IMG/VR virus record: IMGVR_UViG_3300033141_005072
Location: 1 to 35,842 of that record
Length of the DNA: 35,842 nucleotides
Reading direction: 5' to 3' (one strand)
From: a virus
Shown: positions 1-35,842 of the stretch, one piece after another
Numbering within the stretch: the first letter of the stretch is position 1
Layout: each line of letters starts with the position of its first letter
The notes under the pieces: generated by a model
What the model was told of the DNA's origin: nothing
What the model saw: the letters and a program-made list of their open reading frames with translations, nothing else
Database searches by the model: none
Translations under genes and position numbers: made by a program

Positions 1-508
1 CCCGTTGATTATGCGCGCCAAGGCCGGCTTGTTTTTCAGACAAATAGCATAATTCTTTAGAGCAAGGACAAAGTAATTGAACAGGTACATCAACTTCTAA
101 AACATGATTATATTTATTTTTATATAATACACCAATAAATTTACAAGTATATGCTAGCCGTGACTTTTTTTTAGATACTGGGGCATGTTTTACCATAAAA
201 TATTTAAAAGAAGCAGAAACATAAACATCGTCTGCTTGAAGAACAGTTTGTATATGTTTAACTAAATCTGGAAAATTCGATCCAGTTAAAGTTTTATCAG
301 AAAAACAATGCTCTAAAGCTTCAGCAAATCTACTCATATGTGTTCCCCTATATGTATGAAATAAGCTCGCATACATGTTAACCGAAGCGTGTGATACTTG
401 GCTTTTTTTATCCTTAGTACTAATCTTTAAAGGGAATTCAATATCACTTACACCAACCCTGTTTATAGTTATTCTACGCGTATCAAATGAACTTTGTACA
501 TCTTTCAT
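1..508 (-). CDS. folE2: GTP cyclohydrolase IB (FolE2), 3' end cut by window edge
   Basis: Reading leftward from an ATG at 508 with a strong AAAAGGAGG site upstream, the frame stays open to base 2 (169 codons) and runs off the window. The product opens with an RRITINRVGVSDIEFP segment, then has GTHMSRF, the metal-site motif CPCSKE and finally GAHNQR, which are hallmarks of FolE2. This enzyme converts GTP to 7,8-dihydroneopterin triphosphate, the entry step to folate and to 7-deazaguanines. About seven residues appear inserted between CPCSKE and GAHNQR compared with the common spacing; variation here occurs in the family. It lies downstream of the replication genes in the same transcriptional direction and matches queD, queE and queC elsewhere in the operon, so I infer its role is preQ0 synthesis rather than folate. 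The C-terminal portion is missing only because the window ends. Confidence 0.9.
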   Translation of the reverse strand, partial: MKDVQSSFDTRRITINRVGVSDIEFPLKISTKDKKSQVSHASVNMYASLFHTYRGTHMSRFAEALEHCFSDKTLTGSNFPDLVKHIQTVLQADDVYVSASFKYFMVKHAPVSKKKSRLAYTCKFIGVLYKNKYNHVLEVDVPVQLLCPCSKELCYLSEKQAGLGAHNQR

Positions 509-530
509 AAATTACTCCTCCTTTTAAAAA

Positions 531-686
531 TCATTCTAAATTATTAACTGCATTTTTTAATTCTCTCAAAACTGTGTAAAAAGACGATTTACAATAAAAA
601 TGACTGTCTTCAGCAATATCAACTAACCTTTTAGCAATCTTATAAATTTGCTCGAGTTTTTCCATTTTTTGGGCATACCAATTCAT
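531..686 (-). CDS. Small hypothetical protein, 51 aa
   Basis: A 51-residue frame starts at ATG 686 with a GGGAGGATAAAG ribosome site, overlaps the last 47 bases of the polymerase gene in another frame, and stops at 531, leaving 22 bases before folE2. The product is mostly helical and charged (MEKLEQIYKIAKRL..., ending ELKNAVNNLE) with one Cys. I do not recognise it. The strong ribosome site and the way it fills the gap between two real genes are the support. A second in-frame ATG at 665 lacks a good ribosome site. Confidence 0.6.
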   Translation of the reverse strand: MNWYAQKMEKLEQIYKIAKRLVDIAEDSHFYCKSSFYTVLRELKNAVNNLE

Positions 687-3060
687 CTTTATCCTCCCAT
701 ACTTCTAAACTTCCCCAATGCTTACCTATTTTTATTTCGACAGGGAATTTTATAATAAATCCTTTTATAGGACGTTCCATTTCCGTTTTTATAATACGTG
801 CAACTGTATAAATATGTTCTTCCGGTACTTCGTACAATAAAGAGTCATGTACATTGGCAACAAAATGGGCATTATATTCTTTCACAATAGAATCTAATCT
901 AATGGCTGCGTAATTTGTTATATCAGCAGCAAGTGATTGAATAGGACTATTAACGGCCTGGCGTAATGCCTCTGCATACATTTTTTTGTCTGCAATTTTA
1001 ATTCCAGGTAACCTTCGGTACCTCCCAAAAAAACTTTTCACGAAACCATATTGTTTTACAAAAGATTGAATATTACTTATCCATTGTTGTACCCTTGGAT
1101 ATTTTGCAAAAAATTTATTTATTAACTGTTTCGCTTCTCGTTCTTCTATACCCAACTGTTTAGCAACAGACCAAGCCGATCTTCCATAAATTAATCCAAA
1201 AATAATAGTTTTAGAAACTGTACGTTCCTCTTTTGTAATACTTTCAAATGGTTTACCAAAAAAGTAGGAAGCTACCTGCTTGTGAAAATCAGGGCTTGTT
1301 ATTAAATCATGTATTAACTGTTCATCTTTACTATACTGTGCCAGCCCACGTAATTCGGCTTGTGAATAATCTCCTTGACATAACAACATTCCTTTAGGTG
1401 CTGTAAATAAATTTCTAATATCACTGTCACGCGGTATGTTTTGAAGATTTGGAGCTTGTGATGACATCCGTCCCGTTGTTGTTCCATGTAATAAATAATT
1501 AGTATGTACCCTATTATTTTCATCTAATAACTCTTCAATACCCAATACATAAGTACTTAACATTTTATATGTTTTACGATACTCTAATATTAATTTAGGT
1601 ATTTCATGTTTTGAAGCAAGTACAGTAAGTGTTTCTTCATCTGTAGCATAATTCCCTTTTTCTGACTCTTTCACAGGTTTAAGTTTTAACTTTTTAAACA
1701 AGAGTTCGCGGAGTTGTTGTGGAGAACGTAAATTTATTTCACCGGCAGATTCAAATATTTTTTGTTCTATATCTTTTGCTTTCTGAGTTAATTCAGTTTT
1801 CAAACTATTCAAATATTTAATATCTACTTGTATACCACGATACTCTAAATCTGCATACACTTTTGATAAAGGAATTAAAATCTTCCTAAATAAAGGAGTT
1901 AAATTAAGTTTTTGTAATTTAGGTTCAAATACTTTCCATAAATAATATGTAACTACTACATCGGCACAATTATAATAAGATAAAATATCATATGGTATAC
2001 CTAAAAAAGATTTACTCTTTTGTTTTTTTATATATTCATCAAGAGGGAGTTCATAATTAGCATATGGGGTATAACGACGGGCAAGGTCTTTTAAACTATG
2101 CATACCTTGTGCATTTTCATCCAACAAATAATGTGCAAGTAAAGTATCAAAATAAAAATTATTAACCTCTATACCTAATTTCATTAAAAACTTGTTATCA
2201 AATTTACCATTATGGGCAACTTTTCTATAAGGACTGTTAAACACTTTTTTAAACAAATCTAACAAATCACTTTTCTGAGACTCTGTCCAATAATCATTTC
2301 CCTCGGGAGTTAACCATGGTAAACAAAATCCTTTTTTAGTATTAATACCAAAACCGAAACAAATAATTTTATCTGTCCTAAAATTTAAATCAGTTGTTTC
2401 CAAATCATATGTAAAGTCAATTGTTGTTAATTTAGTTAATAATTTTTTTGCTTTATCAAAACTATTAACAAAAACTGCCTGAACTTTTTCTGTTTTGACT
2501 TCACCGGTTTGTAAAAACTGTTTGGCTTTTTGTAAATCTTCAATAACTAAATGCATATATTCAGGATGGCGTAAAACAGCAGCGGGATGAAATATACTTA
2601 ATGTATGTACTTGGTATTTTTCAGAATATTTTATTATACCATGGTGTTTAGTTATAGTTAATTTATTATCTTTGTAAAAAGCTTTTAATGCAACATTACC
2701 TGCCAGTATTATCAATTTTGGTTTTACTGCTTGTATTTCTTGTTCAAAATAAGGAAAACAAGCATCTATTTCATCACGTTTAGGTGGCCGAACTGATTTT
2801 TTAGCAACTTTTGAAGCAGGAGGGATACATTTACAAATATTTGTAATGTAAATATTTTTCCGATCTAAACCCACAGATAATAACATCTGATTTAACAACT
2901 GACCAGATTCACCACAAAAAGGGTGACCCCATTCATCCTCCGACTTACCTGGTGCTTCTCCTACTAACATCAAATCACAAGGAACCGGTCCTTCTCCAAA
3001 CACAATATTTTGTCGAGTCTTATGTAAATCACACTTAGTACAATTAGAAAATAATTTCAC
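640..3060 (-). CDS. polA: Uracil-DNA glycosylase / DNA polymerase I fusion
   Basis: An 806-residue replicative polymerase with three parts. Residues 1-185 are a family-4-type uracil-DNA glycosylase: Cys7, Cys10, Cys78 and Cys101 fit the 4Fe-4S ligands, GEAPG at 34-38 and HPAA at 158-161 are the active-site motifs. Residues 213-380 are a DnaQ-like 3'-5' proofreading domain (D219/E221, D288, Y363-x3-D367). Residues 400-806 are the family A polymerase: motif A GDYSQAELR from 563, motif B around R613-Y625, motif C VHDSLLYE from 735. There is no 5' nuclease domain; a separate FEN is encoded at 15486-16340. Glycosylase and polymerase in one chain suggest that template uracil is sensed or removed at the fork, fitting the nearby dUTPase. 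The start ATG at 3060 overlaps the upstream small gene by 17 bases. Confidence 0.95.
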   Translation of the reverse strand: MKLFSNCTKCDLHKTRQNIVFGEGPVPCDLMLVGEAPGKSEDEWGHPFCGESGQLLNQMLLSVGLDRKNIYITNICKCIPPASKVAKKSVRPPKRDEIDACFPYFEQEIQAVKPKLIILAGNVALKAFYKDNKLTITKHHGIIKYSEKYQVHTLSIFHPAAVLRHPEYMHLVIEDLQKAKQFLQTGEVKTEKVQAVFVNSFDKAKKLLTKLTTIDFTYDLETTDLNFRTDKIICFGFGINTKKGFCLPWLTPEGNDYWTESQKSDLLDLFKKVFNSPYRKVAHNGKFDNKFLMKLGIEVNNFYFDTLLAHYLLDENAQGMHSLKDLARRYTPYANYELPLDEYIKKQKSKSFLGIPYDILSYYNCADVVVTYYLWKVFEPKLQKLNLTPLFRKILIPLSKVYADLEYRGIQVDIKYLNSLKTELTQKAKDIEQKIFESAGEINLRSPQQLRELLFKKLKLKPVKESEKGNYATDEETLTVLASKHEIPKLILEYRKTYKMLSTYVLGIEELLDENNRVHTNYLLHGTTTGRMSSQAPNLQNIPRDSDIRNLFTAPKGMLLCQGDYSQAELRGLAQYSKDEQLIHDLITSPDFHKQVASYFFGKPFESITKEERTVSKTIIFGLIYGRSAWSVAKQLGIEEREAKQLINKFFAKYPRVQQWISNIQSFVKQYGFVKSFFGRYRRLPGIKIADKKMYAEALRQAVNSPIQSLAADITNYAAIRLDSIVKEYNAHFVANVHDSLLYEVPEEHIYTVARIIKTEMERPIKGFIIKFPVEIKIGKHWGSLEVWEDKDELVCPKNGKTRANL

Positions 3061-3259
3061 TTTCTGGTTCTGCTCCTTCTTTAACTACAGGGTACTCCTT
3101 AGATTTTGCTAAAATCACTATAGAATCTCGTTTAAAGTCAAAATCAAAAGATTGTATAGTAAAATCATCTGGTACATAATGTAATCTTAATAATAAATAA
3201 TTACGTAATAACTTTGAAAATTGACTTAAAGGAATAACTAAAAGTTTGGCGTTTCTCAT
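3044..3259 (-). CDS. Hypothetical protein, 71 aa
   Basis: A short frame between dut and the polymerase gene, overlapping the polymerase start by 17 bases and following the dut stop by 22 bases. The product starts MRNAKLLVIPLSQFSKLLRN and ends with an acidic tail (EGAEPESEIIF). No clear ribosome site precedes ATG 3259, so translation may be coupled to dut. I see no recognised domain. Support comes from position and tight packing only. Confidence 0.55.
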   Translation of the reverse strand: MRNAKLLVIPLSQFSKLLRNYLLLRLHYVPDDFTIQSFDFDFKRDSIVILAKSKEYPVVKEGAEPESEIIF

Positions 3260-3281
3260 ATCTATAATTTATACACAAAAA

Positions 3282-3740
3282 TCATCTGCCTGAACTACCA
3301 AAACCTTTCTTTCCTCTTTTACTAACAGATAATTTATTACTTTCAACTACATGTATATCTGGTACAGGTAAAATTAATAGTTGTGCAATTTTATCACCTT
3401 CATGTATTTGGAAAGATTCATCATAAAAATTTGTAAATAATATTGTAATCTCACCTCTATAACCACTATCAATAACACCCGGATGTATTCTTAATCCTGC
3501 AGCGCCGAACGATGAACGTGCTGCAAGCAATCCAAAATAACCTTTAGGGATTTCAATTGCAACTCCTGTGTGTACTTCTGTAACTGGCCGCCATGAAACT
3601 TTTGTGTTATTAAAAAGACTTGGTATTTCAATAGTTTCAATTGAATAAAAGTCTAATGCTGCGTCTTCACCGGGATGAGCGATTGTTGGGATTTTTGCTT
3701 TTGAATGAAGTTTTTTTATTTTTATGTTCAACTTTGGCAT
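3282..3740 (-). CDS. dut: dUTP diphosphatase (trimeric dUTPase)
   Basis: A 152-residue protein with all five motifs of trimeric dUTPases in order: AALDFYS (28-33), ARSSFGAAG (74-82), GVIDSGYRGEI (88-98), GDKIAQLLI (115-123) and the glycine-rich C-terminal RGKKGFGSSG (142-151). It hydrolyses dUTP to dUMP and pyrophosphate, lowering uracil entry into DNA and supplying dUMP. The length is typical. ATG 3740 has a strong AAAGGAGGTACTTCCTT leader. The 5' end overlaps the preceding small gene by 74 bases in another frame. Next to a polymerase with a uracil glycosylase domain, it supports a uracil-exclusion strategy. Confidence 0.96.
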   Translation of the reverse strand: MPKLNIKIKKLHSKAKIPTIAHPGEDAALDFYSIETIEIPSLFNNTKVSWRPVTEVHTGVAIEIPKGYFGLLAARSSFGAAGLRIHPGVIDSGYRGEITILFTNFYDESFQIHEGDKIAQLLILPVPDIHVVESNKLSVSKRGKKGFGSSGR

Positions 3741-3960
3741 AAGGAAGTACCTCCTTTAAAAATTGTTTAGCACCAGTTAAAGTATTTGGATAATTATCAG
3801 ACAAATCAAAATAAAATTCTACACCATGTAATTTATTATCCATCATACAAATAGAATACCTTTTAAAAGAGGGATGATTGTTAAGTAGTTCTATATCTGT
3901 TTTATCATTTACAAAAACAATAAAACCAGATAAATTACGTCTTATCGCACGTACTCTCAT
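3667..3960 (-). CDS. Hypothetical protein, 97 aa, overlaps dut
   Basis: A 97-residue frame beginning inside the end of the phosphoribosyltransferase gene and ending 74 bases inside dut. The product has a beta-rich look (GFIVFVNDKTDIELL..., HGVEFYFDLSD) and a basic, Lys/Asn/Ser-rich tail (KNKKTSFKSKNPNNRSSR) that is encoded entirely within the dut overlap. No family is recognised. The gap between its neighbours would otherwise be about 190 bases. AGGAG is present but roughly 20 bases upstream, so the start is uncertain. Confidence 0.55.
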   Translation of the reverse strand: MRVRAIRRNLSGFIVFVNDKTDIELLNNHPSFKRYSICMMDNKLHGVEFYFDLSDNYPNTLTGAKQFLKEVLPYAKVEHKNKKTSFKSKNPNNRSSR

Positions 3961-4420
3961 ATGGGTAAACTATCCACTCCTCTCTTTCTTTAACTACTAA
4001 ATAAAAATCAGGTTCATATAATTCTGGGTCAGCATGTATAGTCGCAGTATAAATATAAGATTCAGGAAACCGTTGTTTTATTAAACTTTTTACTCTTATC
4101 ATAGTAGCACCACTATCTGTTAAATCATCTACAATTAAAACTTTTTTATATTTTTTATAAATAGGTAAAGCCAAATCACTAACAGTTAACTTACCACGAA
4201 TTCGGTTTTTATACGAAAAAGTTGCAACAACACCTAAAGGCGTATTCCATTTGTGTGATAAAATAATCCCAGGTAATAAACCTCCTCTACTAATACCTAT
4301 AATTAAATCAAATTTTTTCTTACGCAATGCTGTTTCTAATTGATGTATTAAATCTATATATCTCCCCCAATCAATTTTAACTAATTGTTTTCCCATTTCT
4401 TTCTCAAATATTTTATACAT
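3935..4420 (-). CDS. Phosphoribosyltransferase (purine PRT-like)
   Basis: A 161-residue type I phosphoribosyltransferase. The PRPP-binding signature VLIVDDLTDSGAT lies at 94-106, GISRGGLLPG at 42-51 is the pyrophosphate-loop region, and the end reads WIVYPYE, like the WIVFPWE ending of xanthine/hypoxanthine PRTases of the Gpt/Hpt1 type. It probably joins a purine base to PRPP; the base cannot be told from sequence. Start ATG 4420 has an AAGGAGG site about 11 bases upstream and lies 40 bases inside the preceding nuclease gene. In this context it could serve nucleotide salvage; a role in deazapurine handling is possible but only a guess. Confidence 0.85.
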   Translation of the reverse strand: MYKIFEKEMGKQLVKIDWGRYIDLIHQLETALRKKKFDLIIGISRGGLLPGIILSHKWNTPLGVVATFSYKNRIRGKLTVSDLALPIYKKYKKVLIVDDLTDSGATMIRVKSLIKQRFPESYIYTATIHADPELYEPDFYLVVKEREEWIVYPYESTCDKT

Positions 4421-4722
4421 TCTTTTGCATCCTCCTTACTCATACATAAACAAAAAATTTTTTTTGTGCCTTTCAATGTTTCAATATGTATCCAAGGCTT
4501 TTTTAACTTTTTTGCTTCTTCTGCAGTCACTTTTGCTCGAGATAATGCAGCATGTTTTTGTCTCAATTTTACCTCAACTAACGCGTAAGAATAAATCACA
4601 TCACCGGGCCTTCGTTCGCCTGAATCTGATATATTATTTCTACCAGAAAGTGGGTTTCTAGAACTATCAAAAAATTCTCTTGCTATATCACGTTCTCGTT
4701 GTTTCCATAAATTACGATTCAT
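4381..4722 (-). CDS. PD-(D/E)XK nuclease, Holliday junction resolvase-like
   Basis: A 113-residue protein with the layout of small phage resolvase-type nucleases: RERDIAREFF at 9-18, RNPLSGRNN at 22-30, then PGDVIYS and VEVK with D41, E50 and K52 as the likely PD-(D/E)XK metal site, followed by a helical AEEAKKLKKPWI segment. It would cut branched or nicked DNA during recombination or packaging. The gene sits with recA and the sbcC/sbcD genes. ATG 4722 is preceded by AAAAGGAGGATATA. Resolvase is inferred from fold and context; a general endonuclease is the alternative. Confidence 0.75.
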   Translation of the reverse strand: MNRNLWKQRERDIAREFFDSSRNPLSGRNNISDSGERRPGDVIYSYALVEVKLRQKHAALSRAKVTAEEAKKLKKPWIHIETLKGTKKIFCLCMSKEDAKECIKYLRKKWENN

Positions 4723-4734
4723 TATATCCTCCTT

Positions 4735-5538
4735 TTATATTTCATCTATTACAGTTGTATTATCAAATAATTTACACACAATCGTTTTGTTAGCCGCAGA
4801 AATTACATTCTCTTGATGGCTTACTAAAATAATCTGACGATCCAACTGTTTACTCAATTGTGCTAAAAACTGACCAAATAATTGTTGGTAAGACGAACTT
4901 ATAAACTTTCCGGTCTCATCTAAAATTATTGGACCATTATTTTTCGCCAAAATAATAACTGCAATGCGTAACACAGTAGATATTAAATCTTTTATACCAC
5001 CACCAAAAGAATGTATAATATCAAAATAAGTGTTTGTAGTTGAATCATATAAATAAAACTTATAACCAAATGAACTCTTTGATGAAACCGCTTCGATTTT
5101 AAATTCAAAAGGTGATATTTCCTTTAATGCCTTAGTTACTAAATCTTCTAAATATGTAATCATCTCAGTCTTTAAAACTTCATTAACTTTAGTTAAAAAA
5201 TCAACCGTTTCTTCATATAACTCTAACTTAACAACATAATTATTAAATTGAGACTGTAATTGATTTAGTTGTTCAATTAATAATTCATGCTGTCCTTTCA
5301 ACTTAAGCAGGCGGTCATATTCCTTTTCAATCGATGGGATGTTAAAATTACCTAAGTTCTGAGAAAGTATTGAAAGTTGTTGTTTTAACGACCGAACTTC
5401 TTCTTGTAACAAAGATACATCTTCTATTTGTTTAGACAAAACTGATATTTCAGTAGTTAATTCAATTTCTGTATTACATAACTTTTTATAAGTATCTTGT
5501 AAATGTTTAACTTTCTCAACCGTTAGCTCTTGAGACAC
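4735..5538 (-). CDS. sbcC: SbcC/Rad50 C-terminal half (separate polypeptide)
   Basis: A 267-residue protein that is only the second half of an SbcC/Rad50-type ATPase. Residues 1-140 are coiled coil. SFGGG at 177-181 is the ABC signature, PIILDE at 203-208 the Walker B with its glutamate, and VSHQ at 239-242 the switch histidine. There is no Walker A and no CxxC. It must pair with the N-terminal half encoded at 6382-7203. It starts at GTG 5538, with GGAGG nine bases upstream, overlapping the sbcD end by 23 bases. The Walker B is followed by ETGKF where LDEP is common. It should power DNA-end processing by the SbcD nuclease. Confidence 0.9.
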   Translation of the reverse strand: MSQELTVEKVKHLQDTYKKLCNTEIELTTEISVLSKQIEDVSLLQEEVRSLKQQLSILSQNLGNFNIPSIEKEYDRLLKLKGQHELLIEQLNQLQSQFNNYVVKLELYEETVDFLTKVNEVLKTEMITYLEDLVTKALKEISPFEFKIEAVSSKSSFGYKFYLYDSTTNTYFDIIHSFGGGIKDLISTVLRIAVIILAKNNGPIILDETGKFISSSYQQLFGQFLAQLSKQLDRQIILVSHQENVISAANKTIVCKLFDNTTVIDEI

Positions 5539-6385
5539 GATCTATTGCCTCCTTTAAAACTTCTGGCTTTATTTTATTTTTATACTTTTTTAAAATTTCA
5601 ATTAAATTAAATTCTGTAGTAGTTAAATTATCAAGACTTAAAAAGAAATTATCAAAACACACTCGTTCATCAACTTTTTCTTTTAAGCTAAAAACTTTGT
5701 CAAAAGGTAATGCTGTTTTCCTTAAAGGGACAATTCTTGGGTGTAAATTATCAACTATAACAACAGAAGGGATACGTTCCATATCTTCCTTTGCAACAGT
5801 CAACCGTAATAAACTACCTGGGTTAATAATAGTTGTATGTTTACTTTTATAAGTAAAAGGTATATGATAATGTCCCGCTAACACAAGGGAAGTTCGATAA
5901 TTAATATTGCTTGCTAAAGTATGTTCAAATTTAACTTGTTTTGGTACAATCATGCTATGTACAATTAAAATATCAACATCGCTATTTTGAGGTAAAGGAC
6001 TGCCATATGGTATGCCCCTAAGAGTTACTCCATTAACTTTCAATAAATCATTCAATATATAAATAACATGGGCTTCGACTAAACCCCAAAAAGCTGTACC
6101 TTGTAATGTATGCATTTTATGACCAACTATATCATGGTTTCCAGGGATAGCATAAATAGGAATTTTACTTCTCTTAAGTAAACGAAGTACTCTATTAAAT
6201 AATTTATAGTCAGGTTTTGGTCGGTCAAACAAATCACCGCCATGTACTATTATATCAACACTTTCCTGATGAGCTATTTCCAATACTTCGGCTAATTTTT
6301 TAAGTTGGGTTTTTACAAAATTATCCACACGATTAATTGGTTTCAATAAACGGAAATGTGTATCGGTAAAATATAATAATTTCAT
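5516..6385 (-). CDS. sbcD: SbcD/Mre11 nuclease
   Basis: A 289-residue calcineurin-like phosphoesterase with the Mre11 motif series: D8-x-H10, GGDLFD at 49-54, GNHD at 82-85, VHSM around H143 and GHYH at 171-174, all binding two metal ions. With its Rad50 partner it resects or opens DNA ends and hairpins. The ATG overlaps the stop of the upstream SbcC N-half gene (ATGA), and the gene is framed on both sides by the two SbcC halves, so the three products are surely one complex. The C-terminal part (from about 200) is the likely capping and SbcC-binding region. Confidence 0.95.
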   Translation of the reverse strand: MKLLYFTDTHFRLLKPINRVDNFVKTQLKKLAEVLEIAHQESVDIIVHGGDLFDRPKPDYKLFNRVLRLLKRSKIPIYAIPGNHDIVGHKMHTLQGTAFWGLVEAHVIYILNDLLKVNGVTLRGIPYGSPLPQNSDVDILIVHSMIVPKQVKFEHTLASNINYRTSLVLAGHYHIPFTYKSKHTTIINPGSLLRLTVAKEDMERIPSVVIVDNLHPRIVPLRKTALPFDKVFSLKEKVDERVCFDNFFLSLDNLTTTEFNLIEILKKYKNKIKPEVLKEAIDRVSRANG

Positions 6386-7203
6386 AAACTAAAATTTTCA
6401 GGTAAAGGTTGTTTACAAAAGGGACATGTTTTTATCTTCACTAATTCATTTTTAACTTCTTGTTGCCTACTACGAATATCATTCAATGTTTGTTGCAGTT
6501 CGTAATACTTCTTTTTTATATACAACTTATTATTTAATTCTCTGTTTTTATTTAAATACTTTTCATTTAATTCTTTATATTGTTGTGCCAGTTGTATTTT
6601 CATACTTACTGTTTTTAATTGTATTTCTAACCCCTTGTATTCTTCAAGTTGTTCTTTAAGATCTGATACCATTTGTTGAAGTTGATTTTTTTTGACTAAA
6701 ATATTCTTGCGGTCTTTTAACAAACTACGTATTGCTTGATCTAATAACGATAAACCCGTTACTGAATGTAAAACTTTTGCTTTATAAGAAGGGGAATCAA
6801 ATAATAAAAATAAAGGGTCATCTTGAAAAGAAATATTTAAATTCAATTTTAAATCATCAATATTAATTTTTCTTAAAGGTATAAACTTCTTAACTTCTTC
6901 GGGTAAAAAAGGACCAAAGTTTTCATAAACTTTACCATTTACTGTAACCTGGTTAATCCCTTTTCCTTTAGCACGTGAAATCGTTAAACCTGAATCAAAT
7001 ATAATAGTAACTTCTGTTTGTTTTTCAGGTACTTTAATAAAAGATGGTTCCCATAAATCAGATAATACAAAGGCAATTGCTCTGACAATAGTACTTTTAC
7101 CCACATTTGTTTCGCCAATAATACAATTAAAATTCGGAGAAAAATTAATAGTTGCTTCATTATAAGACTGAAAATTTTTTAAATAAAGTGTTTTAATTTT
7201 CAT
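6382..7203 (-). CDS. sbcC: SbcC/Rad50 N-terminal half ending at the zinc hook
   Basis: A 273-residue N-half of an SbcC/Rad50 ATPase. Walker A GETNVGKST lies at 30-38, a Q-loop-like ISFQDDPLF segment near 124-132, then a coiled coil from about 165. The chain ends ten residues after CPFC (Cys260, Cys263), the zinc-hook motif that in ordinary Rad50 sits at the apex in the middle of the protein. The second coil and the ATPase C-half are encoded separately downstream at 4735-5538. The break is therefore exactly at the hook. The start ATG lies within the recA stop region (11-base overlap). Confidence 0.92.
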   Translation of the reverse strand: MKIKTLYLKNFQSYNEATINFSPNFNCIIGETNVGKSTIVRAIAFVLSDLWEPSFIKVPEKQTEVTIIFDSGLTISRAKGKGINQVTVNGKVYENFGPFLPEEVKKFIPLRKINIDDLKLNLNISFQDDPLFLLFDSPSYKAKVLHSVTGLSLLDQAIRSLLKDRKNILVKKNQLQQMVSDLKEQLEEYKGLEIQLKTVSMKIQLAQQYKELNEKYLNKNRELNNKLYIKKKYYELQQTLNDIRSRQQEVKNELVKIKTCPFCKQPLPENFSL

Positions 7204-8143
7204 ATAATTGTTTATATATTAGTTCTTGTAACTCAACTGATTCTTGTATAGCATTTTTAAACTTTTCTAAACCAACTACTTTAATATCTCCTAAACGATA
7301 TGTTTTACCCTCAACTTCTGCAATTCCCTTTTCAACGGCCAACTGTGCTAGATCAAAACCTTTTTTAACACCGTCACCATAAAATAAATCAAATTCAACT
7401 GTTTTAAACGGAGAGGCCAGTTTATTTTTTACAATCGTAACTCTACTTCTCTGCCCAATAATATCTGTACCGTGTTTTAATTTACCAATCTTTTGAACTT
7501 TCAATCTAAGAGATGAATAAAACTTTAATGCTTTGCCGCCAGGGGTTGTTGTTTGTTCTCCAAACATAACTCCAATCTTTTGTCGTAATTGATTAATAAA
7601 CAATATTGTAGTTTTAGTTTTTGCTAAAGCAGAAGTCACAACACGAAGAGCTCTTGACATTAAACGTGCTTGTAATCCCATAAATTGTTGTTCAATAGAT
7701 GCTTCCATCTCTGCTTTTGGTATTAATGCTGCGGTAGAATCAATTACAATTAAATCAATCTCATTTGTAGGTAAAATTTTTAAAATGGCATCAAATACCT
7801 GTTCACCATAATCTGGTTGTGTTATTAATAAATCTTCAATACTAACACCAAGTTTTTCAGCCCAAGTTGGATCAAAACTATTCTCCAAATCAAATAAGAT
7901 AGCTTTCCCACCTTGTTTTTGAACTGCAGCAATTGACAACAAACTAAGCAACGATTTACCACTTTGCTCTTCTCCAAACAATTCAATAAGGCGGCCGCGG
8001 GGATAGCCTTTAATACCAATTGCAAAATCTAATCCGGCCAATCCTGTAGGAATAACGGGTACATTTTCAACTTCATCTGAAACAAGCGTTCTAACTTTAA
8101 TACCATCTTTCTCTAACTCTTTTAAAACCTTATCTAAACTCAT
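7193..8143 (-). CDS. recA: RecA recombinase
   Basis: A 316-residue RecA-type strand-exchange ATPase. Walker A is GEEQSGKS (57-64), a variant of GPESSGKT; Walker B is LIVIDSTAAL (about 131-140); INQLRQKIGVMFG and TTTPGGKALKFYSS are the L1/L2 DNA-binding region. It is slightly shorter than cellular RecA and has a reduced acidic C-terminus. It likely drives recombination-dependent replication with the SSB-like protein, Rad50/Mre11 and resolvase in the same operon. The ATG overlaps the upstream gene stop as ATGA. Confidence 0.95.
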   Translation of the reverse strand: MSLDKVLKELEKDGIKVRTLVSDEVENVPVIPTGLAGLDFAIGIKGYPRGRLIELFGEEQSGKSLLSLLSIAAVQKQGGKAILFDLENSFDPTWAEKLGVSIEDLLITQPDYGEQVFDAILKILPTNEIDLIVIDSTAALIPKAEMEASIEQQFMGLQARLMSRALRVVTSALAKTKTTILFINQLRQKIGVMFGEQTTTPGGKALKFYSSLRLKVQKIGKLKHGTDIIGQRSRVTIVKNKLASPFKTVEFDLFYGDGVKKGFDLAQLAVEKGIAEVEGKTYRLGDIKVVGLEKFKNAIQESVELQELIYKQLYEN

Positions 8144-8331
8144 TTGCCTTTCCTCCTAACTAATGGAAATCCTTTAGAATTCATAACAACTTCTAAATAA
8201 GGGGGTATATCAATTGCACCATCTGGGTCTTTACTGAAAAAGTAAATATAGTGACTTTTCCCTCTACCAGCCAACTTCTTATGTAAATAATACGTTATGC
8301 CCCTTTGTTTAGAATATACAGCAGTAGCCAT
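8140..8331 (-). CDS. Small conserved-looking protein, 63 aa
   Basis: A 63-residue basic protein between the SSB-like gene and recA, coupled to both (TAATG at its start, ATGA at its end). It contains GITYYLHKKLAGRGKSH, YFFSKDPDGAID and ends LEVVMNSKGFPLVRRKGK. The pattern (YYLH, GRG, YFFSKD, G-x-P-L-V-R-R) resembles a family of about 60-residue bacterial proteins of unknown function that I recall only loosely. Position suggests a nucleic-acid role; no function can be assigned. Confidence 0.75.
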   Translation of the reverse strand: MATAVYSKQRGITYYLHKKLAGRGKSHYIYFFSKDPDGAIDIPPYLEVVMNSKGFPLVRRKGK

Positions 8332-8804
8332 TATAAATCAAAATCTATCTCATCATCAAACTTTGGAGCAGTCGACTGTTGTACCGATTGAGTAGGTTGT
8401 GGTTGTATATTAACCTGCTGTGTTGGTTGTTGTATAACCTGATTTGGTTGAATCCCTGGTTTTATATCTATAACATTGCTATAAACTTTTCCATCAGAAG
8501 CTTCAGTTTCTCCAATTAACAATTTAACATATCTACCTACTAACTGCTCTAAATCAAAATCAGTGTCCTCTAAAATCTCAACACCGAAAGCACGGAGCCA
8601 ACGATCCAATTTACACCCAGGCCTAAGAGGAAGTGATGCAATACCGGACACCGACACTGGTCCAGAAGCATTTGTAATTTCAAATGTAAACTTAACTGAA
8701 GGGCCAAATTTCATTTTCACCTCTTCTACCCGAACTAATTTACCATCATACAATCCCGGCTCAATTAAAACTGATTTTTCTTTTCTTACATACAATGCAC
8801 ACAT
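8331..8804 (-). CDS. ssb: Single-stranded DNA-binding protein (phage type)
   Basis: A 157-residue protein with a beta-rich N-terminal domain (residues 10-115; PGLYDGKLVRVEEV, VKFTFEITNA, YVKLLIGE), a Gln/Pro-rich linker (about 118-145) and an acidic tail DDEIDFDL. This OB-fold plus disordered linker plus acidic tip layout is that of SSB and of phage DUF669-like ssDNA-binding proteins; the sequence is not close to cellular SSB. It should coat single strands and recruit replication partners by the tail. ATG 8804 follows an AAGGAGGTAAGAA site. Its place next to recA supports the call. Confidence 0.75.
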   Translation of the reverse strand: MCALYVRKEKSVLIEPGLYDGKLVRVEEVKMKFGPSVKFTFEITNASGPVSVSGIASLPLRPGCKLDRWLRAFGVEILEDTDFDLEQLVGRYVKLLIGETEASDGKVYSNVIDIKPGIQPNQVIQQPTQQVNIQPQPTQSVQQSTAPKFDDEIDFDL

Positions 8805-8815
8805 TTCTTACCTCC

Positions 8816-9298
8816 TTACGAATTTATTTTTAACTTTACAGATGGGTCTAAACCAGTTAAAGTATGTACCACTCTAATTTGATTAACAATATTTTCATTC
8901 TTAGACTTAAGTAAATCATAAACATGATGTACTGTTTTATAAAAAGTATTTGCTACATCAAGATCCATTTCCGCTTGTAATAACTTATCTTTAATCTCTA
9001 CCAATAATGATTCAGTCTTAGATTCTCTTAAATCAGCAGATTTCAAACTTCTAACTTCTTGGGACGTAATTGTATTATTATATGCCTTTTCATAATCATG
9101 TTTAGCTTTTTTATATACTATTTCCTTTGCCTGTTTATTCCAAATAGCATCAAGTAGAATTTGACTAACACGTTCTTTTGCTGCTTGCAACTCCGCTAAC
9201 TGTGAATTAAAATTAAGTCCTGTAGAAATAGGATCTTTATCTAAAACAATTTTACTCTGTAATTCTTTTAACTCTTCCGTTAATTTATTATAATTCAA
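8816..9298 (-). CDS. Helical hypothetical protein, 160 aa
   Basis: A 160-residue, charged, almost wholly helical protein with likely coiled coils at 1-60 and 95-150. It starts at TTG 9298 with GGAGGGATAA just upstream and abuts the next gene. No catalytic motif is visible. Genes like this beside an SSB and upstream of recA are often single-strand annealing or mediator partners, but nothing in the sequence proves that. Confidence 0.7.
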   Translation of the reverse strand: MNYNKLTEELKELQSKIVLDKDPISTGLNFNSQLAELQAAKERVSQILLDAIWNKQAKEIVYKKAKHDYEKAYNNTITSQEVRSLKSADLRESKTESLLVEIKDKLLQAEMDLDVANTFYKTVHHVYDLLKSKNENIVNQIRVVHTLTGLDPSVKLKINS

Positions 9299-9520
9299 TT
9301 ATCCCTCCATAACTACTTTTTTTGGTTGCATCTCTGCTTCGTGCCTTTTAATGTCTCGCATTGTTAACGCATACACTTGTTTATGTAAATTATCACTTGC
9401 TTGTAATAACTCTTCCTTACTATTCACTTGAACTGTTTCCATAATTTCTGTAGAAAACTCCCAAGAACCATAATCTACAGAAATTTTTCTAGTAAACCTT
9501 TTCATAATCTTTTTTTCCAT
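9299..9520 (-). CDS. Small hypothetical protein, 73 aa
   Basis: The product opens MEKKIMKRFTRKISVDYGSW and has an alternating beta/helix pattern (EFSTEIMETVQVNSKEELLQASDNLHKQV). I chose ATG 9520; a GTG at 9526 two codons upstream lies closer to the GGAGGTGAT site and is also possible. The gene lies seven bases after the queC stop and one base before the next gene. Its size and pattern are common next to phage SSB and recombination genes; function unknown. Confidence 0.7.
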   Translation of the reverse strand: MEKKIMKRFTRKISVDYGSWEFSTEIMETVQVNSKEELLQASDNLHKQVYALTMRDIKRHEAEMQPKKVVMEG

Positions 9521-9527
9521 TTTCACA

Positions 9528-10151
9528 TCACCTCCTTTTTTCTAGTTCCTCAAATCCTTTTTGTCTTGCTAAACAAGCTGGACATTTTCCACATGAAACC
9601 AAATTGCCAGACGCTGACATTTTTACATTATAACAAGAAACGGTCTTTTTAAAAGGGACTTTTAATCTATAACCCAATCTAATAATATCAACCTTTTTAA
9701 ATTTTAAGAATGGTGCTTCAACTACCACGCCCCAATTAAATAAACTTTGCGTTAAAACACTACTTGTTAATTTAAAAAACTTTGGGCGACAATCAGGAAA
9801 GTTAACATAATCTGTATATGAAGCACCATGAAAAATTTTATGTGCACCAAACTTATAAGCATACATTGCTGCTAATGTCAAAAGGAACAAATTACGGTAA
9901 GGATGAACAGCTGATAAATCTTTACCAATAGGTTTGCCACGGAGATAATTAACGTCTTTCTTCTCATAATAAAGAGACAATCTTAAAGACTTAGCAATTC
10001 GTTTTGCCGCTTCGTACTCTAAAATATGGCGTTGTCCATAATCAATAAATAACAATTTTGGCTGTAATTTTAATACCTTCTTAACATAATAAGCTAAAAC
10101 AGCTGAATCAAGGCCACCGGATAATAACACTACAACCCTTTCACGTTTCAC
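9528..10151 (-). CDS. queC: 7-cyano-7-deazaguanine synthase (QueC)
   Basis: A 207-residue ATP-dependent enzyme that turns 7-carboxy-7-deazaguanine into preQ0. The PP-loop SGGLDSA lies at 11-17, and the zinc site is Cys173, Cys187, Cys190, Cys193 in the SCGKCPAC region near the C-terminus. Length is close to typical QueC. It starts at GTG 10151 with AAGGAGG six bases away. It directly follows queE; together with queD and folE2 it completes the preQ0 pathway. No amidotransferase fusion or C-terminal extension is present. Confidence 0.95.
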   Translation of the reverse strand: MKRERVVVLLSGGLDSAVLAYYVKKVLKLQPKLLFIDYGQRHILEYEAAKRIAKSLRLSLYYEKKDVNYLRGKPIGKDLSAVHPYRNLFLLTLAAMYAYKFGAHKIFHGASYTDYVNFPDCRPKFFKLTSSVLTQSLFNWGVVVEAPFLKFKKVDIIRLGYRLKVPFKKTVSCYNVKMSASGNLVSCGKCPACLARQKGFEELEKRR

Positions 10152-10162
10152 TATAAACCTCC

Positions 10163-10918
10163 TTAAACACCTTTTTTATTCTTCCAAATTAACCAATGCA
10201 ATTGTGGAAGTACTCTCAAATTTAATCTATTAAAATATTTCTCTTTTGTTTCTTCAACTAGCATTTTTAACAAGGTAATATATTGTTTATATGATTTTAT
10301 ACCCGAAGAATTTGGTTGTAATATTATGGGCATTTTTTTGTTAATGTTATATAAAAATAAAAACTGGTTAATAAACTTAAAATCAGTTCGGTTCTTTATT
10401 ACAAACTTAAATTGTACATTCTTCTTAGATTTATATAAATTAACATATTTCTTTAATACCATAGGAACTATGCCCCTAGAAGTACCCATACTAAATAATT
10501 TTGGACTGACAGACCAAAAATCAATATAAGTTATTAACTCTTTCGCTGGAAAAATTGTACCATTAGTTTCAACCATAAGATTATAACCTGCCTTTTTTAA
10601 TAATTTAGTAAGTTGTGTTAAAGCGGGTTGCTGTAAAAGAGGTTCCCCACCAGTAATGCAAATATTTTTACATTTAAAAGTATTTTTTATTGTATCAAAA
10701 AGAGTATTGACAGAATGAGTATTTATTTTATTTCGGGGAGAAATTGCCCAAGAATGTTTTGTATCACATTCCGCACAATGTAAATTGCATCCTGCAAGCC
10801 TAATAAAAATATAAGGTTGGCCAATCATCAAACCTTCGCCTTGTATAGACTCAAATACTTCAACTACCTTTAACAATTTTATAAAAGGCGTTAATAACTT
10901 TTGGGACGTCCTCTTCAT
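10163..10918 (-). CDS. queE: 7-carboxy-7-deazaguanine synthase (QueE)
   Basis: A 251-residue radical SAM enzyme making 7-carboxy-7-deazaguanine from the QueD product. Key elements: FESIQGEG (22-29), the iron-sulfur CNLHCAEC (Cys44, Cys48, Cys51) followed by DTKHSW, and ITGGEPLLQQ. The start ATG 10918 lies 59 bases inside the preceding primase-finger gene in another frame but has its own AAGGAG seven bases upstream, which decides the start; an internal TTG that would give LKVVEVFESIQGEG has no such site. It is followed after 11 bases by queC. Confidence 0.95.
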   Translation of the reverse strand: MKRTSQKLLTPFIKLLKVVEVFESIQGEGLMIGQPYIFIRLAGCNLHCAECDTKHSWAISPRNKINTHSVNTLFDTIKNTFKCKNICITGGEPLLQQPALTQLTKLLKKAGYNLMVETNGTIFPAKELITYIDFWSVSPKLFSMGTSRGIVPMVLKKYVNLYKSKKNVQFKFVIKNRTDFKFINQFLFLYNINKKMPIILQPNSSGIKSYKQYITLLKMLVEETKEKYFNRLNLRVLPQLHWLIWKNKKGV

Positions 10919-11303
10919 AAAATTTCTCCTTCACAATTACTGTATCTAATTTTTTTAAAAAAAATCGTAATTTGCTCCATAATATAAAATCTTCCTTTAA
11001 ATATTTATACACTAACTTTGATATTGTGTATAACAATTCTTTGTTATATATTTTTTCTATTTTTTTATTGTTAAAAATAAACTTTTTCTTTAATTCTTGT
11101 TTTGGAATTCCTTCATATAAAGAAATAAAATCTAAAACACTTCCGCCTTGTTGACAGCCAAAACAATACCACGAATTAGTTTTTGGGTAAACTACTAAAC
11201 TCGGGTCAAGATCATCATGGAAAGGGCAAACACATTTATAGTAGGAGCCAATTTTTTTAAGCTGGATACCATATGATTTTATAACACTAACAATTGATTT
11301 CAT
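10860..11303 (-). CDS. Primase zinc-finger protein without catalytic domain
   Basis: A 147-residue protein whose first 65 residues are a DnaG-type CHC2 zinc-binding domain: CPFH (Cys26, His29) and CFGC (Cys47, Cys50) with PSLVVYPKTNSWYC between, then GGSVLDFISLYEG. Residues 66-147 are helical and Lys-rich with no TOPRIM motif. In primases this finger reads template and start sites. It overlaps the helicase stop (ATGA). Either the catalytic part is a distinct gene outside the window, or this protein recruits the host primase. Confidence 0.88.
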   Translation of the reverse strand: MKSIVSVIKSYGIQLKKIGSYYKCVCPFHDDLDPSLVVYPKTNSWYCFGCQQGGSVLDFISLYEGIPKQELKKKFIFNNKKIEKIYNKELLYTISKLVYKYLKEDFILWSKLRFFLKKLDTVIVKEKFYEEDVPKVINAFYKIVKGS

Positions 11304-12583
11304 ACTTCAGCCATTCTCATAATATCAAATACTGCATTAATTCTAAACCTGCCCTTTGCACCATCTCTATTTTTATTTATAACTGCGGTTACTTCTGCAA
11401 CTGGAGAAATTTCTAAAACTTCAGGTTCACTTATTTTTAATGAAAGTACAATGTCCGCATGATTTGTAATTAAAAATGATAAAGCAATATCATCTAATGA
11501 ATAAGTGGATTTACTTTTCATGCCCGATCTATTAACTTGTGCTGCAGTTAGCACAGGTACATTATATACTCTACCAATACCACGCAAAGATAAAGCAATA
11601 TCACTATAAGCTTCCCAAATACTATTAGTTCTTGATTCAGCTTTCATTAAGCCTAAATAATCTACAATCACTAAATCAAAAGTATATCGTGCTTTTAATT
11701 CTTGTAATTTTGCACTAATAAAAGTTCCCGTACAATTATTAGGAACATCTAAAATATAAAAAACACCTTTATAATTTTTTTGGCGTTCTAAAGACTCAAA
11801 ATATTTCTTCTCTTCTTCTGCAGACATGTTACCTGTTTTTATTTTATATGCAGATACGCCCGAGTCTAAAGCATCATATCTTCTTTCTAGTTGAACTTTT
11901 GGATTTTCTAAAGAAACGTATAAAACATTCTTTCCTAAAATAGAATGTATATAATGTCCCACATTTAACATAAAGGTGGATTTACCTTCTGACGTACCTG
12001 CAACAACTACCATCAATTCTGCAGGGTATAACCCATTAGTTAACTTATCAAAAGTCGGAAACCCTATTTTCAAACCAGGTTGTATTATACCTTCTTTAGC
12101 TTCTTTATATTTTTGTCTACGTATATCAACTGAATGATTTATTGCACCTTCTTTTACTTCCTTTGCTAAAACCGTTTCAATATTTAACAATTCACGTTTT
12201 AATTGCTTATATGCAAAATCAAAGTTTTGTTTTTCTAATAATGAAGCGCTTGAAGTAATTGCATTCTGTAATTTACGATTTATATATTCTTGTTTTATAC
12301 TATCAATTAAAAACTGGAAGTTTTTGGGAGTAGTATTAATTAATTCTTCATATAAAGAAATAAGAGAAATACGCTCTTCAAATGAAAGATTTGAAACTAA
12401 ATTTATAAATTGACTTCGATCAAAAACATCGCCATACTTTTTAAAAAAGTTTATGAGTAATTCAAAAAATAATTTCTCGATAAAATTCTCGGGCGGAAAA
12501 AAATCGGGGTTAATTCCTTCAATAATAACTGTAGACAAATTTTTTTTATCTAATAATAATGCACTTAAAAAATCTTTTATCAT
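11300..12583 (-). CDS. dnaB: Replicative DNA helicase (DnaB-like)
   Basis: A 427-residue helicase. Residues 1-140 form a small helical N-terminal domain. The RecA-like motor has Walker A GTSEGKST (196-203), Walker B LVIVDYLGL, VPVLTAAQVNRSG, a SFLITNHADIVLSL segment and KNRDGAKGRF near the end. It unwinds the parental duplex as a hexamer and would be loaded by the DnaC-like protein encoded just upstream. The Walker A deviates from the common GRPGMGKT. The start ATG overlaps the previous stop as ATGA. Confidence 0.95.
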   Translation of the reverse strand: MIKDFLSALLLDKKNLSTVIIEGINPDFFPPENFIEKLFFELLINFFKKYGDVFDRSQFINLVSNLSFEERISLISLYEELINTTPKNFQFLIDSIKQEYINRKLQNAITSSASLLEKQNFDFAYKQLKRELLNIETVLAKEVKEGAINHSVDIRRQKYKEAKEGIIQPGLKIGFPTFDKLTNGLYPAELMVVVAGTSEGKSTFMLNVGHYIHSILGKNVLYVSLENPKVQLERRYDALDSGVSAYKIKTGNMSAEEEKKYFESLERQKNYKGVFYILDVPNNCTGTFISAKLQELKARYTFDLVIVDYLGLMKAESRTNSIWEAYSDIALSLRGIGRVYNVPVLTAAQVNRSGMKSKSTYSLDDIALSFLITNHADIVLSLKISEPEVLEISPVAEVTAVINKNRDGAKGRFRINAVFDIMRMAEV

Positions 12584-12873
12584 TTAAAATGTTGTTCCGC
12601 TTCTATTAAACTCTCACTTAACACTATATTATATAATTCATAAATTTTTTCTTTAAGGTCTAATAAATGTTTATTTTGAGTCAAATAAACTTTATAACCC
12701 TGTGCAATAGCAAACGCAAGATAAAATACAGAATTGGCAGTTGATTCAGAATCTATATTTATTAAGTTTGATAAAGTAGTATATATTTTGTGTGCCTTTA
12801 CCGCAAGATCATCTGCCTGTTTAATATTCTTTTTACGTTTTCTACGTTTATTTTTTATTCGCTTTTTCGACAT
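12580..12873 (-). CDS. Small basic-tailed protein between loader and helicase genes, 97 aa
   Basis: The first 20 residues are almost all Lys/Arg (MSKKRIKNKRRKRKKNIKQA); the rest is helical (AFAIAQGYKVYLTQNKHLL) and ends EAEQHFK. I chose ATG 12873; a TTG at 12882 would add three residues. It overlaps the dnaC-like gene end by 26 bases and the helicase start by 4. The basic head suggests nucleic-acid contact. No family is recognised; a helicase or loader accessory is only a guess from position. Confidence 0.65.
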   Translation of the reverse strand: MSKKRIKNKRRKRKKNIKQADDLAVKAHKIYTTLSNLINIDSESTANSVFYLAFAIAQGYKVYLTQNKHLLDLKEKIYELYNIVLSESLIEAEQHFK

Positions 12874-13552
12874 CTTTAGCAATTACGGTCCGCCTATAAT
12901 CGGCAGTAGTAAAAGGAATATGTATAAAATGTTCATGCAATATTGAATAAAAACGGTCACCATAAATATCGCCAAGCTGTTCCAAAGATAAATTAGAAGT
13001 TAAAATAGTTGGTAATAAACTGTCTGTACGATACCTAATTAACTCATCTAAATTTTTCTCAGTAATACCAGAGCGGGGGCGGTATTCCCTTCCAATGTCA
13101 TCAATCATTAAAAAATCTACATTACTTAATTTCAAAAACAAATTATTTTTCTTATCTTCCCAATAATCAAATAATATTTCTAAACAATCCGATAATGTGG
13201 TAAAGTAACAAGAATATCCTTCTTTTAAAACTACATTAAGTATAGCTACTCCTAAAGCAGTTTTAGCTGTTCCCGGATTACCATATAATAACAAACCTAC
13301 GCCTTTATTATAATACTCATTTAAATTATTAACATATTTATTTAAGCGGCGTACGATTGGCTTACTTTGAGAATAGGTAATATCGTTTATTTTAAATTTA
13401 CGATACTTAGCAGGTAAGTTTGCATTTATTTTACGAACTGCAAAATTAAATAACGCAACACATTTGCACGATGGATCAGTGCCCCTACATTTACACTTAT
13501 CAATTGTTTTACTCTTTACTCTTAATAAATATTCTCTATCTCTAGATTTCAT
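12848..13552 (-). CDS. dnaC: DnaC-like AAA+ helicase loader
   Basis: A 234-residue AAA+ ATPase of the DnaC/IstB type. Walker A GNPGTAKT is at 91-98, Walker B FLMIDDIGRE near 147-156, ILTSNLS is sensor 1 and YRRT near the end fits sensor 2. The N-terminal part carries a CxC...CxC cluster (Cys20, 22, 29, 31), a probable zinc site for helicase binding. It would place the helicase encoded downstream onto ssDNA. The start overlaps the preceding gene stop as ATGA. Confidence 0.92.
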   Translation of the reverse strand: MKSRDREYLLRVKSKTIDKCKCRGTDPSCKCVALFNFAVRKINANLPAKYRKFKINDITYSQSKPIVRRLNKYVNNLNEYYNKGVGLLLYGNPGTAKTALGVAILNVVLKEGYSCYFTTLSDCLEILFDYWEDKKNNLFLKLSNVDFLMIDDIGREYRPRSGITEKNLDELIRYRTDSLLPTILTSNLSLEQLGDIYGDRFYSILHEHFIHIPFTTADYRRTVIAKDVEKANKK

Positions 13553-13704
13553 TTTTTGTTAGATTTAAAAAGGTGTTGCTCTATTCTAGATAATATACAA
13601 GCAATACATACCTGGGTATCCAATGGATTTGATATGTCCTGCCTAAAACATTTGGGCAAACCCATATAAGGACATTCTCTTACAACTTCTTCCTTTTTCT
13701 TCAT
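13549..13704 (-). CDS. Small cysteine-rich protein, 51 aa
   Basis: A 51-residue protein with four cysteines arranged CPYMGLPKC...CIAC, a likely zinc ribbon. ATG 13704 has a strong AAGGAGGAGGCC site; a longer frame to 13761 would run into queD and has no such site. It is coupled to the dnaC-like gene by ATGA. Function unknown; position suggests a replication accessory. Confidence 0.7.
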   Translation of the reverse strand: MKKKEEVVRECPYMGLPKCFRQDISNPLDTQVCIACILSRIEQHLFKSNKK

Positions 13705-13717
13705 TATGGCCTCCTCC

Positions 13718-14161
13718 TTATAACACTGTCCTAATTTCTGCATAAGATGTGGGTGTCTCATATAATTTAAGACTATACAAAGGAAGTTCTTTTTCTAACA
13801 ACTTCCATATCTCAACTATTAAATTTTCACAAGTCGGTAGTTTGCAAAACTCATTTAAATTTGAATGGTCTAATTTATCAATAATTTTAGAATTCACAAT
13901 TTTTTTTAACTTATTAAAATTAATAACCATACCATTTTTTGAATCGGGTGTTCCTAAAACGGTAACAACTAGTTTAAAACGGTGGCCGTGTAAATTATTA
14001 CATTTCCCAAAAGTATCCTTATTCCACTTTTGTGAAAAATCAGGATTTTCCAATTGATGGCTTGCATCAAATTCAAATTCTTTTGTAACTAAAATTCTCG
14101 GCTGATTGTAATCAAATATTAAGGGAGTACTTGGGTCAGAGCTAAACATAGAATCATACAT
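13718..14161 (-). CDS. queD: 6-carboxytetrahydropterin synthase (QueD)
   Basis: A 147-residue PTPS/QueD-family enzyme. Zinc ligands are His35 (FDASHQL), His58 and His60 (NLHGH), the catalytic Cys54 is in GKCNNLHGH, and MVINF, DKLDHSNLN, PTCENL and YETPTSYAE complete the pattern. It converts dihydroneopterin triphosphate to 6-carboxytetrahydropterin, the second step to preQ0. The gene lies between the metallophosphoesterase and dnaC-like genes with an AAGGAGG site, so the pathway genes are interspersed with replication genes, not in one block. Confidence 0.95.
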   Translation of the reverse strand: MYDSMFSSDPSTPLIFDYNQPRILVTKEFEFDASHQLENPDFSQKWNKDTFGKCNNLHGHRFKLVVTVLGTPDSKNGMVINFNKLKKIVNSKIIDKLDHSNLNEFCKLPTCENLIVEIWKLLEKELPLYSLKLYETPTSYAEIRTVL

Positions 14162-14172
14162 AAATAACCTCC

Positions 14173-15489
14173 TTAATAATCATTTTTAATTTTTTTAGAA
14201 GTTAAATCATATAACTTTGGTTCACATCTAATAACATTTGTTTGTGAATCTACATCAAAAGTAAATATCCAAAAACCAATAACAGGGGATAACGCTTTTC
14301 TTAGCAGGTAAGTATCTTCACTCTTAAAACAAGGTGCAGTTACAATCTGTACACCGGCTTGTGGAAAATATAAAGTAGAATGATAATGCCCTATAATTAA
14401 TAATTTAAACAAATCTTCTAAATTTGACATTTCAGATAAAGCAGCCATTAACATACTAGAAAAAAACTTCTGTGGGTGATATGATAAACTATATGCTACA
14501 CCGCCCGATGGATGAAACAATCTTACTCTAAACTTATCCTTTATTAAAAAATCTGCTCTATTTTCTCCTTCATAAACCAAATCAGAACGTTGTGCACAAA
14601 TATCCCTAACAATATTATACCCCATTTTCATTTTAAAACATAAATCATGTTCGCCGGATGCAATAATATGTGTTTTAAATTTATTTGTTTTAGGGTATTT
14701 TTCAACCACATAACTTTTAAATTCATCGGCCCCATTTAAAAATCTCTCATTTATATGTCCTGTAAAATGTAACATTCCCTCAATTAAATCACCGCCGTGT
14801 AATGCAAACTGTACTTTTTGTTTCTCACCTTCTTCATAGGCACTATGTAATAAAGTTAATTGTTGATATTTACTTCCAAGGTGAGTATCAGATACAACTA
14901 ACATTTTTAATTGATCATGAAACAATTTGTCTATCTTTACTGTTTTAAAATTCCTGTTGCTAGAAGTACGATATAAAACAACTTTTTTCTGGTCTGGTAG
15001 CAATTCAATATCATACCCATCATTGTGTAGTGCATCTATTAATTGAGAAATAATAGATTTAGATAAACCAGTTTTATAACTCAATTCACCAAGGCTTACA
15101 GGCTGGAGCGATACTGCATCTAGAATAAATTGTTTAACCCGTTGAAGTTGTTTATCAGAAAAAGAAATGAAAGGAGATTCTTTTAATAACTGGTTGGTTT
15201 TATTAGTTTTTGCAGTAATAGGTTGCTTATTTTCACTGGTTTCAGTAACTAGCTTAATTGGTTGTTTATTTTGGTTTAGCATTACTTTTTCAGTTTCATT
15301 TTTGCTAAAGCCTTCAGCCTGTTTTAATCTATGGATTGTTTTCGTAATCCCATGATAAGTTCGAATAGGTTGGCCGTTATGAAATAAATTATTAACCTGA
15401 TTTATAATTTCAGAATAAGGTCTATTAGCTAAATACATTTCCCAAATTAAATCTATTTCCTCTTTACTGTATTTTATTACTCGTGTCAT
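14173..15489 (-). CDS. DNA-binding metallophosphoesterase
   Basis: A 438-residue protein. Residues 1-60 look like a small helical DNA-binding unit, 62-110 a Lys/Thr/Asn-rich linker, 115-175 a winged helix (SLGELSYKTGLSKSIISQLI), and 193-430 a calcineurin-like phosphoesterase: D201-x-H203, GGD at 232-234, GEHD at 279-282 and IIGHYH. The usual Asn of GNHD is Glu here, a key active-site change that may alter metal use or activity. It starts at ATG 15489 after AAAAGGAGG. A nuclease or phosphatase acting on DNA is likely; the substrate cannot be told. Confidence 0.85.
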   Translation of the reverse strand: MTRVIKYSKEEIDLIWEMYLANRPYSEIINQVNNLFHNGQPIRTYHGITKTIHRLKQAEGFSKNETEKVMLNQNKQPIKLVTETSENKQPITAKTNKTNQLLKESPFISFSDKQLQRVKQFILDAVSLQPVSLGELSYKTGLSKSIISQLIDALHNDGYDIELLPDQKKVVLYRTSSNRNFKTVKIDKLFHDQLKMLVVSDTHLGSKYQQLTLLHSAYEEGEKQKVQFALHGGDLIEGMLHFTGHINERFLNGADEFKSYVVEKYPKTNKFKTHIIASGEHDLCFKMKMGYNIVRDICAQRSDLVYEGENRADFLIKDKFRVRLFHPSGGVAYSLSYHPQKFFSSMLMAALSEMSNLEDLFKLLIIGHYHSTLYFPQAGVQIVTAPCFKSEDTYLLRKALSPVIGFWIFTFDVDSQTNVIRCEPKLYDLTSKKIKNDY

Positions 15490-16340
15490 ATCACATTACC
15501 TCCTTTTAAATACCGTTCAATTTTATACCATAATTTATGACTACCGTATTGATGCAATAACAATTCAGCTTTAATAATATCTACACTCGGTTTAGGAAAA
15601 AAATAATCTTGATGTAAATATTCATTCTTTAAATTAACCAGTTTATAATTAATAAAAATTTGCTTTAATAATTTAACTAATTTATTACTTATCTTTTTAG
15701 GCAAATCTTCCACTACAGGATTATCTACTAACAACCAACTGGTTAAAGAACCTTTCTTTGTCAAAATAAAACGGGCTTGAGTTGCCGACAATATTTTTGG
15801 TACATTATCTACACGATCGCCTATTAATGTAAGATAATCAGTAAACAAATCAATTGAGGGTAATTTATATCTTCTACAAACCTCTACCTCGGTAATAACT
15901 CCACGACGGTATCCTTTCAAAATTTTACGAGAACCCAATAATTGAAAAAAATCTTTGTCATCTGAAATTATCGTACATTCATTTAACGAATTAACATAAG
16001 CAGCAATTAACTCATCTGCTTCTTTACCATGATACATTAACTGGCGGAAGCCCAACAAAGATAATATTTGCGTTAATGCGGTTATCTGGTGAAAATCTAA
16101 AACAGATGTTCTTTGTGCTTTATAAGCACTAAAAATCTTCTTCTTACTCAATGGCCCCGAAGACCAACCAATTACACACGTCTTTGGTTTTTCCTTTTCC
16201 AAAATAGATATTAACAATGAAATAAAACCAAAAATAATAGGGTAATTAATCTTCCCATTAAAAATAAAATGTGAAACGTGTGCTAAATAAGGGCCGTCAA
16301 CTATTAAATGTTTTGTTTTTATATCACCAAGCCAACTCAT
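15486..16340 (-). CDS. 5'-3' exonuclease / flap endonuclease
   Basis: A 284-residue PIN-domain FEN nuclease like the phage T5 and PolI N-terminal enzymes. Acidic metal sites are visible: D15, E107/D109/E110 in GKEADELI, D127/D128/D130 in ISDDKDFF, and D175/D178 in IGDRVDNVP, with SAYKAQR as the basic patch and a helix-hairpin-helix after 165. It removes RNA primers and flaps, the activity lacking in the phage polymerase. The gene ends four bases inside the next gene. ATG 16340 has AGGATG nearby. Confidence 0.92.
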   Translation of the reverse strand: MSWLGDIKTKHLIVDGPYLAHVSHFIFNGKINYPIIFGFISLLISILEKEKPKTCVIGWSSGPLSKKKIFSAYKAQRTSVLDFHQITALTQILSLLGFRQLMYHGKEADELIAAYVNSLNECTIISDDKDFFQLLGSRKILKGYRRGVITEVEVCRRYKLPSIDLFTDYLTLIGDRVDNVPKILSATQARFILTKKGSLTSWLLVDNPVVEDLPKKISNKLVKLLKQIFINYKLVNLKNEYLHQDYFFPKPSVDIIKAELLLHQYGSHKLWYKIERYLKGGNVI

Positions 16341-16393
16341 ACATACATCCTATAAATAAGTAAAATATATCAAAGTCTTTAAGCTAAAATATT

Positions 16394-16636
16394 TTAAGAT
16401 GATAATATTTTATTTAATGTCTTTTTTAGTTCTTTTACTTGTGTTCTTAATTCACTTATTTGTAATAATGATTTTGCGATCTGTGTACCAAACGTTGCCT
16501 TGTCACTATCTGATGAATTAGAAAACGCTTCAAGTAATTCAGCAATATTTTTTCTAATTATTCTAATAGCTTTTTTATTTTTATTAATTTCAACATTTAA
16601 TTCATAAACTGTCTTCTCAATATTTTGTTCACTCAT
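16394..16636 (-). CDS. Coiled-coil hypothetical protein, 80 aa
   Basis: An 80-residue charged helical protein with two coiled-coil segments (about 5-40 and 50-78) split by a Ser/Asp loop (NSSDSDK). ATG 16636 follows AAGGAGGATTAACTAAA. Its stop codon lies inside an AT-only hairpin (AAAATATT/AATATTTT). No enzyme motif; function unknown. Confidence 0.7.
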   Translation of the reverse strand: MSEQNIEKTVYELNVEINKNKKAIRIIRKNIAELLEAFSNSSDSDKATFGTQIAKSLLQISELRTQVKELKKTLNKILSS

Positions 16637-16641
16637 TTTAG

Positions 16642-17055
16642 TTAATCCTCCTTAATAATAACTTTATACAAAGTTGTTTTTTGTTTACCAAAACGTTTTG
16701 CCTTCTTTTTTGACCACATAAAAATATCAACTGTTTTTTTATAACGACGATTCATAATATCATTAACTTTAAACAAACCATACCCTTTTAAATAAACATC
16801 ATCACCATAATTTAAATATGCAAGTAAATCACGGCTAACCGCAATAGACCCTTCAAATACTAAATTATGCCAAGCAGGTATAAAAGGTGTCGAATCTGTT
16901 TCATTCGGGTCAGGACTATATGCCGTAACCACTACCACACTAATTGCTTCTAAACGTATTGGGTGAAAATCATTATGTTTATGTTTTAATTTTAACAATA
17001 AAAATAAACAAATACTAATGACTAAACAAAACTTTAAAAGAACGAACCGGTGCAT
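16642..17055 (-). CDS. Membrane-anchored 3D-domain cell-wall protein
   Basis: A 137-residue protein with an N-terminal membrane anchor or signal (VLLKFCLVISICLFLLL, residues 5-21) and a 3D (Asp-Asp-Asp) beta-barrel domain: VTAYSPDPNETD, GSIAVSRDLLAYLNYGDDVYL, VNDIMNRRYKKTVDIFM with D54, D99 and D110 as the three aspartates. This domain occurs in MltA-type lytic transglycosylases and in resuscitation-factor and YuiC-like muralytic proteins, so it likely cleaves or remodels host peptidoglycan from outside the membrane. It starts by TAATG overlap with the preceding gene. Confidence 0.82.
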   Translation of the reverse strand: MHRFVLLKFCLVISICLFLLLKLKHKHNDFHPIRLEAISVVVVTAYSPDPNETDSTPFIPAWHNLVFEGSIAVSRDLLAYLNYGDDVYLKGYGLFKVNDIMNRRYKKTVDIFMWSKKKAKRFGKQKTTLYKVIIKED

Positions 17056-17378
17056 TATGTAATTTTCTCTTTCAATTTTTCATACCAATCAGGTCCAATA
17101 AGTCGATCCAATAAATTACAATCAATTACTTTTAAAATTACTTTTGCTGCTGTATCATCAAACCATTCAAATGGTGGTGGAAGAACAACTAATTTGTCAA
17201 TTAACTTTGCAAGCACCGTTAAAAACTCTTCCTCAGTCGGCATTTCTCCAACAATGTCTTTTACGCTCTGTAAAAACCAAGCAAATAAATTTCTTGTAGA
17301 TTCTTTCAATTCACTGATCTTTTCTTCAGTCTCGTTCAATTTACTAATCACCAAATCCGCAACCTGATCATGATTCAT
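17055..17378 (-). CDS. Hypothetical protein, 107 aa
   Basis: A 107-residue acidic helical protein (NETEEKISELKESTRNLFAW, ending IGPDWYEKLKEKIT). ATG 17378 has a clear AAAAGGAGGTAGAG site and the gene is coupled to the 3D-domain gene. A similar-length frame on the other strand over the same bases is a shadow without a ribosome site. No recognised domain. Confidence 0.75.
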   Translation of the reverse strand: MNHDQVADLVISKLNETEEKISELKESTRNLFAWFLQSVKDIVGEMPTEEEFLTVLAKLIDKLVVLPPPFEWFDDTAAKVILKVIDCNLLDRLIGPDWYEKLKEKIT

Positions 17379-17390
17379 CTCTACCTCCTT

Positions 17391-17546
17391 TTACTTTTCA
17401 AGTACACTAAAATCAATTTCATAATAAATTTCTTTACAGCGACGACACTTAAGTTGTAAACCTGGGAGACGTAAATCTTTATATTCTAACATACCTTTCT
17501 GAATAACTTTTCCTTTGTGTCCAAATAATAAACAAAGTATATTCAT
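17391..17546 (-). CDS. Small zinc-site protein, 51 aa
   Basis: A 51-residue frame starting at ATG 17546 inside the stop of the upstream gene (GAATGA) and ending just before the ribosome site of the next gene. It has the layout CLLFGHKGKV...LKCRRCK: one Cys and His near the start, a CxxC at 34-37, like small phage zinc-ribbon proteins of the DUF1660 type. Function unknown. It explains what would otherwise be a gap. Confidence 0.7.
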   Translation of the reverse strand: MNILCLLFGHKGKVIQKGMLEYKDLRLPGLQLKCRRCKEIYYEIDFSVLEK

Positions 17547-17851
17547 TCTATCCTACTTAACTTAAGTACTATACATAATTTATCACGGTGTTCGATTGAA
17601 ACTACTTCAAATGCAACTTTAGCTCCAGTAGTACACAACGAAAGTGTCTCTGTTACACTAAGATCTGTTTTAAATATTAATAAGGCAGGTCCTAAATCAA
17701 TACAAATCTCTTTTGCATCTACATTAATGGTGGGCGACAAATTCGTGTCATAAATATACTGCCAGTTATAGTTAGTAGTGCTATTAGTAGAAGTATCATA
17801 AGTATAACGGAAAGTAACAGTACCGTCACCATTATCTTTTGTTTCTATCAT
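17543..17851 (-). CDS. Beta-rich hypothetical protein, 102 aa
   Basis: The product begins MIETKDNGDGTVTFRYTYD and is Thr/Asn-rich and beta-like (NSTTNYNWQYIYDTN), ending SIEHRDKLCIVLKLSRIE. I placed the start at ATG 17851, which overlaps the preceding stop as ATGA and has GGGGG just upstream; a longer frame adds four residues. No family recognised. Confidence 0.7.
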   Translation of the reverse strand: MIETKDNGDGTVTFRYTYDTSTNSTTNYNWQYIYDTNLSPTINVDAKEICIDLGPALLIFKTDLSVTETLSLCTTGAKVAFEVVSIEHRDKLCIVLKLSRIE

Positions 17852-18069
17852 TTTGACCCCCATTTCTTAATTCCATATATATTTAATACAAACAAAACAA
17901 AAGAAATGACTACCAAACTGGGAAGAGATAAAACAAATCCTTGATACAAATAACAAAAATTACCAATACCATTACAAACAAAACCAAAAATATTCTTACG
18001 TGCAAGTAAAAATGCTCCAAAAATAAAAAAGAAATTACCAATCCAGCCAACTAAATCAGGACTTAACAT
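17848..18069 (-). CDS. Small membrane protein with about three transmembrane helices
   Basis: A 73-residue very hydrophobic protein: LVGWIGNFFFIFGAFLLA, IFGFVCNGIGNFCYLYQGF and LVVISFVLFVLNIYGIKKW are the membrane segments, with Arg/Lys between. The GW-IGN...N-I-Y-G-x-x-K-W pattern resembles small PnuC-like or YgjV-type membrane proteins. Near a cell-wall hydrolase-like gene a holin role is conceivable, but nothing in the sequence proves it. It overlaps the RNase H gene end by 14 bases. Confidence 0.8.
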   Translation of the reverse strand: MLSPDLVGWIGNFFFIFGAFLLARKNIFGFVCNGIGNFCYLYQGFVLSLPSLVVISFVLFVLNIYGIKKWGSK

Positions 18070-18682
18070 TCAAATACTTCCTTGTAAATACCTTTCTATG
18101 CCATTTAGTCATACCAAAACGACGTAAAGCACTGACTTGTTTCTTTGTAGGCACGCCAGTATTGTGTTCAAAACCATATTCTTTATATCTTTTTCCCAAC
18201 CTTTCCATAAATCTATCGAGTAAAACTTTAGCAATTATACTGGCGCAACTAATAATATAACACTTTTCATCACCATTTACTATATGAAGCACGGAAGGAC
18301 AGTACTGTTGAAGGTTTAATTTACGAAATTTCCCATCCAAAAGTATAACATCTACCTTATATTTGCTAGTTAAATCGACAACGGCACGTTGTTTTGCTAA
18401 CAAATGCGCTTGATAAAAGCCCAATTTATCTATCTCGCTAACCAAAACTCTACCAATTCCAACAGCAATTATATGTTTTTTCAATTGTTTATATATAGTT
18501 TCTCGTTGTTTTCTTGTTAATTTCTTACTATCATTTACATTTCTTATACGGCTATTTGTCTTTAACACTACTGCACAAGCAATAATTTCACCAGTTGTGC
18601 TATAAATATTCACTTCATCTACACCAGCTATATGTTTAAAACCGAGTTTTCTTAAGGTATTTTCTAAAGTTTTGTTATTCAT
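18056..18682 (-). CDS. rnhB: Ribonuclease HII, divergent (no GRG motif)
   Basis: A 208-residue RNase HII. The catalytic acidic residues are kept: D22 and E23 (GVDEV), D116 (ILLDG) and D156 (LLDRFM), along with NDSKKLT at 50-56 and SCASIIAKV. The family normally reads DE(V/A)GRG; here DEV is followed by Asn-Ile-Tyr, so the GRG loop that reads the ribonucleotide 2'-OH is absent. It should cut RNA in RNA/DNA hybrids, for example primers, but substrate choice may differ. ATG 18682 lies inside the previous gene stop region. Confidence 0.87.
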   Translation of the reverse strand: MNNKTLENTLRKLGFKHIAGVDEVNIYSTTGEIIACAVVLKTNSRIRNVNDSKKLTRKQRETIYKQLKKHIIAVGIGRVLVSEIDKLGFYQAHLLAKQRAVVDLTSKYKVDVILLDGKFRKLNLQQYCPSVLHIVNGDEKCYIISCASIIAKVLLDRFMERLGKRYKEYGFEHNTGVPTKKQVSALRRFGMTKWHRKVFTRKYLNVKS

Positions 18683-18899
18683 CAAATTTAAATCTCTTAG
18701 GATTTACATCTAAAGTAAGAGTAACTGTACCATTCCCAGCATCTGCTTTTAAATCTAAACGTCTAATTCCACATAATTCTTTTAAATTTTTATTATATAC
18801 TACTGTATTTTCAATAGATCCATCAGTTATTATGACAACACAATTTTTATATTTACGTAAAAGATGATGCAAATATACCTTTTCTATATTACTTTTCAT
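18675..18899 (-). CDS. Small hypothetical protein, 74 aa
   Basis: Starts MKSNIEKVYLHHLLRKYKNC and ends DAGNGTVTLTLDVNPKRFKFDE; probably alpha/beta (CVVIITDGSIENTVVYN). I chose ATG 18899, which overlaps the upstream gene by 11 bases; a TTG-initiated form to 18923 would add eight residues. No strong ribosome site. It is the last member of the leftward accessory cluster before RNase HII. Function unknown. Confidence 0.6.
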   Translation of the reverse strand: MKSNIEKVYLHHLLRKYKNCVVIITDGSIENTVVYNKNLKELCGIRRLDLKADAGNGTVTLTLDVNPKRFKFDE

Positions 18900-19185
18900 A
18901 ACTTTTATACGGTTTAAGTACAAAATATTTGCCTGTTAAAAAGTCAAATCTACTTATTTCACTAATAACTTTATCTTTAATAGCATAAAATTTATCGTCG
19001 ATACTCATAACAACTATATTATTATATACAAATACCTCTTTAGGAATACGAAAAAAGTACTTATTTTTTGGAGTATCAATATCAAAAATAATAGAAGAAT
19101 CTGTAATATCAATACGTTGTGTACTATTCCAAACTATTTTAGTCTTTGGATCCACTGATAAAATCATAACCCCTAAATGATTCAT
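18889..19185 (-). CDS. Small accessory protein of the left array, 98 aa
   Basis: A beta-rich 98-residue protein (SSIIFDIDTPKNKYFFRIPKEVFVYNN) ending with ISEISRFDFLTGKYFVLKP, which resembles the I-S-K-I-E/D-L tail shared by other genes in this array. ATG 19185 and an in-frame ATG at 19167 are both possible; neither has a perfect ribosome site. It overlaps the upstream gene by 47 bases. Unrecognised; probably a diverged paralog of the array. Confidence 0.55.
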   Translation of the reverse strand: MNHLGVMILSVDPKTKIVWNSTQRIDITDSSIIFDIDTPKNKYFFRIPKEVFVYNNIVVMSIDDKFYAIKDKVISEISRFDFLTGKYFVLKPYKSYEK

Positions 19186-19453
19186 AATACATAAATTTAA
19201 ACACCACTAAAATATTATACACAAAAATATCTAATTTGTTTAGCTTTTCAACTTCATAAACAAAAAGTTTATTCTTCTCATAGAAAGTGGCACGATAAAA
19301 AGCTGTTTCACTATATAACTTAAATATAAAACTATCGGGTAGCTTCATATCAGTAAGCAACAAAATAGATGGCGACGGAATAGGGCGGATTGAATAATAA
19401 TCATAAAATTTCATAATAGCAAGATTATTGCTAGGGAAACGAATTATTTTCAC
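19139..19453 (-). CDS. Small accessory protein of the left array, 104 aa
   Basis: Starts at GTG 19453, overlapping the previous stop (GTGA). The product has PSILLLTDMKLPDSFIFKLYSETAFYRATFYEK in its middle and YEVEKLNKLDIFVYN, the array tail motif, near residue 75, followed by an aromatic extension. No known domain. A shorter form from ATG 19414 is possible. Confidence 0.55.
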   Translation of the reverse strand: MKIIRFPSNNLAIMKFYDYYSIRPIPSPSILLLTDMKLPDSFIFKLYSETAFYRATFYEKNKLFVYEVEKLNKLDIFVYNILVVFKFMYYESFRGYDFISGSKD

Positions 19454-19773
19454 TTTACTAAAACTACCAAATCAGTATTATCTAAAACATCTAGTTTACA
19501 ACTTATAGGTTCTACTAAATATTCAAAAAGGCGAACATTATCTTCAAGTAAAGAATGCTGTAAAATTTTTTTAATTCTTACATACAAATCTGCTTCTTTT
19601 AAATAAATAACACTATTTTTTAAAAATATCTTTAAACTACTTTTAGTCGTTATTATTAAACGACTTTGACTCAACCTAGTTGGTGATTTTAATACAACAG
19701 TATTTAAAACAAAATTATACATCCCCGAATCAGTTATAAAATGATAAGTCTTCACTTTAAATTCTTTCATCAC
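19450..19773 (-). CDS. Small accessory protein of the left array, 107 aa
   Basis: A 107-residue protein ending FEYLVEPISCKLDVLDNTDLVVLVK. The Y-L-x-x-P-I-x-K-L-D/E-x-L stretch is the tail motif of several genes between here and 24771. The first two-thirds (LSQSRLIITTKSSLKIFLKNSVIYLKE) is beta-rich. No recognised family. Confidence 0.6.
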   Translation of the reverse strand: MMKEFKVKTYHFITDSGMYNFVLNTVVLKSPTRLSQSRLIITTKSSLKIFLKNSVIYLKEADLYVRIKKILQHSLLEDNVRLFEYLVEPISCKLDVLDNTDLVVLVK

Positions 19774-19814
19774 TCATAATCTCCTATCCACCCCATCAAT
19801 CACCAACTTCTCGT

Positions 19815-20018
19815 TCATAACTCCTCCTCAATCCTTTTTCGGATTTCGTCTCGATTTTTTCTTATTTTCTTTTCCTGCTCTCTTGCTTCATTAAAGATAT
19901 TTTGAGGAACAATCATATTTTCTTCTATATATTGTTCTTCTATTAAATATTCTTCGTGACAATAAGGACAAATTCCATTATGTAATACACTCCCACATAT
20001 AACACAATTTTTACTCAT
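19815..20018 (-). CDS. Zinc-ribbon plus helical tail protein, 67 aa
   Basis: Begins MSKNCVICGSVLHNGICPYC, a four-Cys zinc ribbon (CxxC...CxxC), then an acidic helix-rich tail (EAREQEKKIRKNRDEIRKRIEEEL). ATG 20018 has an excellent AAGGAGGTGAAAG site. Architecture resembles the plus-strand gene at 34169-34405 (zinc ribbon plus coiled coil). Function unknown. Confidence 0.75.
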   Translation of the reverse strand: MSKNCVICGSVLHNGICPYCHEEYLIEEQYIEENMIVPQNIFNEAREQEKKIRKNRDEIRKRIEEEL

Positions 20019-20187
20019 CTTTCACCTCCTTCAACCTTTTCCACACAGGGCAGATTTTTCGAGAACAATAATTTCCTGTATCTAAACAAATTTTAAAACT
20101 TTTTTCTATACCTCCTTCCAAACAACAATCAAACATCATTTTATTGCAATGCTTACTAAAAGTCTTAAAACTAATCAGTTTTTTCAT
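20011..20187 (-). CDS. Cysteine-rich protein, 58 aa, duplicated (copy A)
   Basis: MKKLISFKTFSKHC...DCCLEGG...CSRKICPVWKRLKEVKDE with six cysteines. ATG 20187 has AAGGAGGTCTCCG upstream; a longer frame to 20259 has no such support. It is a paralog of 20364-20534: the first 34 bases around the start and 55 bases at the end are identical at the DNA level. Function unknown; the cysteines suggest metal binding. Confidence 0.75.
   Translation of the reverse strand: MKKLISFKTFSKHCNKMMFDCCLEGGIEKSFKICLDTGNYCSRKICPVWKRLKEVKDE
20015..20069. repeat. 55-base direct repeat, copy 1 (partner 20383-20437)
   Basis: Bases 20015-20069 and 20383-20437 are identical over 55 bases. They encode the CSRKICPVWKRLKEVKD tail of the two Cys-rich paralogs plus the ribosome site and start of the following gene. 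Confidence 0.95.
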
Positions 20188-20386
20188 CGGAGACCTCCTT
20201 CTTCTCAACAAATATAATCCCTTTCCCATTACAATACTCGCATCTATACCATTCACCATTCGCTAACTGTCGCTCGCCTTCACCATCGCAATGCTCACAT
20301 TTTATGTATTCGCCATTTTCCATCATTATATCTTCAACTGCCATATCGCCATACTCCCAATCTTCACCGAATTTCATTGGAGTCAT
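20171..20386 (-). CDS. DnaJ-type zinc-finger protein, 71 aa
   Basis: A 71-residue acidic protein with two CxxCxGxG-type repeats, CEHCDGEGE (about 31-39) and CEYCNGKG (about 49-56), as in the cysteine-rich domain of DnaJ, which bind zinc and often unfolded protein. ATG 20386 has AAGGAGGTGAAAG. Its last residues VSDEKTD equal those of 20518-20802, because both gene ends overlap duplicated DNA. Small stand-alone proteins of this kind are common in phages; the target is unknown. Confidence 0.75.
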   Translation of the reverse strand: MTPMKFGEDWEYGDMAVEDIMMENGEYIKCEHCDGEGERQLANGEWYRCEYCNGKGIIFVEKKEVSDEKTD

Positions 20387-20534
20387 CTTTCACCTCCTTC
20401 AACCTTTTCCACACAGGGCAGATTTTTCGAGAACAATTTTTATCATAATTATTTCTATGTCCACAACAACTAAATCCGCCATAACAATAATAACAATATT
20501 TTTTAAAAGTCCTAAAACTAATCAGTTTTTTCAT
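20364..20534 (-). CDS. Cysteine-rich protein, 56 aa, duplicated (copy B)
   Basis: A 56-residue frame starting at ATG 20534 (GGAGGAGGTCTCCG upstream): MKKLISFRTFKKYCYYCYGG...CSRKICPVWKRLKEVKDDSNEIR with seven cysteines. It matches copy A at both ends, while the middle differs completely in sequence. The stop lies 20 bases inside the start of the DnaJ-finger gene. The conserved ends with a variable Cys-rich centre suggest duplication followed by diversification. Confidence 0.7.
   Translation of the reverse strand: MKKLISFRTFKKYCYYCYGGFSCCGHRNNYDKNCSRKICPVWKRLKEVKDDSNEIR
20383..20437. repeat. 55-base direct repeat, copy 2
   Basis: Identical to 20015-20069. Together with a second identical pair of 34 bases (20166-20199 and 20513-20546) it shows a recent tandem duplication of about 350 bases. 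Confidence 0.95.
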
Positions 20535-20802
20535 CGGAGACCTCCTCCTTGCTCTCTCTAATTAAATCTTCCCAATCTGTATCATAACCACTATGACAAT
20601 AAACTACTGCCTTGTTTGAAAAGTGGTGAGATTTTCTCTTTAAATATTCTTCTGCACTTTCTCTTGAAAAGAATATTCCAGTTATCATACTTGCTACCAT
20701 ATGACAATCAGGTTTCATCATTTGACAAGGGTCTATTATTATCCAATAAGGATATGCTGTTGCTTCATTCTTGTCACTTAATTCAAAACTTTTAACTTTC
20801 AT
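20518..20802 (-). CDS. Hypothetical protein, 94 aa
   Basis: A 94-residue protein (YPYWIIIDPCQMMKPDCHMV, SRESAEEYLKRKSHHF, YCHSGYDTDWEDLI). ATG 20802 has CAAAGGAGGTGAAGG upstream. Its end VSDEKTD equals the end of 20171-20386. Alpha/beta appearance, several His and Cys; no recognised domain. Confidence 0.65.
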   Translation of the reverse strand: MKVKSFELSDKNEATAYPYWIIIDPCQMMKPDCHMVASMITGIFFSRESAEEYLKRKSHHFSNKAVVYCHSGYDTDWEDLIRESKEEVSDEKTD

Positions 20803-20959
20803 CCTTCACCTCCTTTGGCGTAAACCTATCCCACATATTCGGGTCATACATACACATCCGCCGATAACTCCAATTTCCACGCTTTATCAGAAAATTTAAT
20901 CGGCAGAAACCTTTCCCCGACCACCATTTGCATTTTGAATAATATAATTTGCTTCCTAA
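20793..20959 (-). pseudogene. Decayed copy of the Cys-rich paralog family
   Basis: An open frame without any ATG, GTG or TTG at its beginning reads KCKWWSGKGFCRLNFL, then CMYDPNMWDRFTPKEVKDES and stop. The end MWDRFTPKEVKDE lines up with VWKRLKEVKDE of 20011-20187 and 20364-20534, and the last codons again carry the ribosome site of the next gene. I read it as a third, 5'-truncated or unrecognised-start copy. Confidence 0.5.
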
Positions 20960-20964
20960 CTAAA

Positions 20965-21210
20965 TCAGTCCCCATAAATTCTTATTACTTTATAATATTT
21001 GCTTAACAATAAAAATTCACTTTTAGTTAGCTCTTTATATAAAAAAACATAATCATTAATATTCTTATGAATAGCATAAGCATACTCATGCTCTAAAAAA
21101 GTCGTATGTTTAAAATAGTCTTGTAAATCTTTATGCTTGTTTAAATTATAAATATGGAGACAAATATAACAAGAGTTGTTATGTGTCGTTAAAAAAGGAG
21201 TATCAATCAT
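20965..21210 (-). CDS. Small accessory protein of the left array, 81 aa
   Basis: An 81-residue protein (MIDTPFLTTHNNSCYICLHIYN) ending LYKELTKSEFLLLSKYYKVIRIYGD, where T-K-S-E-F-L-L-L matches the array tail motif. The start overlaps the previous stop (TAATG). No known family. Confidence 0.6.
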   Translation of the reverse strand: MIDTPFLTTHNNSCYICLHIYNLNKHKDLQDYFKHTTFLEHEYAYAIHKNINDYVFLYKELTKSEFLLLSKYYKVIRIYGD

Positions 21211-21473
21211 TATGTTATTCCCTCAATAATTTTGGGTTTAGTTATTAAAACATCTATTTTAGATATTGGCTCTAGCAATAAAATCTGGTTGTATTGAATT
21301 GAATTGGGAATACACCTAATAACTTCTACAACTTTATAATATTCTTTTTCATTAACAAAATACAGTACGTCATCTATATTAATAGGTTCTGGACTAGAAA
21401 CAAGAACTTTATCAGGTTCTCCAGGGTCACTATATAAAAAATATATAAAACTAAATCTTGTATCTATGCACAT
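21210..21473 (-). CDS. Small accessory protein of the left array, 87 aa
   Basis: An 87-residue protein whose C-terminal half reads YNQILLLEPISKIDVLITKPKII, the L-x-P-I-S-K-I-D/E-x-L motif shared through the array. The start overlaps the upstream gene by 10 bases. Middle segment DDVLYFVNEKEYYKVVEVIRC is beta-rich. Function unknown. Confidence 0.6.
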   Translation of the reverse strand: MCIDTRFSFIYFLYSDPGEPDKVLVSSPEPINIDDVLYFVNEKEYYKVVEVIRCIPNSIQYNQILLLEPISKIDVLITKPKIIEGIT

Positions 21474-21775
21474 GCTACCCTATCCAAAAAACAATACCCA
21501 TACAAAAAGAAATGGTGGTTGTCTAAATCAATAAAGGGATATTTATTTCTTAATGAGATAAAGCCTACGTTATCTAAAATATCAGACAAATAAACAAATT
21601 CACTTTCTTTTAATTGTTCTGCTAAAAAAGTTGGGTTGGTACAAAACAGCTCTGATAATTTTTCTATATTTTTTGATGAAATTTTTTTAAAGCATATCAA
21701 AAAACGATTTCGTGACTTACATAGAAAAGGTATCTTATAATTTTCTTTTAAAGCAATAGCCTCAACTAAAATCAT
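21464..21775 (-). CDS. Small accessory protein of the left array, 103 aa
   Basis: Starts MILVEAIALKENYKIPFLCK, carrying the array head motif (I-x-L-K-x-x-x-K-x-P-F). ATG 21775 overlaps the stop of the exonuclease gene (ATGA) and has AAGGAAGGTGAA upstream, which favours it over a frame six residues longer. The C-terminal part is longer than in most paralogs (KYPFIDLDNHHFFLYGYCF). Confidence 0.65.
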   Translation of the reverse strand: MILVEAIALKENYKIPFLCKSRNRFLICFKKISSKNIEKLSELFCTNPTFLAEQLKESEFVYLSDILDNVGFISLRNKYPFIDLDNHHFFLYGYCFLDRVACA

Positions 21776-22257
21776 TTCACCTTCCTTAAACATTCTCTAA
21801 CATATTCTATCTGTCTATAGCAATCTGCTAAAGCATTATGTTCCTTTTCTATTTTTTTATCTATTTTAATTTTAGATAAATACACAAGAGTATTTATATC
21901 TCTCCATCTCTTATAATGAAATGGTACTCTTTGTCCTAACTTTTTACATACATTATCTATTACATGCATATCATAATAATGCGACCAAACTGGTGCTTTT
22001 TTATTTTTATTACAAAATTCTTTTAGCATATGTAATGCCTTCGTAATACTTAATCCACCTTTAAGCCAAGTTACTTTCTCAGCATTTTCTATCCAAAATT
22101 TCACATTTCCGGCATCAATTTTAAAACCCCTATTAACATTATCAAACATTGAAATATTAGCTATAAAGTTTTCTCCAATACCATCCTCAGAAAAATAACT
22201 TGCACCGATTTGAACTATAAACTCATCAGATAATGTTTCTAAATCAAGCATAATCAT
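21772..22257 (-). CDS. DnaQ-like 3'-5' exonuclease
   Basis: A 161-residue DEDD exonuclease of the Rv2179c/phage type: MIMLDLETLS with D5 and E7, IVQIGAS, GFKIDAGNVKFW, PVWSHYYDMHVID with D96, RDINT with D120, and EHNALADC with H140 and D145. It would degrade RNA or DNA 3' ends. ATG 22257 follows AGGAG. It is the only recognisable enzyme inside the small-protein array. Which nucleic acid it cuts is not clear; phage members are often linked to host nucleic-acid breakdown or RNA turnover. Confidence 0.88.
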   Translation of the reverse strand: MIMLDLETLSDEFIVQIGASYFSEDGIGENFIANISMFDNVNRGFKIDAGNVKFWIENAEKVTWLKGGLSITKALHMLKEFCNKNKKAPVWSHYYDMHVIDNVCKKLGQRVPFHYKRWRDINTLVYLSKIKIDKKIEKEHNALADCYRQIEYVRECLRKVK

Positions 22258-22269
22258 TATATTTTTCTC

Positions 22270-22536
22270 CTATAAAAAAATCTTTGGGGTAATTTTATCT
22301 AAATCATGATCAGGTACATACACTAATTCTCTTCTATTTACTACTTTCAATTTTCCTAAACAAACTATTGCTTCTGCTTTAGATGAAATCTCATCCAAAT
22401 GTAATAAATAAATATTTTTTTTAAACTGAGTACTACCTGAAACTAACATATATTCATCATGAAACTCATCATAAAGCAAAAACTTTTTATCTTTAATAGG
22501 TAATTTACTCACAAAAACTCCACTTATCTTTTTCAT
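22270..22536 (-). CDS. Small accessory protein of the left array, 88 aa
   Basis: An 88-residue protein: MKKISGVFVSKLPIKDKKFLLYDEFHDEYMLVSG, then NIYLLHLDEISSKAEAIVCLGKLKVV. The head (KDKKFLLYDEFHDEYMLV) lines up with HKVPFIYKDYYNNYYLVN of 24315-24548, and DEISSKAEAIVCLGKL with PISKIELLVYIKKM. A diverged paralog with a C-terminal extension. Function unknown. Confidence 0.6.
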   Translation of the reverse strand: MKKISGVFVSKLPIKDKKFLLYDEFHDEYMLVSGSTQFKKNIYLLHLDEISSKAEAIVCLGKLKVVNRRELVYVPDHDLDKITPKIFL

Positions 22537-22578
22537 TTTTGGTAAGTTAAATCATCATGTTTAATTATTTTAACACCT

Positions 22579-22677
22579 TCACCAATAAGCTTTATGTAAA
22601 TTAAGCTTGATATCTGTTTTAAAAGGTGTTTTCAACTTTTTACAATAAATCGTACTAAACAGCCAACCTGGGTACAC
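22579..22677 (-). pseudogene. Truncated left-array paralog
   Basis: Reading leftward from GTG 22677 the frame gives WLFSTIYCKKLKTPFKTD and then stops at 22579 after 32 residues. STIYCKKLKTPF matches NTIYLKRRLKTPFLYKD of 23897-24106 nearly residue for residue, but the rest of the gene is gone. It is a decayed copy. The surrounding 22537-22761 stretch contains nothing else I can call apart from an A/T-rich tract near 22730. Confidence 0.6.
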
Positions 22678-22761
22678 TAAAACCCCCTTCTATAAAAATT
22701 AATACAGCTCTTATTCTATCTATGTATATAAAAAAAAAATCTCATTTTCAAAAAAGTTAAT

Positions 22762-22995
22762 TTATTCATCTATAAAATTTACTTCATTAATTAATCCAAA
22801 AAATTCAATATTACTTATCCTCCTTGACATATAAATATAACGGTGGTCAGTTCCCACCATATCTTTTAACCATTTTTTATAATTTATAGTCATAGGCTCT
22901 ACTCTTTCATAACATAATAATAATCCTTCTTTTCCTTTGACAATAAAAGGGGTTTTATATTTCCTCTTTAAAATAATAACCGTAGTCTCAACCAT
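22762..22995 (-). CDS. Small accessory protein of the left array, 77 aa
   Basis: MVETTVIILKRKYKTPFIVKGKEGLLLCYERV carries the array head motif; the end RRISNIEFFGLINEVNFIDE carries the tail motif. ATG 22995 has GTAGGAGGTATTATTT upstream and overlaps the preceding stop by 8 bases. Between them sits an insertion with HRYIYMS. Unknown function. Confidence 0.7.
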   Translation of the reverse strand: MVETTVIILKRKYKTPFIVKGKEGLLLCYERVEPMTINYKKWLKDMVGTDHRYIYMSRRISNIEFFGLINEVNFIDE

Positions 22996-23278
22996 AAATA
23001 ATACCTCCTACATTATTCTCAACTAACATCTCTAACCTACTTACTTTTCGTAAACATAACCTTAAATTTGGGTTAAACTCATAACCATAAAGTGAAGTAA
23101 TCTTCCAATACTTATACTTAAATAATATTAAATTTCCTTCTTTTATATTATCAAAATCTTCTAAATTTTTAAAACGTGCGACTAATTCTATATTATTCAT
23201 ATAAACAGCCTTCTTTGGTTCAACCATCATCCCACCAGAAAATATATATCCGTCTTCTACAAAAAACATTTCTACCAT
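22988..23278 (-). CDS. Small accessory protein of the left array, 96 aa
   Basis: A 96-residue beta-rich protein (FKNLEDFDNIKEGNLILFKYKYWKITS) ending RLCLRKVSRLEMLVENNVGGIIYG; KVSRLEMLV is the array tail motif. The ATG overlaps the previous stop (ATGGTAG). The N-terminal part differs from the K-x-P-F members. Confidence 0.6.
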   Translation of the reverse strand: MVEMFFVEDGYIFSGGMMVEPKKAVYMNNIELVARFKNLEDFDNIKEGNLILFKYKYWKITSLYGYEFNPNLRLCLRKVSRLEMLVENNVGGIIYG

Positions 23279-23499
23279 GTAACTGTCTCCATCTTTTCCA
23301 TATAAGTTAATGCTTCTAATTTATCAAGTGGTTCTAAATAATAAGTATACTGTATGTCATTTAAACTTTGTCTTTCTCTTACAAGATAATATTCCCCCGA
23401 ACGGTTACACACAAAAGGTACTTCTTTATAAACAGAAGTGATTAAAGCTTTTACTGTTCTACTTCCTTCAAAAGCATAATCACCTATTATTTTAATCAT
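23272..23499 (-). CDS. Small accessory protein of the left array, 75 aa
   Basis: MIKIIGDYAFEGSRTVKALI then TSVYKEVPFVCNRSGEYYLVRE (head motif) and YYLEPLDKLEALTYMEKMETV (tail motif). ATG 23499 overlaps the preceding stop as ATGA with GGGAG upstream; a longer form to 23517 is less likely. Clear paralog of 23897-24106, 24103-24318 and 24315-24548. Confidence 0.7.
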   Translation of the reverse strand: MIKIIGDYAFEGSRTVKALITSVYKEVPFVCNRSGEYYLVRERQSLNDIQYTYYLEPLDKLEALTYMEKMETVTW

Positions 23500-23786
23500 A
23501 CAATTTTCAACTCCCACACTTTCTTACCAAATATATCAAGTTTACTACCAACTCTTCTAATATATAATTCCTTAACAGTTTTATCTTTTATGTCTCTAGT
23601 AATTGACAAAACTTCAAAAAATACCCCCTTATATAAAACCATATCTTTTAACTTTATAGCTGTAACATGTGCCTGCACAATTATATTCCAAATCAAATCA
23701 ATGGGCCAAGTTTCTAATTCTGATGCAAAACGAATATACTCATTTATTCCTACAACAGTACTTTTATTTAACAAAATTTGTTCCAT
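23496..23786 (-). CDS. Small accessory protein of the left array, 96 aa
   Basis: A 96-residue protein (EYIRFASELETWPIDLIWNI, DMVLYKGVFFEVLSITRDI) ending KELYIRRVGSKLDIFGKKVWELKIV with the tail motif R-x-x-K-L-D-I. No head K-x-P-F motif. Function unknown. Confidence 0.6.
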   Translation of the reverse strand: MEQILLNKSTVVGINEYIRFASELETWPIDLIWNIIVQAHVTAIKLKDMVLYKGVFFEVLSITRDIKDKTVKELYIRRVGSKLDIFGKKVWELKIV

Positions 23787-23890
23787 TTCTTATTACCCAA
23801 GAAGGAATTCCTTCATCTACTAATTTATCTATTAAATCAAAAAATACTCCCAAAATCTACCATTACATACAAAAAAGGTAATATATATAC
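23787..23890 (-). pseudogene. Frameshifted remnant of a left-array paralog
   Basis: Leftward from about 23890 one frame gives MKGIYITFFVCNGRFWEYF, comparable to the VPFVCNRSGEYYLV region of 23272-23499. A shift to another frame then gives VFFDLIDKLVDEGIPSWVI, comparable to the P-x-D-K-L-E tail. Stops interrupt both frames. This fits a broken copy between two intact genes. Confidence 0.4.
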
Positions 23891-23896
23891 CCTTCA

Positions 23897-24106
23897 TCAA
23901 TCCTCTTCATAAATATCCATTATACACATATAAACCAATAATTCCAATTTATCTATCGGTTTAACTAAATATTTAAAATACTCTTCTTTAGAGGTAGTGA
24001 CCACTTCTTCTAAAGCAATATAATACTGCCCAAAATAATCTTTATATAAAAAAGGTGTTTTCAACCTTCTTTTAAGATAAATTGTATTAAATACCAAATT
24101 TTTCAT
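23897..24106 (-). CDS. Small accessory protein of the left array, 69 aa
   Basis: MKNLVFNTIYLKRRLKTPF, YKDYFGQYYIALEE, then YFKYLVKPIDKLELLVYM: a standard array member. ATG 24106 overlaps the preceding stop (GAATGA); the upstream junction GATTATATAGAATGAAAAAT is shared with the next paralog upstream. Confidence 0.72.
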   Translation of the reverse strand: MKNLVFNTIYLKRRLKTPFLYKDYFGQYYIALEEVVTTSKEEYFKYLVKPIDKLELLVYMCIMDIYEED

Positions 24107-24318
24107 TCTATATAATCTCCAAAACTCCAATAAACAATATTCATTTTTCCTATATAAGACAATAATTCTATCTTACTAATAAGCCTAATACTATATTTGT
24201 AATAACCACTATTAACAGAAAATTTCATATTAACTATATAATAATTATCATACCAATCTATATATACAAAAGGAATCTTATGTCTTTTTTTAAGATAAAT
24301 CGCAGTAAAATTTTTCAT
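24103..24318 (-). CDS. Small accessory protein of the left array, 71 aa
   Basis: MKNFTAIYLKKRHKIPFVY, YDNYYIVNMKF, YYKYSIRLISKIELLSYI: closely related to its neighbours on both sides. ATG 24318 overlaps the previous stop as ATGA, so the nine-residue longer frame is not needed. C-terminal extension VYWSFGDYIE is shared in kind with 24315-24548. Confidence 0.72.
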   Translation of the reverse strand: MKNFTAIYLKKRHKIPFVYIDWYDNYYIVNMKFSVNSGYYKYSIRLISKIELLSYIGKMNIVYWSFGDYIE

Positions 24319-24548
24319 TCTATATAATCCCAAAGACCTTGACAAACAATCTTCATTTTTTTAATATAAACCAATAATTCTATTTTACTAATAGGTCTAA
24401 TAGAATATTTATAATCAGTACCATATGTATATTTAAAAAAAGGTATCTTTTTATTTACCAAATAATAATTATTATAATAATCTTTATATATAAAAGGAAC
24501 CTTATGACTTTTTTTAAGATAAATTATGTTAAATACTAGATCATTCAT
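24315..24548 (-). CDS. Small accessory protein of the left array, 77 aa
   Basis: MNDLVFNIIYLKKSHKVPF, YKDYYNNYYLVNKKI, YKYSIRPISKIELLVYIKKM, GLWDYIE. This is the clearest example of the family: a beta-rich head, a variable loop, and a helical-looking tail. The start chosen overlaps the upstream gene by 8 bases. Confidence 0.72.
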   Translation of the reverse strand: MNDLVFNIIYLKKSHKVPFIYKDYYNNYYLVNKKIPFFKYTYGTDYKYSIRPISKIELLVYIKKMKIVCQGLWDYIE

Positions 24549-24771
24549 TTTCAAATACACAACTTTCCATTATTAACAAACTTTCTTTATCAATAGTTTC
24601 CATTTTATTTTTATAAACCATAAATTCTAAATTGTCTATTTTTTTAAGAAAATATTCCCAATTGCCTGCCATTGTTTTCTCCTTATTATAACATATATAA
24701 TAATAATTGTCACTATAGTATAAAAAAAATGGGACTTTTATTCCCTTTTTTGAAATTATTCCTACTGTCAT
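24541..24771 (-). CDS. First gene of the left block, array protein, 76 aa
   Basis: MTVGIISKKGIKVPFFLYYSDNYYYICYNKE, WEYFLKKIDNLEFMVYKNKMETI: array head and tail motifs both present. It is the promoter-proximal gene of the whole leftward block. No good ribosome site precedes ATG 24771; the leader is A/T-rich, so it could be translated from a leaderless or weak start. Confidence 0.7.
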   Translation of the reverse strand: MTVGIISKKGIKVPFFLYYSDNYYYICYNKEKTMAGNWEYFLKKIDNLEFMVYKNKMETIDKESLLIMESCVFENE

Positions 24772-24921
24772 ATATTTATTTACACGACGTTTGTTCTACC
24801 TACATACCTAACTAAGGTTTGACAACCCCCGTGTATTTTCCAGAATTTATATATTTGGTAAACAGATAGTAGATTATATTAGAAAATGCATTATTGTTGC
24901 TTATAGGGGAGTATAGGCCGT

Positions 24922-24958
24922 TTAAAGAAGTAATATATGTTATATATTACTTCTTTAA
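24922..24958. repeat. 37-base palindrome, copy 1
   Basis: A 17-base-pair inverted repeat (left arm TTAAAGAAGTAATATAT) around a three-base centre. Two further copies lie at 34120-34156 and 34394-34430. Copies 1 and 2 differ only at the centre. Confidence 0.95.
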
Positions 24959-24963
24959 GGTGT

Positions 24964-24978
24964 TAGTTATATAAGATA
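24964..24978 (+). repeat. 15-base direct repeat TAGTTATATAAGATA (also 25053-25067)
   Basis: TAGTTATATAAGATA occurs at 24964-24978 and again at 25053-25067, 89 bases apart, in the C-poor part of the intergenic region. It could be a protein-binding site; no function is shown. Confidence 0.85.
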
Positions 24979-25150
24979 GAAGTAGAGGTGTAAGATGGAG
25001 CGATAGATATTATAGGATAGGTAGTAAATGTAAGTTTTTAAGGGATAGAAGGTAGTTATATAAGATATATAAATGCAAGGGTAGTTATTTGTTAAGATAA
25101 GTGTAGCGTTAGTTAGTTATTTAGCTATATAGTATAGGTGTAAAGGTGAA

Positions 25151-25177
25151 TTGATACGTAGACCACCGGTATATAAT
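25151..25177 (+). promoter_or_regulatory. Candidate sigma-A-type promoter for the right block
   Basis: TTGATA (25151-25156) and TATAAT (25172-25177) are separated by 15 bases, shorter than the ideal 17; a TAATAT two bases further on would give 17. It lies about 55 bases before the first plus-strand gene. Plausible, not proven. Confidence 0.45.
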
Positions 25178-25233
25178 ATCAACAAAAATAATTCTTATTT
25201 CCGCATTAATAATAAGTTAAAGGGGGTGAAATT

Positions 25234-25563
25234 ATGAGAGAGTACAAAATCATTTGGAAAGGAGTGGAGGGGGTAGTAGCTGTGCCTGATCAGGACATAG
25301 CACATTTCGAGAAAATTTTAAATTACATCAACAAGGTGAATGACGACGTAAAGATATTGGAAAAGGGTGAAGGGCCTTCGAAAGAGCGAGACTGGTATCT
25401 CCTTGAGGAAGTATCAGTCTCAGGACGCCTACGGGCAACCATAGGCGTAGAAGGCACAGGCAACAAGTTAATAGCAGCAATAGCTAGATGGTGCAACTGC
25501 GTTGATGTGCCGTACACCGTCTGGCTCTTTTTTAAACAAATTGCAGGAATAAGTGGTATGTAA
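25234..25563 (+). CDS. First gene of the right block, 109 aa, high-GC
   Basis: A 109-residue protein (MREYKIIWKGVEGVVAVPDQ, VSVSGRLRATIGVEGTGNK, IARWCNCVDVPYTVWLFFKQ). ATG 25234 has an AAAGGGGGTGAAATT site. Its coding sequence is about 50% GC over 25381-25500, far above the neighbours, suggesting separate origin. No domain recognised. As the first, presumably earliest, gene of the operon it is a candidate host-takeover or anti-defence protein, by position only. The opposite-strand frame over the same bases has no ribosome site and is a shadow. Confidence 0.75.
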   Translation: MREYKIIWKGVEGVVAVPDQDIAHFEKILNYINKVNDDVKILEKGEGPSKERDWYLLEEVSVSGRLRATIGVEGTGNKLIAAIARWCNCVDVPYTVWLFFKQIAGISGM

Positions 25564-25598
25564 AATAGGAGATAGTATGTAAAATAGGAGGTAGTATG
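25562..25598 (+). promoter_or_regulatory. Tandem 19-base repeat with a start-stop AUG-UAA
   Basis: The unit ATGTAAAATAGGAGATAGT is repeated (second copy with GGAGGTAGT). The first ATGTAA is the end of the preceding gene. The second is an isolated ATG directly followed by TAA, preceded by AGGAG, and then comes the real ATG at 25596. A ribosome starting at the second ATG would terminate at once. Confidence 0.6.
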
Positions 25599-25769
25599 AA
25601 ATTGTATTGTCCTAACTGTGATAAGTACTTTGACGCAAAACAAGCAAAAGCTTCTTGGAATGTAGCAATAGGGACATGGGGTACTTGCCCAATATGTGGT
25701 AGAACAATAAAAAAAGCAACTGTTAAACAAATAATAAAAACCTTAAATAAAGGAGGCAGAAATGACTAA
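25596..25769 (+). CDS. Zinc-ribbon protein, 57 aa
   Basis: A 57-residue frame with TAGGAGGTAGT before ATG 25596. It reads MKLYCPNCDKYF...TCPICGRTIKKATVKQI, a CxxC...CxxC zinc ribbon with a basic tail. It overlaps the start of the next gene by 8 bases. Likely a nucleic-acid or protein-binding adaptor; target unknown. Confidence 0.75.
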   Translation: MKLYCPNCDKYFDAKQAKASWNVAIGTWGTCPICGRTIKKATVKQIIKTLNKGGRND

Positions 25770-25974
25770 AGAACAAGTTTTAGAAATGTTTAGAAAAGAT
25801 CCTATAAGTATGGTGGAAGATAAAAAGTATACTCTACCAAATACTCCAGCAAGGGATCTAGAAAACTATTTAGATCATTTGGTAGAACAAATTCAATTGT
25901 CTTACAAAGAAATAATTATAAGAGTTTTGGTGGATGGAGTTAGACCAAGAGATGCTGTTAAGGAGGTATTATGA
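25762..25974 (+). CDS. Small helical protein, 70 aa (cassette copy 1)
   Basis: A 70-residue helical protein (LPNTPARDLENYLDHLVEQIQLSYKEIIIRVLVDGVRPRDAVKEVL). It is a diverged paralog of 27334-27549 (KPGTKAREVEVELDRTIRGI, NYKSIITAIIEDELEVKEAL). AAAGGAGGCAGAA precedes the ATG. Function unknown. Confidence 0.75.
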   Translation: MTKEQVLEMFRKDPISMVEDKKYTLPNTPARDLENYLDHLVEQIQLSYKEIIIRVLVDGVRPRDAVKEVL

Positions 25975-26351
25975 AAGTATACTTTACTAAAATTGAAAAG
26001 AAGGGTACCCGAATCTGTTATTATTGTGGAGATAATATTTATTTTCAGGAAACACCAGTAGTGATATTTAATAGATATATGTCAAAGAAAAGATATTTCT
26101 GCCCTGAATGTGCTTTAGAATTATTACAAAAAAATATATTTTATCTAAGAACAAATATTGAACCTACACTAGACTGGAAGTGGAAATGGATTACAGACCT
26201 AGATAGTGGAGAAGTAGAAATATTTAAAACTAGAAGGAAAGCGCTAGAGGCTGCATATAAAACAAATAAGTTCTTATTTACAAATAAAATAAAACTCAAT
26301 AAACTTGTTGAGAAAATAAAAGCAGGTGAATATTTAAAGGAGGTGTTATGA
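25971..26351 (+). CDS. Zinc-finger protein, 126 aa
   Basis: RICYYCGDNIYF and RYFCPECALELLQK form a four-Cys zinc site in the first 50 residues; the rest is basic and helical. AAGGAGGTATT precedes the ATG, which overlaps the previous gene by 4 bases. The CxxC...YFCPECALE layout resembles 30674-31180 and 31735-32229. Function unknown. Confidence 0.75.
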   Translation: MKVYFTKIEKKGTRICYYCGDNIYFQETPVVIFNRYMSKKRYFCPECALELLQKNIFYLRTNIEPTLDWKWKWITDLDSGEVEIFKTRRKALEAAYKTNKFLFTNKIKLNKLVEKIKAGEYLKEVL

Positions 26352-26623
26352 AAATTAAATGTAAGATTTGTGGTAAAGAAAAAGGAGCATCTAAAGACAG
26401 ATACCAAAAGCTATTAACTAAATATGGATCTGAGAAGGAACTATTAGAAAATTATATTTGTAGAGACTGTAGAAAGGATCCAAAAGGTTTAGTTATTAAA
26501 GCTAAAGATGGAGAGGTTTATGTTCCAACTGCTGATGGGGTTACAGCTTTTATTACTACGGAACGGACTGTAGATGAGGTTATAGAAAACGTGGATAAGG
26601 CTTTGGATGAGTTAACAAAATAA
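26348..26623 (+). CDS. Zinc-ribbon protein, 91 aa (cassette copy 1)
   Basis: CKICGKEKGASKDRYQKLLTKYGSEKELLENYICRDCRKD is a zinc ribbon with an inserted helix; 27546-27836 has the same pattern (CSKCGETKGFSKERYLKNV, NYVCRKCRN). The C-terminal half, rich in Val/Asp, differs. AAAGGAGGTGTT precedes the ATG. A small adaptor or DNA-binding protein is possible. Confidence 0.75.
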   Translation: MKIKCKICGKEKGASKDRYQKLLTKYGSEKELLENYICRDCRKDPKGLVIKAKDGEVYVPTADGVTAFITTERTVDEVIENVDKALDELTK

Positions 26624-26632
26624 GGAGGTTAT

Positions 26633-26821
26633 ATGAAGTTACCACCCAGATTAGTAAAAAAACTATATAATATAGCACAACTCCATTGTAAGAAATATCA
26701 CAAGAACATTACAGTCGATGAGTTGTCAGAGGATGCAGCTATAGCTAAAATAAGAATAGTAGATGAGTTTGGTGAGATACGGGACCTAGTAATTCCAACA
26801 AAAGAATTATTTAGGAGGTAG
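26633..26821 (+). CDS. Small hypothetical protein, 62 aa
   Basis: MKLPPRLVKKLYNIAQLHCKKYHKNI followed by IAKIRIVDEFGEIRDLVI: helix then beta hairpin. AAGGAGGTTAT precedes ATG 26633. Unrecognised. Confidence 0.7.
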   Translation: MKLPPRLVKKLYNIAQLHCKKYHKNITVDELSEDAAIAKIRIVDEFGEIRDLVIPTKELFRR

Positions 26822-26823
26822 GG

Positions 26824-27117
26824 ATGGAAGAGGTAAAAGAAAAATTAAAGGAACTAATTAATTTCATTGTCTATGAATACTTTGATGGTCCAGATATGAT
26901 CAGAAACATTTTTGGAGACAAGATAATTAAAAAAGACTTAATAGAAAGTTTTATAGCTAACGAAGAGGATGAGTTTAGGGAATATGGAAGTAATCTTAAG
27001 GAATATGTTAAAGCAAAATGGAAAACAGTCCTATACCTTAAAGAAGCTATAGAACTATTAGAAAACGTAAAAAGTAGGTCGGAAAGAATAGCTATTGGTT
27101 TATATGATAAAGTATAG
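26824..27117 (+). CDS. Acidic helical protein, 97 aa
   Basis: A 97-residue helical, charged protein (MEEVKEKLKELINFIVYEYF, LYLKEAIELLENVKSRSERI). TTAGGAGGTAGGG precedes the ATG. No motif seen; function unknown. Confidence 0.7.
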   Translation: MEEVKEKLKELINFIVYEYFDGPDMIRNIFGDKIIKKDLIESFIANEEDEFREYGSNLKEYVKAKWKTVLYLKEAIELLENVKSRSERIAIGLYDKV

Positions 27118-27128
27118 GAGGTGATATT

Positions 27129-27287
27129 ATGTCAGAAATTGATCACAAATTTACAAATGAAATTGTGTGTCCTTATTGTGGTTATGAATTTTCAGATAGT
27201 TGGGAATATTTGGATCCATCCAATGATAGCCATGATGGTGAGGAAATAGATGTTGAATGTTTAGAATGCGGAAAGAATTTGAAGTGA
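27129..27287 (+). CDS. Zinc-ribbon protein, 52 aa
   Basis: Begins at ATG 27129 after AGGAGGTGATATT: MSEIDHKFTNEIVCPYCGYEF, SDSWEYLDPS, then ECLECGKNLK. CPYC...CLEC is a classical zinc ribbon of a type common in phages. Acidic overall. Target unknown. Confidence 0.78.
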   Translation: MSEIDHKFTNEIVCPYCGYEFSDSWEYLDPSNDSHDGEEIDVECLECGKNLK

Positions 27288-27333
27288 TCGTAAATGTTGA
27301 GATTACATACTCAAGTTATAAGAAGGAGGGACA

Positions 27334-27549
27334 ATGAAAGATTACTTTAAAAGTCCTGGAGAGATAATTGGTAACGTAAAAGACTTGTACATAACGAAAC
27401 CTGGAACTAAAGCAAGAGAAGTAGAGGTGGAATTGGATCGAACTATCAGAGGGATCCAGGAAAACTACAAAAGTATAATAACAGCGATAATCGAAGACGA
27501 ACTTGAAGTGAAAGAAGCTTTAATTAAATATCTAGGAGGTGAATTATGA
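27334..27549 (+). CDS. Small helical protein, 71 aa (cassette copy 2)
   Basis: Paralog of 25762-25974 by aligned pattern (P-G/N-T-x-A-R-x-x-E, Y-K-x-I-I, V-K-E-x-L). AAGGAGGGACA precedes ATG 27334. It is followed by the paralog of the zinc-ribbon gene, so two genes were duplicated together. Confidence 0.75.
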   Translation: MKDYFKSPGEIIGNVKDLYITKPGTKAREVEVELDRTIRGIQENYKSIITAIIEDELEVKEALIKYLGGEL

Positions 27550-27836
27550 GTTTCAAAGTGGTTTGTAGTAAATGCGGAGAAACGAAAGGGTTCAGTAAGG
27601 AAAGATATTTAAAGAATGTTCGTAACTACGGAAGTGAAGAGAACTTACAGAACAACTATGTCTGTAGAAAATGTAGGAACCAAGATTATACAGCAGGGCC
27701 TACTCCAAAGTTACAGTCCCAGATGGACCTATTAGTATTAGCTTCCAAAGTTTTACCTAATATAACTAATACGAAACTGAAGAAAAGATTAGAAAAACTT
27801 ATTAAGGAAGTAGAAAGGGATATTGTTAAGAAATAA
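27546..27836 (+). CDS. Zinc-ribbon protein, 96 aa (cassette copy 2)
   Basis: Shares the zinc-ribbon-plus-helix N-terminus with 26348-26623 (Y-G-S-E-E-N-L then C-R-K-C). The C-terminal half is a helical Leu/Lys-rich segment (DLLVLASKVLPNITNTKLKK). ATG overlaps the preceding stop region; AGGAGGTGAATT upstream. Confidence 0.75.
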   Translation: MSFKVVCSKCGETKGFSKERYLKNVRNYGSEENLQNNYVCRKCRNQDYTAGPTPKLQSQMDLLVLASKVLPNITNTKLKKRLEKLIKEVERDIVKK

Positions 27837-27880
27837 TACCTTTTGGTTCCTTGTATAAATTATTATAGGAGGTGATGTAA

Positions 27881-29113
27881 ATGGCAATGAACGAGATCGA
27901 GAAAGCAGTAATTAGGATGATAAGAAATGGTAAGACTTTCTTTGCTTCGTTAATTATCCAAATGGTTAGAGTTAAAGATGAAAGTCTTGATGCACCAATG
28001 GGAGTTACGGTCTCAGATGGGAGAATATATTTATATTACAACCCTAACCTAATGGGTAAATGGAAGCCAAAAGAAATAGAAGCGGTTTTGGAACATGAAA
28101 TCGAACATGTTGTCTTCCTCCACATATTAAGAGCAAGGAAGAGGTATCCATTAGGTTGGAATATTGCAACAGATATTGCTATCAACCAACATATAAATAA
28201 CTTACCAAAAGGTTGCTTGTTCCCAGAAATGTTTAACCTTCCAAGAAACAAGATAGCAGAATTTTATTATGATAAGTTACCAAAAAAGAAAGGTGGAGGA
28301 CAGGGTCAAGGAAAAGGACAGGGTCAGGGTCAAGGTCAAGGAAAAGGACAGGGTCAAGGTCAAGGTCAGGGTAAGAATGGTGGAGGTGGTGCTGGTGGAG
28401 GTAAAAGTAATAAACCAGATATAAAACCAATAGATGACCATACCGTTTGGAAAAGATGCAAAGGCACCAAATTAGATAAAGAAGTAGTTAAACAAGCAGT
28501 AAAGGAAAGTTATAACAATTCAAGAGACAAGGGTAACATACCTGGGAGGTTTATAGAACAAATAGAAAAGTTACTTGCACCGCCTACGATACCTTGGGGT
28601 AAAATATTTAAACAATATGTGGGGACAAAAATAAAGGCAGGTTTTAAATATAGTTGGAAAAGACCTAGTAGGAGATTTGGAGAAAGGATGAAAGGTATAG
28701 TTCCTAGTAGAACAATAAAGATCGCTGTTGCAATAGATACAAGTGGAAGTATATCTCCTAAAGACTTTAGAGAATTCCTAAGTGAACTAAACGGGATACT
28801 AAAGACATATAAAAACAAGACCAAGGTTCTTATATGTGATGCTGAATTACAAAAAGTATATGATTACAAACCATATCAACAACTTGATGTGAAGTTTGAG
28901 GGAAGAGGTGGAACAGATTTCAGGCCAGTATTCGCTTGGTTACAAAAAGAATGGAAGCCAGATTTGTTAATATACTTTACAGATACTGAAGGAACATTTC
29001 CGTCTCCATTTCCAACTTATCCAGTCCTGTGGATACTACCAAGTGATTATGATGGTCTTGATGTACCATTTGGAACCAAAGTAAAAATAAACCATGCTAA
29101 GGAGGAAGAATGA
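27881..29113 (+). CDS. Putative metallopeptidase with von Willebrand A domain
   Basis: A 410-residue two-domain protein of the DUF2201/VWA-like type. Residues 1-135 contain HEIEH (72-76), a zinc-peptidase HExxH signature, with NIATDIAIN (94-102) as a likely third-ligand region. Residues 137-175 are a Gly/Gln/Lys low-complexity linker. Residues 279-410 are a VWA domain with metal-site residues D286, S288, S290 (DTSGS), T345 (GGTD) and D368 (FTDTEG). It is followed by a MoxR-type ATPase, the usual partner of VWA proteins. Such pairs act as chaperone-like machines that remodel or load metal into target proteins. Whether it cuts proteins is unknown. ATG 27881 follows AGGAGGTGATGTAA. Confidence 0.85.
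   Translation: MAMNEIEKAVIRMIRNGKTFFASLIIQMVRVKDESLDAPMGVTVSDGRIYLYYNPNLMGKWKPKEIEAVLEHEIEHVVFLHILRARKRYPLGWNIATDIAINQHINNLPKGCLFPEMFNLPRNKIAEFYYDKLPKKKGGGQGQGKGQGQGQGQGKGQGQGQGQGKNGGGGAGGGKSNKPDIKPIDDHTVWKRCKGTKLDKEVVKQAVKESYNNSRDKGNIPGRFIEQIEKLLAPPTIPWGKIFKQYVGTKIKAGFKYSWKRPSRRFGERMKGIVPSRTIKIAVAIDTSGSISPKDFREFLSELNGILKTYKNKTKVLICDAELQKVYDYKPYQQLDVKFEGRGGTDFRPVFAWLQKEWKPDLLIYFTDTEGTFPSPFPTYPVLWILPSDYDGLDVPFGTKVKINHAKEEE
28299..28372 (+). repeat. Short tandem repeat coding the Gly-Gln linker
   Basis: GGTCAA/GGTCAG and GGACAG hexamers repeat across about 74 bases and encode QGQGKGQGQGQGQGKGQG-type sequence. It is likely to vary in length by slippage. Confidence 0.85.
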
Positions 29114-29478
29114 AAAAAACAATATTTCAAGTTTATAAAACAAATTACCAAGGACAACTTGAAGACCATTACTTCCTAGGTTTAATAAAAGATGGTAGAA
29201 ACATCTGGGGAATAGGTTATACAAAAACAATAAAAGAATTAATGTATCAAATTAAATATAAAAGAAAAGAATGTTTGTTAGTAGATTATATAGAAAGCGA
29301 TGTAGTACCAATCAATACAGTAGAGTTGATTACAATGCTTCCAAAGAAAAGAACAATTAAGAAGATACAAAAAGAAGCAGAAATAGATTATGCAAACATA
29401 CAAATAAATAAACCGAAAATAAAAGAGGAAATAGAAGAAAGAGAAAAATATGTTAACAGCTGGGGACTGAAAAAATAA
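29110..29478 (+). CDS. Hypothetical protein between VWA and MoxR genes, 122 aa
   Basis: A 122-residue basic protein: MKKTIFQVYKTNYQGQLEDH, FLGLIKDGRNIWGIGYTKTI, then a Lys/Glu-rich helical second half. The F-x-x-x-x-x-D-G-R-N-I-W-G piece resembles the IIFFKD...WG start of the tandem paralogs at 34442-35763. AAGGAGGAAGA precedes the ATG, four bases inside the VWA gene. Possibly an adaptor for the MoxR/VWA pair; inference from position only. Confidence 0.7.
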   Translation: MKKTIFQVYKTNYQGQLEDHYFLGLIKDGRNIWGIGYTKTIKELMYQIKYKRKECLLVDYIESDVVPINTVELITMLPKKRTIKKIQKEAEIDYANIQINKPKIKEEIEEREKYVNSWGLKK

Positions 29479-29494
29479 ATAGGAGGTGAATGTT

Positions 29495-30547
29495 ATGAAG
29501 TTGAAAAGTATCAAACAAAGAATTATTGAGATGTCCAAGATGCCGCCTGACGCAAGGGTTCCAATTCTTATGATTGGTGGGATGGGAATTGGAAAGAGTC
29601 AGATTGTTTATCAAGCAGCAGAAGAGATAGCAAAAGAAAAAGATTACAACGTTATCGAGATAAGACTTGCACAGATGGAACCAGGAGACATCATAGGTAT
29701 ACCAAGAGAAAGAGATGGTAGAACGATATGGGCAGCACCATCTTGGTGGCCAACAGATGGCTCGGGAATAATATTCTTCGATGAACTTAACAGAGCACCA
29801 ATCGATGTAAGGCAAGCTATCTTTCAGGTACTAACTATGAGAAGGATACATACTCATATTTTACCTCCCGATTATCAAATAGTAGTCGCTATCAATCCAA
29901 GTGATAGCATCTATCAGGTAGAGGAACTTGATCCAGCAATGTATACAAGGTTCTGGATAGCAGAAGTAGAACCAGAGTTGGAAGAGTGGGTTAAGTATGC
30001 TTTTAGTAAAGACTTTCATAAAGGAGTTATACAGTTTGTGATAACTCATAAAGAGTTATTTTATAAACCAAAACCAAAAGGAGCTTGTCCAACTCCAAGA
30101 AGTTACGAATATCTTAGCAACTTTATGAAACATACTCAACTACCAATAAAGAGTGATGATTTCTACCTTGCAGTAACAGGTTACATAGGAACAGAAGCAG
30201 GGGCAGCATTTATAAAGTTTATGGATGCGGGTTTTGTTAAACCAGTTACAGCAGAGGAAGTTCTTAATAAATATAGTGATCCAAAGATACAAAAGAAACT
30301 TAAGAACCAAGAAAAAGATGAGAACAGAGATAAGATGTATGCAACAATGTTAGATGTAGCTGCTTACCTTGAGAAGAACAAACTCAGTAATGAACAATTA
30401 AAGAACTTTACCAATTGGCTTAAGAATACATTACCTGAAACTGTTGCAGCCTTATGTGAAAAGGTACCAAACAATATCTTAATAAAACTTGCTGAAGATA
30501 AGGACCTTGTTGAGGTAGTAAAGAACATACTCAACGAATCAAATTAA
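29495..30547 (+). CDS. MoxR-type AAA+ ATPase
   Basis: A 350-residue AAA+ ATPase. Walker A GGMGIGKS (28-35), Walker B IIFFDELNRAP (92-102), sensor 1 VVAINPSD, and arginine finger in MYTRF follow the MoxR order; the segment after about 190 is a helical lid. ATG 29495 has AGGAGGTGAATGTT; a GTG nine bases earlier is less likely. It is expected to form a hexamer working with the VWA/peptidase protein two genes upstream. It ends right before a strong terminator, so the module closes this transcription unit. Confidence 0.92.
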   Translation: MKLKSIKQRIIEMSKMPPDARVPILMIGGMGIGKSQIVYQAAEEIAKEKDYNVIEIRLAQMEPGDIIGIPRERDGRTIWAAPSWWPTDGSGIIFFDELNRAPIDVRQAIFQVLTMRRIHTHILPPDYQIVVAINPSDSIYQVEELDPAMYTRFWIAEVEPELEEWVKYAFSKDFHKGVIQFVITHKELFYKPKPKGACPTPRSYEYLSNFMKHTQLPIKSDDFYLAVTGYIGTEAGAAFIKFMDAGFVKPVTAEEVLNKYSDPKIQKKLKNQEKDENRDKMYATMLDVAAYLEKNKLSNEQLKNFTNWLKNTLPETVAALCEKVPNNILIKLAEDKDLVEVVKNILNESN

Positions 30548-30551
30548 CCAA

Positions 30552-30592
30552 ATAGGGGAGGACATAGTTATCCTCCCCTATAATTTTCTTTT
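30552..30592 (+). terminator. Rho-independent terminator
   Basis: An 11-base-pair perfect stem ATAGGGGAGGA / TCCTCCCCTAT with an eight-base loop is followed by AATTTTCTTTT. It lies five bases after the MoxR gene stop. Confidence 0.92.
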
Positions 30593-30673
30593 CTATCTAA
30601 TATAATATAAATCATTATGATAATATGAAAAGTGGTTTATAGGTTAATTTTGCAAGGATAAAGGAGGGAATTT

Positions 30674-31180
30674 ATGCAGGTAAGGGTTGTTACACTCAAA
30701 ACTAAAAGAAAACATAAATACAAATGTAATAGTTGTAAGAAAGAAGCTGATGCACAAAAAGAAGTAACGACAGTATGGTACAACTATAGTAAAAGATATC
30801 TATGTAAAAAATGTTCAATTGAAACTTTAAATAATATAATAACTACATTCAAAGAAAAGATAAAAGATATCGCAAAAGCACATTGGTTTTCTTATATTAA
30901 GTCATATGTTGATTGGAATGCGAGAGCAATCAATGACGCTTCAACTGGAGAGTTTCTTGGGTACTTCTTTGCTATACATGGTAATCTTATAGGAACCAAA
31001 GATGAAAAATATATAGAAAAACTTGTTACAAAACATAAAACAGAAAAAATAAAGTATTACAACGAAGAGATACAGAAACTAAAAGCATTGGTCGCTAAAA
31101 TAGAAATGGAGCTTGTACCAGTAGGAAATATAAAAGACTTAAGATATGATAACAAATATTATACTACCTTTGATAATTAA
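30674..31180 (+). CDS. Zinc-ribbon/coiled-coil protein, 168 aa
   Basis: YKCNSCKKEADAQKEVTTVWYNYSKRYLCKKC (about 15-46) is a zinc ribbon; the rest is helical with a coiled coil near 130-160 (YYNEEIQKLKALVAKIEMELVP). The same layout, ending AKI-x-x-x-LVP-x-G, recurs in 31735-32229, so the two are paralogs flanking the structured RNA. AAGGAGGGAATTT precedes the ATG. Function unknown. Confidence 0.78.
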   Translation: MQVRVVTLKTKRKHKYKCNSCKKEADAQKEVTTVWYNYSKRYLCKKCSIETLNNIITTFKEKIKDIAKAHWFSYIKSYVDWNARAINDASTGEFLGYFFAIHGNLIGTKDEKYIEKLVTKHKTEKIKYYNEEIQKLKALVAKIEMELVPVGNIKDLRYDNKYYTTFDN

Positions 31181-31222
31181 AAAAGTATTGAAAAATAAAA
31201 CTAAAAAAATTTCTTAAAAAAA

Positions 31223-31509
31223 AGATATACAATTAAGCAACTTTCAGTGTATCTAATTTTCAGAGATATTTTTTTACTTGTCTCTAATAACTAACAAAAA
31301 AAAATTATAAGAATAAATAACACTGTTTACGATGTAATGTAAACCAGTGCAACAACCTGAAAGGTTGGTGAAAAGCAGTAACTAAAAAAGTGTTTAATCG
31401 GATTCTACTTCGTCCACTTTAAACAAGAAGTGATAGACATCAAAAGTCACCTTTAAAAAGGTTCCTTTCGACATCAGAATATTGTCCTCCCCAAAGGGAA
31501 TAGGACAAT
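31223..31509 (+). ncRNA. Candidate structured non-coding RNA / long leader
   Basis: The 31181-31540 stretch has no gene but a chain of hairpins: AGATATAC/GTGTATCT (31223-31254), AGAGA/TCTCT (31262-31285), CACTGTTTAC/GTAAACCAGTG with one bulged base (31321-31349), CAACCT/AGGTTG with a GAA loop (31353-31367), GTC-CACTT/AAGTG-GAC with a bulge (31412-31438), AAAG-TC-ACCTTT/AAAGGT-TC-CTTT with an internal loop (31443-31468), and ATTGTCCT/AGGACAAT with an inner CCC/GGG (31481-31509). I do not recognise a known RNA class. It ends about 20 bases before the ribosome site of the next gene, so it could be a free RNA or a regulatory leader. Confidence 0.55.
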
Positions 31510-31540
31510 TATTATAGTGTTTTATAAAGGAGGGAGAAAA

Positions 31541-31738
31541 ATGAAGATGGAACGAATAATATTTTTAGATTTTGTAAAAGGTAAATGTCCTTTCCTTAAA
31601 AAAAATAAAAAGTGTACTTTAGTACCAAACGAAAAAGGGACTTGTAGTTATACAAGAGGAAAAAGTTTATTATTTAGAGGTTTTGGTTGTGTTGGTATGA
31701 TATTATTTAGATTAAAATATAAAGGAGGTGTAAAATGA
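31541..31738 (+). CDS. Small cysteine-containing protein, 65 aa
   Basis: MKMERIIFLDFVKGKCPFLKKNKKC, EKGTCSYTRGKS, FRGFGCVGMI: four cysteines spaced over 35 residues, likely binding a metal. ATG 31541 follows AAAGGAGGGAGAAAA; a GTG start at 31517 would add eight residues encoded by the ribosome site itself and is unlikely. It directly follows the structured RNA region. Confidence 0.75.
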   Translation: MKMERIIFLDFVKGKCPFLKKNKKCTLVPNEKGTCSYTRGKSLLFRGFGCVGMILFRLKYKGGVK

Positions 31739-32229
31739 GTTATTTAGTTTATCAATCTACACGAAACCATGTTGTGTATTGTTCACAATGTAAAATCTCT
31801 TTCAATACTAAAGACAATATAACCGCATACTATTATAGTTATAATAGTTCAGATCCTTCAGAATACTTTTGCACAAATTGTTTTAAAGATAAAATAACAT
31901 CAAGAATAAAAAGGTTACAAGAAAGTATCAATAGACTTAAAAATGTTTTTAGTTATAGGAAACAAATTATTAAAAAGGTTATAGAAGATACTAAAGAAAA
32001 AATATATTGTCTCCCTGTTTATTATATAAGAGATGTAATATTTTACAAAGATGTTAAAACTGTACTTAAAATAATACAAGCAAATAAACAAGTAGAAATA
32101 GAAAGATTAGAAAAAAGAAAACTTGAACTGGAAGCAATAATTGCCAAGATAGATTTGAACTTGGTACCAAAAGGTATCAGAAAACATTTATTAAAAGACG
32201 GAAACAATATTGTAAATATAAATATATAA
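31735..32229 (+). CDS. Zinc-ribbon/coiled-coil protein, 164 aa
   Basis: YCSQCKISF and YFCTNCFKDK give the zinc ribbon; KQVEIERLEKRKLELEAIIA is a coiled coil near residue 130, followed by KIDLNLVPKGI. It is a diverged paralog of 30674-31180. AAAGGAGGTGTAAA precedes the ATG, overlapping the previous gene. Function unknown. Confidence 0.78.
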   Translation: MSYLVYQSTRNHVVYCSQCKISFNTKDNITAYYYSYNSSDPSEYFCTNCFKDKITSRIKRLQESINRLKNVFSYRKQIIKKVIEDTKEKIYCLPVYYIRDVIFYKDVKTVLKIIQANKQVEIERLEKRKLELEAIIAKIDLNLVPKGIRKHLLKDGNNIVNINI

Positions 32230-32239
32230 GGAGGTTGAT

Positions 32240-32587
32240 ATGAATAAATTACAAAAACTTTATTTAGAACTAATTAAATTAACACAGTTCAATTCTCTTA
32301 ATGGTAAACAAATTTATAATGACCTGCTTGAAAATGAAGATATTTGGGATGCAGTTTTCTTAAAAGATTCTGACTCTCTTATAACTTTAAGAGACTTACC
32401 GGAAGGTTTTCATAACGTTTCAACACTTTATATTTTAACAACAGAAGATAAGTTAGTTGATTTAATGCCTTTTGTTCACGATTGGTCTCCAGACGATGTT
32501 AATGTGTATAAAAAAGACGAAGTGACATTGCTTTTAGGAATAGGTAACCCAGGAGATAAAGTTATAATTGAATTGTGGTGGGATTAA
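32240..32587 (+). CDS. Acidic hypothetical protein, 115 aa
   Basis: A 115-residue acidic protein (YNDLLENEDIWDAVFLKDSD, FVHDWSPDDVNVYKKDEV, ending VIIELWWD). It may mimic DNA charge, but so do many small phage proteins. AAGGAGGTTGAT precedes the ATG. No recognised family. Confidence 0.72.
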   Translation: MNKLQKLYLELIKLTQFNSLNGKQIYNDLLENEDIWDAVFLKDSDSLITLRDLPEGFHNVSTLYILTTEDKLVDLMPFVHDWSPDDVNVYKKDEVTLLLGIGNPGDKVIIELWWD

Positions 32588-32601
32588 AAGGGGGTAAAAA
32601 A

Positions 32602-32907
32602 ATGAATAAGAACAATTATAAAGAACGTCTTGTAATTAACGCAAAAAGAATTAAAGAGTACTTAAAAGAAAATTTTGGTAAAGAGATAGTGGATGAACCT
32701 GATACTTGGTGGTGGATAAATGCAATGGTTTTGGAATTCTTAAGAAGGTTAATTATAACAAGTCCAAGAAAACCAATTGATGATAAAGTAGCATTTAAAG
32801 AATTTAAAAGAATTTACCCTAACTATACTCTTCCTTCAAAAATAAATAATAAAAAAATTACTTACCCTTTTCAATTCCAACCCAAGCCTTTTCTTAAAAA
32901 TACCTGA
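32602..32907 (+). CDS. Basic hypothetical protein, 101 aa
   Basis: MNKNNYKERLVINAKRIKEYL, DTWWWINAMVLEFLRRLI, ending FQFQPKPFLKNT. ATG 32602 has AAAAGGGGGTAAAAAA upstream, which favours it over a frame beginning at 32575 inside the previous gene. Unrecognised. Confidence 0.7.
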   Translation: MNKNNYKERLVINAKRIKEYLKENFGKEIVDEPDTWWWINAMVLEFLRRLIITSPRKPIDDKVAFKEFKRIYPNYTLPSKINNKKITYPFQFQPKPFLKNT

Positions 32908-32937
32908 ATAACTATTCTTTTTAAGGAGGAACCAGAA

Positions 32938-33393
32938 ATGATTATACCTTTAACTCATACTATTTCTTTATTAAAAGTATTTTTAGATAGACATTTTACT
33001 GAAAAACATTTAGAGATAGTTGAACTAATATATGAAATGTTAGATAATGATGTCCATGTAAATTTCATACAAGCAGTAGGACACCATTTTAGTAAAACTC
33101 AAGAAAGAGTAATGTTATCAAATGATAATAATTTTGGATATGAAGGTATACCAAGTGTTAAAATTTACTTTTTAATCCACGGAACCGTTTATATTATAGT
33201 TGGTTATAAAAGGTACCAGTTTAAAATTGATAAACAAGTAAAACTTATGCATCTTATAAAAGAACTTTATAAACAAAAGAAATTTGAACTTCTTAAACAT
33301 ATACCAAAAATTACAAATAAACTAACAAAACAAGATATCAATAAACTAATAGGTATATTAACATTATTTGTTTTCAAATCCCCTCAAAATTAA
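32938..33393 (+). CDS. Hypothetical protein, 151 aa
   Basis: A 151-residue protein with a helical N-terminal half (LLKVFLDRHFTEKHLEIVEL), a beta segment (SVKIYFLIHGTVYIIVGYKR) and a basic helical end. AAGGAGGAACCAGAA precedes ATG 32938. No recognised domain. The 118 bases after it hold no gene and only A/T-rich sequence. Confidence 0.7.
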   Translation: MIIPLTHTISLLKVFLDRHFTEKHLEIVELIYEMLDNDVHVNFIQAVGHHFSKTQERVMLSNDNNFGYEGIPSVKIYFLIHGTVYIIVGYKRYQFKIDKQVKLMHLIKELYKQKKFELLKHIPKITNKLTKQDINKLIGILTLFVFKSPQN

Positions 33394-33510
33394 CCTTATT
33401 TAATATTTTATTCTCTTTTAATATTCTTCCATATCAAACAGAAGAAAGAGGCAAATAACTAAAATATGAAGGTTTTAGATATATATTTAACAAATATGTA
33501 GGAGGTAGCT

Positions 33511-34131
33511 ATGTCAAAAAGAATGAAGTATTCAGGTATGAATAAGTTGTTAACTAAATCATATAGGGAAGAATGGATAAGAAAACTGGAACCAAAAGAC
33601 ATAGAAATAAAAATTGAGACTGAACATTATTATTGTGGAGGCGAGTTATGTGAGGAAGATTTACAAATATTTATAAAAACACCAACAGATAATTATTTCG
33701 TAGATAGATATTATGAAAAATTTCCAAAGAATAAAATTAAATTCCAGGACTGGATCAACCAAATGGTACCCCCAAAACAACAACAAGCAATAAATAAATT
33801 TAACGAAACCAAAGACATAAATATATTAAAACCATATGAAAAATTATACAAACAAATAAAGCACGTCCTAAAAAAGAAGTATACAAAGAACCCATTAACT
33901 GAAAAGGGCAAAGAAGAAGTAGCAAAACTAATAATAAAATTCCAAAAACTAAAAAAGATACTAGAAAGATACCAAAACATATTTAATAATACTATAATAG
34001 AAATATACCCAAAAGTTAAAGCTATAGACGCATATTTTGCAGGATGTAAAACATCAAAAGAATATTTAGAAGGAGTAAAAAAAGAACTTAATTATTATAT
34101 AAATAGTCTAACAGACAGGTTAAAGAAGTAA
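33511..34131 (+). CDS. Basic hypothetical protein, 206 aa
   Basis: A 206-residue Lys-rich protein. EHYYCGGELCEEDLQIFIKTP near 38-58 and a long helical part (VAKLIIKFQKLKKILERYQN) are visible. Its last residues RLKK and stop are encoded by the left arm of palindrome copy 2. GTAGGAGGTAGCT precedes the ATG. No family recognised. Confidence 0.72.
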   Translation: MSKRMKYSGMNKLLTKSYREEWIRKLEPKDIEIKIETEHYYCGGELCEEDLQIFIKTPTDNYFVDRYYEKFPKNKIKFQDWINQMVPPKQQQAINKFNETKDINILKPYEKLYKQIKHVLKKKYTKNPLTEKGKEEVAKLIIKFQKLKKILERYQNIFNNTIIEIYPKVKAIDAYFAGCKTSKEYLEGVKKELNYYINSLTDRLKK

Positions 34132-34156
34132 TATATATTATATATTACTTCTTTAA
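34120..34156. repeat. 37-base palindrome, copy 2
   Basis: A perfect 18-base-pair inverted repeat around one central base (left arm TTAAAGAAGTAATATATA). The left arm carries the last codons and the TAA of the 206-residue gene; the right arm leads straight into AAAGGAGG of the next gene. Confidence 0.95.
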
Positions 34157-34168
34157 AAGGAGGTATAA

Positions 34169-34405
34169 ATGAGTAAATATATAAATTTAGAAATACCTTG
34201 CGAAGGTTGTGGTGGCTATTTAGAAAATGGGGATGTAGTTTACTGTCAAAATTGTTATAATGAAATGGAAGAAGAATTAGAAAAAGCAAGAGATATAATA
34301 CGAGACCTTGAAAATGAAATAGAAAACCTTAAAGAAGAAATAGAAGAGCTACGAAAATCGGGCATCCAAAAGGTTGCAGAACTATCAGAAAGATTAAAAA
34401 AGTAA
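34169..34405 (+). CDS. Zinc-ribbon coiled-coil protein, 78 aa
   Basis: CEGCGGYLENGDVVYCQNC (10-28) is a zinc ribbon; residues 31-75 are a strong coiled coil (EELEKARDIIRDLENEIENL). It ends ERLKK, encoded by palindrome copy 3. Likely a dimer or trimer with N-terminal zinc heads. Function unknown. Confidence 0.78.
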   Translation: MSKYINLEIPCEGCGGYLENGDVVYCQNCYNEMEEELEKARDIIRDLENEIENLKEEIEELRKSGIQKVAELSERLKK

Positions 34406-34430
34406 TATATATTATATATTACTTTTTTAA
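34394..34430. repeat. 37-base palindrome, copy 3, with compensating change
   Basis: The same 18-base-pair inverted repeat, but the left arm reads TTAAAAAAGTAATATATA and the right arm has the matching T, so the G-C pair of copies 1 and 2 has become A-T on both sides. Pairing is conserved while sequence changed. Confidence 0.95.
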
Positions 34431-34441
34431 CAGGGGGCCAA

Positions 34442-34780
34442 ATGCAAATAGCTAAAATCAAATTTTCAGGAGTAGATGAACATTTTATAATTATAACAAA
34501 AATAAGAAACTTATATTGGGGTTTTGGTACATCAACATTTTATTATGGTAAACTAAAAGATCCAAAAAACTTTTTCGCTCCTTTTATTTTTGGAGGAGAA
34601 ATTAGCAGTCAGCGAAAAGAAGACCTTGAGTTTTTACCAAACAATTACTTACACATGTATCTATTAAAAGCACCAGTTAAACTTAAAGAATATATAGATA
34701 TTGTAAAAAAACATAAGAACGAAATAATAGAAATGATACATAAGTTTGTAGAAGTAAGTTCATTTACAATTAAGGAGTAA
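34442..34780 (+). CDS. Right-array paralog 1, 112 aa
   Basis: MQIAKIKFSGVDEHFIIITK, NLYWGFGTSTFYYGKLKDPKNFFAPF, ending VKLKEYIDIVKKHKNEIIEMI. Shares with the next three genes a beta start, a WG motif, a K-D-P/E-P-x-K-x-F-x-x-P block and a helical KKHK-x-E-I-I end. CAGGGGGCCAA precedes the ATG. Function unknown. Confidence 0.75.
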   Translation: MQIAKIKFSGVDEHFIIITKIRNLYWGFGTSTFYYGKLKDPKNFFAPFIFGGEISSQRKEDLEFLPNNYLHMYLLKAPVKLKEYIDIVKKHKNEIIEMIHKFVEVSSFTIKE

Positions 34781-34785
34781 ACCAA

Positions 34786-35088
34786 ATGGTTAAGTTAATT
34801 AAACCTATTATTGTTAAAACTGGATTACTCAAATATGATTTTATATTGTTTTTTAGAGATGGTAACATCTATTGGGGATTTCATTTAGACCTTCTTAAAG
34901 ATGAACCAAATAAAAAGTTTTATAAACCTGCTGCAGAGTTTGGTAACTTATTATTTGTAGACTATATGCCCAGTAAATTAAATGCAATAGATACAATTAA
35001 AATATTTGGTAGCCCTGAGTTTGAAAAACATTATAATTATATTAAAAAACATAAAAAGGAAATAATAAGAATATTAAATAGATATTAA
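34786..35088 (+). CDS. Right-array paralog 2, 100 aa
   Basis: MVKLIKPIIVKTGLLKYDFI, FFRDGNIYWGF, LLKDEPNKKFYKPA, HYNYIKKHKKEIIRIL. The leader GGAGTAAACCAAATGGTTAA is shared with 35104. A clear member of the family. Confidence 0.78.
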   Translation: MVKLIKPIIVKTGLLKYDFILFFRDGNIYWGFHLDLLKDEPNKKFYKPAAEFGNLLFVDYMPSKLNAIDTIKIFGSPEFEKHYNYIKKHKKEIIRILNRY

Positions 35089-35103
35089 AATGGAGTAAAC
35101 CAA

Positions 35104-35400
35104 ATGGTTAAAATAATAAAAAGTTATTTTGGTGAAAACTATTTTATAATATTTTTTAAAGATAAATATAAAAGACTATGGGGAATATATGACTACGACC
35201 TTTCCAAGGAACCTTCTAAAGATTTTTATAAACCAATAAGTAATGGCGGTTGTTTTTGTTTTACTACTACCCCACATATTTTCCCAACTAAAAACTTTTA
35301 TATATTTATATTATTTAAAAACCCTAACTTACAAAAGCATATTGACTATGTAAACGAACATAAAGAAGAGATATTAGAAATGTTAAATAATATAAAGTAG
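35104..35400 (+). CDS. Right-array paralog 3, 98 aa
   Basis: MVKIIKSYFGENYFIIFFKD, RLWGIYDYDL, SKEPSKDFYKPI, HIDYVNEHKEEILEML. Same layout as paralogs 2 and 4 with a more divergent middle. Function unknown. Confidence 0.78.
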   Translation: MVKIIKSYFGENYFIIFFKDKYKRLWGIYDYDLSKEPSKDFYKPISNGGCFCFTTTPHIFPTKNFYIFILFKNPNLQKHIDYVNEHKEEILEMLNNIK

Positions 35401-35409
35401 GAGGTATAA

Positions 35410-35763
35410 ATGGTTAAATTAATCAAACCTTTTATTGATAGTAACTTTGTAATATTTTTTAAAAGCCCATACGCATATTGGGGTACCACCATCAGACTTG
35501 TAAGACGAGATGAACCTACTAAATTATTTTATACTCCTGCAATAAAAAATGGTAAATTATTTTACCTTCATTACTTAACAGCAGCAAGTTGGATGAGTAA
35601 TATGGATAAAATAAAGTTCTTTAGTAGTACCAATTTCAAAAAACATTATAATTATATCAAAAAACATAAAGAGGAAATAATAAAAAAGATAAAGGAAATA
35701 GAAAAAACATTATATACTACAATCGTAGTTACAGATTGGTTAACTTGCAAATTAATTAAATAA
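35410..35763 (+). CDS. Right-array paralog 4, 117 aa
   Basis: MVKLIKPFIDSNFVIFFKSP, YAYWGTTIRLVRRDEPTKLFYTPA, HYNYIKKHKEEIIKKI, with a 20-residue extra tail (TLYTTIVVTDWLTCKLIK). TAGGAGGTATAA precedes the ATG. The remaining 79 bases to the window end hold no gene I can support. Confidence 0.76.
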   Translation: MVKLIKPFIDSNFVIFFKSPYAYWGTTIRLVRRDEPTKLFYTPAIKNGKLFYLHYLTAASWMSNMDKIKFFSSTNFKKHYNYIKKHKEEIIKKIKEIEKTLYTTIVVTDWLTCKLIK

Positions 35764-35842
35764 ACAATAAATATATTTTAGTGTAAGGTTTGGTTACAGT
35801 GGTTGTGTCCTGTTTGTCAACTCGCGCCACGATAGTTGCGCC

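Follow-up and report, generated by a model that had tools for sequence, protein, structure and literature searches.

A candidate minus-strand structured RNA in the gap between two paralogous zinc-ribbon genes of a phage

Background

Does the 360-base gap between two paralogous zinc-ribbon-like genes of a phage hold a dedicated structured RNA and, if so, on which strand would that RNA lie? The question concerns positions 31181-31540 of the 35,842-base IMG/VR virus record IMGVR_UViG_3300033141_005072, which was analyzed over its full length and is called the window below. An initial annotation of this DNA had described the gap as a likely new structured RNA made of seven hairpins. We examined the folding of the gap on both strands, its relation to known RNA families and signals, its relatives and its coding potential, and weighed the explanations that these data allow.

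Results and discussion

Setting of the gap

The genes of the window form two divergent arms, a leftward one that starts at 24.8 kb and a rightward one that starts at 25.2 kb, extending to the left and right ends, respectively. The gap belongs to the right arm and extends from the stop codon of zrA (31180) to the next plus-strand start codon (31541). The zrA ORF (30674-31180, plus) encodes a 168-aa zinc-ribbon-like protein with a CxxC...CxxC pattern and no Pfam family above the cut-off. Downstream of the gap lie cys (31541-31738, plus), an ORF for a 65-aa Cys-containing protein, and zrB (31735-32229, plus), whose start overlaps the cys stop. Proteins zrA and zrB are 26% identical (E 4e-11) and have the CxxC...CxxC pattern in common, so the flanking genes are paralogs and the gene right after the proposed RNA encodes a small Cys protein, both as initially annotated. 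A weak match to phrog_8344 (E 2.3e-4) was found for zrB, while its predicted structure, a fair model, gave no significant fold match. For cys, searches returned no family match, no phage match and no relatives, and the structure model was not usable. Three more small zinc-ribbon-like proteins are encoded at 25971-26351, 26348-26623 and 27546-27836, and their CxxC...CxxC patterns align with those of zrA and zrB. Genes for a DUF2201 VWA-metallopeptidase and a MoxR-type ATPase, a pair that recurs in large phages, occupy 27881-30547; after them comes a strong hairpin (30552-30581).

Several features were observed elsewhere in the window. On its minus strand (640-3060 and 9528-14161), the left arm carries a uracil-DNA-glycosylase/family A DNA polymerase fusion along with QueC, radical-SAM QueE-like and PTPS QueD-like genes; these Que-type genes suggest 7-deazaguanine chemistry. 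Small paralogous proteins with no assigned function make up two tandem families, seen as repeated DNA (D1-D5, D8), at 22988-24771 (minus) and 34442-35763 (plus). The 37-base near-perfect palindrome TTAAAGAAGTAATATATrTTATATATTACTTCTTTAA is present in three copies (24910-24965, 34108-34163 and 34382-34437). One copy overlaps the 3' end of gene 33511-34131 and another that of gene 34169-34405, both of which end in RLKK, and the third lies in the divergent gap; the palindrome may be a shared operator, a terminator-like element or a mobile repeat.

Folding of the gap compared with chance

Folding of the whole gap gave -74.2 kcal/mol on the plus strand (z -4.0) and -84.6 kcal/mol on the minus strand (z -5.1), and on neither strand did any of 100 shuffles fold as well. 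Among 300-nt segments tiled over the whole record, the gap was one of the best few on both strands. At the 120-nt scale it was less exceptional and not unique in the window, unlike the density far above background that was initially described. The clustering of hairpins is genuine and exceeds chance, but it is not the only case in the window. In the 300-nt scan, the lowest z came from the minus-strand fold of 24901-25200, in the 462-base gap between the divergent arms (24772-25233), a possible origin or promoter region with long purine-rich stretches on the plus strand and one copy of the palindrome. The ORF at 25234-25563 has a G+C content markedly above the rest (about 0.5 in parts) and very stable inner hairpins; it has no Pfam match and is possibly a recent acquisition.

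These comparisons bear on the view that no dedicated RNA is present and that A/T-rich intergenic hairpins with other roles (transcript ends, mRNA stability, DNA-level dyads), plus some chance pairing, account for the gap. Isolated dyads of equal strength in other gaps of the window favor this view, as does the predominance on the plus strand of strand-neutral hairpins (H3, H4 and H7, see below). The summed stability of the five best non-overlapping 50-nt hairpins in the gap, which none of 300 shuffles reached on either strand, argues against it.

Two elements and the strand of the core

When the halves of the gap (31200-31310 and 31314-31516) were folded apart, the gap seemed to hold two elements, one on the plus strand at 31202-31276 and a minus-biased core at 31314-31516. 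The left half gave a z of -3.10 on the plus strand versus -0.66 on the minus strand. Its element (31202-31276, plus), which follows the zrA stop codon, is a long A/U-rich hairpin containing H1 and is perhaps part of the tail, or 3' end, of the zrA transcript. Both H1 (31223-31254; -6.5 kcal/mol plus vs -2.0 minus) and H2 (31262-31285; -6.3 vs -1.9 kcal/mol) are hairpins of the plus strand only.

The core folded to -60.5 kcal/mol on the minus strand (z -5.69, 0 of 200 shuffles as good) and to -46.4 kcal/mol on the plus strand (z -3.46). In a larger set of 1000 shuffles its energy was never reached on the minus strand and was reached twice on the plus strand, a further point against explaining the gap without a dedicated RNA. 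The strand asymmetry is moderate, with 20 of 1000 dinucleotide-keeping shuffles showing one as large (p about 0.02). The greater stability of the core on the minus strand comes from seven G-U pairs and one tandem G-A loop that turn into mismatches on the plus strand; the G-U pairs of H6 and H5', at least seven, exist on the minus strand only. Hairpins H3, H4 and H7 fold almost equally well on either strand and so say nothing about orientation, and H1 and H2 favor the plus strand but sit in the left half.

Read 5' to 3' on the minus strand, the proposed RNA consists of H7, H6, a small hairpin, H5', H4 and H3. The first, H7 (31481-31509; AUUGUCC-UAU-UCCC-UUUG-GGGA-GGACAAU), is assigned to the minus strand and has nearly equal stability on both (-13.5 kcal/mol minus, -12.7 plus). 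H6 (31436-31475, minus) has the sequence GAUGUCGAAAG-GA-ACCUU-UUUA-AAGGU-GA-CUUUUGAUGUC, in which 11 pairs (three of them G-U) are followed by a 2x2 tandem G-A internal loop, five pairs and a UUUA loop. At -19.1 kcal/mol on the minus strand versus -7.9 on the plus strand, it ranks sixth in stability among the 50-nt hairpins of the window, and none of 300 shuffles reached it. The small hairpin CACUU/AAGUG (31415-31432, minus) is part of the minimum-energy fold. The two-part stem of H5' (31370-31414, minus), GAAGUAG/CUGCUUU and GAUUAAA/UUUAGUU with four G-U pairs, is present in both the minimum-energy and the centroid minus folds and was not significant when folded alone; it differs from the plus-strand form H5 (about 31391-31425), which is weak on both strands. 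The remaining two are strand-neutral: H4 (31353-31367) is a CAACCU/AGGUUG hairpin, and H3 (31320-31350) has a stem of 10-11 pairs with one bulge (-9.3 kcal/mol plus, -10.3 minus).

All seven hairpins of the initial annotation (H1-H7) therefore exist, but the series included the weak H5 and joined elements of differing strandedness, and the symmetrical internal loop noted there is that of H6, which is stable on the minus strand. The proposal of a structured RNA keeps the support of the folding statistics, of the lack of coding and of the lack of a known family, but the plus strand that it assumed is doubtful for the core and probably wrong. On the RNA partner of the neighboring zinc-ribbon proteins that was also suggested, the data speak neither for nor against.

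Known RNA classes and signals

A search with Rfam 15 (4227 models, both strands), in which the gathering threshold was the criterion for a family, gave no matches in the window, and relaxing the cut-off to E 5 added just two chance matches, far below threshold. By this test the candidate belongs to no described RNA family. At the gap, none of the Rfam riboswitch families and not the c4 model (RF01695) matched. ARAGORN found no tRNA or tmRNA genes in the window, and the tandem direct repeats of about 35-45 nt of a type III toxin-antitoxin RNA are absent from the gap.

The best intrinsic terminator candidates in the gap rank 27-39 of the window with scores well below zero; there was no plus-strand terminator next to cys and no good terminator on the minus strand. 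On the minus strand a U-rich stretch follows the H3 stem and makes it weakly terminator-like, but with a score of only rank 39 of the window H3 is not supported as a clear minus terminator. That H3 and H7 lack well-scoring terminator tails also counts against hairpins serving other roles as the whole explanation. Promoter-like sites occur at shuffle level with no convincing minus promoter among them, and a TATAAT at 31509-31514 on the minus strand is without a good -35 box.

Search for relatives

Scans of IMG/VR with peptides (MoxR, zrA, a PolA fragment, and zrA plus zrB) found no close relatives, and scans with two DNA patterns found none. Profile scans with MoxR found distant relatives only, the best being L006, with a MoxR 43% identical; another, L086, on a 210-kb contig, has a PolA at 43% and a MoxR at 37%. 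Judged by the length of the latter contig, the window probably represents part of a large phage genome. In these distant relatives, the zinc-ribbon genes and the RNA were not detectable. A scan of bacterial genomes likewise returned distant MoxR relatives only, and a BLAST search of phages and plasmids with the gap gave nothing or only chance matches of 28-32 bases. In 399 genomes from the phylum of one distant locus, we found two chance DNA matches of 27-29 bases and no match to the protein profile, results that carry little weight, as the host may belong elsewhere. A single-sequence covariance model of H7 and H6 recovered only its own source and, overlapping it on the opposite strand, a weak match.

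The phage thus appears nearly alone in the collections searched, a set that may omit records very near the window, so that the absence of relatives is not proof. As these searches gave no homologs from which covariation could be assessed, the new structured RNA is still a candidate. The lack of homologs also fits the view that the gap holds no dedicated RNA, which we nevertheless consider somewhat unlikely given the shuffle results above.

The cys ribosome site and a plus-strand leader

The main alternative is a plus-strand structured leader or intercistronic region of no known riboswitch class that hides the cys ribosome site and would thereby reduce or control the translation of cys and of zrB, which is coupled to it. 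In the minimum-energy plus-strand fold of the gap, UCCUUU (about 31463-31468) pairs with AAAGGA (31526-31531) in the ribosome-site pairing at 31463-31535. The predicted unpaired probability of the cys ribosome site is 0.04. Among 25 plus-strand genes this value is the lowest with 150 nt of upstream sequence and the second lowest with 350 nt, although a single such value in a set of this size is weak evidence. The plus-strand z of the whole gap, the plus-specific H1 and H2 and the plus orientation of all neighbors also agree with a leader. Against it, the core clearly folds better on the minus strand and no riboswitch or leader family matched; the riboswitch-like leader initially suggested keeps the low accessibility of the cys site as weak support. 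We regard such a leader as somewhat unlikely. It is compatible with an antisense RNA, which could open or close it.

Coding potential

The longest ORF wholly inside 31181-31540 has 26 aa, and in none of the six frames do codon scores come up to gene level, in agreement with the initial description of the gap as having no coding frame. The minus-strand ORF at 31394-31474 (26 aa, with GGGGAGGA 11 nt upstream) had no matches and no coding signal and was rejected as a gene. A decayed third zinc-ribbon copy or other dead gene between zrA and zrB, for which the position of the gap between two paralogs and a weak 19-residue match to zrA (E 0.14 in a 410-base search) could be cited, was rejected and is close to refuted, since the protein similarity is not significant and coding signal is absent in every frame.

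A putative antisense RNA

The reading that we prefer, with a probability of about 0.38, is that the core (31314-31516) is a minus-strand structured non-coding RNA of the phage, antisense to the zrA-cys leader, that tunes the cys-zrB mRNA. Such an RNA would be about 200-240 nt long, starting near or just upstream of 31516 and extending leftward to about 31290. By strand and position it would be antisense to the zrA-cys intercistronic leader, with which it would most likely pair loop to loop or, if its start were far enough upstream, over the cys ribosome site; this pairing would tune the cys-zrB mRNA. Transcription of the core, the start and end of the RNA and its antisense action are what we infer from a core that is enriched in hairpins and biased to the minus strand, has no coding potential and matches no known family. 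Every surrounding gene lies on the plus strand, which counts against a minus-strand RNA, and a favorable folding energy by itself gives weak evidence that an element is functional. The chance that the gap holds a dedicated RNA element on either strand is about two in three.

The ribosome sites of zrA and cys contain an identical 12-mer, ATAAAGGAGGGA, so a minus-strand RNA would have complementarity to each of them if its start lay at 31535 or beyond. A new class of antisense RNA, in which a 5' tail, UCCCUCCUUUAU, complementary to both ribosome sites would let one RNA control zrA and cys in cis and in trans, is a highly speculative extension that we think improbable.

Comparison with known phage RNAs

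The c4 RNA is a structured phage antisense RNA that controls a nearby operon. It is listed, as Rfam RF01695, in PMC2864571. Our candidate is likewise phage-borne and structured and may work like c4, with an antisense role that is here putative; it differs in being a single sequence that has no family, left RF01695 unmatched and comes from a putative transcript. The manA and wcaG motifs of cyanophages are structured RNAs beside phage genes that were found by comparative genomics with several members each (PMC2864571). They are an earlier instance of structured RNA motifs carried by phage genomes, whereas the candidate matches neither and is known from one sequence. For a leader, the T4 gene 32 mRNA offers a phage example of a structured leader that hides a ribosome site. 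The gap resembles it in the predicted sequestration of the next gene's ribosome site and differs in that there is no sequence or family link and that the opposite strand gives the core its better fold.

Conclusions

The gap offers a well-defined candidate rather than a demonstrated RNA. If the RNA is real, it illustrates how G-U pairs present on one strand only can set right the orientation of a candidate found by eye. The catalog of structured RNAs from large phages is poor and, if real, this one would be an antisense-oriented RNA outside all described families, located in a zinc-ribbon gene cluster.
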